DNA of 40,846 nt, taken from a virus. Below, in pieces: positions 1 through 40,846 of the stretch. The notes beneath the pieces were generated by a model, which was not told the DNA's origin, searched no databases, and worked only from the letters and a program-made list of their open reading frames with translations. The DNA lies in the IMG/VR virus record IMGVR_UViG_3300006802_000023, positions 1 through 40,846 of that record; one strand, written 5' to 3'. Both the position numbers and the translations under genes were made by a program. Within the stretch, counting starts at the first letter, position 1. Each line of letters begins with the position of its first letter.

Positions 1-65
1 ATAACTCTATTGTTTTTAACCTCTATTGGATCTCTGGTCTCAAACCCACAGTATCTACACTTCAT
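1..65 (-). CDS. Partial copy of the CxxC/HTH protein gene (5' end only)
   Basis: This is the first 21 codons of the gene annotated in full at 40567-40788. It appears here only because the terminal repeat duplicates it. The start codon is ATG at 65-63, overlapping the TGA of the lipoprotein gene. It should not be counted as a separate gene. Confidence 0.9.
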   Translation of the reverse strand, partial: MKCRYCGFETRDPIEVKNNRV

Positions 66-123
66 CTGATCTCACATACTGGGTCATAACATACCTTGCA
101 ATAAGTACATTGCCTCATACATA
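1..123. repeat. Terminal direct repeat, left copy
   Basis: The first 123 bases are identical to 40724-40846. The repeat lies inside coding sequence: the end of the lipoprotein gene at 62-277 and the beginning of the gene at 40567-40788. Joining the copies restores an ATGA stop/start overlap between these two genes. The repeat therefore marks circular closure of the sequence. It is either an assembly overlap of a circular or circularly permuted genome, or less likely a real T7-type terminal redundancy. Confidence 0.95.
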
Positions 124-277
124 GCCTGTACTCGGTTAAAGTCTTGTCTCTGCATACTATCCTTTGTTGAGTAGTAGGCTCCACATAAACAGTTTCTTTC
201 TTACCACAAGCATTTAAAGCTACCATCATCCCTATAAATAATAAGCCTAGTATTATGATCTCTACTTTGTACTTCAT
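62..277 (-). CDS. Small putative lipoprotein, cysteine-rich
   Basis: A 71-residue protein beginning MKYKVEIIIL. It has a short basic N-terminus, a hydrophobic segment at residues 5-21 and a lipobox-like ALNAC with the candidate lipidated Cys at position 24. The mature part is short and has five more cysteines (C-R-D, C-M-R-Q-C, C-K-V-C type spacing, PVCEIR end). A longer frame opens upstream at 307. I chose the ATG at 277 because it overlaps the TGA of the preceding gene (ATGA) and puts the signal peptide at the N-terminus. The gene sits between small terminase-side genes and the terminase ATPase gene across the circle junction. Function is unknown; an outer-membrane or exclusion role is only a guess. 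Confidence 0.7.
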   Translation of the reverse strand: MKYKVEIIILGLLFIGMMVALNACGKKETVYVEPTTQQRIVCRDKTLTEYRLCMRQCTYCKVCYDPVCEIR

Positions 278-465
278 CCTTCTAATACCTTTACATCCTT
301 TGGCCATCTATAATCAGTGACAGCCATTAATAATGATTTACTGTTACAATACGGACACTTACCCCTCTTGGTCGGTGAAGGTGGAGCTATTGGAATACCT
401 TTGAACTTGTCAATGCATCCTAAACATATATCGTAGTATTTGAGCCTAGTCTGTGTGTGGGTCAC
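274..465 (-). CDS. Small zinc-ribbon-like protein
   Basis: A 63-residue protein with two CxxC pairs (CLGC near residue 14, CPYC near residue 37). This is the pattern of a small zinc ribbon that could bind nucleic acid or a protein. The start is GTG at 465, overlapping the TAG of the upstream gene by one base (TAGTG). The stop overlaps the lipoprotein start by ATGA. It is one link of a tightly coupled minus-strand operon from the small terminase to the large-terminase ATPase gene. Precise function not recognised. Confidence 0.7.
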   Translation of the reverse strand: MTHTQTRLKYYDICLGCIDKFKGIPIAPPSPTKRGKCPYCNSKSLLMAVTDYRWPKDVKVLEG

Positions 466-836
466 TAAATTACTCTTTTCTTCTTATAATCCAGTATCTT
501 CAATAATCCATCATCAGGATTAGGGCTATTCAATGTGTCTTTCTCTAATCTCTTTTCGTATAATACACGCTCTAATGGTGAACCAAATCGCTCCCTCTGA
601 CTCTCAGGCCTCATTGATGTGTCTGGTTCTACTGGTAAAGGATCATGAACCCCATAGACTCCCTCTTCTTGCATCATCTGGTTTACTGGAGGAGTTGTCT
701 GTTGTCCTGCTGGCACTCCCCTAACAAGCCCTGCCTCTACCTGGTCTTTTGAGTCTAAATACCTCTGCTTTACCCCCACATTACGCTCTCTTTGGTTCTT
801 TAAAGCTCTCTGTAGGTTTACTCCGTAATCACTCAT
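465..836 (-). CDS. Hypothetical protein, hydrophilic
   Basis: A 123-residue charged protein with a Gln/Pro-rich middle (QQTTPPVNQM) and no membrane segment or recognisable domain. Its start overlaps the end of the preceding gene by 8 bases, and its stop touches the GTG of the next. The position between small terminase and terminase ATPase suggests a late or packaging-related accessory. No function can be assigned from the sequence. Confidence 0.7.
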   Translation of the reverse strand: MSDYGVNLQRALKNQRERNVGVKQRYLDSKDQVEAGLVRGVPAGQQTTPPVNQMMQEEGVYGVHDPLPVEPDTSMRPESQRERFGSPLERVLYEKRLEKDTLNSPNPDDGLLKILDYKKKRVI

Positions 837-1203
837 TATAGCCCTTTGATTCTAGCTTCGTCTTTAGGTGTTCACTCATATTTAAACCCTTCAAGGTTCC
901 ATGCTCCATTTTGTAATCAACTAAGGCCTTTACCTCATCCATTGGGATCTCTCCATCAAGCTGCTTAAACGCTGACATATATTCCTCATTAGTAGCATCT
1001 ACCCAATGATCGTCGCCTTCATAATAGTCGGGCTGTTCCTTATCCTCTTTGCTTGGAAGCTGCCTTGCTAACCTCTGCTCATCTAGATAATACTTTCCCT
1101 CTGCGCCACTCCCCCAAGAATGTCTGTATCTCTGCCTTTGAATAGCTGTAGGTAGAGCCTTGCGACCTATTATACCTTTGCTATCCTTGCCCCACTCATC
1201 CAT
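829..1203 (-). CDS. Hypothetical protein
   Basis: A 124-residue hydrophilic protein, basic at the N-terminus and acidic in the middle (EDKEQPDYYEGDD), with a predicted helical C-terminal third. It overlaps the small-terminase gene upstream by 8 bases and the next gene downstream by 8 bases, so it is probably translationally coupled to both. Not recognised. Because it follows the small terminase directly, it may be a packaging accessory, but nothing in the residues shows this. Confidence 0.7.
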   Translation of the reverse strand: MDEWGKDSKGIIGRKALPTAIQRQRYRHSWGSGAEGKYYLDEQRLARQLPSKEDKEQPDYYEGDDHWVDATNEEYMSAFKQLDGEIPMDEVKALVDYKMEHGTLKGLNMSEHLKTKLESKGYNE

Positions 1204-1603
1204 TTTTGCCCTTCTTGGCTACGTCATAGAGCTGCTTACCTAATTCTTCTAACTTATTACTCAAATCCTCAGCATTTTCAATAGGGTCTGCATTGACCTT
1301 ATTATCAAGGTACATAGCTGCCTTGGTGTTATTGTGCTCTACTGCGGATTGAAACAAGCTGTTTCTTACAGCTCTCTTGCCCTGGACTAGACCTCTGTTA
1401 TATATATCACCAAACCTACTATTAAGAGTCTTTACAGTGATACCCATGATAGTAGCTATGTCCTTCTTATTGATGTGAAGGAAAGCCAAACGCTCCACCA
1501 TCTTCTCAGGACTGATCTCTATAGGCTTTACAGCCCTACCACCCTTGGCCTTGGGATCATCTCTAGTTGGGAACTCATCCTTATGCATCTTCTTAGCTGA
1601 CAT
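1196..1603 (-). CDS. Terminase small subunit-like DNA-binding protein
   Basis: A 135-residue protein. Residues about 33-62 hold a helix-turn-helix of the small-terminase type (EKMVERLAFLHINKKDIATIMG, then a second helix around TVKTLNSRF). It is followed by the characteristic Y-x-x-G-x-x-x-G-K, R-x-x-L-F-x-x-A, N-x-x-A-A-M-Y-L-x-N-K series at residues 70-105. Small terminases recognise the pac or cos site and load the large subunit for DNA packaging. The N-terminus is basic. No Shine-Dalgarno sequence precedes the ATG at 1603, and a candidate promoter places transcription start within a few bases of it. The gene is five genes upstream of the ATPase half of the large terminase, counted around the circle. 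Confidence 0.75.
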   Translation of the reverse strand: MSAKKMHKDEFPTRDDPKAKGGRAVKPIEISPEKMVERLAFLHINKKDIATIMGITVKTLNSRFGDIYNRGLVQGKRAVRNSLFQSAVEHNNTKAAMYLDNKVNADPIENAEDLSNKLEELGKQLYDVAKKGKNG

Positions 1604-1611
1604 ATACTAAG

Positions 1612-1639
1612 CATATAAGAAACAAAAGGAATTAATCAA
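1612..1639 (-). promoter_or_regulatory. Candidate promoter for the small-terminase operon
   Basis: On the minus strand, TTGATT (1639-1634) and TATATG (1617-1612) are separated by 16 bases. Transcription would begin near 1605, almost on the ATG at 1603, so the mRNA would be leaderless or nearly so. Both hexamers are imperfect, so this is a moderate call. Confidence 0.4.
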
Positions 1640-1663
1640 GCATATTACGGGCAAACTGGCCTA

Positions 1664-1873
1664 TTAATGGTCTAGTAAGAAGTATTCGTATCTATCAAAA
1701 GATCGCAAATAAACCTTCATATAATCACCAGGAGGCTTTAAATCAAGCTCTGAGGCTTTCTTGCGTAGTCTCTTAACTATATCCTCTCTTGAGTAGTATT
1801 TATTTGATCTATCTAGATTTATTAACAATTCGATAACCGGTGTATCTTTCGAGTGTTTTGTTCTGTATTTCAT
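1664..1873 (-). CDS. Hypothetical basic protein
   Basis: A 69-residue, strongly basic, helical protein rich in Lys, Arg and Tyr. A good ribosome-binding site (GGGAGAG, 7 bases from the ATG) supports the start at 1873. It lies between the LuxR-type regulator block and the small terminase. Residues 23-50 could form a small DNA-binding helical fold, but no family is recognised. Confidence 0.65.
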   Translation of the reverse strand: MKYRTKHSKDTPVIELLINLDRSNKYYSREDIVKRLRKKASELDLKPPGDYMKVYLRSFDRYEYFLLDH

Positions 1874-1952
1874 GGTATCTCTCCCAGTATTTAATGCGTA
1901 GTGTTGATTTAAGTATTTGTTGGTGTAGTTTAAGCAGTTTTTCTTGATTCAT
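1809..1952 (-). CDS. Possible small basic ORF, 47 residues
   Basis: ATG at 1952 to TAG at 1809. It overlaps the 3' end of the gene at 1930-2172 by 23 bases and the 5' end of the gene at 1664-1873 by 65 bases. It would fill the only gap in this stretch with a basic helical peptide beginning MNQEKLLKLHQQ. The ribosome-binding site is weak (GAGG, 13 bases away), and the large overlap with a better-supported gene argues against it. Listed as a possibility only. Confidence 0.3.
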   Translation of the reverse strand: MNQEKLLKLHQQILKSTLRIKYWERYHEIQNKTLERYTGYRIVNKSR

Positions 1953-2172
1953 TTCTTTTTATTACCTCTAGAGCGTTGAGGATGGCCCACATTTGGTCGC
2001 AAGCATCTCGTGCTGTGTCTGATGATACTAATTGATCTTGGCATGTGTGAGGGTTCTTACCACAGGTATAAACAGAGAAATGCTTATGCCATACGTTAGT
2101 AGTAAGCTTAACACCCATTACTGATTCAAGTCTATCTGCTACATTGTAAAAGTCTTTTGATGTGATTCTCAT
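1930..2172 (-). CDS. Hypothetical protein
   Basis: An 80-residue protein with two cysteines and two histidines in the centre (YTCGKNPHTCQDQ), possibly a small metal site, and an otherwise mixed alpha/beta character. It follows the LuxR-type regulator after one base, so it is almost certainly co-transcribed and may act with it. No family recognised. Confidence 0.65.
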   Translation of the reverse strand: MRITSKDFYNVADRLESVMGVKLTTNVWHKHFSVYTCGKNPHTCQDQLVSSDTARDACDQMWAILNALEVIKRNESRKTA

Positions 2173-2173
2173 T

Positions 2174-2443
2174 TTATCTCTCCTCGCTTAAGTTTACTGG
2201 GTATTTAGCTATTTGTTTAGGTGTTTCAAATGCAAAATGAGGCATACACCAGACTATCAGCTGGGCTCTGCTTCTTAGGTGCATTTTCTTGTAAATGTTC
2301 TTTAGGTGGAACTCTACAGTCTTAGTAGTTACAAATAAATGATTACCTATTTCTTTATTAGACATTCCTCTAGTGATTAGTTCAGCTATCTCAGCCTCCC
2401 TAGATGATAGTCCCTTTTGTGTGATTAGTAAGTTTCTTAACAT
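2174..2443 (-). CDS. LuxR/GerE-type helix-turn-helix regulator, DNA-binding domain only
   Basis: An 89-residue protein. Residues 12-66 match the LuxR C-terminal DNA-binding domain: LSSREAEIAELITRGMSNKEI, then VTTKTVEFHLKNIYKKM. This contains the conserved E, L-x-x-G-x-x-N-K-E-I and the T-V-x-x-H-x-x-x-I-x-x-K-x-x recognition helix. There is no receiver or autoinducer domain, so it is a stand-alone effector like the smallest GerE proteins. It is the first gene of the leftward unit, with a good ribosome-binding site (AAGGAG) and a candidate promoter at 2466-2494. It probably acts as the phage's transcription switch and may bind the divergent intergenic region beside it. Confidence 0.85.
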   Translation of the reverse strand: MLRNLLITQKGLSSREAEIAELITRGMSNKEIGNHLFVTTKTVEFHLKNIYKKMHLRSRAQLIVWCMPHFAFETPKQIAKYPVNLSEER

Positions 2444-2465
2444 GTTTTATCTCCTTGTTGACTTA

Positions 2466-2494
2466 GTTATATGTACAGATTTTTATTAATTCAA
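2466..2494 (-). promoter_or_regulatory. Candidate promoter for the leftward regulator operon
   Basis: On the minus strand, TTGAAT (2494-2489) and TATAAC (2471-2466) have the ideal 17-base spacing. Transcription would start near 2459, giving a short leader that carries AAGGAG before the ATG at 2443. It is nearly back-to-back with the plus-strand candidate promoter at 2506-2535. Confidence 0.55.
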
Positions 2495-2505
2495 ATAAAT
2501 AATGC

Positions 2506-2535
2506 TTGATTTGTGTGGTGTGTTGTAATTATTAT
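2506..2535 (+). promoter_or_regulatory. Candidate promoter for the structured intergenic RNA
   Basis: TTGATT (2506-2511) and TATTAT (2530-2535) are spaced by 18 bases. The predicted start (about 2541) falls at the beginning of the first long helix of the structured RNA. The -10 region is inside a 16-base element, TTGTAATTATTATGAT (2523-2538), that recurs exactly at 3496-3511 upstream of another plus-strand gene. That recurrence supports it being a real phage promoter or operator element. Confidence 0.55.
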
Positions 2536-2539
2536 GATT

Positions 2540-2960
2540 TTACTAGATCGACGGCTAAAAACGGTGGGGTCTAGTAAATGAGGAGCTACCACGGGAACCA
2601 CAAAGCTCCAAACATGATGTGGCATCAACTTAGCCTTTCATGTACTCGGAAGAATGATAGTAAGTCGAGATAGCATGATTGGATAGACCTAGAGAGAAAA
2701 GAATAGGATTGCTCTAGTTGGTGTTTTGGTAAGTGTGTGGTGGTGTAGTTATAGTGCTGCAAGTGACAAATAGGGTCCGAATTACCAAATGATTAAGAGC
2801 TATATAAAACTTAATCCAATATACTGCGATTCACTCACCGAGTCCTAGTGTTAGTTACGCACTCCTAGTTCATTCATTTTTGGATGTTCTAGGGGATTGT
2901 GTAACTTCAACCAGCTCAAGCATCTATCCGTTCCTAATGTTACTCAATAACAATAAGAGT
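2540..2960 (+). ncRNA. Candidate large structured non-coding RNA
   Basis: This stretch has no credible ORF but many helices. Hairpin 2539-2549/2568-2578 has 11 bp with one G-U. Hairpin 2582-2587/2604-2609 has 6 bp. 2612-2617/2638-2643 has 6 bp. 2689-2694/2712-2717 has 6 bp. 2725-2732/2782-2789 has 8 bp. 2791-2797/2810-2816 has 7 bp. A compound hairpin at 2853-2906 has 8 bp, an internal loop, 7 bp, a 2x2 loop, 5 bp and a six-base loop. A long-range helix, 2681-2687 with 2923-2929 (7 bp, plus one possible G-U), closes a multibranch domain. The upstream promoter starts at the first helix. A run of ten A lies just after (2962-2971). No Rho-independent terminator is visible, so the 3' end is uncertain. 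The strand is inferred from the promoter. It does not match a tRNA or any class I can name by eye. It could be an ornate phage RNA, an antitermination leader or a replication preprimer. Confidence 0.6.
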
Positions 2961-2976
2961 TAAAAAAAAAATAGGT

Positions 2977-3005
2977 TTTACAAGAAAACTCAATAAGTAT
3001 ATAAA
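2977..3005 (+). promoter_or_regulatory. Candidate promoter for the RNase HI gene
   Basis: TTTACA (2977-2982) and TATAAA (3000-3005) have 17-base spacing. The start point would be near 3012, leaving a leader of about 15 bases that carries AGGAGA before the ATG at 3027. A second upstream promoter (2506-2535) could also read through the structured RNA into this gene. Confidence 0.5.
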
Positions 3006-3026
3006 GTATATATAGGAGACTAAATT

Positions 3027-3458
3027 ATGGAGATATATACAGATGGTGCTTGTCACCCAAATCCCGGCAAAGGTTCTTGGGCTTTCATAGTTGTTAATAA
3101 TAATACTTTATTACATGAAAATTATGGTCTAGTGGAAGAAACAACTAATAATCGAATGGAATTAAAAGCAGTAATTGAAGCCATTAAATACTGTGAAGGT
3201 AAATCATTAACAATTTACTCAGACTCTTTATTAACCGTTAATACTTATAATGAGTGGATGCACAAATGGGTTAAAAAAGGGTTTAAGAAAAAAAAGAATG
3301 TTGATCTAGTTAAAGAGTTATTAGAACTTTATTCACCTGAAATTAATCTAAAACATATCAAAGCTCATAATGGCCATATATGGAATGAATATGTAGACGG
3401 TATTTGTAATAAGTCTTTAGGCTTGGATTTCTGCCCTTATACAGAACTCTTTTGCTAA
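3027..3458 (+). CDS. rnhA: Ribonuclease HI
   Basis: A 143-residue protein of normal RNase HI length. The catalytic carboxylates are visible as D6 (YTDGA), E45 (NNRMELKAVIEA), D66 (YSDS) and D124 (EYVDG). H114 (KAHNGH) is at the flexible catalytic-histidine position. It cleaves RNA in RNA-DNA hybrids, which removes primers or R-loops. Lys-rich residues 80-92 occupy the place of the basic handle that grips the hybrid. It is the first gene after the structured intergenic region, with its own AGGAGA site. RNase H beside the probable control region of a genome lacking a polymerase suggests a role in replication priming or R-loop processing, which is inference. Confidence 0.93.
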   Translation: MEIYTDGACHPNPGKGSWAFIVVNNNTLLHENYGLVEETTNNRMELKAVIEAIKYCEGKSLTIYSDSLLTVNTYNEWMHKWVKKGFKKKKNVDLVKELLELYSPEINLKHIKAHNGHIWNEYVDGICNKSLGLDFCPYTELFC

Positions 3459-3495
3459 ACATTATGTAAAAATACATAATTCTATGCGTAAACAT

Positions 3496-3511
3496 TTGTA
3501 ATTATTATGAT
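3496..3511 (+). promoter_or_regulatory. 16-base repeated element upstream of the winged-helix gene
   Basis: TTGTAATTATTATGAT here is an exact copy of 2523-2538. Both copies sit a short distance upstream of a plus-strand transcript and contain a TATTAT-like -10 (3503-3508 here). No good -35 hexamer is visible for this copy. It could be a shared promoter core or an operator for a phage regulator. Confidence 0.45.
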
Positions 3512-3545
3512 CTCACTTTCTAATATCTTTATAGGAGGTGAGAAC

Positions 3546-3803
3546 ATGAACACTCAACTAAATGCATGGGATGCAATACAACCCACAATTCATAAAAAAA
3601 GAAACACTGTTTTAAACGCAATCAAAGAAATAAACGGTGGAACATTAAACGATATAGCCCATTACCTAGACTGGCCCATTAATCGTGTTAGCGGACGTGT
3701 GACAGAGTTACACAGAAAAGGTAAGATCATAAATGATGGAACTAAGATCAATCCCGAATCAGGTAAACCTAATAAAATATGGAGAGCCAAAGATGCTATT
3801 TAA
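3546..3803 (+). CDS. Small winged-helix DNA-binding protein
   Basis: An 85-residue protein. Residues 20-66 read as a winged helix-turn-helix (VLNAIKEINGGTLNDIAHYL, then INRVSGRVTELHRKGKI, then a short hairpin). This is the pattern of MarR-like or replication-initiator wHTH domains. The frame is open from 3507, but I place the start at 3546 because of the very strong AGGAGGTGAG nine bases upstream. It is the first gene of a run of small overlapping genes and may regulate them. Confidence 0.75.
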   Translation: MNTQLNAWDAIQPTIHKKRNTVLNAIKEINGGTLNDIAHYLDWPINRVSGRVTELHRKGKIINDGTKINPESGKPNKIWRAKDAI

Positions 3804-4044
3804 CTGGGAGCCAGACAAAGATGGCGTAAGTATTGAAGATTTCTTTAAAAGATGGTGGACAGATTGGAAACGCTTATTAACCCTACAAAGAGGTATTGGA
3901 GATATAGGACATGCATGGATTAATATTTGGACAGAGCCTAGAAAATATTTACCTGTTAGTGGCCATTTATATCATTTTGGTCATGTGGTGGGGATATTAG
4001 TTTCTTTATTAACCCTAACTATTATTCTTTTGGCCGTTCTATGA
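3793..4044 (+). CDS. Small protein with C-terminal membrane segment
   Basis: An 83-residue protein rich in Trp and charged residues over positions 1-60, with one hydrophobic segment at about 63-82 ending at the C-terminus (tail anchor). The frame is open from 3733. The ATG at 3793 has GGAG at 8 bases and only a short overlap with the previous gene, so I prefer it. It overlaps the next gene by ATGA. The tail-anchored layout fits a protein displayed on the cytoplasmic face of the inner membrane. Function unknown. Confidence 0.65.
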   Translation: MLFNWEPDKDGVSIEDFFKRWWTDWKRLLTLQRGIGDIGHAWINIWTEPRKYLPVSGHLYHFGHVVGILVSLLTLTIILLAVL

Positions 4045-4265
4045 AAACTCAATTAATTGAGGGAGATATTCAAGAAATATTGGATCATCTGGCAGGTGTT
4101 TTAAATAAACACACAGTATTATTCCAAGAAGTTAAAAGATTTCAGCAACTTACTATTAAGAATCAAAAAATAATAAACAAAAACACAGAGACTTTCAATA
4201 AAAGGATTGAAGCCCTTGAAAAGACTGTCTCTTTGTTAACCTTAAAACAGGAGAACCCACAATGA
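4041..4265 (+). CDS. Small coiled-coil protein
   Basis: A 74-residue protein, almost all helical, with heptad-like spacing of Leu, Ile and Val in residues 8-68, suggesting a coiled coil. It is coupled by ATGA overlaps to the tail-anchored protein before it and the gene after it. It may oligomerise with one of them. No family recognised. Confidence 0.65.
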   Translation: MKTQLIEGDIQEILDHLAGVLNKHTVLFQEVKRFQQLTIKNQKIINKNTETFNKRIEALEKTVSLLTLKQENPQ

Positions 4266-4522
4266 CAGAATCAATCATAGCATCATGTCAAATATATGCC
4301 CTCAACCTAGAATGGCTAAAAGGTATGGAATATCAAGTAGAAACAAGCGATAAACACGCCTACACATATATTCAAGCATGTATGGAACAATGGGACAACC
4401 TTAGAGAAGTATTAGGGGAAGAAATCTTCTTTAAAGTGCTAGATACATCAACTAAAATTGGTAAGTTTGGACCAATTCTAACTATGGGGATTTATGAGAA
4501 AGTATTACAGAGAGTTACTTAA
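4262..4522 (+). CDS. Hypothetical protein
   Basis: An 86-residue soluble, mixed helical protein. It overlaps its upstream neighbour by ATGA (AGGAG lies 10 bases upstream of its ATG) and the next gene by 29 bases. No domain recognised. Confidence 0.65.
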   Translation: MTESIIASCQIYALNLEWLKGMEYQVETSDKHAYTYIQACMEQWDNLREVLGEEIFFKVLDTSTKIGKFGPILTMGIYEKVLQRVT

Positions 4523-4679
4523 CTCTGTATTAGAAGAAAGAACCAGACTAGAACAAAGATTAAGTGAATTAAGATTACAACAAATGGCTATTGAAGCCGA
4601 ATTGGAGAAAATAGATGAGAAAGAAATTAGTCGCAGCTACTACAACAGCAGCAATTCTAACAACAATGACGGTTTATAA
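4494..4679 (+). CDS. Small coiled-coil protein overlapping the protease gene
   Basis: A 61-residue protein. Residues 5-45 are a strongly heptad-like charged helix (LEERTRLEQRLSELRLQQ), and the tail is Ser/Asn-rich. It overlaps the preceding gene by 29 bases and the protease start by 65 bases in a different frame. The Shine-Dalgarno is weak, so translation probably depends on coupling. The helical part looks like a real protein. The Asn/Ser tail is simply what this frame reads across the protease signal sequence. Confidence 0.5.
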   Translation: MRKYYRELLNSVLEERTRLEQRLSELRLQQMAIEAELEKIDEKEISRSYYNSSNSNNNDGL

Positions 4680-5667
4680 AGATGAAGTGAAAGATAAGGC
4701 AATTCGTGTTGCCAAACCTACTCAATATGTAATGTATGAAAAAGACAACTTTAAAAACATGACTGTACTAGACGAAAAACCTATTTTAATTAACTCAGAC
4801 AAGTACAAAGTCGTGGAAAATAAAGTATATACAACACAATCCTCCTGTAGATTAGATCCTCCTGATTTAGACCCAACACCAAGCAAAGGTGTGATACCAT
4901 GGGGTATTAGTAAGGTAAAAGCATTGGAGGCCCAAAGTGTTAATGATGCTAGAAATGTTGTTGTCTGTGTTGCCGATACTGGCGTGGCACCTCATCCTGA
5001 CATACCTCTTGTGGGAGAATACAACGCGGTTTCATCACAACCGACGACCGGTGATCCTAATGGGCATGGTACTCATGTGGCTGGTACTATTAGCGCAATT
5101 AACAATGAACATTTTGTCGTTGGTGTTAGCCAGGCTCCAATATTCTCAAGCCGCGTTCTGGACTCATGGGGCTCTGGACGTTCTGCCGATATAGCTAGAG
5201 GAATCGCAGCCTGTGTCGATAAAGGAAACGCTAAAGTTATTAATCTTTCTCTTGGTAGTCCTGCTCGTTATGGTGTTGATGAACTTATCTATGAATCAAT
5301 CCAATATGCTCACAATAAAGGGGCAATCACAGTATGTGCCAACGGAAATGACGGAGGCGATGTCGGATACCCTGCAAAATACTGCAAATATGCCGTTGCA
5401 GCTTCAGATAGTAGAGACAGAATAGCCTCATTTAGCTCTAGAGGCCCTGAGACTGACGTAATAGCTCCAGGGGTAGACATTGTATCAACTTCCAACAAAG
5501 GCGGCACAGAGATCATGTCAGGCACTTCTATGGCCACTCCTCATGTGTCCGGTGCTATTGCTTTAATGCTTGCTCAAGGTCGTATGATGTTAGGAGTAGA
5601 TGACATTGGCTTGTCTAAAGACGAACAAGGCAGAGGTCGGTTAAACGCTCTGGAGACTGTAAAATGA
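4615..5667 (+). CDS. Subtilisin-like serine protease (peptidase S8) with N-terminal export signal
   Basis: A 350-residue protein. The catalytic triad is intact: D121 (CVADTG), H151 (NGHGTHVAGT) and S305 (SGTSMATPH), with the oxyanion Asn near N245 (ANGND). Residues 1-20 form a basic then hydrophobic signal or anchor. Residues 21-90 resemble a short propeptide or linker, and the subtilase domain runs from about 95 to the end. GGAG lies 8 bases before the ATG. It would cut proteins outside the cytoplasm if exported. It sits in the early small-gene cluster, not the lysis or virion cluster, so its target could be a host envelope protein, a competing phage or predator surface, or a virion protein. 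The early, exported position makes an envelope target most likely, as inference. Confidence 0.93.
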   Translation: MRKKLVAATTTAAILTTMTVYKDEVKDKAIRVAKPTQYVMYEKDNFKNMTVLDEKPILINSDKYKVVENKVYTTQSSCRLDPPDLDPTPSKGVIPWGISKVKALEAQSVNDARNVVVCVADTGVAPHPDIPLVGEYNAVSSQPTTGDPNGHGTHVAGTISAINNEHFVVGVSQAPIFSSRVLDSWGSGRSADIARGIAACVDKGNAKVINLSLGSPARYGVDELIYESIQYAHNKGAITVCANGNDGGDVGYPAKYCKYAVAASDSRDRIASFSSRGPETDVIAPGVDIVSTSNKGGTEIMSGTSMATPHVSGAIALMLAQGRMMLGVDDIGLSKDEQGRGRLNALETVK

Positions 5668-5885
5668 ATAAGGCTGGATATGCGTTAGCCTTTTTAGGGC
5701 TGTGTCTACTGATTACGCTAGGTTACGACGGATATTTGTTTTTATCCGGTGGAACTGAGGCCACTATTAGTTGGATGATCTACGAAATGGCCTATGATAA
5801 ACCTATATTTGTCTCTTTGATAAGTTGGTTTATAGGCCTTATGCAAGGTCATCTATTCTGGCAAATGAAGAGACCAAATGACTAA
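5664..5885 (+). CDS. Small two-helix membrane protein
   Basis: A 73-residue protein with hydrophobic segments at about residues 5-27 and 49-67, separated by a short loop. It overlaps the protease stop by ATGA, so the two proteins are made together. It could anchor, escort or regulate the exported protease, or act as a holin-like pore. The neighbour argues for the former, but this cannot be shown from sequence. Confidence 0.7.
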   Translation: MNKAGYALAFLGLCLLITLGYDGYLFLSGGTEATISWMIYEMAYDKPIFVSLISWFIGLMQGHLFWQMKRPND

Positions 5886-5910
5886 CATAGACGATAAGGG
5901 GCGGGGATGA
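5878..5910 (+). CDS. Ten-residue mini-ORF, copy A (coupling element)
   Basis: A ten-codon frame reading MTNIDDKGRG then TGA. It begins inside the last codons of the membrane-protein gene, and its TGA overlaps the ATG of the next gene. A second copy at 6546-6578 reads MSYIDDKGRG and has exactly the same overlaps. The paired conservation suggests it carries ribosomes between genes. The G-rich AAGGGGCGGGG also supplies the ribosome-binding site for the next gene. Confidence 0.4.
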   Translation: MTNIDDKGRG

Positions 5911-5915
5911 GTAAG
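5885..5915 (+). repeat. 31-bp direct repeat, copy A
   Basis: Identical to 6553-6583. It contains the end of the mini-ORF, the G-rich ribosome-binding site and the first three codons (MSK) of the downstream gene. It points to duplication of a translation-start cassette. Confidence 0.9.
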
Positions 5916-6224
5916 CCGAGAGAGTTTTGGATAATTGAAGACAAAGTAGTTAAAGGCTTATTTGTTAATATCTTACAAGATGCAAATGAAGCTGATGAAT
6001 TGTGCCTAAAAGATGAAGAAATAATCCACGTAATAGAATACTCGGCTTATGAGGAGTTGCGTAAATATAAGATTGCAGCATTGGTTGATATGCATAAGTT
6101 TAAATCTCAACTCGACATAGCTGTGGAAGCTTTGGAGTATTACACAAACAACCAAAAAGCTGGTTCTTATACTGGTATAGCCAAACAAGCCCTCAAGCGG
6201 CTAGAGGAGAGGTTAGGCGAATGA
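5907..6224 (+). CDS. Hypothetical protein with duplicated C-terminal motif
   Basis: A 105-residue protein, mostly helical after residue 45, ending QALKRLEERLGE. The last twelve residues are identical to those of the gene at 6295-6549. The first three codons are shared with the gene at 6575. Its own core is different, so these look like different small genes placed into a shared start/stop cassette. Start by AAGGGG a few bases upstream. Function unknown. Confidence 0.65.
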   Translation: MSKPREFWIIEDKVVKGLFVNILQDANEADELCLKDEEIIHVIEYSAYEELRKYKIAALVDMHKFKSQLDIAVEALEYYTNNQKAGSYTGIAKQALKRLEERLGE

Positions 6225-6225
6225 G
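6185..6225 (+). repeat. 41-bp direct repeat, copy A
   Basis: Identical to 6510-6550. It encodes the last eleven codons (ALKRLEERLGE) and the stop of the gene at 5907, and includes the ATGA overlap that starts the next frame. The internal AGGAGAGG acts as the ribosome-binding site for that overlapping start. Confidence 0.9.
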
Positions 6226-6298
6226 CGATGGTTTTATGTTTGGTTTTATATTAATGTTATTTATTCAAATTATTATACTTACAATGGTGTTAATATGA
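6221..6298 (+). CDS. 25-residue single-span membrane micro-protein
   Basis: Reads MSDGFMFGFI and continues as an almost wholly hydrophobic segment to residue 25. ATGA overlaps join it to the gene before and the gene after, and AGGAGAGG precedes it. The perfect fit between two coupled genes makes it a credible micro-gene although it is very short. It would insert in the inner membrane. Function unknown. Confidence 0.55.
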   Translation: MSDGFMFGFILMLFIQIIILTMVLI

Positions 6299-6549
6299 CC
6301 GACTACCAAGAGAAATTGGAGCACATGAGGGATGTTGTAAAATCTAACTTTGGCGAGGAATATCCTGACACAGTCCACGGCTATGAACAAGGCTTCAACG
6401 CCCTAATGCCCATAGTGCTGGATTTGGTTGAGGCTATTGAAGATTCTTTAGATACAAAGCCGATGGAGCGAGAACAATATCTTTATGATTGGTTTAATAC
6501 TAAGTTAGGACAAGCCCTCAAGCGGCTAGAGGAGAGGTTAGGCGAATGA
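6295..6549 (+). CDS. Hypothetical protein, second gene with the shared C-terminal motif
   Basis: An 84-residue acidic helical protein ending QALKRLEERLGE, the same end as the gene at 5907-6224, while the rest is unrelated. It is coupled by ATGA to the micro-protein upstream and followed by the second mini-ORF. The sharp boundary between the unique body and the identical end suggests recombination between cassettes. Confidence 0.65.
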   Translation: MTDYQEKLEHMRDVVKSNFGEEYPDTVHGYEQGFNALMPIVLDLVEAIEDSLDTKPMEREQYLYDWFNTKLGQALKRLEERLGE

Positions 6550-6550
6550 G
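6510..6550 (+). repeat. 41-bp direct repeat, copy B
   Basis: Exact copy of 6185-6225. Here the ATGA overlap starts the mini-ORF at 6546 in place of the micro-protein. Confidence 0.9.
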
Positions 6551-6578
6551 TTACATAGACGATAAGGGGCGGGGATGA
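6546..6578 (+). CDS. Ten-residue mini-ORF, copy B (coupling element)
   Basis: Reads MSYIDDKGRG then TGA. It overlaps the stop of the preceding gene by ATGA, and its own TGA overlaps the ATG of the gene at 6575. It matches copy A at 5878 in length, overlaps and eight of ten residues. Confidence 0.4.
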   Translation: MSYIDDKGRG

Positions 6579-6583
6579 GTAAG
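6553..6583 (+). repeat. 31-bp direct repeat, copy B
   Basis: Exact copy of 5885-5915, again supplying the ribosome-binding site and the first codons of the following gene. Confidence 0.9.
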
Positions 6584-6718
6584 GCATGGCCATGGGATAA
6601 GTTCCCAGAAGATCAATCAACATGGGAAGCATGTGTTGAATTATACGAAAAACAAAGTGAATCCTTGCTTATGGCATATAAGTATATTGATGAATTAAAA
6701 AAAGAGCGGGATAAATGA
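6575..6718 (+). CDS. Hypothetical small protein, 47 residues
   Basis: Starts MSKAWPWDKF and is Trp-rich at the N-terminus, helical and charged after residue 17. Its first three residues come from the 31-bp repeat. It overlaps the next gene by ATGA. Unknown function; the tight coupling on both sides supports it being real. Confidence 0.6.
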   Translation: MSKAWPWDKFPEDQSTWEACVELYEKQSESLLMAYKYIDELKKERDK

Positions 6719-7023
6719 AAATAGGAACTCAAGAAGTATTATTGCAATATGGAAATTGGTATGTGACTGATACAGAATATAACTATTGTGGTGAACCATT
6801 CTCTACAGCCATACCATTTTGGATACCTCATGACTTCATTAAAGACAAAGGTCCTATAGAAAAAGAAGAAAAAGGCATGATATACACTGTACAAGTCAAT
6901 GGATTTGACAGGTGGATGGACTACCTTGAAAATAAAGATTGGTTTAATTGGGATGCCAAACTATCACTTATAAGGACTATGCATGAATATCAAGCTTATC
7001 AAAGAAAGAAACAAACGATCTAA
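6715..7023 (+). CDS. Hypothetical protein
   Basis: A 102-residue soluble protein rich in Trp, Tyr and Phe (seven Trp), with no membrane segment. It is coupled by ATGA to the small gene before it and overlaps the small Cys-rich ORF after it by 41 bases. No family recognised. Confidence 0.7.
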   Translation: MKIGTQEVLLQYGNWYVTDTEYNYCGEPFSTAIPFWIPHDFIKDKGPIEKEEKGMIYTVQVNGFDRWMDYLENKDWFNWDAKLSLIRTMHEYQAYQRKKQTI

Positions 7024-7150
7024 AAAAGCCTGCCAAAATAGAAAATGTAATTGTAGCTGTGAATCAGCCTACCGCGCTGGATGGACTGATATGTGGACCA
7101 AAGTACAACCTTTATTGAAAGCGATTGAGCAGGTTCAAGAAAAGGGGTAA
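6983..7150 (+). CDS. Small basic Cys-rich protein, 55 residues
   Basis: ATG at 6983 to TAA at 7150. The N-terminus is very basic (KLIKERNKRSKK), followed by C-x4-C-x-C-x-C, then Trp-containing helical sequence. It begins inside the previous gene in another frame and occupies what would otherwise be a gap before the terminator. The residue pattern suggests a small nucleic-acid or metal-binding peptide. The ribosome-binding site is weak. Confidence 0.5.
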   Translation: MNIKLIKERNKRSKKACQNRKCNCSCESAYRAGWTDMWTKVQPLLKAIEQVQEKG

Positions 7151-7274
7151 CGTCCTTGTAGTCCCCTAGTGTATTTAAAATAACTCATGGAAGATAAGTT
7201 AAATTAATTGTTGCATAACCTAGACCATAGTGCAATAGTATATTTAATAAGTTTCATGACTTATTTCCTTGTTG

Positions 7275-7304
7275 AAGGGCCTAGCAATGGGCCCTTTTTT
7301 ATTT
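7275..7304 (+). terminator. Rho-independent terminator of the first early block
   Basis: AAGGGCC (7275-7281) pairs with GGCCCTT (7290-7296) around an eight-base loop, followed by a T-rich tract to 7304. It ends the 3027-7150 gene run. The non-coding stretch 7151-7274 before it holds nothing else I can identify. Confidence 0.85.
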
Positions 7305-7314
7305 TACAATTTAT

Positions 7315-7512
7315 ATGATGTATAATTGTCCACGCTGTAACGCTAGAATAGATAAAACCTCATATTACGCCTTTGATAAAAAACAATTTAAAGAAACCCT
7401 TTATAAATGTGGATCAAAAGAAATCACTGAAATGGGCCAGATCAGGTGGTTAGTCCATTTTACGCAGTCCGATGAATGTAAAAAGGCTGTACAAAACATT
7501 AATGAGGGTTAA
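7315..7512 (+). CDS. Small zinc-finger-like protein
   Basis: A 65-residue protein with CPRC at residues 5-8 and two later cysteines (KCG near 32, ECK near 55), probably one metal site. The start (ATG at 7315 or 7318) is only about ten bases after the terminator, with no Shine-Dalgarno. TACAAT at 7305-7310 could be a -10 for a leaderless transcript, though its -35 is poor. Function unknown. Confidence 0.65.
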   Translation: MMYNCPRCNARIDKTSYYAFDKKQFKETLYKCGSKEITEMGQIRWLVHFTQSDECKKAVQNINEG

Positions 7513-7521
7513 AATAATTAT

Positions 7522-7734
7522 ATGAAGCTTACTGACTTACAACATGCAGGATTAACGAACGGCTCCGTGGGAGACTACTCCGAGCTAGTAAACTCCAATT
7601 TAACCTCATTAAGAGGTCGCTGTTTGAATCCGACTTGTCATGGTACAAGAATGTTTGACCATTCAGAAAAAGCTACTGATTTTTGCCCCAGTTGTGGGCA
7701 CGCAATTAAATGGGAACGTCGTGGAGCTAAGTGA
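7522..7734 (+). CDS. Small zinc-ribbon protein
   Basis: A 70-residue protein. The C-terminal half has C-x4-C (CLNPTC) and CPSC (with GHAIKW after it), a compact treble-clef or zinc-ribbon pattern. It ends with a basic tail. It overlaps the next ORF. Probably nucleic-acid or protein binding; specific role unknown. Confidence 0.65.
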   Translation: MKLTDLQHAGLTNGSVGDYSELVNSNLTSLRGRCLNPTCHGTRMFDHSEKATDFCPSCGHAIKWERRGAK

Positions 7735-7960
7735 CCCTCTGTTCGATATAACCATTGAAGAAATGAGGGAGCATCCCAAGTTTCGAAAAGTAGCTGATTA
7801 TATTTGTTTTGAACTATTATCCGAAGGCGTGGTTCACTACAAGATTGCTGAAGACAACCTAGATGATCTTCTAAAAGAGATATTCGACGATATTCAGCCT
7901 GAGATTGAAAAGAAGCTACAGGAGTATAAAGACAACATAAGTAAAAACAAAATTAACTAG
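7721..7960 (+). CDS. Hypothetical acidic protein
   Basis: About 79 residues from a GTG at 7721. The frame is open from 7640, but the part before 7721 only shadows the zinc-ribbon gene. GGGAA lies just upstream of the GTG. The protein is acidic and helical (EDNLDDLLKEIFDDIQ). The next gene follows after eight bases with a good AGGAG. Start uncertain and function unknown. Confidence 0.5.
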   Translation: MELSDPLFDITIEEMREHPKFRKVADYICFELLSEGVVHYKIAEDNLDDLLKEIFDDIQPEIEKKLQEYKDNISKNKIN

Positions 7961-7968
7961 GAGACATT

Positions 7969-8877
7969 ATGTATAACCCACATAAACAGCTTGTAGGCTT
8001 TGACCTACATGATCCAAAGAATGTTGGAAGACCAAGATATTTCCCAATACAGAAAATAACAGAACTAGCAGACCATTATGTGTCTTGTGATGAAATTATG
8101 ATGGCATTGGAGTTGTTAAAAATGCTGCCTGGATGGTATAGAGACAACGTGCCTGAAGAAATTGTACAAATGAGAAAAGATATTCTTCAAAAGGTAGTCA
8201 CAATAAAAGACTATTGCGGAGATACAAAAGAAGAAGACATCCAACCAGACTTTATCCATTACTTTGAAAACTTCCCTAGATCAGCAGGTATTTTCTATTT
8301 TGTTAAAGAGTTAAATAAAAGAGGTATAGAGCCAAGCATATATGAATATGGTCCTGCGGCCTTTTGGGTAGTGGCTGGACTTAAAAAGCTAGGTCTAAAG
8401 TTTGACTATACCTGTGTATGTATCAACGCCAACGCCGATAAGAAAGCCAGGGAAGAAGGTCTCGTTAAAGACCCTGATGAATTAAAGAATGAATACAAAA
8501 TGTATATATGCATGGAAGTTGCAGAGCATTTATGGCACTTAGAGGACTTAGAACACCTATATAGAAAGCATTTTCCTCAAGACATGGACATCATGTACAT
8601 TACAACACCATACGGAGCTTGTGGTGGAGGTCTTCCAAACTGGAAGGAACACGTATTAGGTCATTTAAGAACCTTTACTTTTAGTGAATTTGCTCAGGCT
8701 CTACAAAAGTTCTTCCCAGAAGTATTATGGTCATTTTTCAGCTATGGTACATTGCTGGCCTTTGGTGCTAGAAATTGGGATAGAGATAAAGAAGTTATAG
8801 ATGCAACATTTAAAAGTATTGAAAAGGTAGACTTATATGAAGAAAAAGGAATCAGAAAAGTTTCTTTCAAAGGGTGA
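7969..8877 (+). CDS. SAM-dependent methyltransferase-like protein
   Basis: A 302-residue protein. Residues about 170-240 resemble the second half of a class I methyltransferase of the methyltransf_11/23 type: ICMEVAEHLWHLEDLEHL, then MYITTPYGACGGG, then H-x-R-T-F-T-F-S-E-F. The SAM-binding motif I is degenerate (around YEYGPAAFW, residues 125-133), so activity is not assured. The first 100 residues are an extra helical domain. AGGAGA precedes the ATG. A sugar or protein methyltransferase that works with the glycosyltransferase at 22972 is possible, but nothing links them directly. Confidence 0.6.
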   Translation: MYNPHKQLVGFDLHDPKNVGRPRYFPIQKITELADHYVSCDEIMMALELLKMLPGWYRDNVPEEIVQMRKDILQKVVTIKDYCGDTKEEDIQPDFIHYFENFPRSAGIFYFVKELNKRGIEPSIYEYGPAAFWVVAGLKKLGLKFDYTCVCINANADKKAREEGLVKDPDELKNEYKMYICMEVAEHLWHLEDLEHLYRKHFPQDMDIMYITTPYGACGGGLPNWKEHVLGHLRTFTFSEFAQALQKFFPEVLWSFFSYGTLLAFGARNWDRDKEVIDATFKSIEKVDLYEEKGIRKVSFKG

Positions 8878-9124
8878 TAAACTCCCTGAAGAAATAGTGG
8901 CTTACAACGAAGAATTTTCTAAACGATACGACAAGGCGATCAAGGCTTTTGCTAAAGATCACCCCAATACATTCCCGCCAATTATACAAATGGAGGACGG
9001 AAGATGCAGATGGATGAACCGAAAAGAGAGAAGGCTAAGGCAGAAGGAAGCAGCGAGACTAGAAAAGAAAAGAAGAAAGAACTTCGGGTCAACTACCAAA
9101 CACTCAACGTATCCATTTCTATGA
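8837..9124 (+). CDS. Small basic protein
   Basis: A 95-residue protein, charged, with a strongly basic helix at 60-83 containing MNRKERRLRQKEAARLEK. It overlaps the methyltransferase-like gene by 41 bases and the ParB-like gene by 121 bases in different frames. The basic segment suggests nucleic-acid binding. The large overlaps lower confidence, but the first two-thirds are unique sequence. Confidence 0.5.
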   Translation: MKKKESEKFLSKGDKLPEEIVAYNEEFSKRYDKAIKAFAKDHPNTFPPIIQMEDGRCRWMNRKERRLRQKEAARLEKKRRKNFGSTTKHSTYPFL

Positions 9125-9603
9125 TTAAACCTTTTCAGGGAGAGCTTAAGTCTCTCTCTAAAGAGGATTATCTGAAATTAAAAAACGAGATCATCAACAA
9201 TGGCTTTTGTATGCCCTTACATCTTTGGTATGACACTGAAGCCAAGGATTACAAACTCTTAGACGGGCATCAACGATTTAGAGTATTGGGCAAGATGATG
9301 GAAGAAGGCTATAAGGTTCCCGAAAGATTACCTTGTCAGGTATTGCTAGAGGCCACAAGGGAACAGGCCAAAGGTATATTGTTAGCCTTTTGTTCTCAAT
9401 ATGGGAAGATGACAAATGAGAGTCTTTTTGAATACTTATTTGATTCTGGTATTGATCCAAGTGAATATATTGATAGGTTTTCAATAGATGCTATTGACGA
9501 TAAGCACTTTTTTGATGAATACTTCAGTGATGAAATTCCCGAAGAAAAAGAAACGTGCCCAGCGTGCGGAAAATCCGTTCAAACCAAAAAGAAAGGTAGA
9601 TAA
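9004..9603 (+). CDS. ParB/Spo0J-like nuclease-domain protein
   Basis: A 199-residue protein. Residues 30-120 match the phage ParB-like domain: LKSLSKEDYLKLKNEIINNG, then the hallmark LLDGHQRFRVL, then PCQVLLEATREQAKG. The C-terminus has a CPAC knuckle. Such proteins bind DNA and some cut it; they are often neighbours of phage methylases and nucleases. I keep the start at 9004 (GGAGG seven bases upstream) rather than the ATG at 9121, because the family's conserved N-terminal strand (VNYQTLNVSIS) lies before 9121. It overlaps the HNH gene. Confidence 0.8.
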   Translation: MQMDEPKREKAKAEGSSETRKEKKKELRVNYQTLNVSISMIKPFQGELKSLSKEDYLKLKNEIINNGFCMPLHLWYDTEAKDYKLLDGHQRFRVLGKMMEEGYKVPERLPCQVLLEATREQAKGILLAFCSQYGKMTNESLFEYLFDSGIDPSEYIDRFSIDAIDDKHFFDEYFSDEIPEEKETCPACGKSVQTKKKGR

Positions 9604-9808
9604 TGACAATATTGAGACTGTTAGGAACCAACCTTGTGTCGTCTGCGGAGTATTTCCTGTTGACGTTCATCATATTACTTCCCGTGGTGCTGGCGGCGGG
9701 GATGAGCTTAGTAATCTTATTAGCCTATGTCGTAAGCATCATGTAGAGGTACACAAAATTGGACGAGAAACCTTCTTTAGAAAATACGGACTTGAAAAGA
9801 CACTTTGA
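9530..9808 (+). CDS. HNH endonuclease
   Basis: About 92 residues from ATG 9530. A basic N-terminus is followed by the HNH core: QPCVVCG, VDVHHITSRGAGGGDELSNL and LCRKHHVEVH. The metal-binding cysteines, the paired catalytic histidines and the Asn are all present. The compact form with R-G-A-G-G-x-D resembles phage recombination-type HNH nucleases near ERF, SSB or NinG-like genes, not homing nucleases. Placed just before the recombination block, it probably works on recombination or packaging intermediates. The longer frame from 9488 only shadows the ParB-like gene. Confidence 0.85.
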   Translation: MKFPKKKKRAQRAENPFKPKRKVDNDNIETVRNQPCVVCGVFPVDVHHITSRGAGGGDELSNLISLCRKHHVEVHKIGRETFFRKYGLEKTL

Positions 9809-10622
9809 TAAGTTTCAACTTATTGGTGATAGAAAAGACCATTACATTGATAACTCAAACTCACTAGAATACACAGGTATGTTCTTGGTTCACTTGAAAG
9901 AATCGGGTGAAGAAGAGGACATCCTAGGCAGACCTGTCCAAAAGGCCTATCAATTCATGATGAATGAGCATGAAATCCTAGAAAGAGACAAATTTGAACC
10001 TGAGTTCACAGGATTGTATCGCGTCCATCCTAAGAATTGGTGTTCAGAGCTTCTAGCTTGCCCTGTAAGGCAAATTTACTGGCCACTGGTGGCAATGCTC
10101 TACTATAAGGATTTTAGACGCTTAAAACGGCTTTTAAAGAGCGTGCTTAAACGTGCAGGGTTTTGGCAGGATATTATGCATGAAGGTGAGCCTAATTATG
10201 ATAAACAATTTCACTCCTGGGAGTTGGGTATAAAATTTCCTTCTTTTTTTCTTGGATACTCCATAGTCCTTCGGTTGCTTATGAGGAACTTATACCTAGC
10301 TCCCTTATTTATTCCACTGTATGTAATATTAAATGTACTAGATTTAGTACAACTACATAAATGTGCGATAAACCGCAGAGATCCCAATTTGGGTGCCAGT
10401 ATTAAGGCCTCTAGGTACTTTCCCACCATATTTTCAGAAGCGTATAAACTTTTATACAAGCATGAAAAAGAGCCTATAGGGTTGAAATTCCACAAAAAAA
10501 GCTCGACTTGGTTTTTTGGAGTAGTCGGGCTTATTGTCAGTGTTTCCATGTGGTTATATGTATTATACAGCGCGTATCTATTTGGATTGACTCAACATTG
10601 GTACAAGCCTATCATCGGCTAG
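9759..10622 (+). CDS. Membrane protein of unknown function
   Basis: A 287-residue protein. Residues 1-150 are soluble and charged. Hydrophobic segments follow at about 163-177, 180-196 and 252-275. The start is a TTG at 9759 with GAGG nine bases upstream, overlapping the HNH gene by 50 bases; the next ATG is at 9879. It is unusual for a membrane protein of this size to sit between HNH and ERF genes. It could be an inner-membrane exclusion or host-takeover protein. No family recognised. Confidence 0.65.
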   Translation: MDEKPSLENTDLKRHFDKFQLIGDRKDHYIDNSNSLEYTGMFLVHLKESGEEEDILGRPVQKAYQFMMNEHEILERDKFEPEFTGLYRVHPKNWCSELLACPVRQIYWPLVAMLYYKDFRRLKRLLKSVLKRAGFWQDIMHEGEPNYDKQFHSWELGIKFPSFFLGYSIVLRLLMRNLYLAPLFIPLYVILNVLDLVQLHKCAINRRDPNLGASIKASRYFPTIFSEAYKLLYKHEKEPIGLKFHKKSSTWFFGVVGLIVSVSMWLYVLYSAYLFGLTQHWYKPIIG

Positions 10623-10645
10623 ACAAACAACAAGGAGACTAAGAT

Positions 10646-11296
10646 ATGATCTATAAAAAGATAATAGCAGCTAGGAAAAACGTCAAAAGTCCTAAGAAGA
10701 AAGCTCAAGGATACGGTTATAAATACGCTGATCTAGACGAGGTTATGGGGTGTGTTAATGAAGCCCTTAACGAACAAGGTCTATATGTATTTAACACTAT
10801 ATCCAAAGGTGAAGTAATCACAGAGATTTGTAATGAAGAAGGTACAGAATCCGTAGCAAGCTCAATTCCACTTCCACAAGTACCAGATCCACAAAAGATA
10901 GGCTCAGCCATTACTTATTATAGAAGGTACAATTTGCTTCTATTGATGAACCTTATCCCAGATGACGACGATGGAAACTCAGCTAGACCTGTGCCTAGAG
11001 AGACTCCGAAAAAGCCACAAAATAAACCTAAACTACAAAGTATTCCTAAGGACAGTAACAATATAGTACCAATAGAACAAAGAGAGATTAAGCAGGACGG
11101 AAATCTAGGTGATCTAATCACTCCAATGTATGTTGATTTGGTGAATAGGCTGAGAGTCAAACACCAGTTGACCGAAGAACAGCTTTTAAAGGGAATTAAG
11201 CATAATTTTAATAAAAACAGCGTAGAAGAACTCACAAAGGGTGAATACGTTAAACTAGCAACATTATTGGAGGCAAAAAATGGACGACATAAATAA
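10646..11296 (+). CDS. erf: ERF-family single-strand annealing protein
   Basis: A 216-residue protein. Residues 1-110 carry the ERF signature: YKYADLDEVMGCVNEAL, the DPQKIGSAITYYRRYNLLLL block and the acidic DDDDG motif. ERF proteins anneal complementary single strands in phage recombination, often to circularise or concatenate genomes. The C-terminal part is a Pro/Lys linker followed by a small helical domain. It has AAGGAG before the ATG and overlaps the SSB gene by 17 bases, so the two partners are produced together. Confidence 0.9.
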   Translation: MIYKKIIAARKNVKSPKKKAQGYGYKYADLDEVMGCVNEALNEQGLYVFNTISKGEVITEICNEEGTESVASSIPLPQVPDPQKIGSAITYYRRYNLLLLMNLIPDDDDGNSARPVPRETPKKPQNKPKLQSIPKDSNNIVPIEQREIKQDGNLGDLITPMYVDLVNRLRVKHQLTEEQLLKGIKHNFNKNSVEELTKGEYVKLATLLEAKNGRHK

Positions 11297-11672
11297 AGCT
11301 GAATTAAAAGGAACTGTTACCCAGATATTCAAAGCTCAGACGGTTACAAATGGTAGTTTTTTACTGTCTTTTCAGTTAGCCACAGAGAAGAAGTGGAAAG
11401 GTAAAACATTCACCAAAAAGCACAATATTAATGTGTGGGGAGACAACGGTGCAGGATGCTCCGATATGGTAGCCGGTGATAGGGTCCATGTAATAGGTGA
11501 ATTTGGTACAGAAAAATATACCAAAAAGAACGGTGAAGAGGGTTGGAAAACAGTTGTCGTTGGAAAAACAATAGAGCTTATTAGGGGACAAAGACAACCT
11601 GAGTTTACTGGACAACCATCTGTACCAGACGAATTACCCAATTTTGCACCTGGAAACGAAATCCCGTTTTAA
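11280..11672 (+). CDS. ssb: Single-stranded DNA-binding protein
   Basis: A 130-residue protein with the OB-fold pattern of bacterial SSB: ELKGTVTQIF, FQLATEKKW, HNINVWGD and VHVIGEFGTEKY. It ends GNEIPF, the acidic-hydrophobic tip that recruits partner proteins (canonical DDDIPF). It protects single strands and serves the ERF protein encoded just upstream. A strong terminator follows 18 bases after the stop. Confidence 0.92.
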   Translation: MDDINKAELKGTVTQIFKAQTVTNGSFLLSFQLATEKKWKGKTFTKKHNINVWGDNGAGCSDMVAGDRVHVIGEFGTEKYTKKNGEEGWKTVVVGKTIELIRGQRQPEFTGQPSVPDELPNFAPGNEIPF

Positions 11673-11689
11673 ACTACTCTCCGGTAGTT

Positions 11690-11714
11690 AGCCGCCGCAG
11701 GGCGGCTTTTTTTT
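11690..11714 (+). terminator. Rho-independent terminator after ssb
   Basis: AGCCGCC (11690-11696) pairs perfectly with GGCGGCT (11701-11707) around a GCAG tetraloop, followed by eight T. This is one of the strongest terminators in the window and ends the second early block. Confidence 0.93.
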
Positions 11715-11741
11715 ACTTGATTTATTTTTTTTAACTATATA
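11712..11741 (+). promoter_or_regulatory. Candidate promoter directly after the ssb terminator
   Basis: TTTACT (11712-11717) and TATATA (11736-11741) have 18-base spacing. The start would be near 11748, with AAGGAG before the ATG at 11768. It would re-initiate transcription after the terminator. Confidence 0.4.
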
Positions 11742-11767
11742 CATTGGTCTCAACAAGGAGACAAGAA

Positions 11768-12112
11768 ATGAGTTATTTATATGTCAACGGAATCAACTTT
11801 GAAACAGGCGAGAAAAGAGTATATGTACGACAATATGTTGGCGACTCCCCACAAAAGGGAGACCCAATATCTAAAGCGTACAGTTCGTATCTTGAACCAA
11901 CTAGCCCAAAGAGCTATGGCAAAGGATGCTTTGAAATGACAGTACAAAGACTTAAAGATTACGCCCAGATGCCTGGTAGACATCAGGGACTCAACGCAGC
12001 AGAGGTTTGGATGAAACATCACCCAGACCACGAAGCAACAAAGCAATACATCTTAGAATTACAAGCGGATCAATGCGAAAGGGACTTGCAAAACCACATT
12101 GATAACGCATAG
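11768..12112 (+). CDS. Hypothetical protein, single-gene unit
   Basis: A 114-residue soluble protein, mixed in the first half and helical in the second (GLNAAEVWMKHH onwards). A candidate promoter and a strong terminator enclose it, so it can be expressed on its own. I prefer ATG 11768 because AAGGAG lies 8 bases upstream; the frame is open from 11744. Independent control suggests a regulator or host-takeover protein, as inference only. Confidence 0.7.
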   Translation: MSYLYVNGINFETGEKRVYVRQYVGDSPQKGDPISKAYSSYLEPTSPKSYGKGCFEMTVQRLKDYAQMPGRHQGLNAAEVWMKHHPDHEATKQYILELQADQCERDLQNHIDNA

Positions 12113-12146
12113 TTATGCATCTAGAGGGGTATTTAGAGGCGTGTCT

Positions 12147-12172
12147 GGGGGGGTAAAACCCCCCTTTTTTTT
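12147..12172 (+). terminator. Rho-independent terminator after the single-gene unit
   Basis: A run of seven G (12147-12153) faces six C (12159-12164) across a five-base TAAAA loop and is followed by eight T. The all-G/C stem makes it very stable. Confidence 0.93.
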
Positions 12173-12199
12173 GTCTCGTTGACCTAGGTATGGTATAAT
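12171..12199 (+). promoter_or_regulatory. Extended -10 promoter for the resolvase block
   Basis: TTGTCT (12171-12176) and a perfect TATAAT (12194-12199) have exactly 17-base spacing, plus an upstream TGG that gives an extended -10. The expected start is about 12206, only eight bases before the ATG at 12214, and no Shine-Dalgarno fits in between. The resolvase mRNA is therefore probably leaderless or nearly so. Confidence 0.7.
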
Positions 12200-12213
12200 A
12201 TTATCCTAACGAG

Positions 12214-12633
12214 ATGGAGCTTATATTTTATGCCACTATCGAAGTTGACAGACATTTTACTAAGAAAAACTCCAGGCCTATCTATCGCCGAGGAGGAAAA
12301 CCCTTTATTGGAAAGGATGCAACTTACGCCAAGGCCGAAACAGCTATGGTGTCATGCTTGCGGTCACAAGGAGTCTCACACGGGATCTCTGAACCATTTG
12401 AGTGCGACGTGCACGCGGTGTTCCTCTTCCACTTTGACAATTACTATGTCAAGGATGGCTCAAGAAGATCAAAGCGCGTAGGTGATCTTAGTAATTTATA
12501 TCAAATGCCTGAGGATTGTCTCCAGAAGGCCGGAATCATTAAAGATGATAGCCAGATAGTATCTCATGACTTTTCTCGTCGCCTACCTAGCGATAAGACG
12601 TACCTAGAGATCATCTTGTTAAAACTGGACTGA
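12214..12633 (+). CDS. RusA-like Holliday junction resolvase
   Basis: A 139-residue protein. The N-terminal strand is followed by KKNSRPIYRRGGKPFI, and the catalytic region reads RVGDLSNLYQMPEDCLQKAG then KDDSQIV. This is the RusA arrangement of three essential aspartates (D-L-x-N, E/D-x-L, D-D). RusA cuts four-way junctions and debranches phage DNA before packaging. The start ATG is eight bases from the predicted transcription start. It heads the last early block, with the exonuclease and metalloprotease. Confidence 0.87.
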   Translation: MELIFYATIEVDRHFTKKNSRPIYRRGGKPFIGKDATYAKAETAMVSCLRSQGVSHGISEPFECDVHAVFLFHFDNYYVKDGSRRSKRVGDLSNLYQMPEDCLQKAGIIKDDSQIVSHDFSRRLPSDKTYLEIILLKLD

Positions 12634-12665
12634 TTTTTCTTAAAAAAACTGTAATAATTCTAAAT

Positions 12666-13427
12666 GTGAGCGAACCAAAGATAATAGTATGGGATATTGA
12701 GACCTTACCCAATTTGGATAAAGCAATGGACAATTGGTGTAGGATGCGCGAATACATGACCATCAACGCCGATATGTCCACAATGATATGCTCTGGCTGG
12801 AAAGTCCTTAACTCAAAAAAGACCCATTGTATTAATGCCTGGGATTTTCCCTCCTGGAAGAAGGACGTAAACGACGATAAAGCCCTCTGTGAGGCCGCAT
12901 ACGACGTTCTAAAGGACGCAGATGCAATCATCACCCATTATGGCAAGGGGTTTGATTTTAAGTTCATACAGACCCGTTTATTGATTAATGGCCTTCCAAC
13001 ACTAGATCCAAAAATAACCCATATAGATACCTGTAAAATTGCCCAACAAAACTTAAAATTACAGTCAAATAGACTCAATAATATTGCCCATGAATTAGGC
13101 CTTGGACAGAAGCTAGAAAATGGTGGATGGCCACTATGGAAGAGAGTCTACCAAAGAGATCCAGCCGCACAGAAGAAAATGGCTGATTACTGCAAGCAAG
13201 ACGTAAGGCTATTAGAGAAGGTATATCACCAATTAAAGAGATTTGATAAAAGTATATTAAATTATAGTAGGGATAGTGGTACATTTAATTGTACCAAGTG
13301 TGGATCAAGCAATATGATTAAAAATGGATTTGCATACACACAAAAATACAAATATAGAAGATTACAATGCGGTGACTGTAGAGCCTATAGACGGGGAGAA
13401 TTAATTGTACCTAATGATAAAGGGTAA
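12666..13427 (+). CDS. DEDD-type 3'-5' exonuclease with C-terminal zinc ribbon
   Basis: A 253-residue protein. Exonuclease motifs are D10-I-E12 (VWDIETLPN), D97 (HYGKGFDFKFI) and Y175-C-K-Q-D179, the DEDDy pattern of RNase H-like exonucleases. Residues 209-240 hold two CxxC knuckles (CTKC, CGDC) that form a zinc ribbon for DNA binding. The start is GTG at 12666; no clear Shine-Dalgarno precedes it. With ERF, SSB and RusA it completes a recombination set: an exonuclease to expose ends, an annealing protein and a resolvase. Confidence 0.85.
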   Translation: MSEPKIIVWDIETLPNLDKAMDNWCRMREYMTINADMSTMICSGWKVLNSKKTHCINAWDFPSWKKDVNDDKALCEAAYDVLKDADAIITHYGKGFDFKFIQTRLLINGLPTLDPKITHIDTCKIAQQNLKLQSNRLNNIAHELGLGQKLENGGWPLWKRVYQRDPAAQKKMADYCKQDVRLLEKVYHQLKRFDKSILNYSRDSGTFNCTKCGSSNMIKNGFAYTQKYKYRRLQCGDCRAYRRGELIVPNDKG

Positions 13428-13755
13428 AAAGTGGAAGGTTAAATACCTAAAACGCATGAAAGTTGATGGCCATGATACCGATGGCTATTGTGATCCAAAA
13501 AGACGAGTAATAGCAATTAGAGACAAAGCAGTTAATTCCAATGATTATTATAGAATACTAATGCATGAAGTTTTACACGCAATATGGCATGAGTCTGGTC
13601 TTGATAACACTAATATAGGCATAGATATGGAAGAAGTGATAGTTGAAAACTTTGCTACTGCTTTAAATGAAATATTCAAGGTATCTATTAGAGAAGCAAA
13701 AAGACCTGATATTAAGATAGTTAGAGGACAAGCTCGAAGTGGGCGAGATCGTTAA
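13405..13755 (+). CDS. Small zinc metalloprotease-like protein (HExxH)
   Basis: A 116-residue protein with HEVLH at residues 54-58 in a hydrophobic helix (ILMHEVLHAIWHESG) and a downstream Glu-rich helix (MEEVIVENFATALNE) that could give the third zinc ligand. The pattern is like SprT or ImmA-type domains. It begins with TTG at 13405 (GGGGAG six bases upstream) or ATG at 13414. It overlaps the exonuclease end by 23 bases and ends tail-to-tail with the endolysin gene, overlapping it by 35 bases. It may cut a repressor or a DNA-bound protein; the target is unknown. Confidence 0.75.
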   Translation: MYLMIKGKKWKVKYLKRMKVDGHDTDGYCDPKRRVIAIRDKAVNSNDYYRILMHEVLHAIWHESGLDNTNIGIDMEEVIVENFATALNEIFKVSIREAKRPDIKIVRGQARSGRDR

Positions 13756-14131
13756 AAGACTGATCTTTAAAGTTACCGTCACCATCCCAGTCACCACCCC
13801 AACGGATATTAAGACCCATAGTCTCTGCTAATCCCATTACAATGCCAGCTAGATATATGAATTTCTCTCTGTCCTTCCAATTAACCGGAATTGGGGCCAC
13901 ATCCACAGCTAAAGAAGGCTTTTTATTGTGAGCAGATTTGGGCCACCTGGCTCTGGTTAAACCCTCTTTATACATCTGATTTTGGGCGGTTTCTTCCCTA
14001 TGACCACAGAGTATAGATATGTCATGAATTTGTAATACTTTAGTAAAAAGCATCTGAAGGCGTACATCACATTCTTCTAGATTTTCTTTACTGAAAGGAG
14101 TAAATTCCCGAAATGCCAATAGAACCCTCAA
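13721..14131 (-). CDS. Endolysin, M15-type L-alanyl-D-glutamate peptidase
   Basis: A 136-residue protein. The zinc ligands are H68 and D77 (SAHNKKPSLAVDVAP) and H131 (DLAHFELV), as in the T5 endolysin family. Residues 114-120 (DWDGDGN) resemble the calcium-binding loop of that family. It cleaves peptidoglycan stem peptides at lysis. There is no signal peptide, so a holin must release it. It is the last gene of the minus-strand lysis cassette and overlaps the lipoprotein gene by 44 bases. Confidence 0.9.
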   Translation of the reverse strand: MRVLLAFREFTPFSKENLEECDVRLQMLFTKVLQIHDISILCGHREETAQNQMYKEGLTRARWPKSAHNKKPSLAVDVAPIPVNWKDREKFIYLAGIVMGLAETMGLNIRWGGDWDGDGNFKDQSFNDLAHFELVL

Positions 14132-14420
14132 AATTGCTTATTCTTTTTTTTAAATCTTCACATTCCATTTTCTGACAGGCAGACTCTATAAACTTGCGAA
14201 TTTCACCATAAGCGTCAAAAGACATAGAAAAGCGACCCACTTCATTCCATTCTTCATCTGACATCTTTCTTTCTTCGCCTTCAATAGAATATGCACAACT
14301 AGCGCCTATTATGTTTTTTACGCAAACTTCCACGTTCGGAGGCTTTAGGGCGCAACTCGAAACGAATAAGGTCACTAGCAGCATCAGACAGCTTTTTATC
14401 AAGTTCTTTGATCTCTTCAT
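14088..14420 (-). CDS. Lipoprotein, probable outer-membrane spanin
   Basis: A 110-residue protein beginning MKRSKNLIKS, with a hydrophobic segment and a lipobox ending FVSSC (Cys at about 24). Its first 122 bases lie out of frame inside the 3' end of the preceding membrane-protein gene, the arrangement of nested Rz/Rz1 spanin pairs. The mature part is longer than classic Rz1 and has three more Cys. Spanins disrupt the outer membrane after the endolysin acts. Position next to the endolysin fits. Confidence 0.72.
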   Translation of the reverse strand: MKRSKNLIKSCLMLLVTLFVSSCALKPPNVEVCVKNIIGASCAYSIEGEERKMSDEEWNEVGRFSMSFDAYGEIRKFIESACQKMECEDLKKRISNFEGSIGISGIYSFQ

Positions 14421-14703
14421 CGGACAACTCCTTTTCGGCCATTTTAATGTGTATTTGGGTGACTATATCTTCTAAATCTTTCACATCATTGTCTACATCA
14501 TATCTTACATAGGCTATCATGGAATACATAACGCCCACTTCCAATACCTGTAATATCACTTTTTCAACGAGAAATGTAATAATTTTGGGAAGGGGCCCCC
14601 AACTCAGAAATGCGACTTCCTTTAGGAGCTCCCCTACTACCTTTTGAACAAGATAGTCTTTTAGTTGATTACGAACTAAATCTAATAACGGATTACTCAT
14701 CAC
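14299..14703 (-). CDS. Lysis-cassette membrane protein (inner-membrane spanin or holin candidate)
   Basis: A 134-residue protein. Residues 28-66 are hydrophobic and could form one or two membrane segments (FLSWGPLPKIITFLV, then LEVGVMYSMIAYV). A charged, helical, coiled-coil-like part follows at 70-115. The membrane-then-coil order and the out-of-frame lipoprotein nested in its 3' end fit an inner-membrane spanin. The long hydrophobic stretch could instead make it a holin. It overlaps the preceding gene by 11 bases. Confidence 0.6.
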   Translation of the reverse strand: MMSNPLLDLVRNQLKDYLVQKVVGELLKEVAFLSWGPLPKIITFLVEKVILQVLEVGVMYSMIAYVRYDVDNDVKDLEDIVTQIHIKMAEKELSDEEIKELDKKLSDAASDLIRFELRPKASERGSLRKKHNRR

Positions 14704-14920
14704 CGTCGTCAGCTAAATGCTTGTCTAATAGGTCATCTAGCTGTTCACGAACATACTTCTCTACTTCTGGTTTGATGAAGGCTAAAAGAGTGTCATCTAG
14801 GGTGTTTTCACTGTCAGCAGCCAATTCATCTAATTTCTTAAATACCAGACCAATAAGCACGTCTTCTACCAGTAGGCCTTCTACGTCGATCCTTTTACGG
14901 ATAATTTCTTTCCAATCCAT
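14693..14920 (-). CDS. Small acidic protein in the lysis cassette
   Basis: A 75-residue, strongly acidic, helical protein without membrane segment or Cys. It overlaps the genes on both sides by 1-11 bases. It may regulate holin or spanin assembly, but sequence gives no function. Confidence 0.65.
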   Translation of the reverse strand: MDWKEIIRKRIDVEGLLVEDVLIGLVFKKLDELAADSENTLDDTLLAFIKPEVEKYVREQLDDLLDKHLADDGDE

Positions 14921-15219
14921 TATTTCTCCTCTTTGTTAATTAAATTTACAATATGTTCCATAATAACACTTGTTTTAAAAACATTGTCACTAATATCCTC
15001 AAGAAGCTTTAATATCCTTTCCTGACGATCCTCGTTAATATCATGGTGTCTTTGAAGGTAGTTGTTTATTGTTTCTACCTGCTCCTCGACCTTTTTTTGC
15101 CTTAAGTCTTGGGCTTCGGTTAGACCAAAGTTTTTCCTATCTCTTACATATTTGCCAAGCTCTACGATAGTGTAAAATACGACTGCTAATGTAATTGGTT
15201 TTGATATTGCCTCAATCAT
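14920..15219 (-). CDS. Membrane-anchored coiled-coil protein of the lysis cassette
   Basis: A 99-residue protein with one short hydrophobic N-terminal segment at about 8-24, followed by a long charged helix through the C-terminus. This layout fits an inner-membrane spanin or a single-span holin-like protein. It starts at ATG 15219, overlapping the previous small ORF by ATGA. Either this or the gene at 14299 is likely to supply the holin. Confidence 0.55.
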   Translation of the reverse strand: MIEAISKPITLAVVFYTIVELGKYVRDRKNFGLTEAQDLRQKKVEEQVETINNYLQRHHDINEDRQERILKLLEDISDNVFKTSVIMEHIVNLINKEEK

Positions 15220-15353
15220 ACCTTCATCTCCAATGTTTCACCCATTTTCTTCCTGCGTTTTCTTAAAGCTTTTTGAAGAGGACTCTGAGCCATACTATCG
15301 GTATAATAGTCCTTTAAAATGCCATTATCTGTAGTATTACTTAGGTTGTTCAT
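15216..15353 (-). CDS. Small basic protein, 45 residues
   Basis: ATG at 15353 to TGA at 15216. It fills the gap between the last ejection-type gene (17-base overlap) and the lysis cassette (ATGA overlap). The body has a very basic cluster (ALRKRRKKMGE). The overlaps on both sides support it although it is short and has only a modest ribosome-binding site. Function unknown. Confidence 0.55.
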   Translation of the reverse strand: MNNLSNTTDNGILKDYYTDSMAQSPLQKALRKRRKKMGETLEMKV

Positions 15354-17109
15354 CTTCTATCATTCCTCTACCAAATTGTATCATTCCAGGAGCAGCCATT
15401 AGCTTTTGTGCTCTTGGCAATGTTGATCTAAATATAGACTCTAAACCTCTACCTACTGTTATGTGTAAATTCCAAGGTGCCATAGTTTCTATAGTCGCAG
15501 CAGTACCAGGCATAGGAGTGAATTTAGGAGCGTTATTCCATAAAAGTTTTAAATCATCAATTTTTTGCAATTGTTCTGGATTGAAAAATAGTCGTTTTGT
15601 CTTTGGATGCAAATTATCTAATTCTTTGAACAAAATATCAGGATTGAATACACCATCTTTTCCTACTGATTTTTCCATATATTGAGATAATTTAAACTCT
15701 TTAACTAATTCAAACAAAGAAGGTATTTGTGACTCACTAAGATCGTCAATCGCGTGTCCTGCTTGGTCAAATTCTTTCAGAAATGCTAATGATTCTGGTT
15801 TATTTGTATTAGTTATTTTTTTCAAAATATCATACGGCTCTTTTTCATCTAAATACTCTAGGAATCCACCTTTTGTTCTTCCTTTTACTTTTATGAAGTT
15901 TTTTAGCTGCTTTAATTGCTCGTATGCCTTTGTATATTGTTGGTTTGAAACCTCTAAGCCATTAACAACACCATGAGCAAACAAAGGATCTCTTTTTGAA
16001 TTACTAGCATATTCAACTAATTTTTTATGCTCAAATTGTACCATTTTATGCTTTAAATCAATTAATGCATCAGCTTTATTTGTATCTCTTGAAGCAGATT
16101 TTAATGCATCAGTTATTTCTTTACCAACTTTGGTTTTAACAGTTCTAAAGTCATTCAGGTTTTTTATAGATTTTAGTCTTTCTTTGTATTTTCTAATAAT
16201 ACGTGCTTCAGGACCCTTTGGATCAGCTTTAACTACATCAATATTATCTAAATCATCAATCCATTGGTCATAATCACTTGGCTTATATTTTGTCTTTGTG
16301 ACAGTCTTTTTACCCATACCAGGCATGATTTCTTCTACATCTTTATATGGAACAGTTTTACCACGACCAAATCTTATCTGCTTAGTTACATTGTCACTTA
16401 GACCCTGATAAAACCTTTCTGCTGGCTCAAATAACTTATTAACCCTTAATGCAATTCTATCCATTACTAAGTCTTCTATTTCATCTTTAGCTAAAGTAGT
16501 ATTACGCTTAATAACATCCTTTGAACCGGATCTAATAGCTTCCCAAACAGGCTTCATTACTCTTCCTTGAATCCAACCAGGTATAGACATAGATTTCCCA
16601 AGGTTTTCCTGAGCTTGTTTAGACCCATATAGCATTGGTCCTGGTGTTGGAACATTTTGTCTTACAGCAGCTTCTCCAACCTGTTCAGCACCTTCTCTGA
16701 GACCTATTCCCATTTTAGATAGACCTTTTCCTACACCCCTACCAATTAGTCCACCACCAAGCTCGTATGCACCTCCCTTTAGGCCTTCAAATACTTCACT
16801 ACCAGGCTCTCCAGTGACAGGCTCACCCTTATACATCTGATAGCCTTTTCTAGCGACTTCTCCTAAAAATCCACCTCCCATTGCACCAGCAACAGGTCCA
16901 ACAGGAGTAACAGATCCAACAACAGCTCCAACTCCAGCACCTATTTCAGCAGGAGTAAAGTTTTGCTTTTGAGGATTTTGCATAGCCTCAAGTGCATACT
17001 TATCTCTACCCGCCATAGGCTCTACAGAAGACCCACCTTGTAATGACTTAATCTCATTAATCATTTGTTGGCGTTTAATCTGTTTAATAAGCTCTTGTCT
17101 ATTGGCCAC
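15337..17109 (-). CDS. Large internal virion (ejection) protein
   Basis: A 590-residue protein starting at GTG 17109 (AGAGG seven bases upstream). Residues about 55-135 are rich in Gly and Ala with glycine-zipper motifs (GAGVGAVVGSV, GAMGGGFLG, GGGLIGRGVGKGL) that could insert in a membrane. The remaining 450 residues are long charged helices. This composition and the position at the distal end of the tail genes match the large ejection proteins of P22-like phages (gp16/gp20 type), which leave the capsid to form a DNA channel. No enzymatic motif is visible. Confidence 0.7.
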   Translation of the reverse strand: MANRQELIKQIKRQQMINEIKSLQGGSSVEPMAGRDKYALEAMQNPQKQNFTPAEIGAGVGAVVGSVTPVGPVAGAMGGGFLGEVARKGYQMYKGEPVTGEPGSEVFEGLKGGAYELGGGLIGRGVGKGLSKMGIGLREGAEQVGEAAVRQNVPTPGPMLYGSKQAQENLGKSMSIPGWIQGRVMKPVWEAIRSGSKDVIKRNTTLAKDEIEDLVMDRIALRVNKLFEPAERFYQGLSDNVTKQIRFGRGKTVPYKDVEEIMPGMGKKTVTKTKYKPSDYDQWIDDLDNIDVVKADPKGPEARIIRKYKERLKSIKNLNDFRTVKTKVGKEITDALKSASRDTNKADALIDLKHKMVQFEHKKLVEYASNSKRDPLFAHGVVNGLEVSNQQYTKAYEQLKQLKNFIKVKGRTKGGFLEYLDEKEPYDILKKITNTNKPESLAFLKEFDQAGHAIDDLSESQIPSLFELVKEFKLSQYMEKSVGKDGVFNPDILFKELDNLHPKTKRLFFNPEQLQKIDDLKLLWNNAPKFTPMPGTAATIETMAPWNLHITVGRGLESIFRSTLPRAQKLMAAPGMIQFGRGMIEDEQPK

Positions 17110-18262
17110 CTTTTAACCTCTTTAATTCAGCTTCTAATTCAGCGTCACTCATGCTGTTTAATTTTTTGTCTAAATCATCTGATTTTTTAGTTGATGGCGT
17201 TCCGGTTCCTCTTGTCTCTAATCTTTTGAAGTTAAAACCTTTCATAGTTTTGTTTTCTTCAAAATGCTTTTTAGCATCATATAAAGCATCACGCTTGTTA
17301 ATTAACTCACGTTTTTGGTTCTTCATTTTAGCAACATTTATATTTTCTTTTTGACGAGGGTTCCAAAGAGTTTGTTTATTCATTTCAACCTCTTTGATTG
17401 ATGGATTACCACCATATAGCAATTTAATTGTCTTAGACGAAATTTTCATCAATTCGTCTTCAATCTCAGCACTTAATCCCATATCTTCAGTTGGAGCCAT
17501 ATCTCTTAAATATTTAGGCAAAAGACCTTTTTGCCAACCAGAAGCCTCAGTGTCAGGGTCTTCAATTTTTGCAATAACCTCATCTAGCCTATCTATGTCG
17601 TTTTCAACATCTCTCATTGCACCTTCAGTAAAGTATTCTGCGTAGATTTGACCAAACTTGCGATCAGCCTCTTCCTCTGCTTTACTTTCATAGACTACTT
17701 TTTGACCCTTAATGTTTTGGTCTTGTAACATACCACCAATTCTAGCTTGGGTTAAAAGATTACCAAGTTGAGATTTTCTGTATTCAGGAGATTCAGTGTC
17801 CCAAGTAGGCATACCATATACATCTGTAGGATGTGGTTTCATACCTTGGCCCATAAGACCTACATTTTGCTGGAACCTACCTCTAGGAGATAATTCATAT
17901 TTTTGCTGAGGAGCCAACATACCAGACTGTGCTCTGCCAGTAGTAGGGTCTATTAAACCTCTTTGTTCTGCACTTTGTTGAACATCTTGTTGTATTGGGC
18001 CAATTTCTGGAACATATGTAGGAAGACTTTCTTGCACTCCAGACTGCCACATATCCATGGCTTTTTTATCTTCGTATAATTCTCTTTGAAACTGGCGTTC
18101 TTCCTTTTTCATTTCACGTTGGAAATTACGATTTTCTTCAAGTTCCTTTTGTCTCATCTTCCAGTTTTGTTGACGATCATAGGAATTTAGAAGACCTCTA
18201 GCAAATCCAGAACCTAATGAAAGGGCCGGAGACCATTGATTGTATTCATTAAAATCAGCCAT
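17099..18262 (-). CDS. Internal virion (ejection) protein
   Basis: A 387-residue protein, Gln-, Glu- and Lys-rich, with a long charged helix at 34-70 (ELEENRNFQREMKKEERQFQ) and low-complexity helical sequence throughout. There is no transmembrane segment. It overlaps the next gene by 11 bases. Placed between two glycine-zipper proteins in the distal virion block, it is probably an ejection-complex component, inferred from order and composition. Confidence 0.65.
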   Translation of the reverse strand: MADFNEYNQWSPALSLGSGFARGLLNSYDRQQNWKMRQKELEENRNFQREMKKEERQFQRELYEDKKAMDMWQSGVQESLPTYVPEIGPIQQDVQQSAEQRGLIDPTTGRAQSGMLAPQQKYELSPRGRFQQNVGLMGQGMKPHPTDVYGMPTWDTESPEYRKSQLGNLLTQARIGGMLQDQNIKGQKVVYESKAEEEADRKFGQIYAEYFTEGAMRDVENDIDRLDEVIAKIEDPDTEASGWQKGLLPKYLRDMAPTEDMGLSAEIEDELMKISSKTIKLLYGGNPSIKEVEMNKQTLWNPRQKENINVAKMKNQKRELINKRDALYDAKKHFEENKTMKGFNFKRLETRGTGTPSTKKSDDLDKKLNSMSDAELEAELKRLKGGQ

Positions 18263-18271
18263 TATATTCTC

Positions 18272-18808
18272 CTATAAATTCGCACCTATTGCACTACCAG
18301 CACCATATCCAGCAGTTGCACCCAAAGCAGCTCCAGCAGGTCCAGCAATCAACGCACCACCAATGGCACCACCTAAGCCTAATACTCCACTAATTAGTGT
18401 TGCTCTAGATTTTTTACGATTAGCATTTAACTGTTCTTCATATAGCCTTCTCTGACGTTCTACTTCCTTCATTCTGTTTTCAACATCAGCAAGCCTTGAG
18501 TATCTTTGGAAAGAGTGAATTGGATTAGCAGCATTTATGTTTTTCCTCATAATATGAAGACCAGCGTTAAACTTGTCTCTTTCGTTATTTTCTATAGCTC
18601 TATACATAGGTGCCATAGTTGATTTTCTAGGATCAGTATTCATAAGGCTTTCTGCTCCATATGAAGACAAACCCTCTTTTTCAAAACCGCTATCAGCAGC
18701 CATTTGTCCCATCGCAGATCCATACGCCTCAGTTGGGCTATATTCAGGTGGTCTTTCTTCGCCTATAGCGGCACCAGTTATTTTATCTTGTGAAATAAGT
18801 CCTGCCAT
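18272..18808 (-). CDS. Ejection protein with C-terminal glycine-zipper membrane segment
   Basis: A 178-residue protein. Residues 110-135 are a basic coiled coil (VENRMKEVERQRRLYEEQL). Residues 140-178 are a Gly/Ala zipper (LGLGGAIGGALIAGPAGAALG) able to span a membrane. Such tails are common in phage ejection proteins of gp7/gp14 type. It lies in a run of four internal virion genes. Confidence 0.68.
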   Translation of the reverse strand: MAGLISQDKITGAAIGEERPPEYSPTEAYGSAMGQMAADSGFEKEGLSSYGAESLMNTDPRKSTMAPMYRAIENNERDKFNAGLHIMRKNINAANPIHSFQRYSRLADVENRMKEVERQRRLYEEQLNANRKKSRATLISGVLGLGGAIGGALIAGPAGAALGATAGYGAGSAIGANL

Positions 18809-18810
18809 TA

Positions 18811-19668
18811 TTAACTCCTCACTGTCCCTGCATTTGTTTCGTATCCAGGATAGTTCATAGCCATAAAATTAGGCCCACTTCCTCCACCTCCACCACTAGA
18901 AGTGCCTTTCATGTCACCAAGCCAATTACCTAAAGCCTGTCCTAAATAACCAGTACCTTGAGCAGTTAATGAATTTTTGTATGCAGTAACACCAGATTGA
19001 ATTTCTTCTAATCTTTGTTTCATTTGTAAATCTTGTAATGCCACACCAGCTTTAGCGGCTTTAATGTCATCTGCCATTGCCTGTTTAGCTTCAAGTGCTT
19101 TTCTATTAATATTAGCACCTTCTTTAGCTAATGCAGCAGCCATAGACCCTGCTAATCCTTCTTGAGCACTTTTTGATCTACCAGAATAAGCAGCATTTGA
19201 ACCCATAGACTGCATATAATCTCTTACATCAGACTGACCTTTTCTACTCTTCAAACCAGTTTCTCTACGAGCACCAACCATTTGTTCTCTAGCCCATGAA
19301 GCAGGGTCGAATTTTTTATAAATTTCTTCCATTCTTTTAATAGAATCAGAATCACCAGTTGGGGCATCAACATTTTCATTTTTTTGCTCACCAAGTTGCC
19401 AATTACTATTTATTATATTATCTATTCCAGCTAATGCATATGACGGAGCACCAGCAACGGTGTTTATTGCTTTACCAACATCACCTCTTATAAGACCATT
19501 GTTCGGATCAGTTATTAATCTTGCTGGAGCACTAACAACATCATTAACTGCTTTAATAACCTTAACAGGTGCACTTACAACACTTTTAGCACCTTCGTAA
19601 ACGTCTTTTATACCCCATTGGTACATATTCTGTGCTTTTTCCCAGCTTGGTGTAAAAATTCCTTCCAT
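18811..19668 (-). CDS. Internal virion protein
   Basis: A 285-residue protein. Residues 20-90 are Val/Ala-rich and amphipathic (VVSAPVKVIKAVNDVVSAPA). The middle is a long helical Ala/Lys segment (AALAKEGANINRKALEAKQAMADDIKAAKAG), and the C-terminus is a Gly/Ser-rich flexible tail. It has GGAG before its ATG. By composition and position it is probably the first of the ejection proteins, but it has no diagnostic motif. Confidence 0.6.
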   Translation of the reverse strand: MEGIFTPSWEKAQNMYQWGIKDVYEGAKSVVSAPVKVIKAVNDVVSAPARLITDPNNGLIRGDVGKAINTVAGAPSYALAGIDNIINSNWQLGEQKNENVDAPTGDSDSIKRMEEIYKKFDPASWAREQMVGARRETGLKSRKGQSDVRDYMQSMGSNAAYSGRSKSAQEGLAGSMAAALAKEGANINRKALEAKQAMADDIKAAKAGVALQDLQMKQRLEEIQSGVTAYKNSLTAQGTGYLGQALGNWLGDMKGTSSGGGGGSGPNFMAMNYPGYETNAGTVRS

Positions 19669-19669
19669 A

Positions 19670-20233
19670 TTAACTCCACTTATCCGTTTCTACATGATTT
19701 GGTAATTCTTCTAAAATTAGATACGACTGATCTCTTGTCCCGTCCCCATAGAAAAGAGCGGGTCCACCTTCTGTAAAATCAACAGTTAAAACTCCATTTT
19801 CGGTAGCTTTAAAAAGTATGTTTATACCATATACAGATTCTAAATCCCCACTAGCGGAAAGCTGTCTATGAAAAACTATCCCAATTATATTATTATTTTC
19901 TCTAAACCTAATTTGAGCTGTTCCACCGCTTGTAGTGGTTCTTACTTGTGTTACTCCAGATAATCTATAATCTTTCCCTGCCTCTAAATTATTAAATCTT
20001 AAATCAGCTATATCAGAAGTATTTGCACTAACCGTTGTGTTTAGTGTTTTTATTTGCCAGTAAGTTTTTTGACTAGACTGTAACTCAGTTACATTTGATT
20101 CAGTTGTAGATAAACGAGTGTCGTTGTCTTCTACAGCCTCATTAACTGATCTAGCCCAAGAAGATACATCTGCCCAGTTCTTTTTATTTTCCTGGTTTAA
20201 ATCAAAATTTATCTTCTTTTTAGGTACGCCCAC
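19670..20233 (-). CDS. Tail needle- or fibre-like protein: coiled coil plus jelly-roll knob
   Basis: A 187-residue protein. Residues 15-70 form a coiled-coil region (SWARSVNEAVEDNDTRLSTT, then TVSANTSDIADLRFNN). Residues 85-180 are beta-rich and of C1q/TNF-like character (YRLSGVTQVR, AQIRFRENNNIIGIVFHRQL, GVLTVDFTEGG). A coiled-coil shaft with a TNF-like knob is the design of some podovirus tail needles. The start is GTG, overlapping the stop of the hub gene (TAGTG). A fibre role is the alternative. Confidence 0.58.
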   Translation of the reverse strand: MGVPKKKINFDLNQENKKNWADVSSWARSVNEAVEDNDTRLSTTESNVTELQSSQKTYWQIKTLNTTVSANTSDIADLRFNNLEAGKDYRLSGVTQVRTTTSGGTAQIRFRENNNIIGIVFHRQLSASGDLESVYGINILFKATENGVLTVDFTEGGPALFYGDGTRDQSYLILEELPNHVETDKWS

Positions 20234-22128
20234 TATTCATTCCTCAAAAATCTACTCTCTATAGTATAACCATTTATGACCATTTTGTCTGTACTAGATC
20301 CCATACTCATATTAACACTCATTGAATAAGCTGGAAGCCCTAAGTCGTATTTAACCTTATTAGAGCTTAATGTAACTCCAGCAGTTAGACTAATGTCTGT
20401 TCCATAGTTGGGTATAAACTCTAATGTAATTGGCAAATTAGAATCAGCTTGTCCATGAACAAAAAACCTTCTCCAAAGCTCCTCAGAAGATACACCATGT
20501 CTAGCATGGAACCTTGTCTGAATACTCATATTAATAGTAGCTCCAAAATCACTTGGAAGAGACTCACCCATTCTGTTAACTGTGCCTCTATAGCCACCCC
20601 AAAATACTGTGTTTTCAAACCCATTACCTTCAGCTATTACCATCTCAGAAGGGTTAAAACCCTCATATACAGTCCATGCATTAGCTAGGTAATCATGTAC
20701 AACAATAGCGTTATTCTCCACAGAATCATCTAAAGGTATGGCAAACCATACTTCATTCCTACGCTTCCAGTGAACGGCTCTAGCGACCCTTTTGGCTTGT
20801 TCTGGGTTCATTCTGTCAAATGTCTCTTCTACACGATTTGACACTATTTGAGTGTTAATACCGTTATATTCAGCAACACCCTTGCGGTCTAAAAACCACA
20901 ATCTTGAGTTAAACTGCACAATACATTTGTTATTTAAACAACCATAGTTAATAACCGCATCAGAGTTCGATAGGAGGGCAGATGTCCCAGACACCTCCGT
21001 TATAGACTCTTCCTTGAATACTATTAAAGAACCCTGATACGGAACTTTACCTGTAATTTCGTTATTGTCGTTTGTTCGGATAGGGAAGAAATTGTCTATG
21101 AATACCCTTTCCTCAAATGTGGCTTCTGTAAAGAATAGGTTGGAAGCGTCACCACTAAAACCTGACATGAACAATTTGTTTTGGTACAGATCCACAAATT
21201 TAGGCACTAACGAGAATGAAAAGATCCTATCTAGGAAAAAATCCTCAGAAGAGTTCCATGTGTCGTATTGTTGGATACTGTAGTCTATTGGGATTAAAGT
21301 CGTATTCTCAACAGATAATGTAGATCCAAATGGACTTTTGGGAGCAGCAAACTGAAAGCCCACAGGCTGTCCTGTGACGCTCGTGGTGGCCACTTCTGTC
21401 TTCATTAGCCCACCAGCATTAACTACGTTGTTATTGGGCGTAGAGATCAATGTAGGGCTTATAAAGGTAACTAGAGATGTGATCCCGTATCCAGTAGGAA
21501 ATAATGACATAAACGGGGTTGAAGAAAGAGAATTTACAAAAAACGTGCCAACTGTAGTTCCTGCCACAGTCACCCCAAAAGCAGAGTCAGTCAATGGGCC
21601 TAAATACCCATCTTTGTTCAAATAGGCAAATTGCATATAATATGCCGATGCTATTACAGTGGAACCACTACCAGTAGTGAATCCAATAGCCCCAATTATG
21701 GCTGTATAGTTTGGAACAGGTAAGCCATAGTTTGTGACGCTATTTCCATCAAACTTCTTAAATACCGTACCATCAGCTAAAAAGCATATATCGTTCATTG
21801 TGGTGAAATCTATCTGATCTCCACTAAAACCACCACCTAGAGGTATTACAGACGATCCTTGTACTTTATATAGTGTTTCACCCATTCCCATGAGCAAATA
21901 ACTAGCACCATCTGACTTAGAAAACTCATACATACCAGTAACAGGTATAGTAGTAGGACCAGTGGCATATAGTGTATATCCAGGTCTAGACTCCCATGCT
22001 CCAGGCTTTTGAAAAGAAGCATTTCTCAAAGAAAGTACCTCATTTTCACCTATTACATAATTTGAGGCCTTCTCATTGATACCACCAATGTTTCTTATCA
22101 TTTCTTCTTTTAAACGATCATAAGCCAT
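20233..22128 (-). CDS. Tail hub / head-completion protein (P22 gp10-like)
   Basis: A 631-residue, strongly beta-rich protein with many short repeats of Gly, Thr and aromatic residues (GMYEFSKSDGASYLLMGMGE, LYQNKLFMSGF, SRLWFLDRKG). It looks like a beta-propeller hub. Position right after the head-tail adaptor, and size, match the gp10 or tail-nozzle class of short-tailed phages, which closes the head and holds fibres or needle. The assignment rests on order and beta-propeller character. Confidence 0.65.
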   Translation of the reverse strand: MAYDRLKEEMIRNIGGINEKASNYVIGENEVLSLRNASFQKPGAWESRPGYTLYATGPTTIPVTGMYEFSKSDGASYLLMGMGETLYKVQGSSVIPLGGGFSGDQIDFTTMNDICFLADGTVFKKFDGNSVTNYGLPVPNYTAIIGAIGFTTGSGSTVIASAYYMQFAYLNKDGYLGPLTDSAFGVTVAGTTVGTFFVNSLSSTPFMSLFPTGYGITSLVTFISPTLISTPNNNVVNAGGLMKTEVATTSVTGQPVGFQFAAPKSPFGSTLSVENTTLIPIDYSIQQYDTWNSSEDFFLDRIFSFSLVPKFVDLYQNKLFMSGFSGDASNLFFTEATFEERVFIDNFFPIRTNDNNEITGKVPYQGSLIVFKEESITEVSGTSALLSNSDAVINYGCLNNKCIVQFNSRLWFLDRKGVAEYNGINTQIVSNRVEETFDRMNPEQAKRVARAVHWKRRNEVWFAIPLDDSVENNAIVVHDYLANAWTVYEGFNPSEMVIAEGNGFENTVFWGGYRGTVNRMGESLPSDFGATINMSIQTRFHARHGVSSEELWRRFFVHGQADSNLPITLEFIPNYGTDISLTAGVTLSSNKVKYDLGLPAYSMSVNMSMGSSTDKMVINGYTIESRFLRNE

Positions 22129-22131
22129 ATT

Positions 22132-22788
22132 CTAATATAACGGGTCTATACCATCCGTCGTGGTTCTAACTATATCTCTTGCTCTATCCACATTTCTGTT
22201 TTCAGCATCTTTTTTCATATCTTCTCTATATCTTAGTAATTCTACGTCTAATTCCTGTACCTGGCGACCATCTTTAATAAAGGCGAACTTAGCACCTCTT
22301 AGAGCAATATATTCGTGGTATTCCCTTGGAATGTCTGGAATGTCAGTAAGACCAGAAAGCTCAGGAACTCTATATGTATAATACATTCTCATGGTTCTAG
22401 CTGTGTCTGGAATAGGTCTTAATAATATCTCATCATCCAAAAACATATATTGATTGGGTAGCCCCGTTTTTGATATTTGCCGATCTTTTTGAGAAAGAGT
22501 AGTAAAGTAAACTTTTGACACATCCTCATTAGATCCAGAACCAGAAGCTACAACCTCAAGTCTATTCATCTTCATGAAATCTTCTGGAAGCAAATATCTG
22601 TCTTGGTCAGCCACTAATGTAGTGGTAACAACCTTTACCCATCTATTCTCATAGGCTTGCAAGAGTATCTTTTGAACTTCTATCAAAGCCATATTCAAAA
22701 ATCTATCTACAATAGTATTGCTGAAATATGTTCCATTTTCATCATCTACCCAATTTCTTAATAATTCTCTTAGTGCTTCTAAATCCAT
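22132..22788 (-). CDS. Head-tail adaptor (P22 gp4-like)
   Basis: A 218-residue protein starting MDLEALRELL. It shows the phage adaptor pattern: an N-terminal helical part (FLNMALIEVQKILLQAYENRW), a beta part (YLLPEDFMKMNRLEVV, then ILLRPIPDTARTMRMYYTYR) and a C-terminal helical part (YHEYIALRGAKFAFI). A longer frame starts at 22818. I prefer ATG 22788 because GGAG lies 8 bases upstream and it overlaps the previous TAA (TAATG). It sits under the portal and joins the head to the tail hub encoded next. Confidence 0.75.
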   Translation of the reverse strand: MDLEALRELLRNWVDDENGTYFSNTIVDRFLNMALIEVQKILLQAYENRWVKVVTTTLVADQDRYLLPEDFMKMNRLEVVASGSGSNEDVSKVYFTTLSQKDRQISKTGLPNQYMFLDDEILLRPIPDTARTMRMYYTYRVPELSGLTDIPDIPREYHEYIALRGAKFAFIKDGRQVQELDVELLRYREDMKKDAENRNVDRARDIVRTTTDGIDPLY

Positions 22789-22994
22789 TAACAATACTCC
22801 TGATACTCTTCTGTCCAAGATGTTAGGGTAACTGGCTCAGATGTGGTCCATATATTTTCACAGCTATATAAAAATCCATTGGTTAAGACCCCGTTACCGT
22901 CTGTTGCCACCGTAATAGTGGCCCCATCCCACAATCCAAATAGGAGTAGTCCGAGGCCATAGTTTAAGTCTTTACTGTACTTTGGAAAGCTCAA
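22788..22994 (-). CDS. Small hypothetical protein
   Basis: A 68-residue protein from a TTG at 22994 (AAGGA eight bases upstream). It overlaps the glycosyltransferase end by 23 bases and the adaptor start by TAATG. It is Trp- and Thr-rich with a short hydrophobic patch (YGLGLLLFGLWDGATITV) and looks beta-rich. Probably a minor virion protein; not recognised. Confidence 0.6.
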   Translation of the reverse strand: MSFPKYSKDLNYGLGLLLFGLWDGATITVATDGNGVLTNGFLYSCENIWTTSEPVTLTSWTEEYQEYC

Positions 22995-25239
22995 GTTCTT
23001 GTTCCTTCTTCTCTAGTGGTTCTGCATCCATAATCCCAATTAGATCATCAGTTACAGAAGCCCATGAATGGTCAAATAACTCTGGAATTATATCACGCCA
23101 TTTTTCATTTTTCAGAGCATCTATTAGTTCATCAGCCCAAAACTCAATATCTTCGTCTGTAATGCAATCTCTAGACACAAGTTTAGCCATCTTTCTATCG
23201 TCAGCAGACTTTAAGGTGTCTTTTAGACCTCCCACAGCGCGTGCAAGAGGGAAACATCTAGCTTGTAAGCACTCAATAGCTGTAATACAAAATGTTTCCA
23301 TAAACCATGTAGGATATAACCAAACTGATGATTTCATCATATCTTTGGCTAATTGACGTTGTTCCACATTCCCATGGTAAACAACAAAATCAGTGTTATA
23401 GACCAAATCTCTTAATTCATCCACGCTCTGACCAATGGCCGTTGTTTTAATGTTGTGCTTATCCATTACATCAAATCCGTAATAAACGTGTAATTGGATA
23501 TTAAGCCTTGCCTTCTCTCTGGCGCGTTCAACTACCTTAATAGCTCTGTCTACACCCCTGTCAGGAGATGAAGAATACATCACTCTTAATGGCTCTTTTT
23601 TAAGATAATCGAATTTCTTAAATTTATCTGTATCAATACCGTTTCTAAAAACAGCAATCTTCTCAAAAGGAACACCACTTATCACATTTGAAAAGTTCTT
23701 ATGGAAGTCAGACAAACACAGTAATTTATCATAGTTTCTGTAATTATTCACACCTGGAGCAGCTAAATCATGATTCCACAAGTATGTAGGAGCCGTAGTT
23801 AGCTTTATGTTATGTCTCCACGCTATATGACGATATGGTTTGTAAGTGAGAAAATAGTCTCTCATTTCTTGATTTGATCTATAATGAACACCACTTTCAG
23901 TGATTCTCTCTTTTTCTCTATCGTTAAAGACAATTACAGTTCTTCCTGTCTTTTGGGCTAAATACTCAGCAACTTCAACGGCGGCGGTCTCAGACCCTCC
24001 TATTCCCTTCATCTTATATATAACATCATCCCACTCATAAGTGCATGATCCAGGCATACAGGAAATTACTATTTCTTCTGTTTCTTTGAGGTCTTTTGCG
24101 TAGTCTCCGCTCTTAATGGACTTACATCTAACAATCTGAGCCAAGAGTTCTTGCGTAGAAGGTCTTCTATAAACTTCATAACATTCCTTTGCTTCCTTCT
24201 CAGCTAAATCTAAATTACCCATTGTTAAGTGGATTCTGGCTATTTGTTCACTAGGAATAAATCCATATAAATCATCAGCTTTGAATAAAGGGTTCATATC
24301 ACTTGTTAAAGGGCAGTTCTTAGCAGCTCCATAATGAGGAAGTGCTTCATCAGCCTTTCCTTGCATGATTTTAGAATCACCAGCTAATACATGAAATTCA
24401 GCTCTTTTTGGTGAAAGAATAGAAGCGTTTACAGCAGTTCTGTAGGCTCTTTCAATAAGTCTATCTCTGACAGCAGGGCACTTTTCATCACCAGACTTCA
24501 AATGAAGACCCTTAACCATATATTGAATAGTAAGGATTCTGTCATGTCCTTCTAATTGTTTTAAATCAATACTGTCTAATACATCAAATGACTTGGCATA
24601 CATACCAGCATCAAATAGCTCTTTACCATGGTAAAATTTAAGCCTAGTTGGGATCTCTTCGCCTCGCTCTAGTCTTTCCTCAATATATTTAAGGTTTCTA
24701 CCTCTATCAGCTTCTATGTCTTTTTGGGTTCTCATGTGGTTTACTGACCATGTATTTACCGCTTGAGCTACTGGGTTTTGACCAGGCTCAGGAACCATAC
24801 CCTCATGTATGAAGTATTTCCAAGGTATCTTCTTAGCTCTTTTTACAACTCTTTCTCTAGCAAATGTGCAAATAGCATTTCCTTTGTCATCATAGGCATA
24901 GTTATAATTAACAAACCAATACTCTGCCATACACATGACGTTATCTCTCCATCTTAAGAACTCATCCTTATTTCCAAGTACATCATCAGCATCCATCCAC
25001 ATAATGTAATCAGTTTTAGTATGAGAAAAAGAGTAATTGCGGGCAGCAGCAAAATCATTAACCCAATCAAAATGGTGGACAATACATCCCGCATCTTTTG
25101 CTATCTCCACTGTGTTATCAGTAGATCCTGTGTCAGTAATATGTATTTCATCAAAACATCCTTCCACAGATTTTAAAAGACGTGGTAAGTTGTGGGCTTC
25201 GTCCTTTACGATCATACAAAGTGATAATGTCGGCTTCAT
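22972..25239 (-). CDS. Two-domain glycosyltransferase: GT2 + TPR-like linker + GT4
   Basis: A 755-residue protein. Residues 1-180 are a GT-A domain of family 2: LSLCMIVKDEAHNLPRLLKS, ITDTGSTDNT, and D83-A-D-D86 as the metal-binding motif. Residues about 195-385 are helical with TPR-like pairs (LDLAEKEAKECYEVY). Residues about 390-720 are a GT-B domain: KGIGGSETAAVEVAEYLA, the VFRNGIDTDKF segment and the E-x7-E motif in ETFCITAIE. It could add two sugars in succession to one acceptor. It lies inside the virion operon between fibre genes and the head-tail adaptor, so a virion protein is a likely acceptor. Host surface glycans are the other option. Confidence 0.9.
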   Translation of the reverse strand: MKPTLSLCMIVKDEAHNLPRLLKSVEGCFDEIHITDTGSTDNTVEIAKDAGCIVHHFDWVNDFAAARNYSFSHTKTDYIMWMDADDVLGNKDEFLRWRDNVMCMAEYWFVNYNYAYDDKGNAICTFARERVVKRAKKIPWKYFIHEGMVPEPGQNPVAQAVNTWSVNHMRTQKDIEADRGRNLKYIEERLERGEEIPTRLKFYHGKELFDAGMYAKSFDVLDSIDLKQLEGHDRILTIQYMVKGLHLKSGDEKCPAVRDRLIERAYRTAVNASILSPKRAEFHVLAGDSKIMQGKADEALPHYGAAKNCPLTSDMNPLFKADDLYGFIPSEQIARIHLTMGNLDLAEKEAKECYEVYRRPSTQELLAQIVRCKSIKSGDYAKDLKETEEIVISCMPGSCTYEWDDVIYKMKGIGGSETAAVEVAEYLAQKTGRTVIVFNDREKERITESGVHYRSNQEMRDYFLTYKPYRHIAWRHNIKLTTAPTYLWNHDLAAPGVNNYRNYDKLLCLSDFHKNFSNVISGVPFEKIAVFRNGIDTDKFKKFDYLKKEPLRVMYSSSPDRGVDRAIKVVERAREKARLNIQLHVYYGFDVMDKHNIKTTAIGQSVDELRDLVYNTDFVVYHGNVEQRQLAKDMMKSSVWLYPTWFMETFCITAIECLQARCFPLARAVGGLKDTLKSADDRKMAKLVSRDCITDEDIEFWADELIDALKNEKWRDIIPELFDHSWASVTDDLIGIMDAEPLEKKEQELELSKVQ

Positions 25240-25248
25240 TTAGTCTCC

Positions 25249-25761
25249 TTAAGTTTTACTAACTATGGTAGCTCCATCAGCTAGTGTTTTAGTTGATAAT
25301 GTTGTTGTTCCTGCTATGTTCTTTTGTGTCCATGCACCAGTTGCCTTATTGTATTCTCCATCACCCTCTAACCACTCTCGTAGTCTCATTAGGTATCCCC
25401 ACATATCGGCAGGGGCAGTAGAATCATCTCCAATAGCTGAAGTAGTGGCACCAAGTACGGCGGTCATTGTTCCTGAGAAATTAGTTGTCTGAACGTCTAT
25501 TGCATCAGCAGGATCTAGCATCCCTGATACATACCTATTACCACCCAATCCAGTAGTAGCTCCATCCATTACAAAATAGATTAGCTCATTGGCTAATAAA
25601 GTAGCTGTGAAGTAATACAAACCGTCAGATCCTAATTCTGAGATAGTTGGTACTGCCACTGAAGTTCCACTTATTGTCTTAAACTTGTCAAAAACAGGGA
25701 CTAATCCTGATTCTGCGCTTGGATCGTCTGTGGTAAATACCACCCCAAATGTTTTAACCAT
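25249..25761 (-). CDS. Fibre or virion surface protein
   Basis: A 170-residue protein. Residues 1-80 are beta-rich with Thr/Ser/Gly turns. Residues 80-110 have Asp/Ala-rich repeats, and the C-terminus has short Thr-rich beta repeats (AGTTTLSTKTLADGATIVSKT). It has AGGAG before the ATG. Next to three C1q-like proteins it is probably another external fibre or fibre-base protein. Confidence 0.6.
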   Translation of the reverse strand: MVKTFGVVFTTDDPSAESGLVPVFDKFKTISGTSVAVPTISELGSDGLYYFTATLLANELIYFVMDGATTGLGGNRYVSGMLDPADAIDVQTTNFSGTMTAVLGATTSAIGDDSTAPADMWGYLMRLREWLEGDGEYNKATGAWTQKNIAGTTTLSTKTLADGATIVSKT

Positions 25762-25762
25762 T

Positions 25763-26239
25763 TTATTCTCCTATTTTATTTACTGTTAAATATGATCTAA
25801 CAGGACCTTGTAATACTTCTGTTTGAGAGCAAGATGCCCAAATCTGTGCAACCGTTCCTATATTCATCTCCATTGGGAAGCTAATGTTCAAAAAGTTAAA
25901 GTTTGAATTAACAATCCCATCGTTGCCAAACTCACTAAAAGCCACACACATAGTAATGCCATCTCTTACAATAGCACATCTTACCCCGTCATCACCTTCA
26001 CCTGGCGTTCCACTTGCTGCTTTATTAATTCCTATATTTACATTAAATACGAATATTCCAGCTTCTTTTGCAACAATACGGTTGTTTACAGTGTCGTATG
26101 TTAAGTTGTCATCAAAGACCACATTTTTAGCTGGAATGATTGCTGGAGTAGCGGTCAAAGTTGTACTATCAATTAAACTATTAGAATAGTTAATCATATT
26201 TGATGAGTTAAATATATCTACAGGTCCAAATAAAAACAT
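25763..26239 (-). CDS. C1q/TNF-like jelly-roll protein, third of three
   Basis: A 158-residue protein. The strand order YDTVNNRIVAKEAGIFVFNV, then CAIVRDGITMCVAF, then IGTVAQIWASCSQTE fits the C1q-like fold, especially the I-x-x-A-G-x-[FY] strand common in phage fibre tips. It usually trimerises and binds receptors. It overlaps the preceding gene by one base (TAATG-type junction). Confidence 0.65.
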   Translation of the reverse strand: MFLFGPVDIFNSSNMINYSNSLIDSTTLTATPAIIPAKNVVFDDNLTYDTVNNRIVAKEAGIFVFNVNIGINKAASGTPGEGDDGVRCAIVRDGITMCVAFSEFGNDGIVNSNFNFLNISFPMEMNIGTVAQIWASCSQTEVLQGPVRSYLTVNKIGE

Positions 26240-26667
26240 CAGTCAAACACCCTTAATACGTTGAAATATGCGTCTTCTATGTTAACAGTAACATCTGATA
26301 ATGCCTTGATAGAAAAGGTATCACCAGAACTAGCCCTTACTAGGGTGCCAACTCTTAAATATTTTCTAAAATTAGTCCTAGTAGTTAAATGTCCATCGCC
26401 GCGCTTCATTTGGCATATCTGAGTAGAGTTTTTAAATAAGTATAAATCTGTGTATTCTGTTGGTAATGTGTCCGAGCTTTCGGTAGATAATTGAGCACAT
26501 ACATAATAAAGCCCATCTTCATCAATGGTCACAATACCAGTAGTAAGATTGGCTATGTCATTAGTGTTATTGTAAAGATTTGTAAATGTGACGGTCTTAG
26601 CAGTACCATCAAGCCCAAATGTTCCTTGAGTGTTTTTAAAGAATACTGAGGCAAACTTCCTACTCAT
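26239..26667 (-). CDS. C1q/TNF-like jelly-roll protein, second of three
   Basis: A 142-residue protein. Conserved fold pattern: GIVTIDEDGLYYVCAQLS, TDLYLFKNSTQICQM and VGTLVRASSGDTFSIKAL. It overlaps its upstream neighbour by ATGA. The three related but divergent proteins in a row could form a mixed fibre tip or alternative receptor binders. Confidence 0.67.
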   Translation of the reverse strand: MSRKFASVFFKNTQGTFGLDGTAKTVTFTNLYNNTNDIANLTTGIVTIDEDGLYYVCAQLSTESSDTLPTEYTDLYLFKNSTQICQMKRGDGHLTTRTNFRKYLRVGTLVRASSGDTFSIKALSDVTVNIEDAYFNVLRVFD

Positions 26668-27149
26668 GAGCTAGTCCTCCAAAAACAAAATGTATTCTTT
26701 CCGGCTCCTACATCCAAATTCCATGTAGTTTGGCCTCCTGAATCACGACGAATCCTTGGTCTAACTATGTCTCCCACAGCTAATTCAATGGTCCCAGATA
26801 CGTTAAAAGCACCAATTCTTTCAGTTTTAGAGGCAGACTTCTTTTCTTGTTGAGATGCCAACTTCTCTACATTATTAACTGAAATATCAAACCATACTTC
26901 ATCTGTTGAGGAGGTATTAAAAGAAGCTCCTGCGGTGAAAGCACACCAATCAAAGAAGTATTTTCCAGCTTTTTCTATGGTTATTTCTCCACCTGTTAGA
27001 GAATACCCAACTCCAGACTGTAGAGATACGTGGTCAAATATAACAACTAAAGTTTCTGAGCTTATGTCAAAAGTCACCCCTGCTGTGCCGTTATTAGCAG
27101 CAAAGTAAATAGGAGCTATTGATTTTGGTTTGTATAAAAAATCTGACAT
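26664..27149 (-). CDS. C1q/TNF-like jelly-roll protein, first of three
   Basis: A 161-residue protein. GEITIEKAGKYFFDWCAFTA, VWFDISVNNVEKLASQ and GTIELAVGDIVRPRIRR match C1q-like strands. It begins 11 bases after the strong terminator behind the capsid genes, with GAGG five bases before the ATG. Its expression thus depends on readthrough of that terminator, which would keep fibre levels well below capsid levels. Confidence 0.67.
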   Translation of the reverse strand: MSDFLYKPKSIAPIYFAANNGTAGVTFDISSETLVVIFDHVSLQSGVGYSLTGGEITIEKAGKYFFDWCAFTAGASFNTSSTDEVWFDISVNNVEKLASQQEKKSASKTERIGAFNVSGTIELAVGDIVRPRIRRDSGGQTTWNLDVGAGKNTFCFWRTSS

Positions 27150-27160
27150 AATACCTCATT

Positions 27161-27213
27161 AAAAAACGGGGAGAGCTAGGAGCCGACTAGGAGACAAAAA
27201 CCTAACTCCCCCC
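27161..27213 (-). terminator. Strong Rho-independent terminator after the capsid/decoration genes
   Basis: On the minus strand, GGGGGGAGTTAGG (27213-27201) pairs with CCTAGCTCTCCCC (27180-27168) over 13 positions including two G-U pairs, with a 20-base loop. G then TTTTTT follows (27166-27161). It separates high-copy capsid products from the lower-copy fibre and tail genes. Confidence 0.93.
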
Positions 27214-27216
27214 AAG

Positions 27217-27235
27217 GCCGTCACCCACTGACGAC
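27217..27235 (-). terminator. Second hairpin just upstream of the capsid terminator
   Basis: On the minus strand, GTCGTCA and TGACGGC form a 7-bp stem with one G-U pair around GTGGG, between the decoration-gene stop and the main terminator stem. It has no T tract. It may protect the 3' end of capsid mRNA or slow the polymerase. Confidence 0.6.
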
Positions 27236-27239
27236 GAGC

Positions 27240-27671
27240 CTATTCTTGACTACCGAACTCTTCTTTAATGTCTTGGAGAGCTTCTAACACGATTGCACAA
27301 GATAAATCTAGAGCAGCAGAGTTAGCACCGCCAGTGATAACGTGAAGTACATCACCAGTTTCCAAAGAAATTAATGAACTTGATTGTTCAACTACAGAAC
27401 CAGACACTCCAAAATCAGCAGACACAGTGGCCGCAGGACCTAGAGGGATTACTGTAGAACCAGCAGAAGTCCATCTCAATGCATTTACTTGGTAAGTTGG
27501 AGAACCAGACACACCAAGGGCAGCAAATTGGGCAGACTTCATTTTAGCAGGATGTGACACAATATGAGCCATTACAGTAGCACCAGTTACTAAATCAGCA
27601 GCGATATTCCACTGATTTTGTACGGAGTACTGCTTCTCAGAAGCGTCCTTATCTCTATTAGCTATTCCCAT
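27240..27671 (-). CDS. Probable capsid decoration protein
   Basis: A 143-residue beta-rich protein without Cys in the first 120 residues, composed of Ala/Ser/Thr/Val-rich strands (FAALGVSGSPTYQVNALRW, LISLETGDVLHVITGGA). It follows the major capsid gene by one small gene and lies before the capsid terminator, so it is made at high level. That place and composition suggest a head decoration or cement protein. No diagnostic motif. Confidence 0.58.
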   Translation of the reverse strand: MGIANRDKDASEKQYSVQNQWNIAADLVTGATVMAHIVSHPAKMKSAQFAALGVSGSPTYQVNALRWTSAGSTVIPLGPAATVSADFGVSGSVVEQSSSLISLETGDVLHVITGGANSAALDLSCAIVLEALQDIKEEFGSQE

Positions 27672-28084
27672 TTTCGTTTCCTTTCTTTCATGCGAAGATG
27701 CTTTGTTTTATCCATATTCGCAGTATTTACATCATTAAATGTTTTTTTGAATTGATCTCTAAACTCGTAAAGAAAGCTTTCAGTCTGATTATCGAACTCT
27801 CGTTCTTTAGACTTTTCATCCTTCTGTCTTTGTTTTTCCATCTCTTCAAAAAGTGCTTCATTATTCCAAACGTCGATCATTTTCAACCTTTGGAGAACCG
27901 GCAACGTACCCCAAGGAACAGGCTCAGAATTAGCAGACCAATCTTCAGTTAAAGACATTACATACTGTTTTTGCTTACCCTTCTTACGAAAGATTTGCAC
28001 CATTCCAGTATGACTTTCATTAACAAACAAGTCTCTGTCATGCTTTTTAATTGCTGTATTCATTTGTCTCAGTTGCCAGTTCAT
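27662..28084 (-). CDS. Hypothetical protein after the major capsid gene
   Basis: A 140-residue hydrophilic, highly charged protein. The N-terminal half is mixed (MVQIFRKKGKQKQYVMSLTED). The C-terminal half is a long Glu/Lys/Arg helix. It lies between capsid and decoration-like genes and overlaps the latter by 10 bases. It could be a head-completion or internal protein. Not recognised. Confidence 0.62.
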   Translation of the reverse strand: MNWQLRQMNTAIKKHDRDLFVNESHTGMVQIFRKKGKQKQYVMSLTEDWSANSEPVPWGTLPVLQRLKMIDVWNNEALFEEMEKQRQKDEKSKEREFDNQTESFLYEFRDQFKKTFNDVNTANMDKTKHLRMKERKRKWE

Positions 28085-28095
28085 ATCAACTCCGA

Positions 28096-29313
28096 TTAGG
28101 GTGAGATATAGTTAGTCAATACAGCAGAAGCAGAAGGCTTCTCGTTGAACAAGTTGAAGAAGTGTCTTACACGAACTTCAAAGCTATCTTCACCAGATTG
28201 AGCGATCATCATAGATCCAGTCTCATCAGCAAATTCCATCTCACAAAGAACATATTTTTTAATCATGCTCTTAGGTAAGAAGAATAATCTAGGAGGACAA
28301 TCTTTATCAGCTACCAATGGAATACCATTGAAATCTAAGTAAGATTTATCCTTAGCTGCGAAACCACCATCACCTTTTACAGTGTTAGAATAACGCTTAT
28401 CTACAGTTAATAACTTTTGATACATTCTGTGAGTATCGTAGTCACAATATAGAGCAGACAAACCAGGACCACCTCTACGCATAGCTTCGTTAAAAGCTTG
28501 TTGCATAGAATCCAGAGTTAATTGTCCACCACTACGGTCAACTACGTTACCTTGGAAAGAAATCTCAGCACTTCTATCAATGTTAAAAACAGTGGTAACA
28601 CCACCATCTAACTGAGTTAAAAGACCTTCTACCTCTTGACCAAAAGAGTTAGCTCTAACAATAACATCGTCTTCACTTACAGTAATAGCAGCAGACATAG
28701 TTAATGTAGCTGTAGAACTGTTAGCATCACCAGAAGTGATGTCGTCAATAGTCACAGATGAAGCTACTTTAGTAGAACCATTGTAAATATCAACAACCAT
28801 GCCAATGTCTAAGAATTTTAGAGCTTGCTCAGTATCCTCACGACCTTTTACAACCAAAGTTGTAGAAGCTGCAACAGCAGCATTACAACGTGCTAAATCG
28901 GAAGTACCATCCCATGAAAGCTGTCTATTAACGTCATTTTTAAGGTCAGTATAACCTTCTTTTAATTCATAAGATGCAGAACGCACAAATGAACCAACGT
29001 CACTTTGAGAAGCCTTAATCATTGGGCCAGTAATACCGAAACGCAGATAGTTGTATTTTGCGCTGATGATTGCCTGACGAGTGGTTTGTCTACCGATTGA
29101 AGGTAGTGAACCGCCATCAGACGTTGCACCAATACCAGGATTGCGACGGGTTTTGATAGGACGGATTACTTGGTATCCGCTCCATGCGTGTTTCCCTTTT
29201 TCACAACCTCGGTAAATGGGCAAATCATCATTGAATTGAGATGTCATCGGGCCTTGGTAATAGTTTTTCAACTCAGCCAATCCCGACGTAATATTTTGAA
29301 ATTGATTAGCCAT
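28096..29313 (-). CDS. Major capsid protein
   Basis: A 405-residue protein directly after the scaffold gene. It has an N-terminal helical arm, central mixed alpha/beta (IISAKYNYLRFGITGPMIKA), a beta-rich insertion at about 160-240 and a C-terminal part with PPRLFFLPKSMIKKYVLCEME and RVRHFFNLFN, as in HK97-fold coat proteins of short-tailed phages. Length and neighbours are typical. A strong ribosome-binding site is present, and a terminator two genes on suggests very high expression. Confidence 0.83.
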   Translation of the reverse strand: MANQFQNITSGLAELKNYYQGPMTSQFNDDLPIYRGCEKGKHAWSGYQVIRPIKTRRNPGIGATSDGGSLPSIGRQTTRQAIISAKYNYLRFGITGPMIKASQSDVGSFVRSASYELKEGYTDLKNDVNRQLSWDGTSDLARCNAAVAASTTLVVKGREDTEQALKFLDIGMVVDIYNGSTKVASSVTIDDITSGDANSSTATLTMSAAITVSEDDVIVRANSFGQEVEGLLTQLDGGVTTVFNIDRSAEISFQGNVVDRSGGQLTLDSMQQAFNEAMRRGGPGLSALYCDYDTHRMYQKLLTVDKRYSNTVKGDGGFAAKDKSYLDFNGIPLVADKDCPPRLFFLPKSMIKKYVLCEMEFADETGSMMIAQSGEDSFEVRVRHFFNLFNEKPSASAVLTNYISP

Positions 29314-29324
29314 TTTTTTACCCC

Positions 29325-30155
29325 TTAGTAACCTTTGGCTTGGAGATCCTTGATAAGAACATCATCCACTTCATCAAGTCTTAGTTTCCTAGGAGCTTGA
29401 CCAGGTGAATTACCACCCTTACCAGTATCTTTAGCCTTAGAGTTTACCTGTTTGTTGTTTTCAAATTGTTTCTTTGAATAGTTATCAAACACCTTTTGGG
29501 TCTGCTCATGAGATTGCTTGAAATATTGTTCAACCATTTTTTCATTCACATCGCTCTCTTTGAATTGTCCCTGTTCCATACCGGCTTGTATTCTTGTCCA
29601 GACATCTACAGGATTGGCTAATTCATACTTTTTAGTATGTTTAGCTTCCTGATCCGCTATCCAATTAGAATATTCCTGTACTTTTAGTTCCTCTTCCTTT
29701 GATTGTTGTGACTCAATAAACTTCTCCATCTTTTCCAATTTGGTTAAGACTTCTTTAGGTACTTGATCCCCCGACTCCTCAACTCGCTTGTCTGGTAAAA
29801 CATAACCCAAATAAGCATGATACTTTTCTGGGTATAACTTTTTAAATTCAGATTCGAGTTTTGGATTTTCTCTCACAGCCGCCAAGTCTGCTTGCAATGC
29901 GCCCATATATTTACGTTCGTCTGCAAGTTCTTGAGTTTTGCGAGTGTAATCCGCTTGCATTAAATAGGCATCCTGCATTTCTTTGGGAGTCCATTCTCTG
30001 CCAGCAAATTTAAAACGCTCTACACTTTCTAAGTCCAAAGGTCCATCATCTTGAGGTTCATCTACTGGAGACTCCTCTTGAGGCTGTTCCTCTGGTTGCT
30101 CATCTGGTATAACAACGTCATCTAATCTTTGGTCATCTTGTGGGTTTTGGTCCAT
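29325..30155 (-). CDS. Scaffolding protein
   Basis: A 276-residue, very acidic and Gln/Pro-rich N-terminus (residues 1-45), then long helical coiled-coil segments (KEVLTKLEKMEKFIESQQSK), and a basic C-terminal tail around PRKLRLDEVDDV. This is the usual make-up of scaffolding proteins, which guide capsid assembly and then leave. It lies immediately upstream of the capsid gene. Confidence 0.78.
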   Translation of the reverse strand: MDQNPQDDQRLDDVVIPDEQPEEQPQEESPVDEPQDDGPLDLESVERFKFAGREWTPKEMQDAYLMQADYTRKTQELADERKYMGALQADLAAVRENPKLESEFKKLYPEKYHAYLGYVLPDKRVEESGDQVPKEVLTKLEKMEKFIESQQSKEEELKVQEYSNWIADQEAKHTKKYELANPVDVWTRIQAGMEQGQFKESDVNEKMVEQYFKQSHEQTQKVFDNYSKKQFENNKQVNSKAKDTGKGGNSPGQAPRKLRLDEVDDVLIKDLQAKGY

Positions 30156-30442
30156 TATTGTTCCTTTCTTTGGTATTCCATCATTGCTATGTCATCTAAA
30201 GATTGGGGATTCATTTCCCCATTCATTAACATTCCTAATCTTTGATCGTCTTGCATAGCCTCCATCATTTTCTCCTGCTTCACTTTCTCGTCATTTGCTT
30301 TAGAAGCAGCAGTTGGAGGTGCAATCTCTGTATCTTTTCTTTCAGGCTTATCTTCATCGTCTTCCTTTGTAGGAGAGTCTTTCTTTTTAGCTAAAAGACT
30401 TTTTTCCCTCATCATCATCATCGCTTTAATCATAGGAGACAT
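30155..30442 (-). CDS. Hypothetical protein, Met/Lys/Glu-rich
   Basis: A 95-residue helical protein with 13 or more Met, highly charged, no membrane segment. It overlaps its upstream gene by one base and the scaffold gene by one base. It belongs to a set of four small charged proteins between portal and scaffold. Probably a capsid-assembly or internal protein, by context only. Confidence 0.62.
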   Translation of the reverse strand: MSPMIKAMMMMREKSLLAKKKDSPTKEDDEDKPERKDTEIAPPTAASKANDEKVKQEKMMEAMQDDQRLGMLMNGEMNPQSLDDIAMMEYQRKEQ

Positions 30443-30714
30443 TATTCTACCCCTGCGTTACTTTTAAATTTCTTCCATTCGTCTTTTGTCATATTGTTTG
30501 GCTTATCTACCCTTTTCTTTTTAGGCATCTCTCCATCTAGAGGCTCAAAATCATATTTCTCAGGTTTTGGCTTTCTATCTTCTTCCATTCTTTCAATATC
30601 TTCAGATTCCTTGGAAGTTTGTTCAGGAAACAATTCATCTTCTTGAGCTCTAGTTAAAGCACCCTTTTGCTTTGCCTTCTTTACTGCTTGTATTAATGCA
30701 TTACTGATTCGCAT
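30442..30714 (-). CDS. Hypothetical charged protein
   Basis: A 90-residue protein with a basic N-terminus (ALIQAVKKAKQKGALTRAQ) and an acidic centre followed by basic segments. It is likely intrinsically disordered in part. It overlaps the genes on both sides. No family recognised. Confidence 0.62.
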   Translation of the reverse strand: MRISNALIQAVKKAKQKGALTRAQEDELFPEQTSKESEDIERMEEDRKPKPEKYDFEPLDGEMPKKKRVDKPNNMTKDEWKKFKSNAGVE

Positions 30715-31021
30715 ATAATGTCGCTCCCGATGTCATTGTCATTCCACCCATACCTTGAGTGGCATCAAATAAATTGTTATAAGCACCTTCCATTGTGGTT
30801 GCTCCATACGGATTAAAATTAGTGCCCATTAAAGTAACCCCAGTTAAAAGAGATGCACCAACTGGCTGTTGATCTTCTTGTTCACGCTGCCTTCTAGCTT
30901 GCTCATATTCTTCTCTAGCTCTACGTTTAGCTTCTTCTCTTTCTCTTTGAAGTCTTTTTCCTTCTTCAATTCCTTTATTCAAATGTCCAAAAATTGCTTT
31001 CCTAAGCCAATCAAAAAACAT
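30701..31021 (-). CDS. Hypothetical protein: amphipathic N-terminus, Arg/Glu coiled coil, Gly/Met tail
   Basis: A 106-residue protein. Residues 1-12 are an amphipathic Trp/Phe helix (MFFDWLRKAIFG), 15-50 a charged coiled coil (EEAKRRAREEYEQARRQ), and 55-106 a Gly/Thr/Met-rich disordered tail. The layout suggests membrane touch plus self-association, perhaps a portal- or head-associated internal protein. Confidence 0.62.
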   Translation of the reverse strand: MFFDWLRKAIFGHLNKGIEEGKRLQREREEAKRRAREEYEQARRQREQEDQQPVGASLLTGVTLMGTNFNPYGATTMEGAYNNLFDATQGMGGMTMTSGATLYANQ

Positions 31022-31296
31022 TATGCTTCGCCCTTCCCAGAAATCTTCTTTTCAAGTTGTTCATCAGCTTCTTTCATGGTTTTTGGTTTTGTTTCAGGAT
31101 TTGTTTTTTTCTTTATAGTGCTTGGAACTCTACCTAAAACATCTGAAGAAATTCCCCTCATAAAATTTGCTTTTGATTTTCTTGAAGTTCTTGCTTTTGA
31201 TATAGCTTTTGCCAAAGGAGAGTCCTCTTTAACCTTATCTTTTGGTATCTTTGACATTACTTTTTTTATAGAGTCTAGTTTCATAGAAAATCCCAT
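31021..31296 (-). CDS. Hypothetical basic protein after portal
   Basis: A 91-residue, strongly Lys-rich protein, likely partly disordered. It shares one base with the portal stop and with the next start. The basic nature suggests DNA or RNA contact inside the head. Not recognised. Confidence 0.6.
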   Translation of the reverse strand: MGFSMKLDSIKKVMSKIPKDKVKEDSPLAKAISKARTSRKSKANFMRGISSDVLGRVPSTIKKKTNPETKPKTMKEADEQLEKKISGKGEA

Positions 31297-33359
31297 TAAA
31301 ATCCTCCCATTGGGTCCATAGCGTATGGATTTTGCTCATCAGGAACTAAAGAGGCTTCGCCACCTTGTTCTAACTGAATATCGTCCATATCCTGCATCAT
31401 ATCCGCAGAATCCAGTAAGGCTTCTTTTTCCATATCGGCCTTCTCATTAGGATCATTCATGTTTGGAGTGCCTTGGGCATCTTCCATGATTCCAGTCATG
31501 GCTTGGATATGCTTTTCTATGTTTTCCAATAAAAGAACCTGAGAATTAGGATCTAATTGAAGGAAATCATCTGTTTTTCTGAAGTTGTTCTTTTCTTTGA
31601 TATGTAAAGGGTGGTTATCGAGTTCATGAATTTGAACATAATTGCCCTCTTTCATCATCTCAATATCACGCTCTATTTGTTTCATGTCAGTCTCATGCTC
31701 TTTCCAAGCTTCCTGAACATCGCCAAATTCCAACATACCCAATACCTTTTCTCTAGTTTCAGGCTGCATAGGATCTCCTAAAAGACCTCTTTCGTATAAA
31801 TTTAGTAGTTCTTGACGACGTAGTACCTTAGAACCAGGCAAAGTAGAGCCACGAATAACAATAACATCATTATTTCCTAATATATCTTCACCTTTGAATT
31901 TTTTGACCTCGTAATGGTCCCCACTACCTACTTCTTTTAACATTCTCTCGTTTTGATAGTATTTTTCAGCATATTTAAGAATATGACGACCTACCTTGGC
32001 CCAGGCATATTCATGACGCTCAATCATAATCCCAATACGAGTATCATCTTGCTCTGTTAATAACTGCATCCCAATAGCAGGAAGTCCAGCAGCAGGAAGT
32101 TGCCCTTTGGAGACCTCATTTATGCCAGCAACATCATTTAGCATTTGCTCTAATGACTCCTCCTCGGCATAGGCATATTGAGGGATATTAGGTATGTTCA
32201 TGGCAGTAGGAGGCTGTGCCCCTGGAACATGATCGTATTCTACAACCTCTGTAGTGTCATTTATTGCCTCTTGAGACAGTCCATGACCTCTAGCTGCGAT
32301 ATATTTTCCGGCCAACAAAGCATTGGTCCATACTGCTCTACGGGTGATTACTCGGTTAAATTGGTCCTGCATAGGACGTAAGTGTGTGATAATACTCTCA
32401 GAATAGATTTTCCCGCCAATTACAATGTCATCAAATTTAGAAAAAGGGATCTCATCTACAGGCAATGGATCATCTCTTAGGATCACACCATTAGCACATA
32501 TCACTAATCTGCCCCCAGGATGCTTTCTAGAGGGTTTTTCGTAGTAAGCTATCTCTAGGGCCGCATTTTCCATTTGCTGCTGAATAGCGGACGATGTGGG
32601 CCCCTGAGTGTTCATTGAGTTGACACGCAGGAGGTATTGAGTAGATAGTAGCCAAGCATCCTCAGATTTAACTAAGTTACCCTTTTCATAGTTGTTTCTG
32701 AAATAATCCAATTTACGCACTTTTACGGTCATCAAGTAACGCATATCTTCTTCTGTTTTGGCTAATGGATCAGGAAATACCTCAAAAGGTGAATAAACCT
32801 CACAGGCTATATCACCCTCATACTCTATTTCTCCAGTTTCAGGATTGTAGGCCATTTTACCCTTTTCATCATCCCAACAGGTCTTTATCCAAGCAAATCC
32901 GCATTGTTGCATCCACATATACAGGTCAATACGCTTCTTATTTAAGGCTTCTCGGTCCCATACGTTAGTAATTAGCTTCACACCTAATCTAGCAGCGTCT
33001 TTGTCCTCTTGATCGTTGGAATTGGGGCGCACATCATAGCGAGGTGGGTTTTTGCATAATCTGGCTAGTCTGTTTTGGATGATTGGAAGAATCTTATTAA
33101 CGTGAATACGATTTCTCGCTAGATATTGCGACCCCGATCCAACAGGTTTGAATTGTCTAGAATCAGTATCATAGTAAACAGAATCATACCCTAATAAGTA
33201 TGCAATGTTGGTCATCCATACACCCTCATGCGCAATGCGGCTTGAGCTTGAACGGATTTCTGATACTCTCGATTTAAGATATGATGCCAGGTTCTTGTCT
33301 TCTTGACTTTGATCGTCAGCAGAAGACATAATCGAACCTATTTTGTCAAAAATACTCAC
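31296..33359 (-). CDS. Portal protein, P22-like
   Basis: A 687-residue protein, close to the length of the P22 portal (about 725). Typical features: RIHVNKILPIIQNRLARL and a long N-terminal helix region, FEVFPDPLAKTEEDMRYLM, the motif around HLRPMQDQFNRVITRRAVWTN, and a Met/Glu/Asp-rich C-terminal helical barrel-like end. It forms the dodecameric ring for DNA entry and exit. P22-type portals belong to headful-packaging phages, which agrees with a circularly permuted genome. Confidence 0.85.
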   Translation of the reverse strand: MSIFDKIGSIMSSADDQSQEDKNLASYLKSRVSEIRSSSSRIAHEGVWMTNIAYLLGYDSVYYDTDSRQFKPVGSGSQYLARNRIHVNKILPIIQNRLARLCKNPPRYDVRPNSNDQEDKDAARLGVKLITNVWDREALNKKRIDLYMWMQQCGFAWIKTCWDDEKGKMAYNPETGEIEYEGDIACEVYSPFEVFPDPLAKTEEDMRYLMTVKVRKLDYFRNNYEKGNLVKSEDAWLLSTQYLLRVNSMNTQGPTSSAIQQQMENAALEIAYYEKPSRKHPGGRLVICANGVILRDDPLPVDEIPFSKFDDIVIGGKIYSESIITHLRPMQDQFNRVITRRAVWTNALLAGKYIAARGHGLSQEAINDTTEVVEYDHVPGAQPPTAMNIPNIPQYAYAEEESLEQMLNDVAGINEVSKGQLPAAGLPAIGMQLLTEQDDTRIGIMIERHEYAWAKVGRHILKYAEKYYQNERMLKEVGSGDHYEVKKFKGEDILGNNDVIVIRGSTLPGSKVLRRQELLNLYERGLLGDPMQPETREKVLGMLEFGDVQEAWKEHETDMKQIERDIEMMKEGNYVQIHELDNHPLHIKEKNNFRKTDDFLQLDPNSQVLLLENIEKHIQAMTGIMEDAQGTPNMNDPNEKADMEKEALLDSADMMQDMDDIQLEQGGEASLVPDEQNPYAMDPMGGF

Positions 33360-33386
33360 TATGATTCCCCTTAGCTTATTCTAGTT

Positions 33387-33596
33387 CTAAAGGACGAAAT
33401 CTTGCAATGGGCCAAGGTTTTCAGGCACCCCTTGTTGTACCTTTTCTGGACGTTTAACTGGCTCTTTTATCTCTGCTGTTCTGTATTCGGTGAAATCTCT
33501 ACTCATTATCTTATCTACTAATTTTTGAGAATGATACATCCAATACAAATTTGTTAAAACCAACAAAGATGAAATAACTACCAATTCAATGTTCAT
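33387..33596 (-). CDS. Small single-span membrane protein
   Basis: A 69-residue protein with one hydrophobic segment at residues 4-20 (LVVISSLLVLTNLYWMY) and a charged C-terminal tail. It overlaps the preceding stop by TAATG and lies directly before the portal gene. Inner-membrane location is likely; role unknown. Confidence 0.6.
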   Translation of the reverse strand: MNIELVVISSLLVLTNLYWMYHSQKLVDKIMSRDFTEYRTAEIKEPVKRPEKVQQGVPENLGPLQDFVL

Positions 33597-34012
33597 TACA
33601 CACCTACTTTGGTAGTTTCACCAGGAAAAACCCTTTCAAAAGCTGTTTCTCCATCTTTTTTAGCCAATTCTTCAGCTCTACCCATTTCACATACCTTAAC
33701 ATTCTTCCAAATAATGTACCCAGACTTCGGATATTCACCTCTGCATAGGTTTACTAAGATATTTTTAGGCACTTCCATCCATTTTTGACCATTTCTAGCA
33801 GCAATAGCTATTTTGGTCTCAAAATTCTCGATTTCGTTCTCTCTTTTTACTTCTTTTTTTACTTCTTCTTCAGAAAATCCTACTGGTTCTTTAACTTCAG
33901 GAGACTCAGATTCTAGTGGAGCTGAAATAGCCTCACTTTTCCGGTCTTTTTCCTTTAGCAAGCTGTCCAATATACCATCTTTCGTATTCTGGGTCGTTTG
34001 GTTGTGGGTCAC
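33596..34012 (-). CDS. Hypothetical protein overlapping the terminase nuclease gene
   Basis: A 138-residue protein. Residues 1-70 are acidic and low-complexity. Residues 75-138 look like a small folded domain (QKWMEVPKNILVNLCRGEYP, SGYIIWKNVKVCEMG). The start is GTG at 34012 with a strong AGGAGGAT, inside the 3' end of the nuclease-domain gene (80-base overlap, different frame). Not recognised. Confidence 0.65.
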   Translation of the reverse strand: MTHNQTTQNTKDGILDSLLKEKDRKSEAISAPLESESPEVKEPVGFSEEEVKKEVKRENEIENFETKIAIAARNGQKWMEVPKNILVNLCRGEYPKSGYIIWKNVKVCEMGRAEELAKKDGETAFERVFPGETTKVGV

Positions 34013-34769
34013 GTTTCATCCTCCTTATAGAATGTGGATAATATGCTACATCTTCAACCCTAGCTAAAGCATCCATGATGTCGTCATGACTTCCTCTAGG
34101 AAATGAAGAATATTCTAATTCTAAATCATGTAGTCCTTGGTTTAAAAAGATTTTACCCCATTCAAACATAGGAACTAAACGTCTTATTCTAATATATTTA
34201 GAGGGAGTAACCATTTTACCACCCTCTTTGTCGAGTCTAGCGGCCTTAATCTCCATTATTGGGAGGTGTAAACCGCGTCTTTTGGACTCATTTTGTAAAA
34301 AGTGAATTAGTGCCTGTTGATAGGCAATCGCCTCAACCCCTATAACTTGAGGTTTAAAACGATCATATAACTCAAATATCAACTTCACTGTGTCAGTAGC
34401 ATTGATACGCAATCTATTAGCCATTTGAACATACCAGTTACGATCTGGGTCAACATGAACAACACAGAAAGCAGTATAATCAGCACCATCGTTGAGGCTA
34501 ATCGCCGGATCAATAGTGACAAACGTGTACTTCTCCGGTGGGAGAAAATGATAATATTTGATCCATGATTTTTTAAAGTCTTGTTCTTCATCTGGTACAA
34601 CCCTATTTAAGTATTGGTTGGCAAATATGTAAGAACCTAGCACCTTACGCTTATTATCTAAAAAATCTTGGTCAAGCCTTTGAGGAAAGTACAAAGAACC
34701 GTCTTCCTTATACGCTTCCTCATAGACCACGTTCCACTGGTAATCATCTATCCCCAAAATTTCCACCAT
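33933..34769 (-). CDS. Large terminase, separate nuclease-domain gene
   Basis: A 278-residue protein that carries only the C-terminal half of a large terminase. It begins at the linker region (WNVVYEEAYKEDGSLYFPQR, then ANQYLNRVVPDEEQDF). It then has the RNase H-like nuclease core: D87 (TIDPAIS), E146 (VIGVEAIAYQ) and H-D-D-x-x-D at 228-233 (SFPRGSHDDIMDAL). This domain cuts the concatemer during headful packaging. The ATPase half is a separate gene at 39846-40601, about 5 kb upstream in transcription order. Together the two give 529 residues, a normal large-terminase length. It precedes the portal, as a whole terminase usually would. Confidence 0.87.
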   Translation of the reverse strand: MVEILGIDDYQWNVVYEEAYKEDGSLYFPQRLDQDFLDNKRKVLGSYIFANQYLNRVVPDEEQDFKKSWIKYYHFLPPEKYTFVTIDPAISLNDGADYTAFCVVHVDPDRNWYVQMANRLRINATDTVKLIFELYDRFKPQVIGVEAIAYQQALIHFLQNESKRRGLHLPIMEIKAARLDKEGGKMVTPSKYIRIRRLVPMFEWGKIFLNQGLHDLELEYSSFPRGSHDDIMDALARVEDVAYYPHSIRRMKRDPQPNDPEYERWYIGQLAKGKRPEK

Positions 34770-35020
34770 GGCTTTTCTGGTTTATGATAATCTTGCAAAT
34801 GACGCTCAATAATTGTCATAGTAAAGTCAGCAGACTTATGAACACAATCTCTTAAAACGTCTTGAAACTCTTCACTATCTAAAACTAGCTTAATTACAGA
34901 TTCAGATAGATCCTTAGGATTTTCTTGTGCATAATCCCTAACTTCTATTTCTGTTTCTGATTTTTGTAATTCTTTAGTTTCTTGTGGCGTTGGTGGGCGA
35001 CTACTTACTTTAATTGGCAT
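34748..35020 (-). CDS. Hypothetical protein before the nuclease-domain gene
   Basis: A 90-residue acidic helical protein ending PWWKFWG. Its end overlaps the nuclease-domain start by 22 bases in another frame. The Trp-rich C-terminal end is a peptide type often found at the tip of small phage proteins. Not related to terminase as far as I can see. Confidence 0.6.
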   Translation of the reverse strand: MPIKVSSRPPTPQETKELQKSETEIEVRDYAQENPKDLSESVIKLVLDSEEFQDVLRDCVHKSADFTMTIIERHLQDYHKPEKPWWKFWG

Positions 35021-35201
35021 CTTCTACCACTTCTGGCTCAACAACAGGAGTTTTTTGGTCTTGTATTAAACCCAATTCCTTGCCTAAATACACTAAGTCT
35101 TGTTCAACTTGAGCGTGTTTCTGTTTACTCATTTCAGCAATACTTGTAGCGTGTAAAATGTTCTGCCATGCCAGCTTTTTCTTTTGGTATGTTTCTTGCA
35201 T
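35010..35201 (-). CDS. Small helical protein
   Basis: A 63-residue charged helical protein with a short Pro/Val/Glu tail (TPVVEPEVVEDA). It overlaps the next gene by 11 bases and has AGGAGACA upstream. Function unknown. Confidence 0.6.
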   Translation of the reverse strand: MQETYQKKKLAWQNILHATSIAEMSKQKHAQVEQDLVYLGKELGLIQDQKTPVVEPEVVEDAN

Positions 35202-35209
35202 TTTGTCTC

Positions 35210-35467
35210 CTATCTTGGCGTTAATTCACCTGTTTTAGTATTAATGTTATACCATTTTTTATTAATTAAAACTTTAGCAAGCCCTGATGGTACGTCACTG
35301 ATATTTGTGGGGTCAACGCTCTTTAAGGACTCGTCAACTTCTTTAGACTTTGCGTCAATAAACTCATCGGCCATCTCTAATAAATCAAGCTTGTCATAGT
35401 CATCAGGTAATGTGTCTAATTCTGTCTTTACTATTTGCCATGCGGCAGCTAATTCTGCTTTTCCCAT
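35210..35467 (-). CDS. Small hypothetical protein
   Basis: An 85-residue protein. Residues 1-45 are acidic helical, followed by a small beta part (KVLINKKWYNINTKTGELT). It follows the upstream gene after one base. It could be a fibre-assembly helper because it sits behind two fibre genes, but nothing proves this. Confidence 0.6.
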   Translation of the reverse strand: MGKAELAAAWQIVKTELDTLPDDYDKLDLLEMADEFIDAKSKEVDESLKSVDPTNISDVPSGLAKVLINKKWYNINTKTGELTPR

Positions 35468-35468
35468 T

Positions 35469-35690
35469 TTAATTACTATCCTCTGTTAAATATTGTTGTC
35501 TTAAGGCTTCAAATACATCAATTACATAACTAGCATCCCTTGAACTTAATACTGTGTAGTCAGCTCTGAAATTAAAGTAGTCACCTTGAGGATCTTGTTT
35601 GTTCTCAACGGAGAATGTAATTTCAGGCCGTAAAGCCTTTAGCTGCTCTATCTTTAAACCAATAGAATATAAATCATCTGCTAAACTCAT
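35469..35690 (-). CDS. Small hypothetical protein
   Basis: A 73-residue protein with a mixed alpha/beta pattern: a helix at 5-18, strands (EITFSVEN, FNFRADYTVLSS) and a C-terminal helix (YVIDVFEALRQQYL). It is compact and soluble. It lies between the fibre gene and other small genes, with AGGAGACA upstream. Not recognised. Confidence 0.6.
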   Translation of the reverse strand: MSLADDLYSIGLKIEQLKALRPEITFSVENKQDPQGDYFNFRADYTVLSSRDASYVIDVFEALRQQYLTEDSN

Positions 35691-35698
35691 TTTGTCTC

Positions 35699-36841
35699 CT
35701 ATGCGTCTACATCACGAACTACAATTAAAGAAAACCTACAGGTAACTTCAGTATTATCTTGATCTGTCGTAGATCTAAATTCAAGTAAAGATTTTTCCCC
35801 TACAACAAATGGCTGCGAAGGGACTAAATTACTGTGATTCTCCACATTACCATTCATGTGATCTCTAAACACCTCATACCAACAATTAGAAATATCAGAG
35901 AAAACCCATGCCTTAGTTATAAGATCAGGCTGAGTCCCGCCAGCGTTTTTAGTTAGTGTTATATAGAGCCAATCGACCAGTGCTTGGTGGTCTGCTGGAA
36001 CAAAGAAGAAGGCGTGTTGAGAGGAACCTTCCCCTGCTGGAATTTGTGCTTGAACAGTTGCGTCAGTTGTAGCTGTAGCAGTAATTACCCCTGCATTTGC
36101 TTGGCCTGAACCAGCAAGCGTTACTGCCATTCTATTTACACCTAACCATGTCTCAGTAGTCACAACAGGAGTTGTACCGTCCATAACTACATCAACGGTC
36201 TGCTCATTCCAATTGGCATCAACTCCATAAATTCTAACAGACTCAGCTCCAGTGGAACCACTATCGTCAGCAGTAGAAGTAGAAACTACTGACAAAGTTC
36301 TAGCCGTAGTTAGCTTTGCAAACGTACCACCAACTGACCATATAGTTTCTGTACCAGTATCAATATCAGCATTATAACCAAACTTATTCCAAAGAGTGTT
36401 ACCTTGTCTTCTCGCCAAAGCAACTTCGTAATGATAATCACTTGGTCGAACTGAAGTTGAATCATAATCTTGCGATAATGTAGAATCCAAAGGAGCGTTT
36501 AAATCTGGATGGCTATTAAATATAGTTTGCAATCTTAGATAAGTCTGATCTGACCCACTATTATTAGTGAACACAACACGACAATATTTTCTTGTGATTG
36601 TAAACTTATGAGGAGCTTCAATCTGATTTGTTCTATATTGCCTTGTTAAAACAGAATCCCAATTCGTATTGTCACTGGAGAATTGAACCGAGAAAGTACC
36701 ATTCTGGTCTGTCTTAACTGCAACCGTTACTGTGTTGTATCCAGAAACATCTTCTCCAGTACCAGTAAACACACTCGCATTAGTTAGTAGAGTTGAAGTT
36801 GAATTATTGGTTGATACCATACTATTTGATTTTAAACCCAT
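35699..36841 (-). CDS. Virion surface/fibre protein, beta-sandwich type
   Basis: A 380-residue, strongly beta-rich protein. Residues 15-110 look like a sandwich domain (VSGYNTVTVAVKTDQNGTFS, FTITRKYCRVVFTNNSG). Residues 155-265 carry a domain often seen in marine-phage structural proteins (ETIWSVGGTFAKL, SVVSTSTADDSGSTGAESVR, then GLD-like VDANWNEQTVDVVMDGTTPV). A short linker joins it to the 753-residue fibre gene upstream. Probably a fibre or head-surface protein that binds the first. Confidence 0.68.
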   Translation of the reverse strand: MGLKSNSMVSTNNSTSTLLTNASVFTGTGEDVSGYNTVTVAVKTDQNGTFSVQFSSDNTNWDSVLTRQYRTNQIEAPHKFTITRKYCRVVFTNNSGSDQTYLRLQTIFNSHPDLNAPLDSTLSQDYDSTSVRPSDYHYEVALARRQGNTLWNKFGYNADIDTGTETIWSVGGTFAKLTTARTLSVVSTSTADDSGSTGAESVRIYGVDANWNEQTVDVVMDGTTPVVTTETWLGVNRMAVTLAGSGQANAGVITATATTDATVQAQIPAGEGSSQHAFFFVPADHQALVDWLYITLTKNAGGTQPDLITKAWVFSDISNCWYEVFRDHMNGNVENHSNLVPSQPFVVGEKSLLEFRSTTDQDNTEVTCRFSLIVVRDVDA

Positions 36842-39103
36842 TTAATACTCCGTCGCTACCCATTTACTAATTGTTGAATTATATCGAAAGGTTACACCTT
36901 CCCATTGGCCTAATGATAGACTACTATCACCACTGATGTCAAAACTGAAAGTAACAGCTCCAGTATTAACATTAGTCACTGTAAACATCTGACCATGCAC
37001 AGGATTTGCTACTTCAGTAATTAAAATTGCCGAGGTACTATTACAATCAATGTGTCTATCATTCCAAAGCAGCGTGTAGTCGCCCGTCACAGTAGTAAGG
37101 TCTGTTCCCTGTTGATACCTAGAAACAACTCTCCATAAAGAAGATGACTCAGCATATAGAGTAATTGCATCGCCCCTATTATAGAGAGTCACATCACCAC
37201 CCTCAATACTATCACCAGAGCCAGAGTTTGCCTGAACTAACACAGCACCACCTGCCGTATTTGCATTAACTACTACTTGATGTAAGCCCGCATTTGCTCC
37301 TGGTAGTGTAACAGTTGTTCCAGCGTTATTGTCTGAAGATGTGTAGTGGTCCGCACTTGATAGTGATTGATTTGTCGTTGTTGATATTCTTCTTTTAAAT
37401 CTATGACCGCCATTCCACCTATTTACCTTTGTATCAGCTTGGTAAATACTCCAGTCGCCAGTAGGTATTGTAGAGGTGCCAAGTAGCAAAGACGTATTAT
37501 TTGTTGCGTTCACTAAGTCAGCAACACAAATAGCAGCATGACTTGTTACAGTTCCAGGAGAAGTAGTCTCTGTGTCACTCAAAGTAACATCAAGAAACTG
37601 AGCACCAAAAAGTTCGGTTGCTGTACTTCTTGAATCAAAAACAAAATTATTCCTAAGCCCATAAGCTGCCGATACGGTTAATGTCCCAGTTCCTGTTGAT
37701 CTGTATGTTGGATTAACCAAAATAGATATATCAAAAGCACACGTTTTAGTTGCTGATGCGTTTGTGACTTCTGTAAGTTTTTGATCTACTAGTGTGTACG
37801 ACGGACCAACACTAAAAGCACCATTTGAGTTTGTATAATTATATGTAGCTTTGTTCCAAAACAAGAATCCGGCACCATACGCATTTGGTGAAGTTGTAAA
37901 GTCAGCCTGTGAAGCATATTGTACGGCGGGGTGAGCGTAGTTCCCAGCAGCCGTGTATTCCGTAGTTCCGGCTACATAGATAGCTCCAAGGTTTGATGAT
38001 ATAGCTGCTACAGGTTGAGCATCAACCTTAATATGTTGAGCACCAAGGGCAAACCTATTGCTAAATGTAACATTGGTTCCTGCCGTTGGTTCATAACAGT
38101 AGGCTCCATAATATTCAGTATAGGTAACATTTGAATTTGTGGCAGCAATAGTTCCTTGAGATAAAACAACTGTAGTGGCCCTGGAAACAGTTCCACTTGC
38201 AGCAGTTGAAGTATTTGTGAAAGTAGATAACCCAGTACCAGTAACACGAATACCAAACATACCCCAGTCAGCTTCACTCATGTCACCCTCAAAGGTCACT
38301 GATTGAGTGTAAATATCTCCCTCAATTGTAACATTAGCACCTAAGATAAACTCATCTTCGGACTCATCCCATCTAAATGTAGGCTGGCCTGTCACATTCA
38401 CTGTAACAAGAGTAATGTCTGTGTCTGAACCTGGGCTAAATATAACGCCTTTATTGTACTCAAAAGCGTCGCCTGTCTCATTCCATGACATTGTAGGAGT
38501 ACCAGTAACATCAACTGTAATTATATTTGTATCTGTGTCACTTCCAGGATCTACCCTTAATTGCCCATAAGTGGTGAAATCCTTATTGGAATCAATCATG
38601 GCAGAGATTGTCATGTCTGCAGTAGAATTATCGTTTGTATGGAACTCTAAGCGTCCTGGCATATCCTTGTCAGAGCCAACAGTCCCATCAACAGAAGCTC
38701 TAAGAATAGCTACATGATTGTAACGAGATAAATCATCGTTATATCCCACCATCTGCCACTCGGCAACTGCGTCACCATCAATTACTACCGTTGGTGCATC
38801 ACTAGTACCTCTAGACTTAGCCACCATTTGCCTTGCAGGACCACTACCATTTCTCATCAAAGCTTGCATCCAAGCGTTATCTGAGCCTTCTTCCCTAATA
38901 ACAAAAGAAGTTCTTAAAGAAGTGAATCCATTCACATCAATAGCGAAATCTGAAGCGTTTTGGCCTAATCCTAACCTGTGATTGGTGGTATCAAAGTAAA
39001 ACTCAGCGTTATTCTCTGCAATAGCACCGCCATCAGCGAATAATACCGAACCATCTGTAAAACCACTTAAATCTAAACTGCCTAGACTTCTTGTTATCTT
39101 CAT
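36842..39103 (-). CDS. Large tail fibre-like protein
   Basis: A 753-residue beta-rich, Thr/Ser/Asn-rich protein. The N-terminal region has the fibre-type FYFDTTNHRLGLGQN motif (residues 35-49). Two tandem repeats of about 35 residues lie at 185-219 and 223-257 (both P-G-S-D-T-D, T-V-x-V-T-G-x-P-T, W-[ND]-E). The long central part is a series of Ser/Thr/Ala-rich strands. The C-terminal part (FTVTNVNTGAVTFSFDISGD) resembles fibre-end domains. It is the largest gene in the cassette between the two terminase halves and probably determines host attachment. No enzymatic or chaperone domain is visible. Confidence 0.75.
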   Translation of the reverse strand: MKITRSLGSLDLSGFTDGSVLFADGGAIAENNAEFYFDTTNHRLGLGQNASDFAIDVNGFTSLRTSFVIREEGSDNAWMQALMRNGSGPARQMVAKSRGTSDAPTVVIDGDAVAEWQMVGYNDDLSRYNHVAILRASVDGTVGSDKDMPGRLEFHTNDNSTADMTISAMIDSNKDFTTYGQLRVDPGSDTDTNIITVDVTGTPTMSWNETGDAFEYNKGVIFSPGSDTDITLVTVNVTGQPTFRWDESEDEFILGANVTIEGDIYTQSVTFEGDMSEADWGMFGIRVTGTGLSTFTNTSTAASGTVSRATTVVLSQGTIAATNSNVTYTEYYGAYCYEPTAGTNVTFSNRFALGAQHIKVDAQPVAAISSNLGAIYVAGTTEYTAAGNYAHPAVQYASQADFTTSPNAYGAGFLFWNKATYNYTNSNGAFSVGPSYTLVDQKLTEVTNASATKTCAFDISILVNPTYRSTGTGTLTVSAAYGLRNNFVFDSRSTATELFGAQFLDVTLSDTETTSPGTVTSHAAICVADLVNATNNTSLLLGTSTIPTGDWSIYQADTKVNRWNGGHRFKRRISTTTNQSLSSADHYTSSDNNAGTTVTLPGANAGLHQVVVNANTAGGAVLVQANSGSGDSIEGGDVTLYNRGDAITLYAESSSLWRVVSRYQQGTDLTTVTGDYTLLWNDRHIDCNSTSAILITEVANPVHGQMFTVTNVNTGAVTFSFDISGDSSLSLGQWEGVTFRYNSTISKWVATEY

Positions 39104-39447
39104 AAAGTGTACTCATCCACCAATAATGTGCCTGAACCCGTAGACCTAGAGATATATATGGTAAAATTTAACCTTTCACCGTAATCTGCCACTAATATCA
39201 AGGGTTTAGAAGAGCTTAAGACCTTGCCTGTACTCGATGTTTGAGCACCTGAATTGTAAGAAAAGTAATAAGTACCACCATCTGCCGCCGTTGGAGCTAT
39301 ATCTACAGCTTTAACGTCAACTAAAGTGATGGAAGTCTCACCAGTACCCACACTACCTACTACAGTTGTCGTGACAGTATTTATGGATTCTTGAGATAGC
39401 GTTAAGCCATCAGAATCTTCACCAATACTAGATACCATTACTCCCAT
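39100..39447 (-). CDS. Fibre-associated beta-rich protein
   Basis: A 115-residue protein, Thr/Ser/Val/Gly-rich with short beta strands (TSITLVDVKAVDIAPTAADG, RLNFTIYISRSTGSGTLLVD). The frame opens with GTG at 39456. I prefer ATG 39447, which has AGG eight bases upstream. It overlaps the large fibre gene by ATGA. It may be a fibre base or cap. Bases 39448-39538 before it hold no gene. Confidence 0.62.
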   Translation of the reverse strand: MGVMVSSIGEDSDGLTLSQESINTVTTTVVGSVGTGETSITLVDVKAVDIAPTAADGGTYYFSYNSGAQTSSTGKVLSSSKPLILVADYGERLNFTIYISRSTGSGTLLVDEYTL

Positions 39448-39538
39448 TGGCCACACCTCACATGGATTGAACCATCTGTTATCAAGACTGGGTAAAGTCT
39501 ATATGCACAATATAATGGATTAGGTAAGTGAACTAAGA

Positions 39539-39853
39539 TCAACTAAAAGTCCCCTCTAAATAACCCTCTCCATATACTCTCATTCTATAAACTAGAGTAG
39601 TAGCACCCAAAGCGGCTAAATAAAAGCTATCTGGGCCCATGTGGTGATGAACCTCTGTAGAACTCATTAACCAACCTAATGTAGTCCCTGCGGGTTGATT
39701 TGTGGTTCCCATGACATATAAAGTACCACCAGAAGCATACTTGATAGTTGTTTGAATTAGGTTTCTCTCGTTCCCAGATACGTTTAATGTCCCTCCAGAA
39801 GCCACAGTTAGCGTATCCACCACTGTAGCATGAGACCTTAATACATCACTCAT
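39539..39853 (-). CDS. Small beta-repeat virion protein
   Basis: A 104-residue protein with repeated short strands rich in Gly, Thr and Ser (TVASGGTLNVSGNERN, YASGGTLYVMGTTNQPAG), a pattern of beta-helical or fibre-associated proteins. Its start overlaps the terminase ATPase stop by 8 bases, so it is translated with it. It is the first gene of the cassette that separates the two terminase halves. Confidence 0.62.
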   Translation of the reverse strand: MSDVLRSHATVVDTLTVASGGTLNVSGNERNLIQTTIKYASGGTLYVMGTTNQPAGTTLGWLMSSTEVHHHMGPDSFYLAALGATTLVYRMRVYGEGYLEGTFS

Positions 39854-40601
39854 ATATATATACTCCGTTTTTCTTTGTTAATCCATTTCTTAAAAAGTCA
39901 TTCCTATCACGGAAATCCTTAACACCAATTTCGTGCTCTATTACCCAACCTATTAAATCATTCTCAGCATATCTAGTACCTATTAGAACATATTCACCCT
40001 TTTGTTCCAAAATAGATAGATTGTACTTATAGTGATTTATGATCTTTCTTCGACCTTCGTCTGTCCCTGAGTTAGCATTTGAGTTATAATCGTCGCCTAT
40101 TATCAAGTCATAATGCTGACCAACCTTTGTTGCACCAACACCTGAACAAGTGATTGAGGCTTCCTTCTTGATCTGTGTCCTTGGGGCTATAACTATCTGA
40201 CCCTCATTCCATACAGGACCCTTCCAATTACCAAATATCTCCACAAACTTACTTGATTGAACGTGCTCTTTGATCTCCCTTAAGAAGTTCACAGAGTTAG
40301 TGTAAAGCTCTGAATCTATTAGTATTCTAAGGTTTGGGTCTCTTATTAATCGCCATATACAATAACCCACAACACCTATTGAAGACTTAAAACAACCCCT
40401 AGGAACACAACAAAGCTTTCTCTTCCTGCCAGACTCTAATAGCCTTATGATAGCAGCATGAGTCTCTATCTCCATGTCTGAGTATCCCAATAAGGTCTTG
40501 GCAGTTTGATAAAGAGAATCCTTGTAAGCCTCTCTCAATGCTACCTTGTAAACCTCGTATTGTTGCTCACTCGTAAGCGATTGATCTAAGGTCTCTATCA
40601 C
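39846..40601 (-). CDS. Large terminase, separate ATPase-domain gene
   Basis: A 251-residue protein with only the N-terminal ATPase half of a large terminase. It has a Walker A-like CVPRGCFKSS (residues 65-74), a Walker B-like DLIIGDD (165-171) and the coupling motif IGTRYAEND (207-215). It ends a few residues after the usual linker (KKNGVYIYE, then stop). No nuclease motifs follow. The missing half is encoded at 33933-34769. The ATPase drives DNA translocation. The gene overlaps the CxxC/HTH gene by 35 bases and the next virion gene by 8 bases, and has no sign of a frameshift. Confidence 0.87.
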   Translation of the reverse strand: MIETLDQSLTSEQQYEVYKVALREAYKDSLYQTAKTLLGYSDMEIETHAAIIRLLESGRKRKLCCVPRGCFKSSIGVVGYCIWRLIRDPNLRILIDSELYTNSVNFLREIKEHVQSSKFVEIFGNWKGPVWNEGQIVIAPRTQIKKEASITCSGVGATKVGQHYDLIIGDDYNSNANSGTDEGRRKIINHYKYNLSILEQKGEYVLIGTRYAENDLIGWVIEHEIGVKDFRDRNDFLRNGLTKKNGVYIYE

Positions 40602-40788
40602 GTATCTTTTCCTGATGTCTCTCTTCGTTTAATATATTCAATATCCCAATTACTCTAGATCTATCAACTGATAGGATCTGGGCTACTCTCTCAATAGATA
40701 AGCCTTCACTCAATAAGTCCTTGATAACTCTATTGTTTTTAACCTCTATTGGATCTCTGGTCTCAAACCCACAGTATCTACACTTCAT
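40567..40788 (-). CDS. Small CxxC / helix-turn-helix protein
   Basis: A 73-residue protein. CRYCGF at residues 3-8 is a half zinc knuckle. Residues 20-55 read as a helix-turn-helix (VIKDLLSEGLSIERVAQILS, then VDRSRVIGILNIL). It starts by ATGA overlap with the lipoprotein gene across the circle junction and overlaps the terminase ATPase gene by 35 bases. It may be a DNA-binding packaging accessory; this is inference from the fold and neighbours. Confidence 0.68.
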   Translation of the reverse strand: MKCRYCGFETRDPIEVKNNRVIKDLLSEGLSIERVAQILSVDRSRVIGILNILNEERHQEKIRDRDLRSIAYE

Positions 40789-40846
40789 CTGATCTCACAT
40801 ACTGGGTCATAACATACCTTGCAATAAGTACATTGCCTCATACATA
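40724..40846. repeat. Terminal direct repeat, right copy
   Basis: Identical over 123 bases to positions 1-123. See the left copy for interpretation. Confidence 0.95.
40785..40846 (-). CDS. Partial copy of the lipoprotein gene (3' end only)
   Basis: The last 20 codons and the TGA of the lipoprotein gene annotated at 62-277, present here only through the terminal repeat. The TGA (40787-40785) overlaps the ATG of the CxxC/HTH gene. It is not a separate gene. Confidence 0.9.
   Translation of the reverse strand, partial: CMRQCTYCKVCYDPVCEIR

Follow-up and report, generated by a model that had tools for sequence, protein, structure and literature searches.

A long non-coding stretch predicted to fold into a structured RNA lies directly upstream of an RNase HI gene, on the same strand, at positions 2540-2960 of a phage genome (IMG/VR record IMGVR_UViG_3300006802_000023, the whole 40,846 nt of which are called the window here), as is also the case in two other phages, G011 and G018. 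New in this analysis are the long gaps, several of them strongly folded, before some phage RNase HI genes, and the covarying RNA of G011 and G018. The latter hints at a little-known RNA that possibly helps to start DNA copying; the window's own RNA has no proven relative.

Genome and gene neighbourhood

The 123-base exact direct repeat at the end of the record marks the window as a phage genome that is complete and circular, with a length of about 40.7 kb. Among its products are a P22-type portal, Erf, SSB, RusA, a 3′-5′ exonuclease, RNase HI and a GerE-type regulator. Genes run rightward from 3027 to 13755 and leftward in the remainder. Named phage relatives are remote (22-25% identity in the portal), while IMG/VR relatives have major capsid proteins 61-68% identical to that of the window; one IMG/VR fragment, 100% identical, stops short of the RNA.

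The only intergenic gap longer than 300 nt between predicted genes spans 2444-3026. It is flanked by divergent genes, a GerE/LuxR-type HTH regulator on the − strand (2174-2443; Pfam PF00196, E = 3.7e-20) and the RNase HI gene on the + strand (3027-3458). The first-pass annotation had described the region as the only long non-coding stretch, and with 583 nt against 294 nt for the runner-up (7024-7317, which holds a terminator) this was borne out. Small ORFs in the RNA stretch do not exceed 45 aa and none was called as coding; a tRNA search of the whole window found none.

The RNase HI gene was identified by Pfam PF00075 (E = 4.2e-31), PHROG 531 (E = 4.2e-45), alignments and solved RNase HI relatives. 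Judged by the Pfam RNase_H match and the catalytic residues, D6, E45, D66, H114 and D124 (protein numbering), all of which are present, the product is an RNase HI. The gene, starting at 3027, is the most informative neighbour of the RNA, and the early operon begins at this RNA/RNase H region.

Several other features of the genome were observed. The early operon contains a subtilase-family serine protease gene (4615-5667, + strand; Pfam Peptidase_S8, PHROG 3677), an unusual early phage gene, and a second structured gap (7150-7301, + strand) with a long nested hairpin at about 7175-7265 followed by an intrinsic terminator, GGGCC...GGCCC-T6, at about 7276-7301 (z = −4.64 for 7024-7317). Amid the structural genes, a 755-aa protein that combines glycosyltransferase domains of family 2 and group 1 (22972-25239, − strand) is retained by most relatives. 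The large terminase is cleanly split into two − strand genes, 33933-34769 and 39846-40601, which other genes separate by 5.1 kb; the ATPase part corresponds to positions 291-465 of PHROG 38 and the nuclease part to 468-703. The same split is found in G004, G006, G007, G011, G012 and G013, with varying cargo of about 1-5.6 kb. In G013 (L041, 9247-11221), the major capsid gene carries several interrupting insertions, each about 50-240 nt long and containing stop codons; these fold strongly (z = −4.5 on the coding strand), have no Rfam intron match at E ≤ 5, and are either intron-like elements or assembly errors.

Predicted structure of the RNA

The first-pass annotation had proposed a highly structured RNA in this region. 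Folding of the 421 nt of the + strand gave −121.7 kcal/mol, compared with −101.4 ± 5.6 for dinucleotide shuffles, and none of 300 shuffles was as low. The z-score was about −3.7 (−3.79 in one run) on the + strand versus −1.34 on the minus strand. Nine helices of at least 6 bp had a mean pairing probability of at least 0.8, where 3.0 ± 2.0 were expected and one of 60 shuffles reached the same number. The region ranked seventh in fold energy among 390 equal-length stretches of the same genome, most of them coding; since six others, mostly coding, score equally well, fold energy alone is not diagnostic. In 200-nt windows across the region the fold was ordinary, except at 2801-3000. The shuffles, the helix confidence and the strand asymmetry together support a predicted structured RNA on the + strand, and the covarying RNA that G011 and G018 carry in the equivalent position lends this indirect support.

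All of the helices named in the first-pass annotation were recovered in the minimum-free-energy fold, most of them with high pairing probability; 21 helices are predicted in total. The 5′ terminal hairpin (2539-2578, + strand), with an 18-nt loop and an exact 9-nt inverted repeat, has 10 bp as 2540-2549/2568-2577 (p 0.96) and the 11 bp originally given when taken as 2539-2549/2568-2578. It is followed on the same strand by a 6-bp hairpin at 2582-2609 (2582-2587/2604-2609; 16-nt loop, p 0.98) and by a third at 2612-2643, with ACATGA/TCATGT and an inner GGC/GCC (p 0.96).

The 3′ part is predicted to form a large multibranch domain of about 280 nt (2667-2945, + strand; p 0.77-0.96), closed by nested long-range helices with arms more than 200 nt apart. 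One of these, 2680-2687/2923-2930, is an 8-bp helix (p 0.96) that had been given as 7 bp; it is accompanied by 2671-2676/2937-2942 (p 0.96), 2710-2713/2919-2922 and 2716-2722/2910-2916 (p 0.79). On the same strand lie the expected 7-bp hairpin GATTAAG/CTTAATC at 2791-2816 (2791-2797/2810-2816, p 0.82) and a 54-nt compound hairpin at 2853-2906, which has 9+7+6 bp rather than 8+7+5 (p 0.97-1.00). For the 8-bp helix 2725-2732/2782-2789 the exact complementarity was confirmed, but its predicted probability is only 0.45.

A promoter had also been proposed to start transcription at the first helix. The site fits: a sigma70-like TTGATT-18-TATTAT at 2506-2535 on the + strand would give a start at about 2542, the 5′ base of the helix. 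Its strength does not, as a consensus score of 9/12 is weak and no better than chance. At the other end, a composition scan found an AT-rich stretch at 2931-3026 with an A10 run at 2963-2972; its 80-nt windows, lying between the RNA and RNase H, are the most AT-rich in the entire genome, up to 81% AT. No terminator was found between the RNA and RNase H, so their co-transcription is likely. A crude consensus scan of 2380-3120 found no promoter-like site on the minus strand, and the 2444-3026 gap contains no DnaA box.

Searches for relatives of the window RNA

Rfam searches at the gathering score gave no match to a relevant family, and GOLLD, ROOL and OLE were not among the matches for 2400-3100 even up to E ≤ 10 with lax filters. 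These three classes are therefore not supported. The earlier hint at a GOLLD- or ROOL-like ornate RNA was thus not upheld, as there is also no tRNA in the window.

A blastn search of the RNA against phages and plasmids found no homologue; its single match, 48 nt within a coding gene of an unrelated marine phage, was rejected as chance. No DNA match was found in 17 related or RNase-H-bearing viral records, and pairwise alignments among twelve upstream stretches gave nothing clearly above shuffles. A model built from the window hairpins (R2) found no significant relative. Its best local match, in L065 (E = 0.07 within 401 bases), is only a lead; by eye, the loop of the window's first hairpin resembles that of L065. 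Models R1 and R3, from G011/G018, had no match in the window.

A covarying RNA in two other phages

G011 is a portal-related phage with an RNase HI gene and a rearranged gene order, in which about 540 nt of non-coding sequence immediately precede RNase HI on the strand of that gene. G018, which came from a second RNase H query, belongs to another lineage with a RecT-like gene and a different terminase, and its RNase HI follows a structured gap of 600 nt. When a covariance model was built from G011 alone (104 nt), it matched G018 at E = 1.5e-5 in a search of 345 kb, with site and strand as predicted. After fitting, pairing holds for 95% of the alignment cells, and 16 of the 32 pairs differ on both sides, compared with 7.9 in shuffles and 0-5 when the alignment is slid; this alignment leans to structure, while the search match itself is independent of it. 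On this basis, a conserved RNA preceding RNase HI is well supported for these two phages.

The window RNA, a candidate member of the same class, shares with these RNAs its position, strand, size, structured character and RNase HI partner. A recurring module of structured RNA and RNase HI is likely, because the G011-type model finds the RNA of G018 with half of the pairs changed on both sides.

Gaps upstream of other RNase H genes

Some phage RNase HI genes are preceded by gaps of 350-900 nt, several of them strongly folded. Gaps of at least 350 nt were found upstream of 16 of 120 distinct viral RNase H loci, compared with 42 of 780 other genes at the same loci (5.4%; Fisher p = 0.002) and 4 of 78 bacterial RNase H genes (p = 0.05). 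This enrichment is moderate evidence, because the gene caller was rough and the threshold was chosen afterwards. The upstream gaps of L054, L082 and L113 are well folded, and those of L053, L169 and L201 are not by the same measure. In the well-known large phages T5, JSF10, RcZahn and cr118_1, RNase H lies within ordinary operons without such an RNA. Co-inheritance on the RNase H tree was uninformative, as the RNA-bearing rows do not cluster.

In the relative whose RNase H is most like that of the window (L053/L133), the upstream gap contains three DnaA boxes. In L053, a 110-kb viral contig, these are closely spaced copies of TGTGGATAA within 2047-2962, which suggests an origin there; DnaA-box enrichment across the upstream gaps is owed to a single locus. 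Promoter strength was clearly above shuffles in only a few loci, such as L169. There, in the stretch 2069-2480, a near-perfect sigma70 promoter (TTGACA-17-TATAAT) lies about 410 nt upstream of RNase H and is followed by non-coding sequence with hairpins; four tRNA genes come after RNase H.

A possible replication primer

RNase H degrades RNA in RNA-DNA hybrids, and at the ColE1 origin it trims the RNA II primer. We tentatively favour a comparable role for the window RNA, as an R-loop replication primer trimmed by RNase H, because of the RNase H partner, the lack of recognised replisome genes and the AT-rich stretch before RNase H. Transcription would proceed rightward from about 2540 and yield the structured RNA of about 420 nt, in one module with the RNase HI gene. 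The transcript would fold as it is made, and its 3′ part would stay hybridised to the template DNA as an R-loop at the AT-rich 2931-3026. RNase H of the phage, the host or both would trim the hybrid to a primer, from which the host replisome would start phage replication.

In hand for this model are the + strand structure, its position, the intact RNase HI catalytic residues, the AT-rich exit and the covarying RNAs before RNase HI in G011 and G018. The excess of long gaps ahead of viral RNase H genes and the DnaA boxes of L053/L133 also speak for it. Transcription, the R-loop, priming and a job shared with the RNAs of G011 and G018 are what we infer from them. None of the window's genes was recognised as a replication initiator, helicase, primase or polymerase, while Erf, SSB and RusA are present. 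The AT-richness near the start codon and the GC-skew switch are weak origin signs; the skew is uninformative in this respect, since its switch tracks gene direction. Against the model, the window's gap lacks a DnaA box and an antisense promoter. The failure of R1 and R3 to match the window, the ordinary RNase H operons of the large phages and the scatter of RNA-bearing rows on the RNase H tree speak against it too. RNase H as a simple substitute for replisome genes was not supported, as the portal-related G004, G007 and G013 have neither RNase H nor replisome genes. In several larger contigs a long upstream gap occurs together with a DnaB-type helicase gene, which counts against both the substitute and the primer ideas.

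The RNA II/RNase H origin of ColE1 is summarised in PMC9978351. As in ColE1, about 0.4-0.6 kb of non-coding sequence would give a structured transcript, no replication protein was recognised, and RNase H is proposed to act on an RNA-DNA hybrid. Unlike ColE1, it is a phage with RNase HI encoded in cis, directly downstream, its R-loop and priming are predictions, and no promoter for an antisense RNA I was seen (2380-3120, crude scan). For the Synechocystis plasmid pSYSA, a second replicon of this kind, the proposed primer is itself a gene transcript, the ssr7036 mRNA; unlike the window, pSYSA is controlled by RNase E and an antisense RNA, and the passages on it describe no RNase H module next to it (PMC9978351). 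In mammals, RNase H1 likewise produces primers for mtDNA (PMC9410905).

Other readings of the region

We rank the primer first, at roughly a one-third chance, with a leader or antitermination RNA slightly behind, and place a free ornate RNA and a region that is non-functional or acts as DNA below both. The main rival is thus the leader or antitermination RNA, a possible reading in which the region is the cis-acting 5′ UTR of the early operon, acting by attenuation, put-like processive antitermination or translation control, and RNase H is merely the first gene. The early operon does start here, the likely co-transcription fits, and the upstream stretches of L054 and L113 bear terminator-like compound hairpins. 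HK022 put RNA and similar antitermination leaders are structured RNAs at the head of a phage early operon, and the window RNA resembles them in both respects; however, put elements are much shorter, and the window has no Rfam leader match. A length of 420-600 nt is also great for known antiterminator leaders, and similar regions precede RNase H in unrelated phages whose downstream genes differ, which suggests an association with RNase H.

It is rather unlikely that the region makes no functional RNA and is a divergent promoter/control region or a DNA-level origin, with a fold within the usual range of the genome. Nine strong helices against three expected, the + strand bias, the nested long-range closure (p about 0.96) and the equally placed, covarying RNA of G011 and G018 speak against this, whereas coding stretches that equal or better its energy (rank 7 of 390), a promoter at chance level and the lack of a homologue, hence of covariation for the window sequence, would fit it.

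GOLLD and ROOL are large ornate RNAs of phages and prophages (PMC12286853). A free-standing, trans-acting ornate RNA of a new class in their style, processed from the RNase H transcript, is improbable: the size, multibranch domain and long-range helices, the carriage of such RNAs by phage genomes (PMC12286853), the covarying relatives in two phages and tRNA genes near two candidate loci (L154 and L169) are set against the missing Rfam match, terminator of its own and tRNA in the window, and against the fast divergence of the candidates, which show no clear conservation of sequence among themselves. Unlike GOLLD and ROOL, the window RNA is shorter, matches no covariance model and adjoins RNase H rather than a tRNA island, a neighbour that is frequent but not universal for those classes and is absent here.

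Implications for phage replication

In its full form the RNase H-trimmed primer proposal is doubtful: it posits a new and fast-evolving phage RNA class that, in one module with a cis-encoded RNase HI, primes through a trimmed R-loop and so provides an initiator-free origin to phages that lack recognisable replication proteins. If the RNA is trans-acting instead, one more class would join the small number of large phage RNAs known. Coupling of a structured RNA to an RNase H gene would offer a testable answer to how replication starts in small phages without a recognisable initiator, helicase or primase, and would explain why some small phages carry an enzyme that their hosts already have.
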